Shown piece after piece: positions 1 to 46,749 of a DNA stretch of 46,749 bases; the first letter of the stretch is position 1, and every line of letters begins with the position of its first letter. The stretch is from an uncultured Oscillospiraceae bacterium (lineage in GTDB: Bacteria > Bacillota > Clostridia > Oscillospirales > Oscillospiraceae), in contig CALXDC010000017.1 in assembly GCA_944386975.1 (NCBI GenBank), positions 1-46,749 of the forward strand. The letters are read 5' to 3'. The notes beneath the pieces are model-generated. The model had not been told where the DNA came from. It saw only the letters and a program-made list of their open reading frames with translations, and did no database searches. Made by a program: the position numbers and the translations under genes.

Positions 1-222
1 CAGATCGGAGTGTATATCGCTATAAAGTACGAAAAATAGTTAGAAAAAAGTTCCAAAGCCGCTTGGTAAGGATGAGGCCGGCAGTTTGAATCCGTGGTCG
101 GTAGATAAGGTCCAATTCCTGATCCTACCGAGTGAAATGGCAAATTTACTTGATTGATGTACCGCAGCGCACGACTCAGGCTGAAATGGAAGGATAGAAG
201 CGGACAGGCAGATTTTCCGCCG
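1..222. other. Gene-free start of window with one hairpin
   Basis: No convincing coding region is visible. The short open frames here lack ribosome sites and recognisable domains. A 7-bp inverted repeat (TCGGTAG at 98-104, CTACCGA at 125-131) with a secondary GG/CC pairing inside could form a hairpin, perhaps the 3' end of a structured RNA or a weak terminator of an upstream gene. It has no T-run after it and I do not recognise it as a known RNA. Confidence 0.3.
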
Positions 223-251
223 TTGGCTTTTTTACCGGAAAGAGGTATACT
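223..251 (+). promoter_or_regulatory. Promoter of the PucR-type regulator gene
   Basis: A -35 box TTGGCT (223-228) and a -10 box TATACT (246-251) are separated by exactly 17 bp. Transcription would start near 258, leaving about 165 nt of leader before the start codon at 423. The match to the housekeeping sigma consensus is good. Confidence 0.65.
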
Positions 252-257
252 GGTGTT

Positions 258-422
258 AGAACGCCACAGATCCGGCGGAGACGGACGACAGCTCACGAGA
301 ACACCGGGCACGGATTTGCCGCTTCAAGAGGCGAGGGGTGGAACGCCCCAAGCGCAATCCGGAGACCGTTTGTATGCGCGGGCGGACCTATCCCCGTGTC
401 TATCCATGCGCAGGAGGTGCCT
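258..422 (+). other. Structured 5' leader of the PucR-type gene
   Basis: This leader can fold into a closed multi-arm structure. CGGATTTGC (311-319) pairs with GCAATCCG (354-361), one base being bulged. Inside is a GGGG/CCCC hairpin at 335-349 whose loop side reads GGGTGGAAC. That string resembles the T-box antiterminator motif, but the leader is short, I see no specifier stem I, and no U-run terminator follows. It could be a cis-acting RNA of an unrecognised type or simply a stable leader. Confidence 0.35.
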
Positions 423-1910
423 ATGCAGGTCAATATCTGGAATATTTACCACAGACTCTCCTACCCAAACAAGATTCCCCTTGTCAAAGATGGAGGCGCC
501 ACCATAAAAGGGGTGCGCTGGATCGTGTCCAAGGACCTGAATCCCGACATGGTTTACATCGGCCGGGAGGCGGAGTTTTTTGCCGACATTACGGGAAATA
601 CCCTCATTGTCCACCGTAACGATATGATTCTGGTGCAAAATGCGGAGCCGGAGGAGGTCTTCAACGAGGTCTCCTCCATTATGGATCTGTACCAGTGGTG
701 GGACGAGGCCCTGGAGGCCTGCGCCGCCAAGCCCAACGGACTGACGGAGATGCTGGCGGCCAGCGGAGAGATCTTTCAAAATCCCATTTTTCTTTACGCC
801 CCCGACGGCAAGGCCCTGGCCATCGCGCCGGGGTATCCGCCCTCCATTCACTGGCACTGGGCGGAGATTTTGGAGCACCACGGCCTTACCGAGGAGCGGA
901 TGAGCTATCTGAAGGACGCCATCGGATTGACGGATGTCTTTCAGGATCGAAAACCGACGATCCACGATTTCTGTCAGGAAGACGAGCCCCAATACCTGCA
1001 CTGCAGCCTGGTGATCAACGGCTATATGGCCGGTCACTTTGTCATTTTCGCAATGTGCCGCCCCTTTGAAGACGGCATAGAAACTCTGGCGTCCCGCCTG
1101 ATAGAGCACATCCTCCGGTATATGTCCAAGCACTACGAGGAATACAACCCTACGTCCCACACCAGTACGATCCTCTCCGCGATGATTCACGGACGCCCCT
1201 ATGAGGAAAAGGGTCTCTTCCGGAATCTGCTGGGGTGGGACGATGAAAGGGACGTCTATCAGGTCTATCTCCTGAAGGAACTGGTGAAGGGGGAGCCTGT
1301 GCTGCTGTCACGGACTTGCTTAAAACTCTCTTCCTCCTTGCAGGGCGGCGTAGTTTTTCAGGAAAATCAACTGTTGCTGGTGGTCCTCAACCTGAGCCGC
1401 AGCGCCCGCAGGCCAAAAGAGGTGGAGGACCTTTTGGATTCCCTGGGACCGAATTTTTGCTGCGGCGTCAGCGCTCCTTTCCAGAAGATCCGGCAGATCA
1501 GCCGCTACTACCGGCAGGCTCTCGCGGAGGTGATCCGCTGCAAGGAACAGCATCTTCGCCGCTCCCGGGGCGTGGACCATATCGGAGACCATCTTCTGTC
1601 CCTCCTCCGGGCGGATCCCCTGAATGAGACCTATATCGTCCCGGAGCTTCGGACCCTCCTGAAATATGACCGGCAGGAGGAGACCGCCTACTATGAGACC
1701 CTCCGGGCCTGGTTTTACAGCGGCTTCCACCCAACCTCCGCCGCCGCGATGCTGGGCATCCACCGCAACAGCTTCAACTACCGCATGGACCGGATCCGCC
1801 AGCTGATCCCCTTTGAGAGGATCGACACCGCTGCCGCCGACCCGGAGCGGAGGCGCATCAACGACTACTTTTACTCCTTCATGTATCTGGATTCCGTAGA
1901 CAGCCTGTAA
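423..1910 (+). CDS. PucR/CdaR-type transcriptional regulator
   Basis: A 495-residue regulator. The C-terminal ~60 residues carry the PucR-type helix-turn-helix: a run with the pattern FHPTSAAAMLGIHRNSFNYR followed by MDRIRQLI, as in CdaR and PucR. The N-terminal ~350 residues are sensory and I cannot assign them to a named domain. PucR-family proteins usually activate adjacent catabolic genes on binding a metabolite, so the methyltransferase gene 220 bp downstream is the likely target. The ATG at 423 is chosen over an in-frame GTG at 396 because AGGAGGTG lies just upstream of it and would be inside the longer reading frame. The stop codon lies inside a terminator hairpin. Confidence 0.8.
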   Translation: MQVNIWNIYHRLSYPNKIPLVKDGGATIKGVRWIVSKDLNPDMVYIGREAEFFADITGNTLIVHRNDMILVQNAEPEEVFNEVSSIMDLYQWWDEALEACAAKPNGLTEMLAASGEIFQNPIFLYAPDGKALAIAPGYPPSIHWHWAEILEHHGLTEERMSYLKDAIGLTDVFQDRKPTIHDFCQEDEPQYLHCSLVINGYMAGHFVIFAMCRPFEDGIETLASRLIEHILRYMSKHYEEYNPTSHTSTILSAMIHGRPYEEKGLFRNLLGWDDERDVYQVYLLKELVKGEPVLLSRTCLKLSSSLQGGVVFQENQLLLVVLNLSRSARRPKEVEDLLDSLGPNFCCGVSAPFQKIRQISRYYRQALAEVIRCKEQHLRRSRGVDHIGDHLLSLLRADPLNETYIVPELRTLLKYDRQEETAYYETLRAWFYSGFHPTSAAAMLGIHRNSFNYRMDRIRQLIPFERIDTAAADPERRRINDYFYSFMYLDSVDSL

Positions 1911-1928
1911 CGGGCTGTCTACTTTTTT
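1896..1928 (+). terminator. Rho-independent terminator after the PucR-type gene
   Basis: A 10-bp perfect stem (GTAGACAGCC at 1896-1905 with GGCTGTCTAC at 1913-1922) is followed by six T residues. It overlaps the last codons of the regulator gene and separates it from the methyltransferase gene, which must therefore have its own promoter in 1929-2132. A TATAAA at 1986-1991 is a possible -10 there, without a convincing -35. Confidence 0.85.
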
Positions 1929-2132
1929 GCACAAAGCCATCCTTTTTATGCACAGAAACACATATACCAATTCCGGTGGACTCTGTATAAAATATAGGTA
2001 AAGAGGGGCGAACACCAGGATTTTGCAGAGGGATCCAAACAAAATCCGCAGATGGATCCGCACAAGATGAGGATCTGCCGCACCCCGGACGAGACCGTAT
2101 CGCCTGCAGAAGAGATCAAAGGAGGTATATGT

Positions 2133-3245
2133 ATGAAGATCTACGAGGAGCGTCTCAACAGAATCAAGGCCGCCATTGCGCTGGAGCCTGTGGACAAGGT
2201 GCCGGTCATCTCCGGTTTGGCCGCCGGCGCCGCGCCGATGACCCACACGAAGGTATCCGATTATCTGAAGGATATGGAACTCAACTGCACCTGCAATCTG
2301 AAGGCTACGGAGATGTTGGGGAACGTGGACGGCGTACAGGCCACCCTGGCTACTCCGGAGGGACTGCCCTCGCTGTGGCTGTCCAATATCGGCGTGCCCG
2401 GAGAGGATATTGAGGACGATCAGCTGTGGCAGGTGATCGAGAAGGAGCTGATGACCCAGGAGGACTACGACATCATTCTCCGTGACGGTTATGGCCCCTG
2501 GCTGGAAACCTTCATGAAGGAAAAACTCCGCGATCCCATGAAGAGAATGCGCCCCATGGTGGAGTATACTCCGACTGCCAACCAGCGTTTCCGGGATGCG
2601 GGATATGTGATCGTCAAGGACGCCTATTTGACGACGCCCTTCGAGATGCTCTGCGGCGGACGGTCCATGGAGGCCTTCCTGGTGGACGACCTGATGGAAA
2701 TTCCCGAGAAGCTGGACGAGGTCTTTGCGGTGGTCCACAAGTACAATATGGAGCAGTACATTGCCAACTTTGAATCTCCCAACAAGCCCTTCGGCGCATG
2801 GGTGGGCGGCTGGCGCGGCACCCCGGAGACCCTGAACCCCGCCATGTTCCAGCGCTTCTCCTGGAAATATTACCGGGAGCTGGTGGACCTCTGCATTCAG
2901 TATGACGTGGTGCCGATCCTGCATCTGGACGCCTGCTGGGACCGGGGACTGGCCAACTTCCGGGATATCCCCGCCAAAAAGGCGGTCATGGCGCTGGACG
3001 GTAAGACGGATATCCACTTGGCGAAGGAAGTGGTGGGAGATATCATGTGTGTTATGGGCGACGTGCCCGCCTCCATGCTGGCTTTCTCCAAGCCCCAGGA
3101 GGTCTACGACTACACCATGAACCTCATCAAGACGGTGGGGCCCACCGGCTATATGGTCTGCTCCGGCTGCGACATCCCCTTCAACGGCCGGGTGGAGAAC
3201 ATGCAGATGATGGCCAAGGCCGCCGACGACGCCGCCAAGCGGTAA
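2133..3245 (+). CDS. Uroporphyrinogen-decarboxylase-family (MtaA/CmuA-like) methyltransferase
   Basis: A 370-residue URO-D-fold protein. In the methyltransferase branch of this family a zinc site near the C-terminus activates a thiol or other methyl acceptor and the methyl group comes from a corrinoid protein. Here plausible zinc ligands are visible in LHLDACWDRG (about residue 263) and VCSGCDIPFN (about 343). This arrangement fits MtaA/CmuA relatives better than haem-pathway HemE. The start at 2133 has AAAGGAGG eight bases upstream; the longer open frame upstream has no such site. No corrinoid protein gene is present nearby, so the partner must be encoded elsewhere. The next gene is a G3E GTPase, a family often involved in metallocofactor handling. 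The substrate cannot be inferred. Confidence 0.7.
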   Translation: MKIYEERLNRIKAAIALEPVDKVPVISGLAAGAAPMTHTKVSDYLKDMELNCTCNLKATEMLGNVDGVQATLATPEGLPSLWLSNIGVPGEDIEDDQLWQVIEKELMTQEDYDIILRDGYGPWLETFMKEKLRDPMKRMRPMVEYTPTANQRFRDAGYVIVKDAYLTTPFEMLCGGRSMEAFLVDDLMEIPEKLDEVFAVVHKYNMEQYIANFESPNKPFGAWVGGWRGTPETLNPAMFQRFSWKYYRELVDLCIQYDVVPILHLDACWDRGLANFRDIPAKKAVMALDGKTDIHLAKEVVGDIMCVMGDVPASMLAFSKPQEVYDYTMNLIKTVGPTGYMVCSGCDIPFNGRVENMQMMAKAADDAAKR

Positions 3246-3300
3246 GGGGAAGAGACGGTGATCCTTTCCCGCCGCATGAGATACGAAGGGGAGGTGCCGC

Positions 3301-4032
3301 GTGGAGCGGATCGGTGAGCAGATCCCGGTGGACGTCATTACCGGGATGAAGGGGGCGGGGAAGACCACCCTGATCAACGCCCTGCTGGAGGGCCCCTACA
3401 GAGACAGCCGGGTCGCCGTGTTTACCAACGAGATGGGGGACGTCCCCTATGGGGAGGCGTGCCGGGTACATCCTGTCCTGGGGGGCTGCATCTGCTGCAC
3501 CGCCCAGGCGGAGCTGATTGACGAGATCCGAAGGGCCGTCCGGGAGGAGCATCCGGAGCATCTCATTGTTGAGATGTCCGGAAGAGGGACGATACGGGAC
3601 CTTCTCCAGATGTTTTCCTATCTTCCGTCCTGCGGCCTTTATCAGCTGATTTATGTGCTGGACATACGGAAGTGGAAGGCGCTGGCCGCCGTGCTGAGCG
3701 ATTTTCCCCAGCAGATCCGAAGTACGCCCGTCCTGCTCTTCAGCCGGTGGGAGGAGGCGTCCCCAGAGCTGCGGTCTGCCTCTGTGGAGCAGATCCGGCA
3801 ATGGAATCCGGACATTCTGCTGCTGACAGACCCCTCCCAGGCGGAGCCGGAGAACCACTATGGGCGCTGCGGCGGTTTGCGGCGTGGAGCCGACCTGCCT
3901 TCGACCCCGGCGGCCTGCAGCTGGCGCTGGGGTGGGGAGCGCCCGACCGGAGCGTCCGCATTTGGCGAGGAAGAGGCGCCGCCCCGATTTAAAAATAAGA
4001 TCCGCTATCCATCCGCGGGAAAACGTCGCTGA
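3301..4032 (+). CDS. G3E/CobW-type GTPase, C-terminus probably frameshifted
   Basis: A 243-residue P-loop GTPase. The N-terminus has a Walker A motif (GMKGAGKTTL, about residues 15-24) and the GGCICCT metal-binding motif (about 61-67) typical of the CobW/HypB/UreG group of metallochaperones. It starts at GTG 3301 behind GGGGAGGTG and lies 55 bp after the methyltransferase, so the two are probably co-transcribed. From about residue 184 (after EPENHY) the sequence becomes low-complexity and family-unlike. The +2 frame from about 3850 to 3992 reads a tryptophan- and leucine-containing tail (FDPGGLQLALGWG, then VRIWRGRG) that looks more like a CobW C-terminal region. This suggests one frameshift near 3850, from real decay or a sequencing error. 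Confidence 0.7.
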   Translation: MERIGEQIPVDVITGMKGAGKTTLINALLEGPYRDSRVAVFTNEMGDVPYGEACRVHPVLGGCICCTAQAELIDEIRRAVREEHPEHLIVEMSGRGTIRDLLQMFSYLPSCGLYQLIYVLDIRKWKALAAVLSDFPQQIRSTPVLLFSRWEEASPELRSASVEQIRQWNPDILLLTDPSQAEPENHYGRCGGLRRGADLPSTPAACSWRWGGERPTGASAFGEEEAPPRFKNKIRYPSAGKRR

Positions 4033-4070
4033 CCGCCCTGCGTTGCTCTGGAAAAGCGGAAAGTTCATGA

Positions 4071-4110
4071 AAAAGAGCAAATGTACGAATTGCCGTACAT
4101 TTGCTCTTTT
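4071..4110. terminator. Bidirectional terminator between convergent genes
   Basis: A perfect 17-bp inverted repeat (4071-4087 with 4094-4110, 6-nt loop) has an A-run at its left edge and a T-run at its right. It lies between the + strand GTPase gene and the - strand RpiR gene and can terminate both transcripts. Confidence 0.85.
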
Positions 4111-4212
4111 TTATTGAGGGAGTGCCGCCGCGCTGTGGGACTTGCTATACACTGCAATCCAACCGCAGCAGGCTCGACCTGCGGATTCCAACAGGATCTC
4201 GGCCAGCCTCTG

Positions 4213-5061
4213 CTAAATGCCAAAGTAATACCCTTTGTCCAGAATCTCCTCCATGCTCTCCAGCCTGGCCCGGGTTTCCTGATAATCATTTGCCATGACA
4301 CAGGTGTACAGGTAATTGCTGATGAACATGGGGGGGATCATGCTGTCTTTTGTCATAATCCCGGACTGCAGACTGCAACAAAGGAAAATATCCCCCAAAT
4401 GCTGAATGGTATCGTGTGGTTTGCTGGTAATCAGGATCACTGTAACGCCTTTTTCCTTCATTGCGGAAAGCAAGCCGGATACAATTCGCTGATATCGCGG
4501 GAACATATACGCAATGCAGACGTCCCCGGCCTTTGCCCCCACAATTTCCTCCGGATACATTCCGCCGACGCCGCTGATCAAGTGAACATTTCCCCGCACC
4601 TGGCTGAGATTGGCTGCCATATAGTGGGCAAGGCCGAATGTGGAGCGGACGCCCAGAATGAACACCGTGTGGGCCTTGTTGATTGCCTCCACGGCTTCAT
4701 GCAGACTGTCTGAATTCAGCAGCGCTGCACTGCGCTTCAGGCTGTCAATTTCGGCGTGTAAAAGATCATGGAGGATGTTGTCTTTCTGCAAAAGCGCATA
4801 GCTTTCGTCATATCGTTCCGGCAGGCTGACCTTTTTCACCAGGCTCTGCTGAATACTTTGCTGCATCTGCGTATATCCGTCATATTGAAGCGTCCGCGCA
4901 AAGCGTATGACTGAGGTCGTACTTACGCCGATTCCTGTCGCCAATTCCTCCAAAGTATTGAAAGCGACTTGAGAAGAGTTGTTTAAGATATAATCCGCAA
5001 TTTTTTGCTCCGTTCGTGTCATTCTATCATATTTAGCATGAATCCGTCCGGTTATTGACAT
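4213..5061 (-). CDS. RpiR/MurR-family transcriptional regulator
   Basis: A 282-residue regulator with an N-terminal HTH_6 domain (about residues 1-75; TRTEQKIADYIL and GVSTTSVIRFARTL are the recognisable segments) and a C-terminal SIS phosphosugar-binding domain (about 120-250; VFILGVRSTFGLAHYMA and ITSKPHDTI). Proteins of this type bind a sugar phosphate through the SIS domain and control sugar or amino-sugar catabolism. It reads in the same direction as the enolase-like gene just upstream, but has its own TTGACA/TATGAT promoter. It is the only regulator between 4 and 20 kb, so it probably controls the sugar-acid locus. The start has AGGCGG upstream. Confidence 0.88.
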   Translation of the reverse strand: MSITGRIHAKYDRMTRTEQKIADYILNNSSQVAFNTLEELATGIGVSTTSVIRFARTLQYDGYTQMQQSIQQSLVKKVSLPERYDESYALLQKDNILHDLLHAEIDSLKRSAALLNSDSLHEAVEAINKAHTVFILGVRSTFGLAHYMAANLSQVRGNVHLISGVGGMYPEEIVGAKAGDVCIAYMFPRYQRIVSGLLSAMKEKGVTVILITSKPHDTIQHLGDIFLCCSLQSGIMTKDSMIPPMFISNYLYTCVMANDYQETRARLESMEEILDKGYYFGI

Positions 5062-5096
5062 GATATATACCGCCTGCTACTACACAATTTTACCAA

Positions 5097-5125
5097 ATCA
5101 TATAGTAAAATATTCATGCTGTCAA
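5097..5125 (-). promoter_or_regulatory. Promoter of the RpiR-family gene
   Basis: On the - strand, TTGACA (5120-5125) and TATGAT (5097-5102) are 17 bp apart, a near-consensus housekeeping promoter. It lies about 36 bp upstream of the regulator's start codon. Confidence 0.8.
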
Positions 5126-5138
5126 GAATTTCCACTAT
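5102..5138. promoter_or_regulatory. Inverted repeat, probable RpiR operator
   Basis: ATAGTAAAATATTC (5102-5115) and GAATTTCCACTAT (5126-5138) form an imperfect inverted repeat flanking the -35 box, with arms reading ATAGTRRAA(T)ATTC. The position suggests autorepression by the adjacent RpiR protein. The assignment is inference from position. Confidence 0.5.
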
Positions 5139-5169
5139 ATTTTATGGCAAATCTTCTTCCTCTGTGCCA

Positions 5170-6453
5170 TTATTTAAATCGGACATGAGGTGTAAAATCA
5201 TACATTACTGCGTCGGGATTTTCTTGGGCTGACCGATAAATACAGTCCATGGCATATACGCTCTCGCCTCCGCGGGGGGCGCAGCTCTTGCACGCCTCCG
5301 CTTCCAGGCCGATGCCGATATCAATAACGACATCCCAGATTGTCCCTCCACCCCGTTGAGAGGGAATTGTCAGCATCCCGTGTTCTTTGGCATACTGTCT
5401 GGCCTGAATCGCTTCGGTTATTGTGCCAATCTGGTTGGGCTTGAAAATAAATCCCTGCACGGCCTTCTCCTGATAGGCTCGGGCCAACAATTTGGGGTTT
5501 GTCGTCGTCAGGTCGTCGCCGATGAGAATGGTTCGCGTCAGCTCCTTCGATGCACGCCGAAAGCCCTCCCAGTCGTCCTCCTGCAGAATATCCTCAATAA
5601 ACAAAAAGGGGAATTTTTCTGTGAGTTTTTTTGCGTATGCAATTTGCTGGTCGGCAGAAACCTGCTCACCGTTCAGGTAATATGTATCCGTCTTTTTATC
5701 GTACATCTCCGAAGCCGCCATATCCAAAGCATAGGCCACTTTATCCTGATAGCCGCACTGGCGCACTGCTGCATCCAGCATCTGCATAATGGCCTCCGGG
5801 TCCTCTGTGGGAGGCATCCACCCGTGGCTATTGCCGATCTGGGCCGGCCGTCCCCCCATTTCTTTGGAAAACACCTGGCCGATGGCATGGTGCACGCGGA
5901 CAATGATTTCCATTGCCTCTGTCATATCCTTGGCAAGGTACGGACAAAAGGTGAACTCCTGAAAACAGACAACCTTGTCCGTATACCTTCCGCCAATGAT
6001 GCTGTTTGCCGTAGGCAGCGGAATGGTTTGAATCGGCTTTTGGGCAATGTACTGGTACAAGCTCATTTTCTCCGCTTCCGCCATGGCCTTGGCACAGGCG
6101 ATGGATACGCTATAGATCGCATTGCTGCCCAGATGGCCCTTATTCTCCGTGCCGTCCAGTTCTATCATGCGCCTGTCCACCGCTTCCTGATCCGCTGCAT
6201 CCATTCCGATAATGGCAGGACCGATGATTTCATTTACGTTCCGTACCGCGTGAAATACACTTTTCCCGCAAAATTTGTCAGGATCATTATCGCGAAGAAC
6301 AACGGCCTCGTGGCTGCCCACCGATGTGCCGGTAGGGGCTGCTCCTCTGCCCAGCGCACCGCAGGCGAGAATAACGTCAACCTCCACGGCGGGGCGGAAC
6401 TTACAGTCCATTACCTGCCTGGCGTGTACTGCCTTAATTGTGGTCTCCTGCAT
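5170..6453 (-). CDS. Divergent enolase homologue with altered active site
   Basis: A 427-residue protein alignable end to end with bacterial enolase (2-phosphoglycerate dehydratase). Retained: the QEF glutamate, the three metal ligands (Asp in ALDMAASE, Glu in FIEDILQEDDW, Asp in IGDDLTTTN), the base lysine in FKPNQIG (Lys338) and the second lysine in CKSCAP. Changed: the SGAST loop is TGTSVG, the HADN histidine region is RYTDK, GDEGGF is GNSHGW, and SHRSGE is SQRGGG (Gln366 for the histidine). These losses should abolish normal enolase chemistry, while metal-assisted proton abstraction next to a carboxylate remains possible. The gene sits 15 nt behind a truncated paralogue, beside a sugar ABC transporter and upstream of KDG kinase and KDPG aldolase genes. 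A sugar-acid or phospho-sugar-acid dehydratase or epimerase role is my inference. ATG 6453 has GAGGT upstream. Confidence 0.8.
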   Translation of the reverse strand: MQETTIKAVHARQVMDCKFRPAVEVDVILACGALGRGAAPTGTSVGSHEAVVLRDNDPDKFCGKSVFHAVRNVNEIIGPAIIGMDAADQEAVDRRMIELDGTENKGHLGSNAIYSVSIACAKAMAEAEKMSLYQYIAQKPIQTIPLPTANSIIGGRYTDKVVCFQEFTFCPYLAKDMTEAMEIIVRVHHAIGQVFSKEMGGRPAQIGNSHGWMPPTEDPEAIMQMLDAAVRQCGYQDKVAYALDMAASEMYDKKTDTYYLNGEQVSADQQIAYAKKLTEKFPFLFIEDILQEDDWEGFRRASKELTRTILIGDDLTTTNPKLLARAYQEKAVQGFIFKPNQIGTITEAIQARQYAKEHGMLTIPSQRGGGTIWDVVIDIGIGLEAEACKSCAPRGGESVYAMDCIYRSAQENPDAVMYDFTPHVRFK

Positions 6454-6468
6454 ACATCCGACCTCTTT

Positions 6469-7011
6469 TCATTCGCAAAATTTTTGCAGGCTGCTAAAGT
6501 CAAACATCTTTGCGCGGGGATTTTCATCCGCCGCCCGGTACAGCGCATTGCATGCATAGATCCGTTCTCCGGACCGGGGCGCGCTGTTTTTTACCGCCGG
6601 TACCTGCAGGGCCAGACAGAGATCCATCACCACGTCGTCGATTACCCCTCCCCCTCGCTGAGAGGGGACCGTGATCATTCCGTGGCTCTTGGCAAACGCA
6701 TGGGTCCGCAGACTCTCGGTGATGGTTCCCACCTGGTTCGGCTTGAAGATGAATCCCCCGATGGCGTGCTCCTCATATGCCCGGCGCAGACGCTGCTCGT
6801 TGGTGACGATGAAGTCGTCGCCAATGAGAATTGTTTTTTCGATTTCTTTCATTGCCTTCCGGTATCCGGCCCAGTCGTTCTCGTCCAACAAGTCCTCAAT
6901 ATACAGGAACTTATACTGCTCGGACATTTTCTTCCCAAAGGCAATCATCTCCTCGCGGTCGATCTGCTTTCCGTTCATATAATAGGTTTCGCTCTTGGGA
7001 TCATAAGCTTT
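6469..7011 (-). pseudogene. Truncated second enolase-like gene (C-terminal ~40%)
   Basis: This stretch encodes about 180 residues matching the C-terminal part of the neighbouring enolase homologue. It starts at about YDPKSETYY, which aligns with YDKKTDTYY in the intact copy, and runs through FIEDLL-type, IGDDF, FKPNQVGTITE, SQRGGG and KNSAPRSGER motifs to a normal stop. It shares the same substitutions (SQRGGG, no SHRSGE). The N-terminal ~60% and the promoter are missing: homology stops near 7011, and about 30 bp later an unrelated ABC ATPase fragment begins on the other strand. An internal ATG at 6978 gives a 169-residue frame, but a half barrel is unlikely to function. Before the loss it was probably the first gene of a two-gene operon with the intact copy. 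Confidence 0.8.
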
Positions 7012-7040
7012 GCGGGAAAAGCGGTATTTTGCACAAAAAA

Positions 7041-7439
7041 AGAGAGCGCGCCGCAGGAGACGACTATATCAAGCAGTTGAATGTTGTTTGTGCCAGCGGA
7101 TATCAACAGGTGGGAAACCTTTCGGGCGGAAACCAGCAAAAGGTTGTTCTTGCAAAATGGCTCTACACAGAATCAGATATCCTCATCTTTGATGAACCGA
7201 CAAGAGGCATTGACGTTGGTGCACGTCAGGAGATCTACCGCGTTATGGACAACCTGACAAAAACCGGTACATCCATCCTGATGGTATCTTCCGATCTTCC
7301 CGAAATCATGGCGATTGCAGACCGTATCTATGTGATGCGGGAGGGCCGGTTTGTAGCGGAATTGGCTTGTGAAGATACGACACAGGAGGAGGTTATCGCT
7401 TATGCGACAGGAGGGCGAGAAGCGGATGAAATTTACTAA
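7041..7439 (+). pseudogene. Sugar ABC transporter ATPase, C-terminal fragment (RbsA/MglA type)
   Basis: About 132 residues equal the end of the second nucleotide-binding domain of a ribose/galactose-type ABC ATPase (normally ~500 residues). The signature LSGGNQQKVVLAKWL, the Walker B and D-loop region ILIFDEPTRGIDVGA and a switch region ending SSDLPEIMAIADR are all present. The Walker A motif and the entire first domain are absent, so it cannot work as an ATPase. Homology begins near 7041, right at the junction where the truncated enolase homologue ends. The reading frame stays open into preceding sequence of different origin, so no true start is visible. The stop at 7439 overlaps the start of the permease gene at 7426. 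Confidence 0.85.
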
Positions 7440-7458
7440 AAAAGACGTCCTGTCTAAG

Positions 7459-7461
7459 CTT
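7459..7461. repeat. Left copy of 3-bp target site duplication (CTT)
   Basis: CTT immediately precedes the left inverted repeat and is repeated at 8770-8772 right after the right inverted repeat. Three-base duplications are usual for IS3-family insertions, and removing the IS plus one CTT restores the permease reading frame exactly. Confidence 0.85.
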
Positions 7462-7522
7462 TGAACAGCCCCAGATTGTGCGGACAGTACAAAAAAGAGC
7501 CCCTGGTAGGAAAGATTAAGTT

Positions 7523-8380
7523 TTAAGCGGAGAGGCGTCGCGCCAGCGGCGCCTCTCCAGTTTTTAACTGGATGCGCTCATGGTTGTAGAAGTAAATATA
7601 GCGATCAATCAACTCATTGGCCTGTGAGAAGGTAGCTGGTTTGCGGCGGTAAATACATTCTGTTTTGAGGATAGAGAAGAAATTCTCCGCCATTGCATTG
7701 TCATAGGGGTTTCCACGTCTTGACATAGACGGCGTAATGCCGTATGTTTGAGTTAGCTCAAAATATGCTTGTGAGGCGTACTGAGCACCTTGGTCGCTGT
7801 GGAGCTGCAACTCCGCAGCGACCTTCTTTTTCTCCTGCTTCATTGCCAGATGAATGGTGTCCAGAACCAGATTCACCGTTTGTTCCGTTCCGGTTTTGTA
7901 GGCCACAATGCTGTTGTCATAGAGGTCCCGGATCATGGACAGGTATAGCACGCCCTGATTGGTGTGGATGTAAGAGATGTCCGTTACCCATTTGCTGTTG
8001 GGCTTGTCTGCGTGAAAGTCCCTATTCAGCAGATTCTTGTACTTGTGTACCTGCTGCCCCATCTGCTGCCATTTCCTGGGTCGGCGGATTTCAGACAACA
8101 GGTCATACTTCTTCATAATTCTAAGTACAGTTTTGGGATTGCGGAAGATATTCCGGCTTTTCAACCATAGCCACATCCGTCGGTACCCGTAGGTGCGAAA
8201 ACTGCGTTCCCGCTGTTGTGCGATGAGTTCTGCAAGAGCTGCGTCCTTTTCCGGCTTGCCAAGGCGATGGACAAAGGCATAGTAGCCGCTTCTGGATACT
8301 CCGAAGAATTTGCACATGACTGCTACGGGATACTCTGTTTTGTGACGATAGATGATATGATACTTTACCTTTGCCCTCAC
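7523..8380 (-). CDS. IS3-family transposase OrfB (DDE integrase core)
   Basis: A 285-residue catalytic transposase subunit. It has an HTH_21-like N-terminal part (FGVSRSGYYAFVHR, about residues 24-37) and an rve integrase core. The DDE residues are visible as Asp in WVTDISYI, Asp in LHSDQGAQYAS and Glu in NAMAENFFSILKTE. The start is GTG at 8380, overlapping the OrfA stop (GTGA), so expression is by translational coupling or by frameshifting from OrfA. No obvious A-rich slippery heptamer is present at the overlap. The protein appears full length, so the element may still be mobile. Confidence 0.92.
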   Translation of the reverse strand: MRAKVKYHIIYRHKTEYPVAVMCKFFGVSRSGYYAFVHRLGKPEKDAALAELIAQQRERSFRTYGYRRMWLWLKSRNIFRNPKTVLRIMKKYDLLSEIRRPRKWQQMGQQVHKYKNLLNRDFHADKPNSKWVTDISYIHTNQGVLYLSMIRDLYDNSIVAYKTGTEQTVNLVLDTIHLAMKQEKKKVAAELQLHSDQGAQYASQAYFELTQTYGITPSMSRRGNPYDNAMAENFFSILKTECIYRRKPATFSQANELIDRYIYFYNHERIQLKTGEAPLARRLSA

Positions 8381-8691
8381 TTCCTTCCTGTGAAGCGCAG
8401 AAAATCCCGCAGTAGTTTATTTTCCATGCGAAGCCGTTGGATCTCATAGGCCTGCTCTGCCACAAGGTCTCTTGGCGCAGCATCTTTTCTCGGCCGTCCT
8501 TTCGGCCGTGGGCGGATTCCGGCTTCCAGCTTTCGTTCTTTTTGGCACTCACGCTTAAGTAGTCTTTTTACCACCTGCTTATCCCGGAAACCATAGTATT
8601 CTGCGACTTCCCGTTGTGTTTTCCCCTCTGCCAGCATGGACTTGATCTCTGGCAGCAGCACTTGAACATGTGTGTAATTTCGTTTCTTCAT
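8377..8691 (-). CDS. IS3-family transposase OrfA (HTH protein)
   Basis: A 104-residue helix-turn-helix protein that binds the element's ends. The HTH is in the first half (GKTQREVAEYYGFRDKQVVKR), followed by a basic GRPRKD region and a C-terminal leucine-rich helix (EIQRLRMENKLLRDFL), the typical OrfA dimerisation zipper. It is followed by OrfB with a 4-nt overlap. A long hairpin sits just upstream of its start. Confidence 0.9.
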   Translation of the reverse strand: MKKRNYTHVQVLLPEIKSMLAEGKTQREVAEYYGFRDKQVVKRLLKRECQKERKLEAGIRPRPKGRPRKDAAPRDLVAEQAYEIQRLRMENKLLRDFLRFTGRK

Positions 8692-8698
8692 GACAAAA

Positions 8699-8733
8699 CC
8701 CCCTGATGTAGTCTATTTTCCTACATCAGGGGG
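8699..8733 (-). other. Hairpin upstream of OrfA within the IS
   Basis: CCCCCTGATGTAG (8699-8711) and CTACATCAGGGGG (8721-8733) form a perfect 13-bp stem in the OrfA leader. In many insertion sequences such a hairpin blocks expression from transcripts entering from outside by terminating them or hiding the ribosome site. That role is inferred here. Confidence 0.6.
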
Positions 8734-8735
8734 CC

Positions 8736-8769
8736 TTTTGTCACTGTCCAGTTTTACTGGACCTGTTCA
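8736..8769. repeat. Right terminal inverted repeat of the IS3 element
   Basis: Read inward on the - strand, this begins TGAACAG, then CCAG, and later GGACAGT and ACAAAA, matching the left end (7462-7494) at these blocks with a variable A/T-rich centre. Confidence 0.85.
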
Positions 8770-8772
8770 CTT
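8770..8772. repeat. Right copy of 3-bp target site duplication (CTT)
   Basis: This CTT directly follows the right end of the IS3 element and matches 7459-7461. The interrupted permease frame continues at 8773. Confidence 0.85.
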
Positions 8773-9698
8773 CCTACCAGTGGAGCCTTCTATGCCATTA
8801 TCATATTTGTTGTTGCCTTCTCTCTGACCGCCGACAACTACCTGTCTGTCGGGAATCTCATCAATCTTCTCAGACAGGCCAGCGCCTTCTGCATCATCAC
8901 AGCGTGCCTTTTCCTGGCGCTTTTGACTGGGCAGAATGATTTGTCCGTTGGCGCCACAGCAAGTCTCAGCTCGGTGGTGGCGGCTCTTGCACTGCAGGGT
9001 GGATATGGCGTGGGAGCGGCAATCTGCCTCTCGCTGGTTATCGGTGTGGCGATGGGCGCATGCAACGGCGTTCTCATCAGCCGGACAAACATTGCCCCGT
9101 TTATTATCACGTTTGCTACCATGAGCATCGGCGAAAGCCTGGGCCTGATTATTACGGGCGGACATACGGTTCCGGTGAACGAACCTGTGATTCTTGCCAT
9201 TTCCGGCTATCTTGTTTTTGGCACCCTGCCGGTCTGTGTGGTCATTACGCTGATCATCTTCCTGATTCTGTGGTATGTCATGAAAAAACGGCCGTTTGGC
9301 ACAGCGCTATATGCCATCGGCGGAAATACTGAGGCTGCCACGGCCTCCGGTATCAATGTGCCCAGACATAAATTCATTGTATATATCGTCAATGGCATAT
9401 TGGCGGCGATTGCCGGATTGATTCTGGTGGCGCGTATCGGCACAGCCAACCCGACCCAGGGAATCGGACTTGAGTTCGAGGGCATCTGCGGTGCGGTCCT
9501 TGGCGGAACAGCGCTTTCCGGCGGCCGCGGATCGATCGGCAACGCATTTCTCGGCGCCTTTGCCATTGCCATCATGAAAAACGGGTTGAATATGCTTGGG
9601 ATGAAAACCGGCTATCAGATGATTGTCCTCGGTACAATGGTCGTTGTCATCATGGCCTTGGATGCGGTAACGAACGCCGTGAAAGGAGGACGGGCAAA

Positions 9699-10652
9699 AT
9701 GACAAAGAGAAAGGCGCTTATGTCAGAGCTGTCGCGCCCTCTGCTGGTCGTGCTGCTGTGCTTTATTATTGCGATCATCGAGCCGAGATTCCTTCAACGC
9801 TCCAACATCCTGAATGTTCTGCGCCAGGCATCTATGCTGCTGATGATGTCCATCGGTATGCTGTTTGTCATGCTGCTTGGACGGGGCATGGATCTGTCCA
9901 TCGGCGCAACCTTGTCCATGACAAGCTGTTTTGCCGCGACAATCATGAGCATCAACACCAAAAGCGTTCCGATGATGCTGCTTGGTATGCTGGTCGGCTT
10001 GGGGCTTGGCGCAGTGATCGGCTATATCAACGGCGCGTTGGTTGCGTATTTCAATCTGCCGGCCATGCTGGTGACGTACGGTACGCGGCAGGTGATACGA
10101 GGAATTGCCTATCTGCTCATGAGCGAAACCGTCATACGCAGGATGCCGGACTTTATTACCTTCATTGGAACGGGCAATTTTCTTGGAATCAGCATGCCCA
10201 TCTGGATTTCGGTAATCTTTACAATTATTGTCGCGCTGGCCTTGACACGAACTTCGTTTGGCAGACGCTTCTTCTTGGTGGGAGCCAATGACAAAGCCGC
10301 TACGTTTTCCGGCATCAATGCGAAGTCCACCATCATTTGGGGATTTGTTTTGAATGCGCTTTTTGCAACATTGGCCGGATTCATATACATAGGCCGCCTG
10401 AGCGCCGCGGAGGCGCAGATTGGCGAGGATTTCCATTTCAATGCCATCGCGGCCTGCGCCATCGGCGGTGTGTCGTTTAACGGAGGCGTGGGAAGCCCCT
10501 ACGGCGTTGTCTGCGGCGCGCTGATTCTGCAGCTGCTGCAAAACGCCATGAACCTGATGGGCGTTGACGCCAACTGGAATAAGTTTGTTCAGGGTACCGC
10601 CATCATTATCGCAGCGTTGATTGATTATTTTGCCCGGCGGAAGCAAAAATAG
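9699..10652 (+). CDS. Sugar ABC transporter permease (RbsC/BPD_transp_2 family)
   Basis: A 317-residue hydrophobic permease of the ribose/xylose/galactose ABC class, with about ten membrane segments. Family segments include LLGRGMDLSIGATLSMTS, FGRRFFLVGANDKAATFSGIN (the cytoplasmic EAA-like loop) and IGGVSFNGGVGSPYG. Its ATG overlaps the stop of the upstream permease (ATGA), so the two are translationally coupled and probably form a heterodimeric channel. The upstream partner is split by an IS element and the ATPase is truncated, so this intact gene is likely stranded in a dead transporter. Confidence 0.9.
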   Translation: MTKRKALMSELSRPLLVVLLCFIIAIIEPRFLQRSNILNVLRQASMLLMMSIGMLFVMLLGRGMDLSIGATLSMTSCFAATIMSINTKSVPMMLLGMLVGLGLGAVIGYINGALVAYFNLPAMLVTYGTRQVIRGIAYLLMSETVIRRMPDFITFIGTGNFLGISMPIWISVIFTIIVALALTRTSFGRRFFLVGANDKAATFSGINAKSTIIWGFVLNALFATLAGFIYIGRLSAAEAQIGEDFHFNAIAACAIGGVSFNGGVGSPYGVVCGALILQLLQNAMNLMGVDANWNKFVQGTAIIIAALIDYFARRKQK

Positions 10653-10686
10653 TACCAACCGAAAGCAGAACCCATAGTCACGGTTT

Positions 10687-10709
10687 CTATCGATGCATAC
10701 ACATCGTAG
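10687..10709 (+). other. Intercistronic hairpin between permease and binding protein
   Basis: CTA-CGATG (from 10687) and CATCG-TAG (to 10709) can pair into a roughly 8-bp stem with one bulged base. Hairpins at this point in ABC operons often stabilise the downstream binding-protein message or reduce readthrough. No T-run follows. Confidence 0.4.
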
Positions 10710-10737
10710 GAATAAAATTGATTGAGGAGGAACCGAT

Positions 10738-11736
10738 ATGAAAAAAAGTTTTGCATTGCTCTTGGCCCTTGTCATGTCCATTTGTTTGGTAGCGTGCTCC
10801 AATGCAGCGGAGACGGGGGGGAACAACAATCCGCAGGGCGACACCGGTGAGTCGGGATCCGATATCACCATCGGTATTTTTGTAAAGGACAATACCAACC
10901 CGTTCTGGCGCTATGTGGTCAGCGGCGCCATGCAGGCCGGTGAGGACCTGGGCATCGAGGTGGTGGAGTATACGCCGGCTGTGGCCCAGAATGTTGAGCA
11001 GCAGGTCTCTCTGATGCAGGATGCGATTCAGAGCGGGATTGACGGAATCGCGGTGTGCGCCATTGACTCCGATTCCTTGATGGACAGCTGCAAGCAGGCT
11101 ATGGAGGCGGGAATTGTAGTGGTTCCCTTCAACTCCAGAATGGATGAGCTCGGCTGCGAGACCTTCGTGGGAATTGACAACTATGAAGCCCAGATGCTCA
11201 TTATGGAGGAGCTTTACGAGCAGCTCGGCGGTGAAGGCAAGGTCGTGATTCTGGAGGGCAACCTGGGCGGATATGTCAACAATGTGCGAATGGAGGCGAT
11301 TACCGATTTCCTGGAGGAGCATCCTTCCCTTGAAGTGGTCGCCGACCAGTCCGGCGATGGCCAGCGCGAGTTGACCATGACGGTCATGGAGAATATTCTC
11401 CAGTCCTGCGATGAGATTGATGCCGTCATCTGCCATAACGACAACATGGCCATGGGCGCATATCAGGCGATTCTGGCTGCCGATCGTGTGGGCGAGATGA
11501 TTATCACGGGATTTGACGCCCAGGAGGAGTGCATCCTCTCCATGATTGAGGACGATCCTCCGCGGGTTGACATCACCGTTGATCAGGCGCCCTACAGCCA
11601 GGGCTACCTCTCCGTGGAAGCGGCGTACAAGCTGATCATGGGCGAAGAGGTGGATGCGGAAATCCCCACCGGCGGTACCATTGTCACGCCTGAGAATGCC
11701 CAGGAAGTGTACGATAACTTCTACACGGTGCGATAA
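10738..11736 (+). CDS. Sugar ABC transporter substrate-binding lipoprotein (RbsB type)
   Basis: A 332-residue type I periplasmic-binding-fold lipoprotein. It has a signal peptide with lipobox LVAC (cysteine about residue 20), a short Gly/Asn linker, then Peripla_BP_4 segments such as IFVKDNTNPFWRYVVSGA, a conserved AVICHNDNMAMGAYQAI and a late TGFDAQEECI. Such proteins capture a hexose or pentose (or related polyol/acid) outside the membrane. ATG 10738 follows TTGAGGAGG. The 3' end contains a 19-bp tandem duplication that supplies the present stop codon. The protein itself looks functional, but its ATPase and one permease are broken. Confidence 0.9.
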   Translation: MKKSFALLLALVMSICLVACSNAAETGGNNNPQGDTGESGSDITIGIFVKDNTNPFWRYVVSGAMQAGEDLGIEVVEYTPAVAQNVEQQVSLMQDAIQSGIDGIAVCAIDSDSLMDSCKQAMEAGIVVVPFNSRMDELGCETFVGIDNYEAQMLIMEELYEQLGGEGKVVILEGNLGGYVNNVRMEAITDFLEEHPSLEVVADQSGDGQRELTMTVMENILQSCDEIDAVICHNDNMAMGAYQAILAADRVGEMIITGFDAQEECILSMIEDDPPRVDITVDQAPYSQGYLSVEAAYKLIMGEEVDAEIPTGGTIVTPENAQEVYDNFYTVR

Positions 11737-11748
11737 CTTCTACACGGT
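11712..11748 (+). repeat. Tandem 19-bp duplication at the end of the binding-protein gene
   Basis: The 18-nt string CGATAACTTCTACACGGT occurs at 11712-11729 and again at 11731-11748, separated by one base. Because 19 is not a multiple of three, the second copy changes frame and creates the TAA at 11734-11736. Without it the frame would continue for about 19 more codons. Confidence 0.8.
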
Positions 11749-11815
11749 TTCGCAAGCAATCCTGGTTTCACGCTGCGGGTTGCATGGATTTCCCGGATTA
11801 ACATAGGCAAAGGAG

Positions 11816-11857
11816 AAGGTGGCGCGGTGAATCAGAAATGATACGCCGCGCCACCTT
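11816..11857 (+). terminator. GC-rich hairpin, possible weak terminator
   Basis: AAGGTGGCGCGG (11816-11827) and CCGCGCCACCTT (11846-11857) form a perfect 12-bp stem. The following bases (TAAAACCG) are poor in T, so termination may be partial or only in the reverse direction. It lies between the ABC transporter and the oxidoreductase genes. Confidence 0.5.
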
Positions 11858-11940
11858 TAAAACCGATTTCACCGCCGCTGTGTTTGGTTCCCTTCGTACC
11901 AAAGATACCTGCTGCGGCGATGCGTGGAGGATATGACAAG

Positions 11941-13125
11941 ATGAAGACTCTCAATGTTGCGATTATTGGCGCCGCAGGCTGGATTGGAAGCGTGCATGCC
12001 GAATGCTATACGCGGCTCAACGTCCTTGTTCCCGATGCCAAGGTTGTGCTGCACACAGCCGTTGATGTGGTGGAGGAAAATGCGAAGAAAATTGCGCAGC
12101 AGCTGAATTTTCTCAAATATACCACGGATTATCACGATGTGATCAACGATCCGGAGGTGGATATCGTCGATATCTGCTGCAACAACAATTTTCATAAGGA
12201 AATTGCCATCCAGGCGGCCAATGCCGGGAAGCATGTTTTCTGTGAAAAACCGCTGGCCATGACGGAGAGCGACGCATGGGAGATGGTGGAGACGGCGCAG
12301 CGGAATCATGTGATCAACGGGTGCAATTTGGTATATCGGAAATATCCGGGCGTGGCCTTTATCAAAAACCTGATTGAAGAGGGAAAGCTCGGCAAGCTCT
12401 ACTATATCAAAATTCTCATCGAGCAGGATTCCCACGCGGATCCTCTGGATATGCATGCCTGGCTCTTCAACCGCGCCAAAGCCGGAGGCGGCACAATTGT
12501 CACCAACGGAACCCATCCCATTGATCTGTGCCGGTATTTGATGGGGGACTATGCGGAGGTCTGTGCCGTCAGTGAGACCTTCATCAAGGAGCGCCCCAAA
12601 TTTGATCCCTCCCAGATCGGTATGGCGGGCAGCCGGACTTTTATTGAGAAACGCCCGGATATCATTGCGGGAGAGACGGAGAAGGTGGATGTGGACGATG
12701 CCACCGCCGCGCTGATTCGCTTTAAGGAAGGCGGCTTCGGCGTGCTGGTTTCCACCTGGGCCAAGCAGGGAACGCGGCACAACGTGGGATTTGAGGTGGT
12801 CGGCAGCAACGGCAGCGCCATCTTCAATACGGAGCGGCTGAACGAAGTGCAGCTCTATATCCACGATCATGACGATCGTTCCCGGATCGGATACACCACC
12901 ATCTTTCTTGGAAACGAGCACCCGTACGGTGAGCTTACCAATATGAAATCGGGGTCCGGCATCGGCGGGAAGGACGTCTTTACCATTGCGATGAAGGATT
13001 TTGTGGAGAGTGTCATTGCCGGAAAGCCTATGAGCCCCAGCTTTTACGACGGATATGTGGCCGTCCGGTATCTCAAGCGGATCCAGCAATCTGCGGATGA
13101 GCATCGGTGGGTCAGCGCGGAATAA
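11941..13125 (+). CDS. Gfo/Idh/MocA-family NAD(P)-dependent oxidoreductase
   Basis: A 394-residue protein with an N-terminal Rossmann domain (IIGAAGWIGSVHAE, about residues 8-21) and the family's EKP segment (VFCEKPLAMTESDAWEMV, about 99-116) where the catalytic lysine lies. A C-terminal alpha/beta substrate domain follows. Family members oxidise or reduce sugars, inositols and sugar acids, mostly with NAD(P). ATG 11941 is preferred to an upstream in-frame start because GTGGAGG sits at about 11930-11936. The molybdenum hydroxylase genes follow 19 nt later, so it is probably one operon with them. Confidence 0.85.
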   Translation: MKTLNVAIIGAAGWIGSVHAECYTRLNVLVPDAKVVLHTAVDVVEENAKKIAQQLNFLKYTTDYHDVINDPEVDIVDICCNNNFHKEIAIQAANAGKHVFCEKPLAMTESDAWEMVETAQRNHVINGCNLVYRKYPGVAFIKNLIEEGKLGKLYYIKILIEQDSHADPLDMHAWLFNRAKAGGGTIVTNGTHPIDLCRYLMGDYAEVCAVSETFIKERPKFDPSQIGMAGSRTFIEKRPDIIAGETEKVDVDDATAALIRFKEGGFGVLVSTWAKQGTRHNVGFEVVGSNGSAIFNTERLNEVQLYIHDHDDRSRIGYTTIFLGNEHPYGELTNMKSGSGIGGKDVFTIAMKDFVESVIAGKPMSPSFYDGYVAVRYLKRIQQSADEHRWVSAE

Positions 13126-13144
13126 TCTCAAAGGAGAGTCTTTC

Positions 13145-14020
13145 ATGACGCAGGATATCAAAGTTGTTTCTCCGGGAAACCTGGCGGAGGCGCTGCAGAT
13201 TTTGGAAAACGATCCGGGTGTTACGCCCATTGCCGGCGGGACGGAATTGGTTGGCGCTGTGCGGAGCGGAAAAAGGCGCCCGGGGGTTTTCCTGGATTTG
13301 GACCATTTGGGGCTGGATCGGATATCGCTGCGGGAAAACGAGGTGGAGCTGGGCGCAATGATGACGATGTCCCAGGTGATCGCATGTGAGCAGCTGAAGG
13401 GCGCCCCGTGGTCCCTTCTGCCCCGCGCGCTGTCTCAGATTGCCTCCTGGCAAATCCGCAATGTGGCCACAATCGGCGGCAGCCTTGCCGGCGGAATCCC
13501 GGGACTTGACGGGACATCCGCCCTGCTGGCGCTGAACGCAGGGGTAAAGCTGCAAAGCACGCGCGGCGCTTGCGTCATCCCTTTGTCGGACTTCTTTCTC
13601 GGACCGATGCGCACGCGATGCGGGCCGGGGGAGCTGATCACCGCCCTTGTATTGCCGAAGCCGCCGGCGGGGGGGCAGTGGTACACCTGCTTCCGGAAAA
13701 TCGGCGTCCGCAAGGCATACGCCATGCCGATTGTGAACATGGCGTCTGTGCTCTCGGTGCAGGACGGCGTTGTTTGCTCCTGGCGGCTTGCGGTGGGCGG
13801 GGCGGCCAAAATCTCCCTGCTGCTGAATCGGACGGCGGCCCTTGCCGTAGGGAAGCCTCTGGACGCGGTGAACCTGGAGGAGCTGGAAAACTGCCTGCAG
13901 CAAGAGATTGCGCCGTCAGATTCCCTCCATGGCAGCGCGGCGTATAAGAGAATTTTGTGCCGCAACCTGCTTCGGGAGATATGGGAGGAGCTGCTGGCAG
14001 AGGAGGCGAGGGTGGAATGA
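13145..14020 (+). CDS. Molybdenum hydroxylase FAD subunit (CoxM/XdhB type)
   Basis: A 291-residue FAD-binding subunit of the xanthine dehydrogenase/CO dehydrogenase family. The flavin-binding motifs are seen as PIAGGTELVGAVRSG (about residues 30-44) and a TIGGSLAGGIPG-like segment (about 112-123). Its role is to pass electrons from the iron-sulfur subunit to NAD or another acceptor. ATG 13145 has AAAGGAG upstream; the longer frame overlaps the oxidoreductase. The stop overlaps the next start (ATGATG), so the M and S subunits are translationally coupled. Confidence 0.88.
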   Translation: MTQDIKVVSPGNLAEALQILENDPGVTPIAGGTELVGAVRSGKRRPGVFLDLDHLGLDRISLRENEVELGAMMTMSQVIACEQLKGAPWSLLPRALSQIASWQIRNVATIGGSLAGGIPGLDGTSALLALNAGVKLQSTRGACVIPLSDFFLGPMRTRCGPGELITALVLPKPPAGGQWYTCFRKIGVRKAYAMPIVNMASVLSVQDGVVCSWRLAVGGAAKISLLLNRTAALAVGKPLDAVNLEELENCLQQEIAPSDSLHGSAAYKRILCRNLLREIWEELLAEEARVE

Positions 14021-14475
14021 TGCTTCATTTCGTTGTAAACGGCAAGGAGACGCAGCTGGAAGTTGCCGACGGCGACTTGCTGCTGGATGTTTTGCGAGAC
14101 CGGCTTGGGCTGCGCTCGGTCAAGCGAGGATGTGAAACCGGTGATTGCGGGGCCTGCACAGTGCTGATAGACGGCCTGCCGGTGGATTCCTGCATCTATC
14201 CCGCCTTTCGTGCGGAGGGAAAGCACATTTTGACGGTGGAGGGGCTGGGGACGCCCGGCAATCTGCATCCGCTGCAAAAAAATTTCAGAGAGCTGCTTGC
14301 TGCGCAGTGCGGTTTTTGCACGCCGGGAATGCTGCTGACGGCAAAGGCCCTGCTGGATCGCTGCAAATCCCCCTCCGAAGAGGAGATTCGGCAGCACATT
14401 TACGGAAACCTCTGCCGCTGCACGGGGTATCAGAAAATCGTGGAAGCCATCCGGAAGACAAGCGCAGAACAGTAG
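14017..14475 (+). CDS. Molybdenum hydroxylase [2Fe-2S] subunit (CoxS/XdhC type)
   Basis: A 152-residue iron-sulfur subunit. The plant-ferredoxin-like cluster site is GCETGDCGACTV plus a later cysteine in VDSC. The second, all-helical cluster site is QCGFCTPGM and NLCRCTGY. All eight expected cysteines are visible. ATG 14017 overlaps the previous stop; ATG 14020 is an equally possible start. It carries electrons from the Mo site to FAD. The length is normal for the family. Confidence 0.92.
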   Translation: MMLHFVVNGKETQLEVADGDLLLDVLRDRLGLRSVKRGCETGDCGACTVLIDGLPVDSCIYPAFRAEGKHILTVEGLGTPGNLHPLQKNFRELLAAQCGFCTPGMLLTAKALLDRCKSPSEEEIRQHIYGNLCRCTGYQKIVEAIRKTSAEQ

Positions 14476-14485
14476 GAGAACAGCC

Positions 14486-16798
14486 ATGCAGGAACACGAA
14501 CTCGAGTATGTGGGAAAGCGGATTCCCCGGGTGGACAGCGAGCTGCAGGTTACCGGCTTGTGCAGTTATGGCGAAGACTATTACCGGCCCGGCATGCTGG
14601 TTGCCAAAGCGTGCTTCAGCCGCTATGCCCACGCGAAGATTCTGAAAATCGACACCTCCCTTGCGGAAAAAATGCCGGGTGTCCGGGGCGTGATTACGTA
14701 TCGGGACGTCCCTGTAAACCGGAACGGCTGCGGATTTTACGGCATCGCCGATCAGCCGATTCTGGCGGAGGATACGGTCCGCTATCGGGGGGATTGCATT
14801 GCGGTGGTTGCCGCGGAGACCCGCGAGCAGGCGCAGGCCGCCGCCGCTGCGGTTCAGGTGGAGTATCTGCCCCTGCCGGCCGTCTATGACATCGACGAGG
14901 CCATGGCGCCCGATGCGCCGCTGCTGCATGAGGACCTCTTCCAGAGCAATATCCCGTATCATCTGAAGGCCTATTTAGGCGACGTGGATAGCGACTTTTC
15001 CCAGGCTGACTACATTATTGAAGGAACCTATGAGACCCAGAAATTAGAGCACACCTATATTGAGCCCCATGCGGCGCTGGCGGAAATAGAGCCGGATGGG
15101 AAGCTGGTGATCACCACAACCACTTCCCGGGTGTTCAACTATATCGGCGTCCTTGGAACCGTGCTGAATCTGCCCATGAGCAGGCTGCAGATCAAGGGGA
15201 CGGCAGGCACAGGCGGAGGATTCGGCGGGAAAAATGAGGTGACCATTGAGCCGTGGGTGGCGCTGCTGGCCTTGAAGACCGGGCGGACGGTCCATATGGT
15301 TCTGACCCGGGAGGAGGATATTCAGCTCTCCACTGCCCGCCACCCCTATCGGATTCACTATAAAACCGGCGTCTGCAGGGACGGCAGGATCCTGGCGCAG
15401 CAGATTTCCCTGTACGCGGACACAGGCGCCTATCTTGCGCTGGGGAAATCCCAGCTCCAGAAGGCCACGGTTCATGCGGCGGGGCCCTATCACATTCCCA
15501 ACATCCGTTCCGACGGCTATCTGGTTTTCACAAACAGCAAGATCGGCAGCGCAATGCGGGGAATGGGCATGCCCCAGGCGTGCTACGCCTGTGAGTCCCA
15601 CATGGATTTTGTGGCAAAGCAGATCGGCATGGATCCGGTGGCATTTCGCCGCGTCAATATGTTCCAAGATGCGGGAAAGCTGCCGAACGGGCAGGTCGTC
15701 TGGTCGGAGCCTCTTCGCGCCACCATGGACCGTGCGTTGGAATTGTTTGAGGAGGGCTACCGGAAGGACCGGCCCCTTCCGCCGCACACATGCAGGGGAG
15801 TGGGGATGGCCCTTATGATCTATCCCCAGGACCCCTCCAACCCCTCCAGCAGCACGGGTGCGTTTGTCAAGGTTGACAGCGACGGGTCGGCTGTCGTCTA
15901 CAATGGCCACTCCGATGTGGGACAGGGTTCTGCGACCATTCTGACACAGATCGCAGCGGAAACCCTGGGAATTCCGGTTGAAAAAATACGCTTTCTTACG
16001 GCGGATACCGTTACCACCCCGTATGACGAGGGCACCGGAGCGTCTCGGACCACCTATATTGTCGGTACCTGCGTGAAAAATGCCTGTGAGAAGTGCCGGG
16101 AGATCCTGTTTAAAGCGGCCGCCCTCCATTTCGGCTTTGCAGATCACCGGAAGTTTGCCATCCAAAATGGAGAAATCTATCTTGACACCTATCCGGATCT
16201 GCACATTTCGGTTGCACAGGCGGCCTATCTCAGCGAGCGGGTGTACGGCTTTCCCGTGATTGCCGCCGATTCCTATGCCACGCTCTCCAGTGCGGAGGAC
16301 CCTGAAAACGGCCATTGCCGCCACTATGAAAAGCATGCCTATGCCACGCAGATTGCAGAGGTGGAGGTCAATACCGATACCGGCGAAATTTCGGTTACGC
16401 GGCTTGCCGCGGCCCACAGCTGCGGGCGGGCCATCAATCCCATGATGGTGGAAGGGCAGATTCAGGGCGGGATTCAGATGGGCTTGGGACAGGCGCTGAT
16501 GGAAAACCTGATCGAAAGCCGGGACGACGGACGGGTCGTGACCAATACTTTGCGGACGTATCAGATTCCCACCGCTGTGGATATGCCCAGGGAGCTGAAG
16601 GTGGCATACGTGGAGGTGCACGATAAGGACGGCCCCTATGGGGCGCTGGGGGTGGGGGAGCCCGCCCCGGTTCCGACGCCCGGCGCGATTCACAATGCGG
16701 TTTGCAACGCTCTGGGCATGCAGATCAACCGCCTGCCGCTGACGCCGGATCGAGTGCTGCTGGCAATGGAAAAAAGAGGAGAGGGAGGAAAGGAGTGA
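14486..16798 (+). CDS. Molybdenum hydroxylase catalytic subunit (XdhA/CoxL family)
   Basis: A 770-residue molybdopterin-binding subunit of the xanthine dehydrogenase superfamily. The N-terminal aldehyde-oxidase a/b hammerhead domain spans about residues 15-130, then the molybdopterin domain. TGGGFGGKNE (about 246) and VGQGSATILTQIAAETL (about 477) contact the cofactor, and the catalytic glutamate is in GALGVGEPA (Glu725). The enzyme hydroxylates an aldehyde or N-heterocycle carbon using water. The CO-dehydrogenase active-site cysteine loop is not recognisable, so it is not a CO dehydrogenase. Gene order is M-S-L. In this sugar-acid context, oxidation of an aldehyde group to an acid is a plausible but unproven role. 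RBS TAGGAGAA precedes ATG 14486. Confidence 0.88.
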   Translation: MQEHELEYVGKRIPRVDSELQVTGLCSYGEDYYRPGMLVAKACFSRYAHAKILKIDTSLAEKMPGVRGVITYRDVPVNRNGCGFYGIADQPILAEDTVRYRGDCIAVVAAETREQAQAAAAAVQVEYLPLPAVYDIDEAMAPDAPLLHEDLFQSNIPYHLKAYLGDVDSDFSQADYIIEGTYETQKLEHTYIEPHAALAEIEPDGKLVITTTTSRVFNYIGVLGTVLNLPMSRLQIKGTAGTGGGFGGKNEVTIEPWVALLALKTGRTVHMVLTREEDIQLSTARHPYRIHYKTGVCRDGRILAQQISLYADTGAYLALGKSQLQKATVHAAGPYHIPNIRSDGYLVFTNSKIGSAMRGMGMPQACYACESHMDFVAKQIGMDPVAFRRVNMFQDAGKLPNGQVVWSEPLRATMDRALELFEEGYRKDRPLPPHTCRGVGMALMIYPQDPSNPSSSTGAFVKVDSDGSAVVYNGHSDVGQGSATILTQIAAETLGIPVEKIRFLTADTVTTPYDEGTGASRTTYIVGTCVKNACEKCREILFKAAALHFGFADHRKFAIQNGEIYLDTYPDLHISVAQAAYLSERVYGFPVIAADSYATLSSAEDPENGHCRHYEKHAYATQIAEVEVNTDTGEISVTRLAAAHSCGRAINPMMVEGQIQGGIQMGLGQALMENLIESRDDGRVVTNTLRTYQIPTAVDMPRELKVAYVEVHDKDGPYGALGVGEPAPVPTPGAIHNAVCNALGMQINRLPLTPDRVLLAMEKRGEGGKE

Positions 16799-16802
16799 TC
16801 CC

Positions 16803-17744
16803 ATGTCCCAGGGGAAGCCGGTGTATAAAGGGATCCTCTGCTCCATCGGAGCGGCCGTCGGATTTGGCTGCGGCTCCACGGTTTTGAAGGTGATCTACCA
16901 ACAGTTCGGGCAGATTCCCTTTCAAGATCTGTCCTTTATCCGGTCGGTTGCCTGCGCCGTCGCCTTCTTTGCGGTGTTGGTGAAAAAAGACCGGGCACAG
17001 TTCAAAATAACCAAAAGAGAGTTTGCCTTTTTTGCCTTTGCCGGCGCCTGCGGACTGTTTGTAGTGCAATTTTTTCTCCTGCTTGCGCTGCGCATGATAC
17101 CGGTAGGCGTGTGCTCCTTCGTGCAGTCCTCTTCCACCCTCATGGTATGCGCGTGCTCTGTTCTCCTGTTTCATGAGAACATTTCAAAATCGAAGGGGCT
17201 GGGAATTGGGATCGGCCTGTGCGGCCTTGCGTTTGTGGTTTGGCAGAGAGTTTCTGTCCAGGCCGGTCATGTATTTGTATTGGGAATCCTGTGCGCCCTT
17301 CTGTCGGGAGTGGGAAAGACCGTATATCTCCTCTGCGGAAAGGCTGCTGCACAAAAAGGGCGGCGCTATGCCATGATGGCATACGGCATGCTGATCTGCG
17401 CCCTCATGCATGTGCCGTTTATCAGTGGTCCGGCACAGATTCTGCGCTACTTTGAAGAGGTGCAGGTGGGCGTTTTTTTGCTGTTGTATCTGCTGTTTTG
17501 TTCCATTCTTCCCTATATCCTGACATTCCGGGCGATTGCATTGCTCCCGGCGTCAACGGCAGGCTCTCTGAATGTTGTGGAACCTGTGGCCGGTACGGTC
17601 AGCGCGTTTCTGATACTGGGAGAACCGGTTGCATGCAACCAGATCATGGGCGCCGCACTGATTGTGGTCAGCGTATATCTGATCCACAGGGACGCCGGCC
17701 GGTGCGCCGCGGCGGAAGCGGATGCAGGCGGAAAAGATGGATGA
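16803..17744 (+). CDS. EamA/DMT-family transporter
   Basis: A 313-residue membrane protein with about ten hydrophobic segments in two EamA repeats (about residues 10-140 and 155-295); the second ends in a PVAGTVSAFLILGEP-like motif. Members move metabolites, amino acids, purines or sugar phosphates, often outward. It begins 4 nt after the molybdenum hydroxylase gene with GGAAAGGAG inside that gene's end. It may export or import a substrate or product of this pathway. Confidence 0.85.
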   Translation: MSQGKPVYKGILCSIGAAVGFGCGSTVLKVIYQQFGQIPFQDLSFIRSVACAVAFFAVLVKKDRAQFKITKREFAFFAFAGACGLFVVQFFLLLALRMIPVGVCSFVQSSSTLMVCACSVLLFHENISKSKGLGIGIGLCGLAFVVWQRVSVQAGHVFVLGILCALLSGVGKTVYLLCGKAAAQKGRRYAMMAYGMLICALMHVPFISGPAQILRYFEEVQVGVFLLLYLLFCSILPYILTFRAIALLPASTAGSLNVVEPVAGTVSAFLILGEPVACNQIMGAALIVVSVYLIHRDAGRCAAAEADAGGKDG

Positions 17745-17863
17745 CCGTGGGGCAGGAGGCGGAGCGGTCCATGGAAAGACCTGTGCGACGCCTCCTCCTC
17801 CGCAGCAAAGGGAGGGGAGGCTCCGTCCATAGTACAACAAAGCGGGATGGAAGGAGATTTACT

Positions 17864-18709
17864 ATGCAGCATTGGAAATACGCCGTATCTGCCGCGGAGC
17901 AGCGGCCGCAAACCTCTCCGCTGCCTTTGGAGGGGGATTTGTATGAGGTTTTGGAGCAAGCTGCCGCGCTGGGATATGACGGCATTGAGCTCCATGCGAG
18001 AGAATACGTTCCCTTTGACTATGAGAGAATCAAGGAGAGCGGCTGCAAAATCAGGATGCTGGTGACGGGCCGCCTCTTTACAGAGGGCAACCTGAGCCTG
18101 CTGGATGGGGACCCGGCAAAGGTAGACGCCTGCCTGGAGAGTATGAAGATCTACCTGGATAAGGCCGCAAAGCTGGGGGCGGGAATTGTGTTGGGATGGG
18201 CAAAAGGAACCGTAGCGCCTGGGCAGGACCGGGAAGCTGCGCTCCGCATGCTGGGCGAGCGCCTGCAGATCCTGGATCAATACGGCAGCGATGCAGGCGC
18301 GCCGATTGTGATCGAGGCCATCAACCGGTACGAGACCAACCTGTTTCATACGGCGGGAGAAATTCTCCGTTTTCTTGATACCTATCATCTGGAGAATTGC
18401 TACGTCCATCTCGACACATTTCATATGAACATCGAGGAGGCGGACCTCTGCGGCGCAATCCGCCTGTGCGGGAAGCGGCTGGGCTATTTTCATGTTGCGG
18501 ACAACACCAGGCGATATCCCGGCAGCGGCCATCTGAATTTTAACGAGATATTTGCTGCGCTGGATGACATCGGGTATTCCGGGTGGGTCAATGTGGAATG
18601 CCTGCCTGTCCCCGACGGCATTACTGCTGCGCGACAGGCGCTTCACTACCTGAAGAAGTGTGAGGCGGGAAACGCGGAGCCGTCTGCCGTCCGGTCTCCT
18701 ATCGCGTAA
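17864..18709 (+). CDS. Sugar isomerase/epimerase, xylose-isomerase-like TIM barrel
   Basis: A 281-residue AP-endonuclease-2 fold enzyme. Metal ligands typical of ketose or keto-acid 3-epimerases are visible: Glu in VIEAINRYET (about residue 150), Asp and His in HLDTFHMNIEE (about 183), His in YFHVADNTR (about 209) and Glu in NVECLP (about 245). Relatives include tagatose/psicose 3-epimerase and 5-keto-L-gluconate epimerase; the INRYETN segment is reminiscent of the latter group. ATG 17864 has GAAGGAG upstream, whereas the longer frame overlaps the transporter gene. It fits a pathway that reshapes a keto-sugar or keto-acid before cleavage. Confidence 0.8.
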   Translation: MQHWKYAVSAAEQRPQTSPLPLEGDLYEVLEQAAALGYDGIELHAREYVPFDYERIKESGCKIRMLVTGRLFTEGNLSLLDGDPAKVDACLESMKIYLDKAAKLGAGIVLGWAKGTVAPGQDREAALRMLGERLQILDQYGSDAGAPIVIEAINRYETNLFHTAGEILRFLDTYHLENCYVHLDTFHMNIEEADLCGAIRLCGKRLGYFHVADNTRRYPGSGHLNFNEIFAALDDIGYSGWVNVECLPVPDGITAARQALHYLKKCEAGNAEPSAVRSPIA

Positions 18710-18770
18710 CAGGTATGGTGCTTTGCAGTGAGACGAACCAGATCGTATGGGGCGTAAAGGAGGTATTTTG

Positions 18771-19418
18771 ATGGATATGATTACGCAAAAGCTGGACAAG
18801 CTTGGAATTTTGCCGGTGGTCAAGCTGAATCGTCCCCAGAGGGACGCCCTGCCGCTGGCTGAGGCGCTCATACAGGGCGGGCTGCCGGCTGTGGAAGTTA
18901 CGTTCCGAGCCGAGGGGGCGGAGACGGCCATCCAGGCCATGCGTTCGCGGTATCCGGAGCTGCTGGTGGGCGCCGGGACGGTGCTGACGGTGGAGCAGGT
19001 GGACATTGCCCACGCCGCCGGGGCGCAATTCATCGTCTCTCCCGGGTTTTCCGCCGCAATTGTGGCGCGCTGCCAGCAGCTGGGCGTGCAGGTTTATCCG
19101 GGTTGTACGACCGCTACAGAAATTCAGACGGCGCTGGACTACGGCCTTCGGGTGCTGAAATTTTTCCCGGCGGAAGCCTCCGGCGGCGTTGCCGCCATCA
19201 AGGCCGTCGCAGCGCCCTTCCCCATGGTTCATTTTATTCCGACAGGCGGGATCTCCTTGGGAAATCTGGGAAGCTATCTTGGCTGCAAGGCGGTCTGTGC
19301 CTGCGGGGGCAGCTATCTTGCGCCTGAAAAACTGATCGAGGCGGAACAGTGGGACGCCATTGCGGATCTGTGCAGGAAATCTCAGGATATCGTGCGGGAG
19401 GTGCGGGGCAATGGCTAA
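18771..19418 (+). CDS. eda: KDPG/KHG aldolase
   Basis: A 215-residue class I aldolase that splits 2-keto-3-deoxy-6-phosphogluconate into pyruvate and glyceraldehyde-3-phosphate (or 4-hydroxy-2-oxoglutarate into pyruvate and glyoxylate). The Schiff-base lysine is in RVLKFFPAE (Lys130), the general-acid/base glutamate in VEVTFR (about residue 43), and phosphate contacts lie in PTGGIS. ATG 18771 follows AAAGGAGG. Its 3' end overlaps the KDG kinase start by 8 nt, so the two steps are coupled. Confidence 0.92.
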   Translation: MDMITQKLDKLGILPVVKLNRPQRDALPLAEALIQGGLPAVEVTFRAEGAETAIQAMRSRYPELLVGAGTVLTVEQVDIAHAAGAQFIVSPGFSAAIVARCQQLGVQVYPGCTTATEIQTALDYGLRVLKFFPAEASGGVAAIKAVAAPFPMVHFIPTGGISLGNLGSYLGCKAVCACGGSYLAPEKLIEAEQWDAIADLCRKSQDIVREVRGNG

Positions 19419-20433
19419 AGTTGTGACCTTTGGGGAAATTATGCTGCGGCTGGCGCCCAACGGCTATTACCGCTTCTTTCAAAATGACCAGATGCAGGCT
19501 ACCCTTGGCGGCGGCGAGGCCAATGTGGCGGTTTCCCTGGCCAACTTCGGTCTCCATGCCGCCTTCGTTACAAAGCTTCCCTCCCACGCAATTGGACAGG
19601 GGGCGGTCAACTCCCTGCGGGCTCTGGGGGTGGACACCTCTTATATCGTCCGCGGCGGAGACCGGATTGGCGTATATTATTTGGAAAAGGGCGCTTCCCA
19701 GCGCGGCAGTGTCTGTATCTATGACCGCGCCCACTCCGCCATCCAGACCGCAGAGCCGTCGGAATTTGAGTGGGACAGGATTCTGGACGGGGCGGACTGG
19801 TTCCACTTTACCGGCATCACGCCGGCACTGGGGCCCAATCTGGTACAGGCCTGCCTGGACGCCTGCGCCGCCGCCAAACGGCGGGGAATCAAGGTGTCCT
19901 GCGATCTCAACTACCGCAGCAAACTGTGGAGCCGGGAAGAGGCCAATGCCGCCATGTCAAAGCTGTGCCGTCTGGTGGACGTGTGCATTGCCAATGAGGA
20001 GGACGCCAAGGACGTTTTTGGCATTGAGGCGGAGCACAGCGATATTTATGGGGGCAAGCTGGATCAGAAGGCCTACCAATCGGTGGCGAAACAGCTGAGA
20101 GATCGGTTTTCCTTTGAAAAGGTTGCCATCACCCTGCGGACGTCCCGGTCTGCCAGCGATAATGACTGGGCCGCCCTTCTTCTGGATGGCGACAACAGCT
20201 ATCTTTCCAGGAGCTACCCATTGCACATTGTGGACAGAGTCGGCGGCGGCGACAGCTTTGGCGCCGGACTGATCTATGCGCTGCTCTCCGGCATGGACAA
20301 TCCATCTGCCCTGGAGTTCGCCGTAGCGGCTTCCGCCCTCAAGCACTCCATTGAGGGCGACTACAACCGCGTATCGGTGGCGGAGGTGAAAAAGCTGATG
20401 GGCGGCGACGGCAGCGGAAGGGTACAGCGTTAG
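19411..20433 (+). CDS. kdgK: 2-keto-3-deoxygluconate kinase (PfkB family)
   Basis: A 340-residue PfkB-type sugar kinase. It shows an N-terminal GEIMLRLAP and GGGEANVAVSLANFG substrate region and the C-terminal signature VGGGDSFGAGLIYALL with the catalytic aspartate. It phosphorylates KDG to KDPG, the substrate of the preceding aldolase, with which it overlaps by 8 nt (ATGGCTAA). The pair defines a KDG-processing route for sugar acids such as gluconate, galactonate or uronate derivatives. A terminator follows about 100 bp after the stop. Confidence 0.9.
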   Translation: MAKVVTFGEIMLRLAPNGYYRFFQNDQMQATLGGGEANVAVSLANFGLHAAFVTKLPSHAIGQGAVNSLRALGVDTSYIVRGGDRIGVYYLEKGASQRGSVCIYDRAHSAIQTAEPSEFEWDRILDGADWFHFTGITPALGPNLVQACLDACAAAKRRGIKVSCDLNYRSKLWSREEANAAMSKLCRLVDVCIANEEDAKDVFGIEAEHSDIYGGKLDQKAYQSVAKQLRDRFSFEKVAITLRTSRSASDNDWAALLLDGDNSYLSRSYPLHIVDRVGGGDSFGAGLIYALLSGMDNPSALEFAVAASALKHSIEGDYNRVSVAEVKKLMGGDGSGRVQR

Positions 20434-21786
<1,353 letters not shown>

Positions 21787-21794
21787 ATATATAG

Positions 21795-21826
21795 AAAATG
21801 CAGAAGAGATTCTCTTCTGCATTTTT
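21795..21826 (+). terminator. Terminator after the LacI gene
   Basis: A 14-bp perfect inverted repeat (AAAATGCAGAAGAG at 21795-21808 with CTCTTCTGCATTTT at 21812-21825) ends in a T-run. Confidence 0.88.
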
Positions 21827-21886
21827 CATAAAATCAAGTAATAGTTTTAGTTAATAATTTACGAAAATGTTGAGGAGAGGGTAAAA

Positions 21887-21900
21887 ACTTTAGTAAAAGT
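21887..21900. promoter_or_regulatory. Probable LacI-type operator before the galactosidase operon
   Basis: The palindrome ACTTT-AGTA-AAAGT ends one base before the -35 box of the galactosidase promoter. A TTTAGTAAA core of this kind fits LacI-family sites in Clostridia, and a LacI gene lies directly upstream. A second small palindrome, TAAC-N6-GTTA (21931-21944), covers the transcription start. Assignment is by position. Confidence 0.5.
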
Positions 21901-21901
21901 G

Positions 21902-21930
21902 TTGACCAAAAGGTCGGCAGGTGGTATTTT
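21902..21930 (+). promoter_or_regulatory. Promoter of the galactosidase operon
   Basis: TTGACC (21902-21907) and TATTTT (21925-21930) are spaced by 17 bp. Transcription should start near 21937, about 30 bp before the GH36 start codon. Confidence 0.65.
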
Positions 21931-21968
21931 TAACGTAGAAGTTACAAAGATAAGATGGGGGAAGAGAT

Positions 21969-24050
21969 ATGAGCATTGCAGTCAGTGAAAAAAGTAACGT
22001 ATTCCTACTCAGCACAAAATCCACAAGCTATGCCTTCGGCATGGATGACCGGGGGCTGGTGCGGCACCTCTATTGGGGGAAAAAGCTCCTCTCTGCAGAT
22101 GAGCTGGAGCTGCCTTCGCTGACGGAGGTCTCCACCAATGATCCGGTCTTTGAAATTACGCCGGAGGAATTTCCCGTACACGGCGGCCTGCGCTACAAGG
22201 AGCATTGTCTGAAGGCCACCTTTGCCGACGGCACTCGGGAGCTGGTGTACCAGTATTGCGGGTACGACGTGGAGGAGACAGAGGGACGGGAGGAGCTTGT
22301 CCTCCACCTGAAGGACGAGCATTACGCGTTTTTCATGGATCTCCACTACAGGTTGTATCCCCAGTATGATCTGATGGAGCGCAGCGTAGTGCTGAGCAAC
22401 CAGACCGAGGACCCCATCCAGATCGAAAAGCTGCACAGCGCCCAGTTCCACATCCCCTATGAGAATCTGAACTTCTCCAATGTCCACGGCCACTGGGGGG
22501 CGGAGCAGCAGCGGTTTGTCCAGAAGGTGAGCTACGGAAAGATTGTCATTGAAAACCGGCGGGGCATTTCCACCCACAACCACAACCCCTACTTTGTTCT
22601 GGACCGGGACGCCACAGAGACGGCGGGTGAAGTGTATTTCGGCGCCCTGCGGCTGAGCGGAAACTTCAGCGGCGTGGTGGAGCAGACCCAGTACGGGGAG
22701 ACCCTGGTGCAGATGGGCCTGAACGATCACGACTGTCTTTTGGAGCTGAAGCCGGGGGAGACCTTTGCGGCGCCTGCCATTCTCTGCGGCTATTCGGACA
22801 GCGGCTTTGAGACCATGTCCCACAACCTCCACCGCTTCGCCCTGGACCACATTCTGCGCAAGGACTGCCGGCCGGTGCTCTACAACTCCTGGGAGGCCAC
22901 CGAGTTCCACGTCAACAGCCGGGACCAGATCAACCTGGCCCGGAAGGCCGCCGAGCTGGGAGCGGAGCTGTTCGTTCTGGACGACGGCTGGTTCGGGGAG
23001 CGCCACAGCATCCAGAACGGCCTGGGGGACTGGTACGTCAACGAGGGCAAGTTTCCCAACGGTTTGGAGGAGCTCATCGACGTGGTGAAGGAGCTGGGCA
23101 TGAAGTTCGGCATCTGGGTGGAGCCGGAGATGGTGAATCCCAAGGCCCAGCTCTACCAGCAGCACCCGGATTGGATCTACCACTACGAAACCCGGGTCAG
23201 CGACACCTCCCGGGTCCAGTATGTGCTGAACGTCACCAAGCCGGAGGTGCGGGACTTCATCTACAACATGCTGGACGATCTCCTCACCCGGTACGACATC
23301 GACTACATCAAGTGGGACGCCAACCGGCCCATTTCCCAGACCGGCCCCCAGCGGGACGTCTGGTACAAGCATATCCAGACCATCTATGAGGTGGTGACGG
23401 AGCTGAAGAAGAAACACCCCGACGTGCTCTTTGAGGCCTGCGCCTCCGGCGGCGGCCGCATCGACTACGGTATCCTGGGCATCTTCGACGACTTCTGGAC
23501 CAGCGACAACACCGACGCCTACGACCGGTTGTACATCCAGGACGCCTACTCCCGTATCTACCCCATCAAGGCCATGCGGGCCTGGGTGACCGACTGCCCC
23601 AACTTCCTCTCCGGCCGTGTGATTCCCCTGACCTTCCGGTATCACAGCGCCATGATGGGAAGTCTGGGCGTGGGCTGCAACATCCTGAAGTTCACCCCGG
23701 AGGAGGTGGAGCTGTCCCAGCGGATGATCCGCCAGTACAAGGAGATCCGCCCCATCATCCAGGAGGGCGTGTTCTACCGCCTGGACAACCCGTCCGCCAA
23801 TCAGTATTTCCTCTATGAGTACCTCAAGGGCGGACAGGGCGTGCTCTTCGCCTTCCTGCCCCAGAGCAAGGTGGGGCACCGGGGCACCACCATCCGGCTG
23901 CGGGGCCTGGAGGAAGAGACGATCTATGTTCTGCACACCGCTGAAGGGGACCTGGAGAAGAGCGGCGCCTATCTGATGCACCACGGCCTGCCGCTGAAGC
24001 TCGGCGGAGATTACGCCAGCACCGTGATCCGGTTTGAGAAAAAGCAATAA
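21969..24050 (+). CDS. Alpha-galactosidase, glycoside hydrolase family 36
   Basis: A 693-residue cytoplasmic enzyme releasing terminal alpha-1,6-galactose from melibiose, raffinose or stachyose. The N-terminal beta-supersandwich spans about residues 1-300. The (beta/alpha)8 barrel follows, with WEATEFHVN, LDDGWFGER, the nucleophile in YIKWDANRP (Asp450), the CASGGGRID loop and the acid/base in TSDNTDA (Asp513). No signal peptide is present, so the substrate must be imported, presumably by the next gene. Length matches GH36 group I enzymes of Firmicutes. RBS GGGGGAAGAG precedes ATG 21969. Confidence 0.92.
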   Translation: MSIAVSEKSNVFLLSTKSTSYAFGMDDRGLVRHLYWGKKLLSADELELPSLTEVSTNDPVFEITPEEFPVHGGLRYKEHCLKATFADGTRELVYQYCGYDVEETEGREELVLHLKDEHYAFFMDLHYRLYPQYDLMERSVVLSNQTEDPIQIEKLHSAQFHIPYENLNFSNVHGHWGAEQQRFVQKVSYGKIVIENRRGISTHNHNPYFVLDRDATETAGEVYFGALRLSGNFSGVVEQTQYGETLVQMGLNDHDCLLELKPGETFAAPAILCGYSDSGFETMSHNLHRFALDHILRKDCRPVLYNSWEATEFHVNSRDQINLARKAAELGAELFVLDDGWFGERHSIQNGLGDWYVNEGKFPNGLEELIDVVKELGMKFGIWVEPEMVNPKAQLYQQHPDWIYHYETRVSDTSRVQYVLNVTKPEVRDFIYNMLDDLLTRYDIDYIKWDANRPISQTGPQRDVWYKHIQTIYEVVTELKKKHPDVLFEACASGGGRIDYGILGIFDDFWTSDNTDAYDRLYIQDAYSRIYPIKAMRAWVTDCPNFLSGRVIPLTFRYHSAMMGSLGVGCNILKFTPEEVELSQRMIRQYKEIRPIIQEGVFYRLDNPSANQYFLYEYLKGGQGVLFAFLPQSKVGHRGTTIRLRGLEEETIYVLHTAEGDLEKSGAYLMHHGLPLKLGGDYASTVIRFEKKQ

Positions 24051-24094
24051 GTCCAGTATATTAAAAAATAATATGATTTTGGAGAGAAAACGCA

Positions 24095-25459
24095 ATGAAA
24101 TTATCCGCTGGAAGAAAACTCTGCTTTGGCGTGGGCGCTCTGGGCAAGGACCTGTGCTACGCCATGATTTCCACATTCCTGATGATCTATCTCACCGACA
24201 CCGTGGGGCTGGCTCCCCTCTTTGTGGGCAACCTGTTCCTGGTGGCCCGTGTGTGGGACGCCATCAATGACCCCATGATGGGCTTCATGGTGGACAACAC
24301 CCGCACCCGCTGGGGCAAATTCCGTCCCTGGATCCTGATCGGTACCCTGCTCAATTCGGTCATCATGATCTTCATGTTCCGTGACCCCGGTCTGGAAGGG
24401 TTCGGCCTGTATGCCTACTACTCCGTCATCTATATTCTCTGGGGCATGACCTACACCGTCATGGACATCCCCTACTGGTCTATGCTGCCCTCCCTGTCCT
24501 CCACCCAGAAGGAGCGGGAGTCCATGTCCGTCATTCCCCGTATCTTCGCCAGCAGCGCCTGGCTGCTTATGGGCGCTTTCGGCATTGCCATGAGAAACTA
24601 TCTGGGCAATGGTGACGAAGCCAAGGGTTATTCCTCTCTGGCTGTGTCCATCTGTGTGGTGTTTATTGCTACCATTCTGATCACCGTTATCTTTGTCAAG
24701 GACCGCAGCAGCCTGGAGGCCGCCGAGGGCAAAAAGGCCGACCGCATCTCCCTGAAGGACGCCATCCATGTGATTACCGCCAACGATCAGCTGAAGGTTT
24801 ACATCGGCGTGGTGCTGGCTTATAATATGCTGGTGCAGATGGCCGGTGGTATGGCCATGTACTACTTCAAGTACGTCACCGGGGACGAGAACCTCTTCCC
24901 CTACTTTACCACCGCCGCCTCCGTGGCCGAGATGGGCGCTTTGTTTATCTTCCCCATCTTCTCCCGCTTCATGAACAAGAAGAAGGTATTTGCCATCGCC
25001 AGCTTTACCCCCGCTGTGGGCCTGATTGCCCTGCTGGTCTTCGGTGTGGTGGCCCCCTCTAACATTCCCCTGATCATCGTGTGCGGCCTGTTCTATAAGT
25101 TCGGCTCCGGTCTGACCCTGGGCGCTACCACCGTCATGCTGGCCGACGTTATCGACTACGGCGAGGTGAAGCTGGGCACCCGCAACGAGAGCATTATCGC
25201 CTCCTTCCAGACTCTGCTGGTGAAGACCGCTTCCGCCGTGGCCGGCTGGCTCATCGGCGTGGGCCTGACCATCTTTGGCTACGTGGAGAACGTGCCCCAG
25301 ACCCCCGAGACCATCATGGGTATGCGGATTCTCATGGGCGTCATCCCCTCCATCGTCACCGTGTTGGCATTTGTCATCTATGTGAAGGGCTATAAGCTGG
25401 ACAGCAGCCGCATGGAGGAAATTTCCGCACAGCTGAAAGCGAAAAAGGTGAAAGAGTAA
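24095..25459 (+). CDS. GPH-family sugar:cation symporter (MelB/YicJ type)
   Basis: A 454-residue major-facilitator-type protein with about 12 membrane segments. The family motif after helix 2 is DAINDPMMGFMVDNTRTRWGKFRPWI (about residues 53-78, split over two loops), and DIPYWSMLPSLS marks helix 4. GPH transporters bring in alpha- and beta-galactosides, pentosides or glucuronides with a cation. It lies between the alpha- and beta-galactosidase genes and overlaps the latter by one base, so its substrates are likely galactosides. Confidence 0.9.
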   Translation: MKLSAGRKLCFGVGALGKDLCYAMISTFLMIYLTDTVGLAPLFVGNLFLVARVWDAINDPMMGFMVDNTRTRWGKFRPWILIGTLLNSVIMIFMFRDPGLEGFGLYAYYSVIYILWGMTYTVMDIPYWSMLPSLSSTQKERESMSVIPRIFASSAWLLMGAFGIAMRNYLGNGDEAKGYSSLAVSICVVFIATILITVIFVKDRSSLEAAEGKKADRISLKDAIHVITANDQLKVYIGVVLAYNMLVQMAGGMAMYYFKYVTGDENLFPYFTTAASVAEMGALFIFPIFSRFMNKKKVFAIASFTPAVGLIALLVFGVVAPSNIPLIIVCGLFYKFGSGLTLGATTVMLADVIDYGEVKLGTRNESIIASFQTLLVKTASAVAGWLIGVGLTIFGYVENVPQTPETIMGMRILMGVIPSIVTVLAFVIYVKGYKLDSSRMEEISAQLKAKKVKE

Positions 25460-27414
25460 TGTTTCTTGGCGTAGATTACTATCCCGAGCAGTGGTCCCCC
25501 GACCTGCTGGAGGAGGACCTGGACAATATCTGTGAGCTGGGGTGCAATGTCATCCGCATTGCGGAGTTTGGCTGGCACCTGATGGAAAAGACGGAGGGCT
25601 GCTTCGACTTCTCCTTCTTTGACCATGTCATCGAGCGGGCCAAGGCCCGGGGGCTGTCCATCGTCATGGGCACCCCCACGGCCACGATCCCTGCCTGGCT
25701 TGCCAAAAAGCACCCGGACATCCTCTCCGAGTTTGAGGACGGGACCAAGCGGACCTTCGGCGGACGGCATGTGTACTGCTTCAACAGCCCGGAGATGTAC
25801 CGGTACTCGGAGGCCATCATCCGGGCCATGGCGGAGCACTACAAGGACGAGAAGGCCATCGTTGCCTGGCAGATCGACAACGAATTCGGCCACGAGGGCA
25901 GCGACGTCTGCTGGTGCGGCCACTGTCGGGAGGCCTTCCGGGCCTACCTGCGGGAGAAGTTCGGCGGGGATATCCACAAGCTCAACGAGACCTACGGCAC
26001 CACCTTCTGGTCCCAGGAGTACAACGATTTTGACGAGATTCCCCTGCCCGCTCCCACCATTACCACCCACAATCCCGCCCTGCGGCTGGACTGGGAGCGC
26101 TTTCGCAGCGAGAGCATCGTGAACTTTGCCGCCTTCCAGGTCCGGCTGCTCCATGAGATCATCCCCGGTGTGGTGGTCATCCACGACTTCCCCGGCGGCG
26201 GATTGGGCAAGCATGTGGACTACTCGGCGGTGTCCAAGTACCTGGAGGTGGCCGCCTACAACAACTATCCCGTCTGGGGCGGCCAGCGGGAGCCTCTGGC
26301 GCCCAATGAGATCGCCTTCGGACTGGACTACATCCGGGGATTGAAGGGGCGGAACTTCTGGATCACCGAGGCCATCATGGGGGCCCAGGGCCACGATGTC
26401 ACCGGCTTTTCTCCCCGCCCCAACCAGGCCAAGCTGTGGTCCTACCAGGGCATGGCCCGGGGCTGCGCCTCTCTGTTCTACTTCCGCTACCGCGGCGCCA
26501 CCAAGGGCGCGGAGCAATTCTGCTACGGCGTTCTGGATGCGGATAATGTGAAGCGGCGGAAGTTTTACGAGGTGCAGAGCTTCTTCCAGGACATTCGCAG
26601 CTACGCCGCCCAGCTGGAGTCCCCCATGTCCAGTGAAGTGGCCATCGTGTACGACTACGACTCCCTGGCGGCCTTCCGCATCCAGCGGCAGAGCGTGCTG
26701 CTGGACTGCGAGGGGGAGATGAAGAAGTATCACAAATTCTTCTACGACCGGAACGTACCGGTGGACGTGATCCCCTGGGACCGGGATTTTGCCGGATACA
26801 AGGTGCTGATCCTGCCTCAGATGATCGTGACCAAGCCGGAGCTCCAGGAGCGTCTGCGGGCCTTTGCGGAAAAGGGCGGCACGGTGGTGCTGACGTACCG
26901 GGATTTTGTCAAGGACAGCGCCAACAATCTGGTGCTGGGCAAGCAGATCCCTCTGGATTTCGACGACTTTACCGGCGTCTGTGTGGCGGAGACCGAGAGC
27001 CTCCAGGAGGGGCAGGAGTTCCCCCTGCAGGGAGAAGGCGACTTCGCCGATCTTCGCGGCCAGGGCGGCATTTTCCGGGATATGCTGGTGCCCCAGGGGG
27101 CAGAGGTGCTGCTGCGGTACCAGGACCCCTTCTACCAGGAATTCGCCGCCGTCACCCGGAAGACCTGTAAGGACGGAGATGTGTACTATCTGGGCTGCGG
27201 CCTGGAGGAGGATGTCCTCAGCCGGCTGCTGGAGACCATTTCCCACCGTCAGAATATTCCCCTGGCGCTGTCCGAGCCCGGAGTGGAGGTTGTGTATCGG
27301 GGCGATGGGGAGGATCGGATCTGCATGGTGATGAACCACAACGCCCGGGAGGCGTCCTATGCCGGCAAAACGTTGGCGCCGTTCCAGTGTTGTATCTCCA
27401 GAGCGGCGGAATAG
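25459..27414 (+). CDS. Beta-galactosidase, glycoside hydrolase family 42
   Basis: A 651-residue GH42 enzyme. The catalytic barrel (about residues 1-380) starts FLGVDYYPEQW and has the acid/base in WQIDNEFGHEG (Glu142) and the nucleophile in WITEAIMG (Glu304). A cysteine cluster in DVCWCGHC (about 151-158) fits the structural zinc site of this family. A trimerisation domain and a short C-terminal beta domain follow. Its ATG overlaps the symporter stop (TAATG). It has no signal peptide and works in the cytoplasm on beta-galactosides or transgalactosylation products. Confidence 0.92.
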   Translation: MFLGVDYYPEQWSPDLLEEDLDNICELGCNVIRIAEFGWHLMEKTEGCFDFSFFDHVIERAKARGLSIVMGTPTATIPAWLAKKHPDILSEFEDGTKRTFGGRHVYCFNSPEMYRYSEAIIRAMAEHYKDEKAIVAWQIDNEFGHEGSDVCWCGHCREAFRAYLREKFGGDIHKLNETYGTTFWSQEYNDFDEIPLPAPTITTHNPALRLDWERFRSESIVNFAAFQVRLLHEIIPGVVVIHDFPGGGLGKHVDYSAVSKYLEVAAYNNYPVWGGQREPLAPNEIAFGLDYIRGLKGRNFWITEAIMGAQGHDVTGFSPRPNQAKLWSYQGMARGCASLFYFRYRGATKGAEQFCYGVLDADNVKRRKFYEVQSFFQDIRSYAAQLESPMSSEVAIVYDYDSLAAFRIQRQSVLLDCEGEMKKYHKFFYDRNVPVDVIPWDRDFAGYKVLILPQMIVTKPELQERLRAFAEKGGTVVLTYRDFVKDSANNLVLGKQIPLDFDDFTGVCVAETESLQEGQEFPLQGEGDFADLRGQGGIFRDMLVPQGAEVLLRYQDPFYQEFAAVTRKTCKDGDVYYLGCGLEEDVLSRLLETISHRQNIPLALSEPGVEVVYRGDGEDRICMVMNHNAREASYAGKTLAPFQCCISRAAE

Positions 27415-27498
27415 GCGCTTATCCTTCCACGGCAGAGAAGGCCGAGACCTTTTTTTGATACAGACAAAAATTTCCATAATATTTTTCCGCAAAAGAGA

Positions 27499-27539
27499 AA
27501 AGTGCCATCGGTTCCCTGCAACAGGACCGATGGCACTTT
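27499..27539. terminator. Bidirectional terminator between convergent operons
   Basis: A perfect 14-bp inverted repeat (AAAGTGCCATCGGT at 27499-27512 with its complement at 27526-27539) lies between the GH42 gene (+) and the CitE-like gene (-). The - strand transcript gets the better U-rich tail (TTTTCTCTTTT). Confidence 0.75.
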
Positions 27540-27595
27540 CGTTCTCATGTGGGAAGTATTTTGCTGACAGGAAATTCCGTGATGGTGGGGCGTTG

Positions 27596-28468
27596 TTACG
27601 GAGAATCCGGCGGAAAACCACCTTCAGACTGGGACAGAAGGCGTTTGGCGCGCAGGTAGATCGGCCGGTCGATCATGGTGCCATGCAGACTGACTGCTCC
27701 CGCGCCGCGGCGAATTCCCTCTTCGTAGGCAGAGACGACGCCGCGCGCCCAGTCCATATTCTCGCCGGTATCGCTATAGACACTGTTGAGCACTGAAACT
27801 TGTTTGGGGTGGATACAGAATCCGCCCTCACACCCGAGTAGTTTTGCCTCCTCTGCAGAGCGGCGGAAGGCCGGCAGATTCTGAAACTCCGCTACGCTGC
27901 CCAACAGGCCCAAAGGAGCAATCCGCCAAGCCTTGCAGCACAAAATCATGTGGGATAACGGGAAAAGAAACGCTTTTTCCATGGCCGGCCGGTCGATCCC
28001 GTACTCCCGGCACAGATCCTCCGTACCCAGCATCATTGCCTCTGTCCGGGAGGAGGCACCAGCCAGCTCTTCCATGTGCAGTACGCCGCGGGGCGTTTCC
28101 ACCAGCAGGATAAGAGACAGCGCTCCTACGGCCATGCCGGCTTTTGCTTCCAGGTCGTCCAGCAGAGCGGAGACCCGTACCACGCATCCGGCGTCTTCCA
28201 CTTTGGGAAGAACGACGCCTCGCAGCTCAGGACAGACGACGGCCTGTAAATCTGCCTCCAGAGAGCTGTCATTGTTGACCCGGACATAAACCGGACAGGA
28301 GTTGGAGGAGATCAGCTGGATGGCCTCGCGGGCGCCTGCTCTTGCCTGCGGCTTCTGGTTTGGGGAGACGGCGTCCTCCAGATCCAGCATGACGGCATCG
28401 GCGCCGTACAGGTGCGCCTTTTGAACAAATTTTGTCACATTAGCCGGCATCATCAAAAGAGAGCGCAT
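27596..28468 (-). CDS. CitE/HpcH-family CoA-ester lyase
   Basis: A 290-residue TIM-barrel lyase of the citrate-lyase beta/malyl-CoA lyase group. Landmarks are RSLLMMPANVTKFVQKA at the N-terminus, VMLDLEDAVSPNQK (metal-binding aspartate and glutamate region, about residues 28-41), the arginine in VYVRVND and the glutamate in LLVETPRGV. Family members cleave 3-hydroxyacyl-CoA esters such as malyl- or citramalyl-CoA into acetyl- or propionyl-CoA plus an oxo-acid. ATG 28468 is 2 nt after the aminotransferase stop. It is the last gene of the GntR-controlled operon. No citrate lyase alpha, gamma or ligase gene is nearby, so true citrate lyase is unlikely. Confidence 0.82.
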   Translation of the reverse strand: MRSLLMMPANVTKFVQKAHLYGADAVMLDLEDAVSPNQKPQARAGAREAIQLISSNSCPVYVRVNNDSSLEADLQAVVCPELRGVVLPKVEDAGCVVRVSALLDDLEAKAGMAVGALSLILLVETPRGVLHMEELAGASSRTEAMMLGTEDLCREYGIDRPAMEKAFLFPLSHMILCCKAWRIAPLGLLGSVAEFQNLPAFRRSAEEAKLLGCEGGFCIHPKQVSVLNSVYSDTGENMDWARGVVSAYEEGIRRGAGAVSLHGTMIDRPIYLRAKRLLSQSEGGFPPDSP

Positions 28469-28470
28469 GT

Positions 28471-29838
28471 TCAAACCTGCATCTCCCCCCCTACGGCCTG
28501 GGCAACAGCTTCCCGGAAAATGGAAAGTCCTGCCTCCATCTGAAGGTCGGTGATTGTGAGGGGGTAGAGGAACCGGATGACGTTGCCGCGGGCTCCGGCT
28601 CGCATAAGGAGAAGCCCCTTCGAGACGGCGATAGAAATAATCGTATTCACAAGATTCGGATTTGGCGCTTTGCTTGCCCGGTCCGTTACGAATTCCACCC
28701 CGATCATGGAGCCGCAGCCCCGGATGTCACCAACCTGCTGGGTGGACTCATACAAGGGGGCCAATCCCCGGTGGACCATCGTCGCCAATTCGGTGGCCCG
28801 GCAGGTTAGTTTTTCCCGCTGGATGAGGTCAATTACCTGACATGCAGCGGCACAGGCCACGGCATTTCCGCTGAAGGTTCCGCCGATTACGCCGTGAGGT
28901 ACGGCGTCCATGATATGCCTGCCCGCCGTTACAGCGCCCAAGGGAAGCCCGCCGGCAAAGGATTTGGCACAGGCCAGAATGTCGGGAGCGCATCCCGCTT
29001 CCTCCCAGTAATCCGATACGAACATGCGCCCGCTTCTGGCAAAACCGCACTGTACCTCATCCGCAACCAGCAGGATTCCGTGCATATCGCAGAGTGCGCG
29101 AACAGCTTTTACCCACGCCAGCGGAGCGGGAACAATGCCTCCTTCGCCCTGAACAGGTTCTACCACGATGGCGGCGGTGCTCTCCGGAGGGGTTCCCTCC
29201 AAAAACAGCTCCTCCAGCCGGTGGAGATAAAAAAGAATCGCGTCGTCGTCCGTCATGCCGGCGGGCTTTCGGTACAAATTGGGAAAATCCGCACGGAACA
29301 CACCGTCAGGAAAGGGACCCATTCCAAGTGCGTAGCTTTTTTTGGCTGTCATGGCCATGGTCAGAGAGGTACGGCCGTGGTATGCGCCGGAAAAAACGAT
29401 CACATTGGGGCGCCTGGTATAAGCCTTGGCGATTTTGACCGCATTCTCAATGGACTCCGCTCCGCTGTTGACCAGCATGGTTTGTTTTTCAGCGCCGCGG
29501 ACTGGTACTATCTCATTCATGCGCTCAATGCAGCGGATGTATGCAGGGTGAGTAACGACAGCCATCATGGAGTGGAGATATTGCTCCGACTGTTCCTGTA
29601 TCGCCCGCACGACGTCTCTGTTGCAATGGCCGACGTTCAAAACGCCGGTTCCGCCGGTGAAATCGAGAAAGCGGTTTCCGTCCATATCCTCTATCATAGC
29701 GCCGGCTCCGCGTTTGATGACAATGGGATAATCCGAGAGGATAGCGTGGGGCAGAGCGCGTGCACAGCGCTCCAGCCACAGTTTGCTCTGAGCTCCTGGA
29801 AGGGGACCGGTTACATTCGGCAACGAATCCCGCAGCAT
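28471..29838 (-). CDS. Class III aminotransferase (omega-amino acid type)
   Basis: A 455-residue PLP enzyme of the GABA/beta-alanine/ornithine aminotransferase class. Visible features are FLDFTGGTGVLNVGH near the N-terminus, VNSGAESIENAVKIA (phosphate loop), FSGAYHGRTSLTM, EPVQGEGG, VADEVQCGFARSG with the PLP aspartate, and the Schiff-base lysine in CAKSFAGGLPLGAV. It moves an omega-amino group to an oxo-acid, making a semialdehyde. The gene just upstream encodes a CoA-acylating aldehyde dehydrogenase, the logical next step. Both substrate and product are unknown. Confidence 0.88.
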   Translation of the reverse strand: MLRDSLPNVTGPLPGAQSKLWLERCARALPHAILSDYPIVIKRGAGAMIEDMDGNRFLDFTGGTGVLNVGHCNRDVVRAIQEQSEQYLHSMMAVVTHPAYIRCIERMNEIVPVRGAEKQTMLVNSGAESIENAVKIAKAYTRRPNVIVFSGAYHGRTSLTMAMTAKKSYALGMGPFPDGVFRADFPNLYRKPAGMTDDDAILFYLHRLEELFLEGTPPESTAAIVVEPVQGEGGIVPAPLAWVKAVRALCDMHGILLVADEVQCGFARSGRMFVSDYWEEAGCAPDILACAKSFAGGLPLGAVTAGRHIMDAVPHGVIGGTFSGNAVACAAACQVIDLIQREKLTCRATELATMVHRGLAPLYESTQQVGDIRGCGSMIGVEFVTDRASKAPNPNLVNTIISIAVSKGLLLMRAGARGNVIRFLYPLTITDLQMEAGLSIFREAVAQAVGGEMQV

Positions 29839-29862
29839 GTAGATTCCTCCTCTCCGCTGCCC

Positions 29863-31293
29863 TCACTGAAGGGAAAATTCGGGATATCCGGTAAAGCGGG
29901 ATGGATCTGCCAGAAAAGCACCGAACACCTCCGCTTCCGAAGGGGCAGTTTTAGCGGGCATCATTCGGTAGACCCAGGTGGTGTTGTGGTAATGGTGGAA
30001 CGTGTTGTTTTCCGAGTAGGCGTTGCCGCCCCAACTTCCGCAGCCCAGAGAGAAGGTCCAGGGCATTTTGTTGTTATAGGCACCGGCGTTGTTCAATCCG
30101 GTACAGGTGTTCACAGCTACCCGGGAGGTACGGGTGCCGGCAGCGAAGCGCCGGATATGCGTTTCATCCGCGGAGTGGATGGCACAGGAGTGCCCGGCGC
30201 CGGATATTGCATGAATACGGTTGACCAGATCAATAGCATCTTCGAGACCGCTGACCTTCCACAGCGCCACGACGGGAGACAGCTTTTCTTCTGTCATGAG
30301 GTTTTCTCTGGTTGGATCGGTTTCTTCTGTCATCAGGAAACTGCAGCTGTCCGGTACGGAGAAGCCTGCCAGCGCCGCAATATGCTGGGGAGAGTGGATG
30401 ATCGCGTCTACATTCAGCTTTCCCTTTTTCCAAATCGTGTTGACCAGCTGGTCTCGCTGTGCAGGTGTGCAGAGGTAACCGCCCTCTGCTTGGAGCGCCG
30501 CCAACATATCGTGATATACCGCCTGATGAATGGCGACAGAATTCTCAGTGGAGCAGCCTGCGCCCCAATCATTGGTTTCTGCCAGCATAATTCCGTGGGC
30601 TGCTTCCGCCAGATCTGCGGTAGCATCTATGAAGGAGACGGAATTGCCGGCGCCTACGCCGAAGGCCGGTGTGCCGGAGGAGTAGGCGGCTTTGACCATG
30701 GCGGCGCCCCCGGTGGCGACGACAAAATCTGCTTTTTCCATCAAAAGATTGGTCAGTGCCAATGAGGGCTGCTCCACACATTGAACCAGATCCATGGGAT
30801 ATCCCATACGCCGCAGGAGCTCGCGGATATCCTGGACGACAAAATTGGTCACCTTCTTTGTGCGGGGGTGGGGGGAGAAAATCATGGCGTCTTTGGACAT
30901 AAGACCAAAAATCGTCTGACAGGCCACCAGTCCGCAGGGGACCGTCATAGGAACAAGGGACGCTACCACACCGAGGGGTTTGGCAATTTTTAAAAGATAT
31001 CCATCGGGGTCCTCCTCAATGATCCCTACGGTTTTGACGCTGTCCAGCTGGGCGGCCAACCCCAGAGGCCGCGCCGTATTTCTGGCCAGCTTACTGGCCA
31101 GAACGCCGCTGCCGCCGTTCTCCTCAAAAAGCGCCGTGGACCAGACTTCTGCCCGTTTATAGGCCAAATAGGCCACAGCCTTGGCGAGCGCCCGGACGTC
31201 TTCCTGTGTCAGCGGAGCAATCTGATCCATGGCCGCTCTCGCCTTGTGGAGCATGCCCTGAATGTAGGCAGTCTGTTCTATTGTATACTCCAT
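29863..31293 (-). CDS. CoA-acylating aldehyde dehydrogenase
   Basis: A 476-residue enzyme of the EutE/PduP/sulfoacetaldehyde dehydrogenase group, converting an aldehyde plus CoA and NAD(P) to an acyl-CoA. The catalytic cysteine lies in DWGAGCSTENSVA (about residue 239), and the preceding GGAAMVKAAYSSGTPAFGVG is the nucleotide-binding region of acylating enzymes. No glutamate of the hydrolytic ALDH type is seen. ATG 31293 has AAAGGTGG eight bases upstream. An alternative ATG 31320, overlapping the previous stop, would add nine residues. Adjacent to a class III aminotransferase, it probably handles the semialdehyde that enzyme produces. Confidence 0.85.
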   Translation of the reverse strand: MEYTIEQTAYIQGMLHKARAAMDQIAPLTQEDVRALAKAVAYLAYKRAEVWSTALFEENGGSGVLASKLARNTARPLGLAAQLDSVKTVGIIEEDPDGYLLKIAKPLGVVASLVPMTVPCGLVACQTIFGLMSKDAMIFSPHPRTKKVTNFVVQDIRELLRRMGYPMDLVQCVEQPSLALTNLLMEKADFVVATGGAAMVKAAYSSGTPAFGVGAGNSVSFIDATADLAEAAHGIMLAETNDWGAGCSTENSVAIHQAVYHDMLAALQAEGGYLCTPAQRDQLVNTIWKKGKLNVDAIIHSPQHIAALAGFSVPDSCSFLMTEETDPTRENLMTEEKLSPVVALWKVSGLEDAIDLVNRIHAISGAGHSCAIHSADETHIRRFAAGTRTSRVAVNTCTGLNNAGAYNNKMPWTFSLGCGSWGGNAYSENNTFHHYHNTTWVYRMMPAKTAPSEAEVFGAFLADPSRFTGYPEFSLQ

Positions 31294-31316
31294 TGTACAA
31301 TCCACCTTTCCCTTCG

Positions 31317-31913
31317 TCATACGCCGATTTCTTTGTGAATGGCCGCCTGCTGTTTTAAAATCTGCTGCCGAACCCCTTCGTACAGGCTGGTTCCGCCGGC
31401 ATCCATTCCCACAATCAGAGGACCCAACTCCTGGAATCGGATTCGGACGCCCACATTGGCGGCCAGATCATCCCAGAAACGACCCTCTACCTTCTGCACG
31501 GATTTGGTGCACAGCTGACTGCATCCACCGATCTGTGCCAGATAAACGCAGCCGACTTCCTGCATGGCCCGGAGTGTCTCCTGATCCATGCCCCCTTTGC
31601 CGATAATGGCGCGAACCTTGAAAGCCCGGATGAATTCCGGTTCATAGGGATTGACGCCGGCGCTGGTGGACGCCCCCATGAAGCGGCAATGCAGCTGGCT
31701 GTCGTCGCCGGTCAGGCAGGTATAACAGTGGTAGATGGCAATATTTTCCTCGGCAAATGGGACGGCCTTCCCTTGCGCCTTGTAGGAGAGCGCTCTCTGA
31801 TGAGCCGGCCCCAACAGTTGCAGCACCTCTCCGGTCAGATAGACAATGTCGCCCGCATGCAGCTGCCGGACGGCGGCTTCATCCAGAGGAAGAGTTAGAT
31901 GTCTTTCCGTCAT
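31317..31913 (-). CDS. Class I fumarase-type hydratase, beta subunit
   Basis: A 198-residue protein matching the C-terminal domain of class I (iron-sulfur) fumarases and TtdB of L-tartrate dehydratase. Motifs include VYLTGEVLQLLGPAHQRAL, a GASTSAGVNPYEPEF segment and KGGMDQETLRAM. With the upstream alpha subunit it forms a two-subunit [4Fe-4S] hydratase acting on dicarboxylates such as fumarate, mesaconate or tartrate. ATG 31913 has AAAGGGGG upstream and is preferred over a longer frame overlapping the alpha subunit. Confidence 0.88.
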   Translation of the reverse strand: MTERHLTLPLDEAAVRQLHAGDIVYLTGEVLQLLGPAHQRALSYKAQGKAVPFAEENIAIYHCYTCLTGDDSQLHCRFMGASTSAGVNPYEPEFIRAFKVRAIIGKGGMDQETLRAMQEVGCVYLAQIGGCSQLCTKSVQKVEGRFWDDLAANVGVRIRFQELGPLIVGMDAGGTSLYEGVRQQILKQQAAIHKEIGV

Positions 31914-31926
31914 AAAAGAGCCCCCT

Positions 31927-32799
31927 TTATAGATACTGAACGGTACCGTCATTGAACAGCCGCGCCGTTTTCCGATGGATCAGCCAACAGCCGATCTTAA
32001 CAGCAACCGGGAGAATGTACGTTCCGGTGTTGGAGTATTCGATATTGACAGCCAGACAGGTGGTGTTCCCTCCTAACCCCATCGGGCCGATTCCCAGTGC
32101 ATTGACGTAGCCGAGAAGTTCCTCCTCCAGTTCCTGGATCATGGGGTCCGGGTGACGCTGATCCAAGGGGCGCATGACGGCACGCTTTGCCAGCTGGTTT
32201 ACTGACTCAAACATTCCGCCCAGGCCTACGCCGATGATCATGGGCGGACAGGGCTTGCTGCCGGCCTCCGCTACTGTGTCCACAATAAATTTTTTTACCT
32301 CCTGCATCGGCGCGGAGCCGGTGAACATCTTTACGGCACTGCACAGGTCGCCGCCGCCCCCCACCGGTTGGGCGGTGATCTCCAGATATTCGGCGTCCGG
32401 CAGGACGTCCCAATGGATGATGGGGGTTCCGGGGCCGGTGCCGTTTCCGGAGTTTGCTTTTGTAATGGGATGTACGCTGTGCGGGATTGCCGGAAGCTCC
32501 CTTGTCCCCGCTGCGGTTCCGTTGTGGACCGCGCGGACAATGTCTCCGTCAATTTTGGCGTGGCCGCCGATGACAATATGATAGGAGGCGATGCCGGTGT
32601 CCTGACAAATCACATTTTGTTCCCGCTGGGCGATGTCCGCATTTTCCATAATCTTTCGCAGCTGCAGCCGGGCCAGCTCGCTGGTTTCTGCTGCCTCCAT
32701 CTCACACAGCCGCCGGCGGATGTCTCCCGGAAGTTCCACCAGAGAGGCGCAGTATAGCTGCTTGGCGGCTTCTGCAATGACCTTTTCGGAGATGCTCAT
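31927..32799 (-). CDS. Class I fumarase-type hydratase, alpha subunit
   Basis: A 290-residue iron-sulfur subunit matching the N-terminal domain of class I fumarases and TtdA. The three cysteines expected to bind the [4Fe-4S] cluster appear in NVICQDTGIA (about residue 65), KPCPPMIIGVG (about 185) and GGNTTCLAVNIEY (about 266). The enzyme adds or removes water across a dicarboxylate double bond. In this operon, with a PrpD-like and a CitE-like enzyme, a mesaconase-like role (mesaconate to citramalate) is one option, but fumarate or tartrate cannot be excluded. Confidence 0.88.
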   Translation of the reverse strand: MSISEKVIAEAAKQLYCASLVELPGDIRRRLCEMEAAETSELARLQLRKIMENADIAQREQNVICQDTGIASYHIVIGGHAKIDGDIVRAVHNGTAAGTRELPAIPHSVHPITKANSGNGTGPGTPIIHWDVLPDAEYLEITAQPVGGGGDLCSAVKMFTGSAPMQEVKKFIVDTVAEAGSKPCPPMIIGVGLGGMFESVNQLAKRAVMRPLDQRHPDPMIQELEEELLGYVNALGIGPMGLGGNTTCLAVNIEYSNTGTYILPVAVKIGCWLIHRKTARLFNDGTVQYL

Positions 32800-32829
32800 A
32801 TTCCTTTGTCCTCCTTTCTGTGGAGCGGC

Positions 32830-33867
32830 TTAAAGAGCCGCTTCCGCCATTTCTCGATCGAAGCGGGCGCGCAGCTTCGCTTTTTCCTCCGGGGAGAGCC
32901 AGGCAGCGTCGATAGCCTGTCTGGCAATGCCGGTCATTTCTCTGCGGCCTACGCCCAGATAGCGGGCGGCCAGAGCGTATTCCCGGTTGAGATCCGTGCC
33001 TACGATAGCCGGGTCGTCTGTATTGATGGAAAGCCACATGCCGCAGTCGTACATCTGCTTGATGATATGGCCTGTAGGCCGCAGCCAGCCCTGACGGCTG
33101 GATACGGTGGGACATACCGCGAAGTGGACATGATTTTCCGCCAAACGGTATGCCAGAGAGGCATCCTCCGCAGCCCGGTACCCGTGATCAATCCGCTCCC
33201 CCTCCAAGCGGGTCAGGGCAGTGATCACATTCTGGGCAGGACCGTGTTCGCCGGCGTGTACCGTACGGTGGAGGCCTTCCGACTTTGCCAGAGAATAGGC
33301 CTCGGCGAAATCCTCGGGAGGTCCGTATCCCTCAAAGTCCTCCAGACCAATCCCGATCACATACGGAGAGGGGTAGGCAATGGCTTGACGTACAATATGG
33401 GTTGCGATGGGGGGCGGCAGCTGCCGATTCAATCCGAGAATCAGCCGGGCCTGTACGCCGAAATCCCGCTCTGCCCGACGAATTCCGTCGGAAAAACCGT
33501 CAATGATCTGTTGGTAAGAGGAGCCGTATAACAGATGGTAGGAGGTCTGTACCGCCAGCTCGGAATATAGCACATGTTCCTCCCGGTATGCGCGTTCCAC
33601 ACACTCATAGATAACCCGGCTATAGTCCTCTTCTGTTTGGATGGACGCCGCAATATGGGAGAGAATTTCAACAAAACGTTGGAAGTTATAGTAACGGTAA
33701 AGTTCCTCGGGAGTTCGGCTATCCAGCGCAACGCCGTTTTTATCGGCAAGAGAGAGAAGGGTATCCGCCGGTACCATTCCCAAAATGTGGCTATGCAGGT
33801 GCACCTTCGGCACTTTGGCGTAATAATCGAGTTCTTCCTGGGAGATGTGGGACAGCGTTGAAGCCAT
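32830..33867 (-). CDS. Adenosine-deaminase-family amidohydrolase
   Basis: A 345-residue metal-dependent hydrolase of the ADA group. Zinc and catalytic elements are present: HLHSH near residue 22, HAGEHG (about 214), RIDHGYRA (about 233) and NTDDPAIVG (about 288). Two family hallmarks deviate. The usual HLHLEG after the first beta strand reads HLHSHILG, and the CPxSN motif reads CPTVSS. These positions shape the purine pocket, so the substrate may not be adenosine. Deamination of another amino-heterocycle is plausible. ATG 33867 follows GAGGAGGG. It is embedded in a catabolic operon with an importer and no other nucleoside genes. Confidence 0.8.
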   Translation of the reverse strand: MASTLSHISQEELDYYAKVPKVHLHSHILGMVPADTLLSLADKNGVALDSRTPEELYRYYNFQRFVEILSHIAASIQTEEDYSRVIYECVERAYREEHVLYSELAVQTSYHLLYGSSYQQIIDGFSDGIRRAERDFGVQARLILGLNRQLPPPIATHIVRQAIAYPSPYVIGIGLEDFEGYGPPEDFAEAYSLAKSEGLHRTVHAGEHGPAQNVITALTRLEGERIDHGYRAAEDASLAYRLAENHVHFAVCPTVSSRQGWLRPTGHIIKQMYDCGMWLSINTDDPAIVGTDLNREYALAARYLGVGRREMTGIARQAIDAAWLSPEEKAKLRARFDREMAEAAL

Positions 33868-33881
33868 ATCAGACCCTCCTC

Positions 33882-35339
33882 TCAATTGCTGCGCAGTCCG
33901 GCCAGAAGCTCAGAGACAGACGGCTCCTCTCCAATGTGCAGAAGACGGTTCGCCATCTGCTCCATTCGGCTTGTCCATTCCGCACATCCGGGCTGGACGG
34001 CCTTGGCCAATGTGATAAATTTTTCCTTCAGGCACTGCTCTGTGGGCGCAACTGCTTCGTTCCAGAAGTCGCCCAACGCATATTCGGTATTCCCTTCATA
34101 GACAGTTTCTCCGCAGGTTACTACGGCTCTGCTGGGCACTTTCAAAGGCGCGTCGGGCTGTCCCCAGCGGAGATAGTCGCCCCAGGCCTCTGCTTTCTGC
34201 AGAGCAGGATGCAGGTGGATGTGCACCTTTTCCCGCAAGGCGGCAGTCTTTTTGTCGTATACAATCCTGGGATCAAACCAATCCGGTCCCGCCGGTACGC
34301 CCATCAGCAGCATGGCGGCGGAGTGGGGGACGCTGAAGCTGGCGTCCATTTCGGTGTTATCCCCGATGATGGGAGAGGCGTTCAGACAACAGGAGGAGGC
34401 GGAGTAGAGGTCGATGCGGTCGATGGCCTCCAGAGAGATCTCCTTTCCGCCCACTGCCTGATCCAGCGCTGTCAGGGCATAGTGGAACCAGCGGCAGCTG
34501 GGCCACAGCTTGATAGACGTCCTGGTAATCCGCCAGTCCTCCCCGAGGCCGTCTGTGATGGCGTGGAAATTGGCCTGGGGGGCATTTCCCGCCACCTGGG
34601 CAAGGCTTACATCCTGTTCAAAGATGCCGAGGGTACCCGTAATCCCGGACTTGGCCATCCAGGCGGCCATGAGACCGGCCTGGGTATTGAAGCCGCAGTC
34701 CTCATATTTAATGGTGGGCAGAGTGGAGCGCCGGCGGCCTTCTTCCCAGATTCCACCGGAATTGGAAGGCAGATACATGGCACAAATGCCAAGCGCGTTT
34801 TCTACCTGGGCGGCATCCAGCTTCAGACAGACGCAAGCTGCCGCACAGGCGGCATATGTACCCAGAATCGGCCCGGGAAAGTTCCATCCGGTGACGTTCC
34901 CGTCCCGATCCACTTTCAGTTGTACGCCCATGTAGTTGCCGGCTCTGGCGCCCACCTCGTAGCCGATGGTAAAGGCCCGCAGCAGATCCATGCCGCTGAG
35001 GCGGCAGGTGTTGGCCAGGGCCAGGGAGGCGCCAAGGGCAGCGTTGGCATGGTGCCCCAGAATCAAATAGGTCTCATCCTGATCGAGAATGTTGATCAGG
35101 CGGCCATTGGCATAGGCAGCAACTACCGGAGGCACTGACAGGTCGGTGCCGAGAATGGACTCTGTCCCGATCCCCTGGGATCGGGCGAAGGAGGTGACCA
35201 CCTTGGCCTGTTCCGATGTTATGGCGCCTAAAGCACACCCTACAGAGTCCAGAATTAACCGGCTGGCAAAATCCAGAACGGCAGGGGGAATCTCCTTCGT
35301 CTCACTGATAAAGCGGGAAAGTATCTGGGTGTTTGTCAT
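33882..35339 (-). CDS. MmgE/PrpD-family protein
   Basis: A 485-residue member of the MmgE/PrpD family, which includes 2-methylcitrate dehydratase, cis-aconitate decarboxylase and iminodisuccinate epimerase. The N-terminal all-helical domain shows ASRLILDSVGCALGA and the substrate loop region DQDETYLILGHHANAALGASLALA. The C-terminal alpha/beta domain runs from about residue 270. The cofactor-free family handles tricarboxylic or amino-dicarboxylic acids. Its ATG overlaps the stop of the ABC ATPase gene (ATGA). The precise reaction is not inferable. Confidence 0.85.
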   Translation of the reverse strand: MTNTQILSRFISETKEIPPAVLDFASRLILDSVGCALGAITSEQAKVVTSFARSQGIGTESILGTDLSVPPVVAAYANGRLINILDQDETYLILGHHANAALGASLALANTCRLSGMDLLRAFTIGYEVGARAGNYMGVQLKVDRDGNVTGWNFPGPILGTYAACAAACVCLKLDAAQVENALGICAMYLPSNSGGIWEEGRRRSTLPTIKYEDCGFNTQAGLMAAWMAKSGITGTLGIFEQDVSLAQVAGNAPQANFHAITDGLGEDWRITRTSIKLWPSCRWFHYALTALDQAVGGKEISLEAIDRIDLYSASSCCLNASPIIGDNTEMDASFSVPHSAAMLLMGVPAGPDWFDPRIVYDKKTAALREKVHIHLHPALQKAEAWGDYLRWGQPDAPLKVPSRAVVTCGETVYEGNTEYALGDFWNEAVAPTEQCLKEKFITLAKAVQPGCAEWTSRMEQMANRLLHIGEEPSVSELLAGLRSN

Positions 35340-36109
35340 GTGTTTCCCTCCTCGGAAGATTCTTTTTTCCCAAAGGCATGCTTCAGCCGCGCCTCATATT
35401 TGACAAATTCGGTGGTCATGGTGATCTCCGGCGTCCGGGGACGCGGCAGGTCGATGGAAATCACCTCCTGCACTCTGGAAGGGGACGGCGTCATCACATA
35501 GACCCGGTCTGAGAGATAGACTGCCTCTTTGATATCGTGGGTCACCAGAATAACGGTCCATTTCTGCTTCTGCCAGATGTCCAGAAGCCAATCCTGCAGC
35601 TCCGTGCGCGTCATGGAATCCAATGCACCGAAGGGTTCGTCCAATAGGAGGACAGGGCGGTCCTGCACAACGGTGCGGAGTAGCGAAGCTCGCTGGCGCA
35701 TGCCGCCGGACAGCTGTGCCGGATATAGCTCCTGTGTTCCGTCGATGCCGAAGATGGAAAAATAGGGCTCAACCTTCTCCCGTGCCTCTTTTTTCTTCAT
35801 CCCTGCAATTTGCAGCGCCAAAATGGTGTTGTCCGCCACCTTTCTCCAGGGGAATAGCAGATCCTTTTGGGGCATCAACGCACAGGCCTCCGTCTTGCCG
35901 GTCACATCCTTGCCCTGTACCATTACGCTGCCGCCGTCTGGCGGCAGGATACCGGCAATGATGTTGAACAATGTGGACTTTCCACATCCGCTGGGGCCGA
36001 TAATGGAAACAAATTCCCGTTCGTGCACCTCGAGATTGACGTCTCGCAGGGCCTCAAAAGGGACGCCGTTTTTATGAAATACTTTTGAGATTTGTTTGAC
36101 TTCCAACAT
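35336..36109 (-). CDS. ABC transporter ATPase (SsuB/TauB/ThiZ type)
   Basis: A 257-residue ATPase of the nitrate/sulfonate/taurine/HMP-pyrimidine importer class. Walker A is GPSGCGKSTL (about residues 38-47), the Q-loop LMPQKDLLFPW, the signature LSGGMRQRASL, Walker B VLLLDEPFGALD and the switch histidine in LVTHD. It powers uptake with the permease and lipoprotein encoded just before it. Confidence 0.93.
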   Translation of the reverse strand: MLEVKQISKVFHKNGVPFEALRDVNLEVHEREFVSIIGPSGCGKSTLFNIIAGILPPDGGSVMVQGKDVTGKTEACALMPQKDLLFPWRKVADNTILALQIAGMKKKEAREKVEPYFSIFGIDGTQELYPAQLSGGMRQRASLLRTVVQDRPVLLLDEPFGALDSMTRTELQDWLLDIWQKQKWTVILVTHDIKEAVYLSDRVYVMTPSPSRVQEVISIDLPRPRTPEITMTTEFVKYEARLKHAFGKKESSEEGNT

Positions 36110-36140
36110 GGTGCTTCACCTCATTAGCAGCAATTGGCGA

Positions 36141-36989
36141 TTACTTTTTCGCGCCGGCCTTTGCCACGGCGGCCCAGGGGATAAATAGCCGCCGCAAAAT
36201 GGCCACGACGCCGAAGAGAATCAGGCTGACAGCGGAAATGATGATGACGGAGCCCAGTACCAGATCCGTTCGAAAGTCATTTTTGCAGATCTGCATAAAG
36301 ATCCCCAGGCCCCGCTCGGCACCGACATATTCGCCGAAAATAGCCGCAGTTACCGACCATGTGATGGCAATCCGAAGTCCGGTAAAGAAAGAGGGCAGCG
36401 ATGCGGGTAGACGGACATAATAGAATTGCTGCCATTTCGTGGCGCCCATGGAGCGGAGAAGATTGACGGTTTCCGGTTCGGTGGAGTCGAAGCCGTCTGT
36501 CAACGCAACGGCAATGGAAAAAAATGTCACCAGAACAATGACAATAATTTTAGGAAACAGTCCATAGCCAAACCAGATGACCATCAGCGGTGCGATGACG
36601 ATAACAGGTACGGTCTGGGAGACTACCAGAATCGGATAGACAAATTTTCGTACGGTGGGCAGGAAATCGCAGAGAACGGAGATGAATACCGCCACCAGAA
36701 TGGTTGCGCCCAGGCCGATCAACGTCTCCTGCAGGGTAGGGATCAGATGCATCCAGAATTTATCCCGATTGACCAGAAGCATACGAAATACCCGGGTGGG
36801 GCTGGGAAGCACATCCACGCTGACATGGGTTACATTGACTGCCACTTCCCAGATCACGAAAACGAACAGAATTCCCAGGACGGCAGGTGCACCGTTTCGA
36901 ACTGCTTGCTGAAGCCCGCCCTTTTTGGAGGCGGATACATTCAAACTGCGCACGGAATCGCACCGCACGGATGTCTTGTTATTTTTCAT
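36141..36989 (-). CDS. ABC transporter permease (SsuC/TauC/ThiX type)
   Basis: A 282-residue permease with about six membrane segments. The BPD_transp_1 EAA loop is LLRSMGATKWQQFYYVRLPASLPSFFTGL (about residues 185-213), and GEYVGAERGLGIFMQ is the family's following segment. It lies between the binding protein and ATPase genes with gaps of 24 and 31 bp. Confidence 0.92.
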   Translation of the reverse strand: MKNNKTSVRCDSVRSLNVSASKKGGLQQAVRNGAPAVLGILFVFVIWEVAVNVTHVSVDVLPSPTRVFRMLLVNRDKFWMHLIPTLQETLIGLGATILVAVFISVLCDFLPTVRKFVYPILVVSQTVPVIVIAPLMVIWFGYGLFPKIIVIVLVTFFSIAVALTDGFDSTEPETVNLLRSMGATKWQQFYYVRLPASLPSFFTGLRIAITWSVTAAIFGEYVGAERGLGIFMQICKNDFRTDLVLGSVIIISAVSLILFGVVAILRRLFIPWAAVAKAGAKK

Positions 36990-37013
36990 AGTATCACCAC
37001 TGCTATACTTTCA

Positions 37014-38042
37014 TCACTCCGGGAGATAATCGTTGGTGACATATTGGGTAATGTCAGGAAATTCCTCCAGAACGGCGCCATCCCCGTCCACTAAGAAGCC
37101 GTACTGCATCCAAAAATCAGCACGATCCTGCCATACCTCCAGATCCATCACGCAGATTTCGCCCTTGTCATTACAAAGGAAGTTGTTGAATTCTGTCACA
37201 GAAGCCACAAGGAAATCGCGATCTGCCTCTGCGCCTCCTTCGATCAACATGTCGGCCACTTCCTCCGGATGGTCCAGCTGGTATTCATAGCCGCGTACCA
37301 GCGCACGCATAAATTTTTTTGCTGCTTCCGGATTTTCTGTCAGGAATTTGTTGTTGGCGGTAACGATGACAGCATACTGGGTGGGAATCTCCTCATAATC
37401 CGAGAATTTGAAATAGCGCATCTCATGATCCTTGTATTCGGCGTTGATGGTATCGGAATAGGAGAAGAACAGCGCTGCATCGACCTGGCCGGAATATACG
37501 GCTTCGTAGGAAGAGGTCCCCAAGGTGACATTTTCAAATTCGCCTTTTCCCCCGTCAGCCATAATGAGAGCGCTCAAAAGGTAGGGCTCCTTGGTGCTGC
37601 CGTAGCCGCCGTATACCTTTCCGTCCAGATCTGCCGGGCGAAAAATGTTGCTGTCGTCTCGGACACCGATCCATACCGGGTCAGACAGGTTCAGCGCACC
37701 CAGCGCCTTGAAATCCCGTTCTGCGGCAATGTTTACCAGAGCGTCGTCAATGCTGGCAAAATAGGCCATATCTACTGTCCCTGCTGTGAGCAGACTTTCG
37801 GCCCGGGTTTGAGCAGACCATGGCACGACAGAGACCTCCAGTCCCTCTTCTTCAAAATATCCCAGTTGCTGTGCAGCGATCAGGCCGCCGTGGTCGGCCC
37901 CCAGCGTGTAGTTGAGTGCAATGCTGATTTCTGTTTTTCCTTCCGAGGAGGGGTCGCCGGCGTCATTTGCGCATGAGGTGCAAACGACGGTGAGCAGCAG
38001 ACACAGGAGCAAAAAACAACCCGTTAGGCTTTTGCGTTTCAT
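37014..38042 (-). CDS. ABC transporter binding lipoprotein, NMT1/THI5-like
   Basis: A 342-residue lipoprotein. The signal peptide ends in a lipobox-like VCTSC (cysteine about residue 25). The mature part opens with ISIALNYTLGADHGGLIAAQ and LGYFEEEGLEVSVVPW, the pattern of NMT1/THI5-like proteins, which includes binders of hydroxymethylpyrimidine (ThiY) as well as sulfonate and nitrate binders. The ADHGGL stretch recalls the TNHTGL of pyrimidine binders. It defines the substrate of the whole operon and is its first gene. RBS AAGGAGGA precedes ATG 38042. Confidence 0.88.
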   Translation of the reverse strand: MKRKSLTGCFLLLCLLLTVVCTSCANDAGDPSSEGKTEISIALNYTLGADHGGLIAAQQLGYFEEEGLEVSVVPWSAQTRAESLLTAGTVDMAYFASIDDALVNIAAERDFKALGALNLSDPVWIGVRDDSNIFRPADLDGKVYGGYGSTKEPYLLSALIMADGGKGEFENVTLGTSSYEAVYSGQVDAALFFSYSDTINAEYKDHEMRYFKFSDYEEIPTQYAVIVTANNKFLTENPEAAKKFMRALVRGYEYQLDHPEEVADMLIEGGAEADRDFLVASVTEFNNFLCNDKGEICVMDLEVWQDRADFWMQYGFLVDGDGAVLEEFPDITQYVTNDYLPE

Positions 38043-38361
38043 GACAAATCCTCCTTAATGCGGACAGCGGCGCCGTCCGTTCCCGAGCTGGCCAAGAGAA
38101 TGTATCGATTCTCCGGCGGCTTGTTGTGAAAGCTGTGTGGTTCTGCGTCTCCTAAAAAGTATGCGGCGGTTTGTTTTGCGGGAAGATCTTATCTGAAAAT
38201 GCCTTTTGCGTAAGCAGCATGTTGATCAATAAGGTCTCCCGTGTTGCGATGTGAGTATCACCCCCAGTCTTTCTGGTAGTTTTCCCGTTGCATATCCTTT
38301 ATCAAAGCAAGTGGCTACAGGTGTGGTGCAATGCTTTGACGTTTCCCTATTTGCTATTATG
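38043..38361 (-). other. Long structured leader of the GntR-controlled operon
   Basis: About 310 nt lie between the proposed promoter and the first start codon and hold no gene. On the transcribed - strand several stems are visible. TCAAAGCA pairs with TGCTTTGA over a 22-nt loop (38300-38339), CCAG/CTGG and GTGA/TCAC hairpins follow (about 38251-38276), and CGGAC...GTCCG (about 38060-38079) sits just before the ribosome site. I do not recognise a known riboswitch class. It may be an unclassified cis-regulatory RNA or only a structured leader. Confidence 0.4.
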
Positions 38362-38391
38362 ATAATATGGTAATACCTTATAAAGCCGCAA
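38362..38391 (-). promoter_or_regulatory. Promoter of the ten-gene catabolic operon
   Basis: On the - strand, TTGCGG (38386-38391) and TATTAT (38362-38367) are 18 bp apart. The GntR-type operator lies between the two boxes, a standard position for repression. Confidence 0.55.
38366..38380. promoter_or_regulatory. GntR/HutC operator, copy 1
   Basis: TATGGTAATACCTTA contains the palindromic core GGTAATACC (38369-38377). The same core with the same flanking bases in inverted order occurs at the GntR gene's own promoter (39165-39179). The GT-x-TA-x-AC pattern fits HutC-subfamily operators. Confidence 0.75.
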
Positions 38392-38404
38392 AAAAAACCC
38401 CCTT

Positions 38405-39151
38405 TTACGCGTAACTGCGCATGAGATTGAAGCGGATGTAATGGGTATCATAGTATACGATACCGTGGAGAATCGGATGGTTATCCTGATCGTAGGCGAT
38501 GCCGGAGGTACGGAGGAGAGCCTCGTTTTCCATCAGTACATAGGCAGAAGTATCGATTCTCATCTCTTCCTTGGTTACTGCTTGATATTCCGTACGGGCT
38601 CTGGAAGCAACCAAACCGCCAAATTGATACAAGACGGTAAAAAACGAGTTCTGTTCCCAATCTGTTCGGGAAGGGAGTGTTGCAAAAAAGGATTCGGGAA
38701 TGCGGTCGATGCTGAGAATTGTCGGATGGCAGTCGGCGTAATGGAGCTGCTCCACGGTAATAACAGAGCTGTCCGGATCCAGCTGAAAAATCTCTGCCAT
38801 ATAGGAAGGAATCGGTTCACGCTTTACGTCAAGCAGCTGCACTTTGGCGGGATACCCGCTCTGTTCAATAATTTTGCAAAATTCATTGGCAACGCTGAGA
38901 TTGACGTTGATCTGCAGAGCGGCTTTGTTGATAAACGTTCCTCTTCCATGAATCCGGATAACCAAACCTTCCTGCTCCAAATCGTCCAGCACCCGGCGGA
39001 TAGTAACGCGGCTTACGCCAAACTTCTCTGCCATCACGGATTCTGCCGGCAATTTCTCCACAGATTTTTCGTTCAGCGTGTAAATATACTCTTTCAGAAT
39101 CTTTTTTACATCATGACAAAGGGTTCTCTTTACAACAGGTTGAAAATCCAT
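38405..39151 (-). CDS. GntR-family regulator, HutC subfamily (UTRA domain)
   Basis: A 248-residue regulator. The N-terminal winged helix (about residues 10-75) includes ESVMAEKFGVSRVTIRRVL and the wing GLVIRIHGRGTFI. The C-terminal UTRA effector domain (about 90-240) ends in an HGIVYYDTHYIRFNLMR motif. It reads in the same direction as the catabolic operon and sits directly upstream of it. Matching operators at both promoters indicate it represses itself and the operon until an effector binds. RBS CGGAGGG precedes ATG 39151. Confidence 0.92.
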   Translation of the reverse strand: MDFQPVVKRTLCHDVKKILKEYIYTLNEKSVEKLPAESVMAEKFGVSRVTIRRVLDDLEQEGLVIRIHGRGTFINKAALQINVNLSVANEFCKIIEQSGYPAKVQLLDVKREPIPSYMAEIFQLDPDSSVITVEQLHYADCHPTILSIDRIPESFFATLPSRTDWEQNSFFTVLYQFGGLVASRARTEYQAVTKEEMRIDTSAYVLMENEALLRTSGIAYDQDNHPILHGIVYYDTHYIRFNLMRSYA

Positions 39152-39164
39152 GACATCCCTCCGT

Positions 39165-39179
39165 TAAGGTAATACCATA
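39165..39179. promoter_or_regulatory. GntR/HutC operator, copy 2 (autoregulatory)
   Basis: TAAGGTAATACCATA carries the same GGTAATACC core (39168-39176) as the operon operator. It overlaps the -10 box of the regulator's promoter, consistent with autorepression. Confidence 0.75.
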
Positions 39180-39205
39180 TTAACACGTGGTGCGGAAAGA
39201 TTCAA
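39177..39205 (-). promoter_or_regulatory. Promoter of the GntR-family gene
   Basis: On the - strand, TTGAAT (39200-39205) and TAATAT (39177-39182) are exactly 17 bp apart. The start codon is about 26 bp downstream. Confidence 0.65.
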
Positions 39206-39364
39206 CTGTTTTCGCCCATCAAAATTATTTTCATGCAGGGCAGTGCACAGGACACAGATTCAGAAAACAGCGAAAATACTTATATTTACCATTGTACATC
39301 CAAATCCAGGCGATGACAAGTTGCTTTATCGCCTGAAAATCCGCGGACATGCATGTACGAAGAA

Positions 39365-39403
39365 GCCCCTCAGACGCCTGCCAGGTGTCTGAGGGGCGAT
39401 TTT
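39365..39403. terminator. Terminator downstream of the RraA-type gene
   Basis: A 16-bp stem with a single G-T pair (39365-39380 with 39382-39397) lies between the RraA-type gene and the GntR gene, both on the - strand. The run of six T residues is on the + strand side, and the - strand tail is CTTCTTCG, so - strand termination may be weaker than the stem suggests. Confidence 0.75.
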
Positions 39404-39423
39404 TTCCTTGGCCTGCAGGGAGG

Positions 39424-40104
39424 TCAATCCACATACTCCACGCCCAGCTTGGCGAGAGTCTCCTCCACGAAGGGGCGGGGGAAGCCCTTTCCGGCCAGAA
39501 TGCCGGCAATCTGGCCCTCCTCCTTCTTGTGGACTGCGGCGGCCTCCTTGGCCAGAGCCTCGGCCTCGTGGGGCTTGATGACCAGCACGCTGTCGCCGTC
39601 GCCCACCAGAATGTCGCCGGGGCAGATGACCTGGCCCCCCACCGCTACGGGGAAGTTGATCTCACCGGGGCCGTTTTTATAGGGGCCGTTGGGGATGACG
39701 CCCCGAGCGTAGACGGGGAAGTCGGTAAAGGCGGCCAGCTCGTCCCGGTCCCGGACGCAGCCGTCGATAATGAAGCCGGCGATCCCCCGGCTGCGGGCGT
39801 AGGTCACCATGATCTCCCCGCACAGGGCCCGGCTCATGCTGCCTCCGGCGGCGATGACCAGCACGTCCCCGGGCTGGGCCATGTCCAGCGCCTTGTGGAA
39901 CATCAGGTTGTCCCCGGCGGGGCAGCGGACGGTGAAGGCGGTGCCCAGGAGAGGGGAGTGGTTGAGGGGGTTGAGACCGGCGTCCACGGAGGCCATCCGG
40001 TTCATGCAGTCGTCGATGTTGGCCACGGGGATGCCCCGGAAGGCCTCCACCAGACTGGGGTCGGGGCGGTCGATATGAGTTTTGATTCTGCAGCCGATTG
40101 CCAT
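39424..40104 (-). CDS. RraA/HMG-aldolase-family protein
   Basis: A 226-residue RraA-fold protein. The divalent-metal aldolase motif is visible as IDGCVRDRDEL (RD followed two residues later by D/E, about residues 113-123), preceded by the GGSMSRALCGE pyruvate-loop region. This motif marks 4-hydroxy-4-methyl-2-oxoglutarate/4-carboxy-4-hydroxy-2-oxoadipate aldolases and oxaloacetate decarboxylases rather than pure RNase E inhibitors. It would release pyruvate from a 4-hydroxy-2-oxo-acid. ATG 40104 has AAGGAGAA upstream; the longer frame is unlikely. It is divergent from the LysR gene, with overlapping promoter regions. Confidence 0.82.
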   Translation of the reverse strand: MAIGCRIKTHIDRPDPSLVEAFRGIPVANIDDCMNRMASVDAGLNPLNHSPLLGTAFTVRCPAGDNLMFHKALDMAQPGDVLVIAAGGSMSRALCGEIMVTYARSRGIAGFIIDGCVRDRDELAAFTDFPVYARGVIPNGPYKNGPGEINFPVAVGGQVICPGDILVGDGDSVLVIKPHEAEALAKEAAAVHKKEEGQIAGILAGKGFPRPFVEETLAKLGVEYVD

Positions 40105-40157
40105 GCTGTTCTCCTTCTTTCTTGTAATCCTCCGCCCGGAGGGCGGGGCGATGGTTG

Positions 40158-40186
40158 TTGAAAACGGGAAGAAATTCAAGTATACT
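40158..40186 (+). promoter_or_regulatory. Promoter of the LysR gene with overlapping regulator site
   Basis: TTGAAA (40158-40163) and TATACT (40181-40186) are spaced 17 bp. The -10 region lies in the near-palindrome TTCAAGTATACTGAA (40174-40188), which resembles the centre of the LysR box at 42569-42593. This suggests autoregulation and joint control of the divergent RraA-type gene. Confidence 0.7.
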
Positions 40187-40225
40187 GAAAAATAAACCGG
40201 AAAAATCGGGGAAAGGAGCTGCCCT

Positions 40226-41146
40226 ATGGATCTGACCGACGTCGAGATGTTCCTCACCATTGTCCACACCAAGAGCATTTCCAAAACAGCGGACGCCCTC
40301 TTCCTCTCTCAGCCCACCATCAGCCACCGGCTGAAGGCCCTGGAGAAGGAGCTGAACTTTCCGCTGATCGTCCGCAGCAAGGGGTTCAAGCAGATCGAGC
40401 TGACGGCGGAGGGGAACGACTTCATCCCTATCGCCGAGCGGATGCTGACGCTGTGGAAGGAGACCAAGCTGCTGCAGCACAACCGGGACCGCCTGCGGCT
40501 GTCCGTGGGCTGCGCCGACAGCGTGAATATCGCCCTGCTGACCCCCTTCTACCGGCAGCTGCTGCGGCAGGAGCCGGCGCTGGACCTCCACATCCACACC
40601 CGCCAATCCTCCGCCCTCTACGACCTGCTGGACGCCAGGGACATGGATGTGGCCTTTGTGTTCTACCACCTCTACTACAAAAACATCCTCTGCCAGCTGG
40701 TCTACCAGGAGAAGCTGTACCTGGTCCAGTCCCAGCATCCGGCGGTGGCCAAGGCGGTGGTCCACACCGACGAGCTGGACGCCTCCCGGGAGCTCTTCTT
40801 CAAGTGGGACGACCGCTACCAGATCTGGCACAACCAGTGGCTCACCAACTACGGCCGCCCCGCCGCTACCACGGACACCATCACCATGCTGGATCAGCTG
40901 TGGGACAGCGAGGACTACTGGGTCATTGCGCCGGAGTCGGTGATCTGCACCCTCAGCCGGCGGCGGCCGGTCTTTGTCAGCCAGCTGAAAAACCCGCCGC
41001 CCAACCGCCGGTGCTACAAGATCACCCACCGTGCCCCTCTGGCCCCCAGCGCCAGAGCCCTGGAGGTCTTTGAAAGGCGGCTGGGGGAGTATCTGGAGGA
41101 GCTCCACTTCCCCATCCGGCTGGGAGAGGTGTGGCAGGAGGAGTAG
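40226..41146 (+). CDS. LysR-family transcriptional regulator
   Basis: A 306-residue LysR regulator. The N-terminal winged HTH (about residues 1-62) reads DVEMFLTIVHTKSISKTADA and then LFLSQPTISHRLKALEKEL. The C-terminal part (about 90-300) is a periplasmic-binding-like co-inducer domain. It sits between the divergent RraA-type gene and the convergent aminotransferase gene. Matching inverted repeats near its own promoter and in the 42.3-42.8 kb divergent region imply that it controls the whole 39.4-46.7 kb block. Confidence 0.92.
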   Translation: MDLTDVEMFLTIVHTKSISKTADALFLSQPTISHRLKALEKELNFPLIVRSKGFKQIELTAEGNDFIPIAERMLTLWKETKLLQHNRDRLRLSVGCADSVNIALLTPFYRQLLRQEPALDLHIHTRQSSALYDLLDARDMDVAFVFYHLYYKNILCQLVYQEKLYLVQSQHPAVAKAVVHTDELDASRELFFKWDDRYQIWHNQWLTNYGRPAATTDTITMLDQLWDSEDYWVIAPESVICTLSRRRPVFVSQLKNPPPNRRCYKITHRAPLAPSARALEVFERRLGEYLEELHFPIRLGEVWQEE

Positions 41147-41147
41147 G

Positions 41148-42323
41148 TCAGCCCCGCAGCTTCTCCACAGCCTTCTTCAGCCGCTCCATGCCCTCCACGA
41201 TCCGCTCGTAGCTGCAGGCGTAGGACAGGCGGATGAAGCCCTCTCCCTGGGGACCGAAGGCGGAGCCGGGCACCGCGGCGATGTGGGCCTCTTCCAGCAG
41301 ATAGTCCGCCATCTGGACAGAGGTGAGGCCCAGGGCGCGGATATTCACAAAGATGTAGAAGGCCCCGTCGGGCTTCCTGCAGCTGAGGCCGTCGATGGCG
41401 TTGATGGCGTCCACGGCGTAGTCCCGGCGGCGCTCATATTCCGCCACCATCTCCTGTACGGCGCTCTCCCCCTTCTCCAGGGCGGTGATCCCCGCCTCCT
41501 GCACGAAGGAGGCGGCGCAGGTGTTGATGTACTGGTGGACCCGGACCATGGCCTGGATGCAGTCCACCGGGGCGGCGGCGTAGCCCAGCCGCCAGCCGGT
41601 CATGGAGTAGCACTTGGAAAAGCCGTTGAGGGTGATGGTCCGCTTTTTCATGCCGGGCAGGGAGGCGAAGCTCACGTGCTTCACGCCGCCGTAGGTCAGC
41701 TTCTCATAGATCTCATCGGACACCACGATCAGGTCGTGCTTCTCCACAATCCGGGCGATCTGCTCCAGCGTCTCCCGGCTCTGGACGCCGCCGGTGGGAT
41801 TGCTGGGGGTGTTGATCACCAGCATTCTGGTCTTCTCTGTGATGAGGCCCTCAATCTCCTCCGGGTCCATCTGGTAGTTCCGCTCCTCCTTCAGAGAGTA
41901 GGACACCGGCACGGCGCCGAAAAATTCGGGCACATGGATGTAGTTGAGCCACACGGGGTCCGGTACCAGCACCTCGTCCCCGGGACTCAAAAAGGCGGCC
42001 ACGGCGGCATAGGTGCCCTCGCCCACGCCGATGGTCACCAGGATCTCCTCGGGGGCGTAGTCGATGCCGTTGTCCCGGCGGAGCTTCTCGGCGATGGCGG
42101 CGCGCAGCTCCGGGGTGCCGTAGTTGGAGGTGTAGAACACGTTGCCCTTCTTGAGACTCTCGTAGGCGGCCTCCTTGATGACCGCCGGGGTGTCAAAGTC
42201 CGGACGGCCGATCTCCATGTGGATCACATCCACGCCCTGCTTCTGCATCCGGGTGGCCCGCTCCATCATCACACGGATTTCAGAGAAGGGCAGGGCTTCC
42301 ATTCTGCCCGCGGTTTCAAACAT
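41148..42323 (-). CDS. Class I/II pyridoxal-phosphate aminotransferase
   Basis: A 391-residue fold-type I aminotransferase of the aspartate/aromatic/alanine group. Visible motifs are IGRPDFDTPAVIKEAA and YTSNYGTPELRAAIAEKL near the N-terminus, INTPSNPTGGV, VSDEIYEKLTY (PLP aspartate and tyrosine), and the Schiff-base lysine in LNGFSKCYSMTGWRLGY. It probably takes the amino group from glutamate or a substituted glutamate produced by the divergent 5-oxoprolinase operon. ATG 42323 has AAAGGAGA upstream. Its stop lies 1 bp from the LysR gene stop. Confidence 0.9.
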   Translation of the reverse strand: MFETAGRMEALPFSEIRVMMERATRMQKQGVDVIHMEIGRPDFDTPAVIKEAAYESLKKGNVFYTSNYGTPELRAAIAEKLRRDNGIDYAPEEILVTIGVGEGTYAAVAAFLSPGDEVLVPDPVWLNYIHVPEFFGAVPVSYSLKEERNYQMDPEEIEGLITEKTRMLVINTPSNPTGGVQSRETLEQIARIVEKHDLIVVSDEIYEKLTYGGVKHVSFASLPGMKKRTITLNGFSKCYSMTGWRLGYAAAPVDCIQAMVRVHQYINTCAASFVQEAGITALEKGESAVQEMVAEYERRRDYAVDAINAIDGLSCRKPDGAFYIFVNIRALGLTSVQMADYLLEEAHIAAVPGSAFGPQGEGFIRLSYACSYERIVEGMERLKKAVEKLRG

Positions 42324-42398
42324 GGTGCTGTCTCCTTTCTCACGCCGGGCCCGCATTCCGGGCCCCTTCCGCCGCCTGAGGCGGCCTTGCTTGGCCTC

Positions 42399-42428
42399 AG
42401 TATAGACAGCAAAGCGAACCCTTGTAAA
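42399..42428 (-). promoter_or_regulatory. Promoter of the aminotransferase gene
   Basis: On the - strand, TTTACA (42423-42428) and TATACT (42399-42404) are 18 bp apart. Transcription would start near 42392. Confidence 0.65.
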
Positions 42429-42445
42429 ATAGGGCGGATGGATAA

Positions 42446-42470
42446 ATGATATTCAAAAAAAGCATATTGC
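42446..42470. promoter_or_regulatory. LysR box upstream of the aminotransferase promoter
   Basis: An imperfect inverted repeat with the same 10-5-10 layout as the perfect one at 42569-42593; each arm matches it at 7 of 10 positions (core ATATTCA-N5-..CATATT). Its centre is about 66 bp upstream of the aminotransferase transcription start, the usual LysR recognition position. Confidence 0.55.
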
Positions 42471-42568
42471 TCACCCGCTCCCCCCTCCGCAGCCACCGGC
42501 CGGGGGATTTTTGCCGTTCAAGAGGCGTTTGCCGCCCACCTGTGCTCCCACAGGGACCGGGGAAAGGG

Positions 42569-42593
42569 GAAATATTCAAGTTCTGAATATTTC
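42569..42593. promoter_or_regulatory. LysR box upstream of the symporter/oxoprolinase promoter
   Basis: GAAATATTCA (42569-42578) and TGAATATTTC (42584-42593) form a perfect 10-bp inverted repeat around a 5-bp spacer, containing the T-N11-A LysR pattern. Its centre is about 66 bp upstream of the start expected from the promoter at 42611-42640. Confidence 0.75.
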
Positions 42594-42610
42594 CTAATGG
42601 TTTTTCCCAT

Positions 42611-42640
42611 TTGGCGGCGAAAAAAAGAGAATGGTATACT
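42611..42640 (+). promoter_or_regulatory. Promoter of the symporter/oxoprolinase operon
   Basis: TTGGCG (42611-42616) and TATACT (42635-42640) are separated by 18 bp. The leader to the symporter start is about 140 nt. Confidence 0.7.
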
Positions 42641-42786
42641 GACCTCAACAAACCGGTTCCGAGGACTCCGGGGACGTTTTGTTCCCCTGCCGGCAGCGAG
42701 TCTTCGGAAGCGGCGCCGGGATACCCGGCCTGCCCTGCAGCACCATACCGGAAGAGAATGATTTTGTGAGAGTAGGAGTTGAAATT

Positions 42787-44118
42787 ATGGGTGAGAAAAA
42801 AAGAAAGAATTTTGTCAAACGCATGGTGACGGGCCTGATCTGCGGCGTGGTGCTGGGTCTCATCATCTCCCTGGCCAAGCCCTACATGTCCGAGTCCCTG
42901 TGGGGAATCCTCAACCGTATCTTCTTCCAGGACATCACCGTCGACGAGGGCCGCAGCGCCATCGGCCTTTTCTACATCGTCCAGACCGTCTTCACCAACG
43001 CCCTGAAGCTGGCCATCGTGCCGATGGTGTTCTTCTCCATCATCATGTCCGTGTGCGGCATGAACGACATGCGCAAGCTGGGGAGAATTGCAGGCAAGAC
43101 CATCGTCACCTTCGTGCTCTTCTATCTGGCGGCCTGCCTCTTCGCCAGCCTGGTGTCCGAGGCGGTCATCGGCATGGGCGTCTATCATGAGTTCGTCGTG
43201 GACGAGCTGGCCGCAGGCGTTACCGAGGCCACCACCAGCAACATTCTGGTGACCATCGTCAACGCCGTGCCCGACAACCTGATTTCCGCCCTCAGCAGCA
43301 ATAACAAGATGCTGGCGGTGATCACCTGCTCCGTGGTCATCGGCGTGTGCGTGGCCGCTATGGAGAGCAAGATTCAGGTCTTCAAAACCTTCTGCGACGA
43401 GTGCAGCCAGATCACCCAGAAGTTCCTGGACTTCCTCATCATCGCCTGCAGTCCCTTCGCGGTGTTCTGCATGATCACCCGCACCTTCGCCATCTACGGC
43501 ATCGACCAGGTGGGGAATATCTTCTCCTACATCCTGGTCACCATCTGCGTCCTGTTGGTCTACCTCTTCGTGGCCTACCCGGTGGCCCTGGCGGTAATCA
43601 ACAAGGTCAACCCCATGATCTTCATGAAGAAGATGCTGAAGGTGGCCATCATCGCCTTCGGCGCCGCCGCCTCCGCCCCCGCCCTGCCCCTCAACCGGGA
43701 GACCTGCGTGAAGGAGCTGGGCTGCTCCGAGGAGATCACCGATTTCGTTCTCCCCATCGGCATGACCATCAATATGAACGGCACCGCCATCATGCACATC
43801 ATCGGCACCGCCTTCATCGCCACCTGCGCGGGGTTGGATGTGACTCCCATGAACTACCTGACCATGACCCTGCTGGCCATTGCCGCCTCCATGGGTACCC
43901 CGGCCATTCCCGCCGCCGGGTCCGTGATGCTCTACGCCGTTCTCACCGGCGCGGGCTTCAACACCGAGCTGTGCACCCTCATCTACTCCCTGGTGCTGGC
44001 CATGAACAAGCCCTGCGAGATGGTGCTGACCACCCTGAACGTGGTGGGCGACGCCGCCACGGCGGTGATCGTCTCCAAGAGCGAGGGCGAGTTCGACAAG
44101 GAGATCTACAACAGCTGA
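42787..44118 (+). CDS. Dicarboxylate/amino acid:cation symporter (DAACS family)
   Basis: A 443-residue GltP/DctA-type secondary transporter with about eight membrane helices and two re-entrant hairpins. Family motifs are the serine/alanine-rich hairpin AIIAFGAAASAPALPLN (variant of the SSSAATLP hairpin), PIGMTINMNGTAI (helix 7 NMDGT equivalent) and AASMGTPAIPAAGSVM (second hairpin). Such proteins import glutamate, aspartate or C4-dicarboxylates with Na+ or H+. The NMNGT variant replaces the usual aspartate of NMDGT by asparagine, which could change cation or substrate choice. ATG 42787 has TAGGAG upstream. It heads the operon with 5-oxoprolinase, so 5-oxoproline or a relative may be its substrate. 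Confidence 0.88.
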   Translation: MGEKKRKNFVKRMVTGLICGVVLGLIISLAKPYMSESLWGILNRIFFQDITVDEGRSAIGLFYIVQTVFTNALKLAIVPMVFFSIIMSVCGMNDMRKLGRIAGKTIVTFVLFYLAACLFASLVSEAVIGMGVYHEFVVDELAAGVTEATTSNILVTIVNAVPDNLISALSSNNKMLAVITCSVVIGVCVAAMESKIQVFKTFCDECSQITQKFLDFLIIACSPFAVFCMITRTFAIYGIDQVGNIFSYILVTICVLLVYLFVAYPVALAVINKVNPMIFMKKMLKVAIIAFGAAASAPALPLNRETCVKELGCSEEITDFVLPIGMTINMNGTAIMHIIGTAFIATCAGLDVTPMNYLTMTLLAIAASMGTPAIPAAGSVMLYAVLTGAGFNTELCTLIYSLVLAMNKPCEMVLTTLNVVGDAATAVIVSKSEGEFDKEIYNS

Positions 44119-44151
44119 CACACTGCGTCCAGAAACCGGGAGGTGACAGGA

Positions 44152-44880
44152 TTGGACGGCTATACCCTGCGCTATGTGGGCGACCAGGCCCTCTCTGTGG
44201 AATTTGAGGAGGAGATCAGCCTCCCCGTCAACCGGAAGGTGACTGCTCTCTATCAGGCCCTTGCGGCCTGCCGGATCCCCGGGGTGGGGGAGCTGGTGCC
44301 CACCTACCGGGCCCTGCTGATCCACTACGACGCGCTGCGAACGGATTTGAAGGCCCTGACGGCGGCGGTGGAGCGCTGCGCCGCGCACCTGGATCTCACC
44401 AAGCTCCCCAAGGCCCTGGTGACGGAGATCCCCGTCCTCTACGAGGGGGAGTACGCCATGGACTTAGAGGAGATCGCCAGGATCGAAAACAAGACCGTGG
44501 AGGAGATTATCCGCATCCACAGCCAGAGCGACTACTATGTGTACATGCTGGGCTTCGCCCCCGGCCACCCCTACACCGCCCGGATGGAACATCCCTTCTC
44601 CTTCAAGCGCCGGGCTGAGCCCCGGGTGAAGATCCCCGGCGGCAGCATTGTGGTGCAGCTGGCTCTCAGCGACATCATCCCCTTTGATCAGCCCTGCGGC
44701 TGGAACATCATCGGCACCACCCCGGTGCTGGCCTGCGACTACCGGAAGGAAAACCCCTTCCTTCTCCAGGCCGGCCAGTGGATCCGCCACGTCCCCATCG
44801 ACAAGCCCACTTTCTTAGAGATCAAGCGGCAGGTGGAGCTGGGGGAGTACCGGTGCCGCACCTACGAAAAGGAGGGATAA
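44152..44880 (+). CDS. pxpB: 5-oxoprolinase subunit PxpB
   Basis: A 242-residue protein of the KipI/PxpB (AHS1) family. Recognisable segments are LRYVGDQALSVEFEEEISL at the N-terminus, MLGFAPGHPYTARM and KRRAEPRVKIPGGSIVVQ. With PxpC and PxpA it forms the ATP-dependent prokaryotic 5-oxoprolinase that opens pyroglutamate to glutamate. The likely start is TTG 44152, because GGGAGGTG lies 7-8 bases before it; GTG 44143 is within that ribosome site. PxpC follows after 1 bp. Confidence 0.9.
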   Translation: MDGYTLRYVGDQALSVEFEEEISLPVNRKVTALYQALAACRIPGVGELVPTYRALLIHYDALRTDLKALTAAVERCAAHLDLTKLPKALVTEIPVLYEGEYAMDLEEIARIENKTVEEIIRIHSQSDYYVYMLGFAPGHPYTARMEHPFSFKRRAEPRVKIPGGSIVVQLALSDIIPFDQPCGWNIIGTTPVLACDYRKENPFLLQAGQWIRHVPIDKPTFLEIKRQVELGEYRCRTYEKEG

Positions 44881-44881
44881 C

Positions 44882-45913
44882 ATGGGCTTTGTGGTAGAAC
44901 AGCCCGGCGTCCTGACCACCGTCCAGGACGGGGGACGCTTCGGCTATGAGCGCTTCGGCATGTCTCCCTCCGGCCCCATGGATCTGACCTCCTTTGAGAT
45001 CGCCAACCTCCTGGTGGGCAACCGCCGGGAGGAGAGCGCCCTGGAGATGACCATTCTGGGCCCCACCCTCCGCTTTACCGCCGCCAACGTGGTGGCCGTC
45101 ACCGGCGCGCCTTTGAAGCCCAAGCTCAACGGGGAGGACTGCCCCATGAACCGGGCCTTCCCCGTCTCGGCGGGGGACGAGCTGGCCCTGGGGGCGGTCC
45201 AGGGGGGCTGCCGGAGCTACATTGCCTTCGCCGGGGGGCTGGACGTACCGGAGATCATGGGCAGCCGGTGCACCGCCCTGCAGAACAAGGTGGGGGGTTT
45301 CCAGGGCCGCCGCCTGGCCAAGGGCGACGCCATCGGCTTCCGTTCCCCGGCGGCGGCGCTTCCCCACATGGAGCGCCGCCATGTGGAGCGGCAGGTGGAG
45401 ACCGCCCCCCTCCGGGAAATCCGGGTGGTGCTGGGCCCCCAGGAGGACCGGTTCACCAGGGAGGGCATCGACACCTTCCTCACCGGCGTCTACACCGTGA
45501 CCAAGGACTTCGACCGTATGGGCTGCCGTCTGGAGGGGCCGGTCATCGCCCACAGGGAGGACGGCAACATCATCTCCGACGGTATGGTCACCGGGGCCAT
45601 CCAGGTGCCCACCGCCGGACAGCCCATCATCATGCTGGCGGAGCGGCAGACGGTGGGCGGCTACACCAAGATCGCCACCGTCATCACCGCGGACCTGCCC
45701 GCCGTGGGCCAGTGCAAGGCAGGGGACCAGATCCGCTTCCGGGCGGTGGAGGTGGAGGAGGCCCACCGGCTCCTGCGGCAGCAGGAGGAGGAGCTGAAGG
45801 CCCTGGAGGCGGCCATCCACGCCCCGGAGCCGGCGGCAAAAGCCCCCCGGTGCTACCGGGCCACGGTGAACGGCCTCACCTTTACCATCACCCTCACAGA
45901 ATGCGACGACTGA
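44882..45913 (+). CDS. pxpC: 5-oxoprolinase subunit PxpC
   Basis: A 343-residue biotin-dependent-carboxyltransferase-like protein (KipA/PxpC, AHS2). Landmarks are VLTTVQDGGRFGYERFGMSPSGPMD at the N-terminus (split here by the family's first loop), a SRCTALQNKVGGFQGR segment and VTGAIQVPTAGQPIIMLAERQTVGGY. It is the partner subunit of PxpB in the ring-opening complex. Length is normal. Confidence 0.92.
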   Translation: MGFVVEQPGVLTTVQDGGRFGYERFGMSPSGPMDLTSFEIANLLVGNRREESALEMTILGPTLRFTAANVVAVTGAPLKPKLNGEDCPMNRAFPVSAGDELALGAVQGGCRSYIAFAGGLDVPEIMGSRCTALQNKVGGFQGRRLAKGDAIGFRSPAAALPHMERRHVERQVETAPLREIRVVLGPQEDRFTREGIDTFLTGVYTVTKDFDRMGCRLEGPVIAHREDGNIISDGMVTGAIQVPTAGQPIIMLAERQTVGGYTKIATVITADLPAVGQCKAGDQIRFRAVEVEEAHRLLRQQEEELKALEAAIHAPEPAAKAPRCYRATVNGLTFTITLTECDD

Positions 45914-45929
45914 GAAGAGGAGGAGCGAC

Positions 45930-46688
45930 ATGTATACCATTGATCTCAACAGCGACATGGGGGAGAGCTTCGGCGCCTACCGTATCGGCAACGACGAGGG
46001 GATCATCCCCTATATCACCTCCGCCAACATCGCCTGCGGCTGGCACGCCGGGGACCCCATGGTCATGGACCGGGTGGTGAAGGCGGCCAAGGCGGCGGGG
46101 GTGGCTGTGGGAGCCCACCCCGGGTACCCGGACCTCATGGGCTTTGGCCGCCGGAAGATGGTGCTGAGCCCTGCTGAGGTGAAAAACTATATGAAGTACC
46201 AGATCGGCGCCCTGTGGGCCTTCGCCCACAGCAGCGGCATGCGCCTGCAGCATGTGGCCCCCCACGGGGCCCTGGGAAACCTCTGCCAGTACGACCGGGA
46301 GACCTCCCGGGCCATCTGCGAGGCGGTGGCGGAGATTGATCCGGAAATCATGATCTTCTACTGCGCCGGGGCGGTGCTGGGAGAGGAGGCCAAGGCCATG
46401 GGCCTCAAGACCGCCTCCGAGATCTTTGCCGACCGGGCGGTGATGGACGACCTCAACCTGGTGCCCCGCAAGCAGCCCGGGGCCATGATCGAAAATGAGG
46501 AGCTGGCGGTGGAGCGGTGCATCCGCATGGTGAAGGAGCACCGGGTCACTTCCATTACCGGCAAGGAGGTGGACATCGACGGGGACACCCTCTGCGTCCA
46601 CGGCGACGGCCCCAAGGCTCTGGCCTTTGTGGAGCGGATCCGCAAGGCCTTCCAGGAGGAGGGCATCCAGATCCGCAATTTCCTGTAA
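45930..46688 (+). CDS. pxpA: 5-oxoprolinase subunit PxpA (LamB/YcsF family)
   Basis: A 252-residue LamB/YcsF protein: IDLNSDMGESFGAYRIG and the metal-region ANIACGWHAGDP near the N-terminus, GAHPGYPDLMGFGRR (about residues 59-73) and HVAPHGALGN (about 107). It is the third subunit of the oxoprolinase, present with PxpB and PxpC in one operon. RBS GAGGAGG precedes ATG 45930. A strong terminator closes the operon. Confidence 0.94.
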   Translation: MYTIDLNSDMGESFGAYRIGNDEGIIPYITSANIACGWHAGDPMVMDRVVKAAKAAGVAVGAHPGYPDLMGFGRRKMVLSPAEVKNYMKYQIGALWAFAHSSGMRLQHVAPHGALGNLCQYDRETSRAICEAVAEIDPEIMIFYCAGAVLGEEAKAMGLKTASEIFADRAVMDDLNLVPRKQPGAMIENEELAVERCIRMVKEHRVTSITGKEVDIDGDTLCVHGDGPKALAFVERIRKAFQEEGIQIRNFL

Positions 46689-46703
46689 CAGTCAGCGTGA
46701 TAG

Positions 46704-46749
46704 AAAAGGACAGCCGCACCGGCTTCAAAGCCGGTGCGGCTGTCCTTTT
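46704..46749 (+). terminator. Terminator of the symporter/oxoprolinase operon
   Basis: A 22-bp perfect inverted repeat (46704-46725 with 46728-46749), GC-rich in the middle, begins with AAAA and ends in TTTT at the window edge. It lies 15 bp after the pxpA stop. Confidence 0.9.

Follow-up and report, generated by a model that had tools for sequence, protein, structure and literature searches.

A ten-gene operon in an uncultured Oscillospiraceae bacterium: a possible route from a gamma-amino acid through an acyl-CoA to CitE-type cleavage

For MmgE/PrpD enzymes of known function the substrates are 1,4-dicarboxylates, and mesaconate is converted to (S)-citramalate by class I fumarases, according to PMC12290011, which also lists H85, D88, H99, H150, K198, and K266 as residues of IDS epimerase. 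SucD, an acylating dehydrogenase related to the one described below, accepts mesaconyl-C1-CoA, binding it and reducing it with 16% of the efficiency seen for succinyl-CoA (PMC10249356). Relatives of these enzymes occur together in the window, the whole 46,749-nucleotide stretch of DNA analyzed here.

Ten open reading frames lie closely packed on the minus strand, running from position 38042 to 27596. The gene for a substrate-binding protein is followed after 24 bp by a permease gene and, after a further 31 bp, by an ATPase gene, which overlaps the MmgE/PrpD gene by 4 bp. The latter overlaps the gene of an ADA-family aminohydrolase by 4 bp if this starts at TTG, or is separated from it by 14 bp if the next ATG is used. 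A 30-bp gap precedes the alpha subunit gene of an Fe–S hydratase, which overlaps the beta subunit gene by 26 bp (a 13-bp gap if the internal ATG of FumB is used); a 4-bp overlap then leads into the acylating dehydrogenase gene, a 24-bp gap into the aminotransferase gene, and a 4-bp overlap into the CitE gene. The coordinates at all nine junctions confirm the tight single-strand arrangement reported in the preliminary description, the single transcription unit proposed there is supported by overlapping or near-touching genes on one strand, and Pfam matches for the ten proteins bear out every family it named. The gene set, its layout, the families, the residues kept or lost, and the GABA type of the aminotransferase can be read from the sequence itself. 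A GntR/UTRA (HutC-type) regulator gene (38405..39151, minus strand; Pfam UTRA 1.8e-16, GntR 5.6e-15), absent from that description, lies 362 bp upstream, and its product is, by position only, probably the local regulator of the operon. The GC content of the operon region (0.52–0.60) is like that of the flanks, and composition therefore gives no sign of recent import. Promoter-like matches number 15 against a shuffle mean of 7.9, and terminator-like matches show no excess (10 against 12.2), neither count proving function; an Rfam scan of the window returned no family at its gathering score.

The best explanation, which we hold tentatively, is one operon in which a gamma-amino acid is converted through a semialdehyde to an acyl-CoA, with hydration by the Fe–S enzyme and cleavage by CitE. 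In this inducible catabolic operon, the importer would take up a small nitrogen compound, which the aminohydrolase and the MmgE/PrpD protein would turn into a gamma-amino acid, probably one with a double bond adjacent to the carboxylate (of the 4-aminocrotonate type, 2-methylated or not). The aminotransferase would produce the semialdehyde, from which the acylating dehydrogenase would form the CoA ester; the remodelled hydratase would add water at the carbon bearing the free carboxylate, its substrate being the semialdehyde or CoA ester rather than a free dicarboxylate. CitE would then split a malyl-CoA- or citramalyl-CoA-type ester into acetyl-CoA and glyoxylate or pyruvate. The order of the steps, the carbon skeleton, and the hydrated species are what we infer. 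A more specific version, which we consider unlikely, would constitute an undescribed pathway: a new ADA-family aminohydrolase and a new MmgE/PrpD reaction would come first, the GABA-type aminotransferase and the acylating dehydrogenase would turn an unsaturated gamma-amino acid into fumaryl- or mesaconyl-C4-CoA (or the semialdehyde), and a class I fumarase relative that has lost the arginines for the second carboxylate would hydrate this product, providing CitE with malyl- or citramalyl-CoA.

The aminotransferase (28471..29838, minus strand; Pfam Aminotran_3, 6.5e-109) is 53–58% identical to relatives of the GABA-aminotransferase group, and a relative in Selenomonas has an annotated 4-hydroxybutyrate dehydrogenase as its neighbor. 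R141, E211, K268, and R398 of E. coli GabT correspond, by alignment count, to R156, E232, K292, and R422, and I50 to T64. The protein stays below the equivalog cut-off of GABA aminotransferase model TIGR00700 (436.8 vs 506.65 bits; NCBIfam scores here and below were, for three proteins, drawn from the best 25 matches listed). Judged by its relatives, the Selenomonas neighbor, and the signature residues, it is of the GABA type. The CoA-acylating aldehyde dehydrogenase (29863..31320, minus strand; Pfam Aldedh, 1e-23) is SauS/malonate-semialdehyde-like, SauS NF047625 being its best NCBIfam model among the matches listed, yet below cut-off (404.5 vs 600 bits). It carries Cys256 followed by Ser and is 40–43% identical to relatives in six other genomes; in two of these six, the gene adjoins a class III aminotransferase about 30% identical to that of the window, and dehydrogenases of the same group lie next to class III aminotransferases at three places in two other genomes. 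One such locus, L031, reads by eye as reductive pyrimidine breakdown, with genes for a dihydropyrimidinase, an NCS1 transporter, and a dihydropyrimidine-dehydrogenase-like subunit, and its aminotransferase is presumably of the beta-alanine/taurine type; locus L033 holds a CoA-carboxylate decarboxylase subunit. The GABA-type assignment and the pairing in two of six genomes support the earlier proposal of an omega-aminotransferase whose product passes to an acylating dehydrogenase and on to a CitE-type lyase. The lyase (27596..28474, minus strand; Pfam HpcH_HpaI, 4.2e-38) belongs to the CitE-like citramalyl-CoA/malyl-CoA lyase family by its Pfam match and its closest solved structures (malyl-CoA lyase 5ugr, 1.9e-30; 1sgj, 2.7e-27), and scores below the NCBIfam cut-offs of citE TIGR01588 (176.2 vs 443.4 bits) and RipC_Ccl NF038242 (117.8 vs 375 bits). 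PF02515 (CaiB type), the one CoA-transferase family searched, has no match in the genome (about 90% complete), so that the CoA ester made by the dehydrogenase would be the natural source for CitE.

The alpha (31927..32799, minus strand; Pfam Fumerase, 2.1e-77) and beta (31317..31952, minus strand; Pfam Fumerase_C, 4.5e-20) subunits of the hydratase appear remodelled. The hydratase passes the cut-off of TIGR00722 (Fe–S hydrolyase alpha, subfamily_domain; 252.3 vs 100.65 bits) and falls below that of fumarate hydratase NF004885 (271.8 vs 276 bits). The cluster cysteines C65, C184, and C271 of the alpha subunit are kept, as in all 12 alpha relatives, and three arginines of E. coli FumA, which we take to be carboxylate-binding residues, are replaced by I105 in the alpha subunit (Arg in 8 of 12 relatives) and by L47 and G99 in the beta subunit (Arg in 7 of 11 and 11 of 11, respectively). 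A search for this role of the arginines returned nothing, and two of the three are also missing from four alphaproteobacterial relatives. These residues set the hydratase apart from ordinary fumarases and mesaconases, and if the arginines do bind carboxylate, their absence fits a substrate without a second free carboxylate. Cutting against specialization, it is the only protein found by a genome search limited to PF05681, and it might be the cell's fumarase. The MmgE/PrpD protein (33882..35339, minus strand; Pfam MmgE_PrpD_N, 9.9e-42) has both the N and C domains of the fold family and matches 2hp3 (2e-20); PrpD models, among the NCBIfam matches listed, score below 27 bits, and the protein belongs to an uncharacterized branch. 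Four of the six IDS epimerase residues are kept (D86, H96, K211, and K277), and N83 and N153 occupy two of its His sites, the alignment around N153 being uncertain. The notion that these Asn residues are unique to this protein was dropped, N83 being common to 7 of 22 relatives. Its role in the pathway is predicted from family chemistry alone.

The importer comprises an NMT1/THI5-like binding protein (37014..38042; Pfam NMT1, 1.5e-44), a permease (36141..36989; Pfam BPD_transp_1, 5.5e-29), and an ATPase (35336..36109; Pfam ABC_tran, 3.6e-29), all on the minus strand. The closest solved structures to the binding protein, 4nmy (5.8e-30) and 3ix1 (1.4e-17), put it in the family of ThiXYZ-type thiamin/HMP uptake and nearest to thiamin- and formylaminopyrimidine-binding proteins; a pyrimidine-like ligand, predicted from the family, would be compatible. 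The aminohydrolase (32830..33885, minus strand; Pfam A_deaminase, 2e-69) passes the TIGR01430 aden_deam equivalog cut-off (262.7 vs 216.55 bits), and its closest solved structures, 3rys (5.6e-42) and 3ou8 (1e-38), are presumably adenine deaminases. Residues H31, H33, H210, E213, H234, D290, and D291 are present in what we take to be the ADA catalytic motifs (HxH, HAGE, RIDHG, and DD). The acidic residue after HxH is replaced by L35, at a site that is Glu in 3rys, 3ou8, and the other ADA-family protein of the genome. PADLOC matches the protein to the ADA part of its CARF_ADA model; a defense role was dropped because of the surrounding operon.

The distribution of relatives was surveyed in overlapping samples of a few hundred genomes each, every tally counting the window's own genome. 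At E ≤ 1e-20, MmgE relatives occur in 11 of 200 genomes of the family, the best apart from the window's own being at 27%; at 1e-40 they occur in 1 of 391 genomes of the class, and at 1e-30 in 6 of 398 genomes of the phylum, where the next best by E-value is at 29%. Dehydrogenase relatives were found in 7 of 391 genomes at 1e-110 (the others at the 40–43% given above) and 1 of 120 family genomes at 1e-105, aminotransferase relatives in 4 of 291 at 1e-130 (others 53–58%), and binding-protein relatives in 1 of 196 at 1e-40. A genome-contig scan with the single MmgE protein gave 40 stretches and no relative, and one with MmgE alignment A1 (one short pattern only) gave 113 stretches and 79 relatives; because that pattern demands Asn at position 83, the loci were left out of any assessment of the residue. 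When the ten proteins were compared with the 79 loci by tblastn (E ≤ 1e-6, at least 70 residues), MmgE matched in 78, the ATPase in 25, CitE in 22, and the permease in 3; the binding protein, deaminase, hydratase subunits, dehydrogenase, and aminotransferase matched nowhere. The contexts of MmgE relatives in Variovorax, Azospirillum, Paracoccus, and L047–L050, of dehydrogenase relatives in Shinella, Nocardioides, Ponticoccus, Caballeronia, Azospirillum, and Indioceanicola, of an ADA relative in Aminobacter, and of the examined binding-protein and hydratase relatives (two hydratase records being without annotation) do not match the set. Within the genus, congener G086 carries the neighboring beta-galactosidase at 65% and a second congener has none; in the 18,695 bp around the G086 gene (about 15 kb beyond it), the only match among the ten operon proteins is that of the ATPase, at 32%, and six further genes flanking the operon in the window have no match. 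Viral-contig scans found no relatives. Conservation as a set, the preliminary description's own test, is thus not seen, no second copy of the ten genes occurring in the partial sample of genomes, though samples of this size amount to no refutation. A literature search for the set, intermediates, or substrates gave nothing fitting beyond itaconate/methylsuccinate work, and we know of no characterized pathway with this gene set.

The absence of the set from every other genome searched, together with the differing contexts of the nearest MmgE, dehydrogenase, aminotransferase, binding-protein, and hydratase relatives, would suit a mosaic unit whose neighboring genes were recruited for at least two separate functions rather than a single linear pathway. 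This is possible but doubtful, as the genes overlap or nearly touch throughout and the enzymes are chemically complementary. A C4/C5 dicarboxylate pathway is unlikely. FumAB would here act as fumarase or mesaconase to yield malate or citramalate, MmgE would isomerize a dicarboxylate, CitE would cleave citramalyl-CoA like its counterpart in itaconate/methylsuccinate clusters, and an ordinary GABA-to-succinyl-CoA branch, formed by aminotransferase and dehydrogenase, would supply CoA. Such a pathway agrees with the described fumarase and MmgE/PrpD chemistry (PMC12290011), with the CitE-like genes that 22 of the 79 loci carry close to an MmgE relative, and with FumAB being the only PF05681 protein found; it is opposed by the three replaced arginines, by Asn at two His sites of known MmgE enzymes, and by the missing PF02515 transferase, and it leaves the deaminase and the THI5-like importer without explanation. 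The hydratase residues and the lack of a match to PF02515, the only CoA-transferase family searched, likewise weaken an itaconate/mesaconate reading.

Three further explanations start from the imported or deaminated compound. A modified reductive pyrimidine pathway that leads to beta-alanine, malonate semialdehyde, and malonyl-CoA would accord with the THI5-like importer and with L031, whose related dehydrogenase and class III aminotransferase accompany the pyrimidine genes read by eye; it is improbable, because the ten genes include no dihydropyrimidinase or ureidopropionase, the aminotransferase is of the GABA type and only about 30% identical to that of L031, and the hydratase, MmgE protein, and CitE are left without a role. 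Uptake of thiamin or of its aminopyrimidine (HMP or aminomethyl-HMP) for salvage or breakdown, with the deaminase attacking the 4-amino group, is very improbable. Among solved structures, the binding protein is closest to 4nmy, which has thiamin bound, and to the FAMP-binding 3ix1, and YkoF thiamine/HMP-binding genes adjoin two of five examined plasmid relatives, but in the alignment Ser replaces the Glu and Trp of 4nmy (FEGWD) and Tyr its early Trp (DW). Moreover, the Rfam scan saw no TPP riboswitch in the window, the subset of window ORFs scanned includes no thiamin genes, the operon lacks a ring-opening hydrolase, and the carbon skeleton gives no simple route to CitE chemistry. Least credible is the breakdown of an N6-substituted adenine (zeatin-type cytokinin), in which the ADA-like enzyme would free a 4-amino-2-methylbutenyl side-chain amine to be oxidized to 4-amino-2-methylcrotonate and finally yield citramalyl-CoA. 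The carbon skeleton agrees with the limb read in reverse, and both the kinship with 3rys and 3ou8, presumably adenine deaminases, and the Leu after HxH would suit it; the operon, however, has no gene oxidizing the side-chain alcohol, the literature search gave no precedent, and MmgE has no clear role, so that the proposal is purely an argument from chemistry.

The conversion of a gamma-amino acid through an acyl-CoA to CitE cleavage is thus a good lead, not an established pathway. From the preliminary interpretation, the families, the single unit, and the aminotransferase–dehydrogenase–CitE idea survive; conservation of the set is so far unsupported by the genomes sampled. If the proposal is true, MmgE/PrpD proteins, ADA-type aminohydrolases, and two-subunit Fe–S hydratases, families largely without assigned reactions, would gain new ones, the hydratase would be expected to fail as a fumarase, and a route by which a bacterium draws acetyl-CoA from a nitrogen compound would be revealed.

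Compared with known systems, the operon shares with reductive pyrimidine breakdown, as at L031, the pair of aminotransferase and acylating dehydrogenase, but lacks pyrimidine ring-opening enzymes and has a GABA-type aminotransferase. Its hydratase has the two-subunit architecture and the three cluster cysteines of class I fumarase, mesaconase, and L-tartrate dehydratase, and differs in the residues at the arginine positions (I105, L47, and G99). Fermentative GABA degradation (GABA aminotransferase, 4-hydroxybutyrate dehydrogenase, and 4-hydroxybutyryl-CoA dehydratase) uses the same aminotransferase group (53–58% identity), whereas here the semialdehyde would meet an acylating dehydrogenase and a CitE lyase, in an operon without 4-hydroxybutyrate genes. 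Itaconate/methylsuccinate clusters, as described in PMC12290011, likewise combine an MmgE/PrpD protein with a CitE-type lyase; the present genome has no CaiB-type CoA transferase, its MmgE protein is of another branch, and its operon adds a deaminase, an aminotransferase, and a dehydrogenase.

The ten minus-strand ORFs of the operon, identified by ORF reading of the window, run from 38042 to 27596 and are separated by nine junctions, of which four are 4-bp overlaps and the extremes are a 31-bp gap and a 26-bp overlap. The protein families named in the preliminary description were all borne out by Pfam. A weak promoter-like match (38384-38356, minus strand) and a gene encoding a GntR/UTRA regulator (38405-39151) lie upstream of the operon. 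Just upstream of the GntR gene, the region 39424-41146 encodes an RraA-like protein, close to the 4-carboxy-4-hydroxy-2-oxoadipate aldolase/oxaloacetate decarboxylase models, and a divergent LysR regulator, and a strong terminator-like hairpin (39365-39397) stands between this pair and the GntR gene. The source draft genome amounts to 2.66 Mb and is 90.5% complete, with the window as one contig.

The two-subunit Fe–S hydratase keeps the cluster cysteines of its alpha subunit (C65, C184, and C271), which are Cys in 12/12 alpha relatives. Three arginine positions, which we take to be carboxylate contacts in the Leishmania fumarase structure, are occupied by I105 in alpha (Arg in 8/12 relatives), and by L47 in the RD motif (Arg in 7/11) and G99 in the TTSxR motif (Arg in 11/11) of beta. 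The aligned relatives, 12 alpha and 11 beta, came from tblastn of the collected loci with the own genome excluded; four alphaproteobacterial relatives among them lack the alpha and RD-motif arginines and keep that of TTSxR. In a separate alignment, E. coli FumA has all three arginines. Because the three arginines are replaced, the simplest meaning is that the substrate would lack a second free carboxylate; no other PF05681 protein was found in the source genome, which counts against this reading. Plasmids of Roseomonas marmotae (L147) and Paracoccus marcusii (L158) share a cluster with a two-subunit fumarase-like hydratase in which two of the three arginines are absent, together with a CaiB/BaiF CoA transferase, a glutathione S-transferase, a carboxymuconolactone decarboxylase family protein, and an alpha/beta hydrolase.

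The operon aminotransferase is assigned by its sequence to the GABA type. Its R156, E232, K292, and R422 align with R141, E211, K268, and R398 of E. coli GabT, and T64 takes the position of I50; its score is under the NCBIfam GABA aminotransferase cut-off. Relatives at E 1e-130 (53-58% identity) occur in three other genomes among 291 searched, each with an iron-dependent alcohol dehydrogenase alongside (genes read by eye). The gene for a Selenomonas protein with 55.6% identity adjoins an annotated 4-hydroxybutyrate dehydrogenase, and L138, from one of the three genomes, also carries genes resembling 4-hydroxybutyrate CoA-transferase and 4-hydroxybutyryl-CoA dehydratase (by eye). A Nicoliella relative (53.2% identity) has no alcohol or 4-hydroxybutyrate dehydrogenase neighbour.

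For the acylating dehydrogenase, the nearest NCBIfam model is SauS, with a score under the cut-off. Its relatives (40-43% identity) occupy eight places in six other genomes (391 searched); at three of the eight (two genomes), the neighbouring gene encodes a class III aminotransferase that shares about 30% identity with the operon enzyme, and several of the remaining stretches run out at contig ends. Read by eye, one locus with this gene pair (L031) encodes a dihydropyrimidinase, an NCS1 transporter, a ureidopropionase-kind amidohydrolase, and a dihydropyrimidine-dehydrogenase-like subunit, and another (L033) a CoA-carboxylate decarboxylase subunit and a sodium-pump-like protein. The residue after the catalytic Cys256 is Ser; the Ser following the catalytic Cys of SucD contributes to binding the distal carboxylate of mesaconyl-C1-CoA, according to PMC10249356. 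The operon ends with the gene for a CitE-family lyase; among solved structures, its best match is a malyl-CoA/beta-methylmalyl-CoA lyase.

We infer the order of the pathway steps by starting from CitE and reading in reverse. CitE would require a free acid, a C2 hydroxyl, and a C4 thioester; the thioester would be formed from a semialdehyde by the acylating dehydrogenase, the semialdehyde from a gamma-amino acid by the GABA-type aminotransferase, and the C2 hydroxyl would be contributed by the hydratase. Since hydration requires an electron-withdrawing group at C4 and the hydratase lacks the arginines, this enzyme more probably acts on the semialdehyde or the CoA ester than on the amine. The precursor would be of the 4-aminocrotonate type, and the products acetyl-CoA and glyoxylate or pyruvate.

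As described in PMC12290011, the substrate of characterised MmgE/PrpD enzymes is a four-carbon 1,4-dicarboxylate, which reacts via an enolate; mesaconase activity is also possible for class I fumarases. Of the six IDS epimerase residues listed there, the operon MmgE keeps four (D86, H96, K211, and K277), with N83 and N153 in place of the two His, the alignment around 153 being poor. The residue at position 83 was compared in 22 distinct relatives selected independently of it: 10 carry His, 7 Asn, and 5 Asp. Asn thus marks a branch and is not unique to the operon protein, and it is given little weight. FumA/FumB-type gene pairs flank an MmgE/PrpD gene on both sides in two same-phylum genomes of one genus (L043 and L045), a further case in which the hydratase and MmgE/PrpD families occur together.

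The ADA-like deaminase keeps its catalytic motifs. Its best matches among solved structures, 3rys and 3ou8, are probably adenine deaminases, though they are listed as adenosine deaminases. Its L35 is Glu in both structures and in the other ADA-family protein of the genome. The binding protein of the importer is nearest to 4nmy, followed by 3ix1 (FAMP-binding) and THI5-type proteins. PMC10586155 describes 4nmy as thiamin-bound; because the aligned operon protein has Tyr or Ser at some Trp or Glu positions of 4nmy, its ligand may differ. Among five plasmid relatives of the binding protein, YkoF thiamine/HMP-binding genes adjoin two and an annotated aspartate aminotransferase family gene adjoins one, and no TPP riboswitch was seen in the window. 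Two concrete guesses can be made for the imported compound: one is a thiamin-like aminopyrimidine, the other a side chain of the cytokinin type. The window also encodes a xanthine-dehydrogenase-type molybdenum hydroxylase (13055-16798, plus strand; FAD, 2Fe-2S, and molybdopterin subunits), which could hydroxylate an N-heterocycle and whose molybdopterin subunit scores under all 13 NCBIfam cut-offs listed.

Elsewhere in the window, at 5170-8380 (minus strand), an enolase gene has directly upstream a second ORF matching the enolase C-terminal part only, which looks like a partial duplication, and an IS3-type transposase gene lies nearby. At 42679-46688 (plus strand), a sodium:dicarboxylate symporter gene is followed by genes for proteins with carboxyltransferase C/D and A/B domains and for a LamB/YcsF protein; these genes presumably correspond to 5-oxoprolinase PxpABC.

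The gene set was not found in the searched samples (overlapping, a few hundred genomes each) or in a scan of genome contigs based on a single peptide pattern, so that the co-occurrence in other genomes proposed as a check in the preliminary description did not emerge from these partial samples; in a congener carrying the neighbouring beta-galactosidase, the operon is absent from the stretch examined around that gene. To our knowledge, no characterised pathway has this gene set, and none was found in the open-licence PMC text searched. The enzymes are all members of known families; the operon, taken to be catabolic, is an orphan whose hydratase is unusual.
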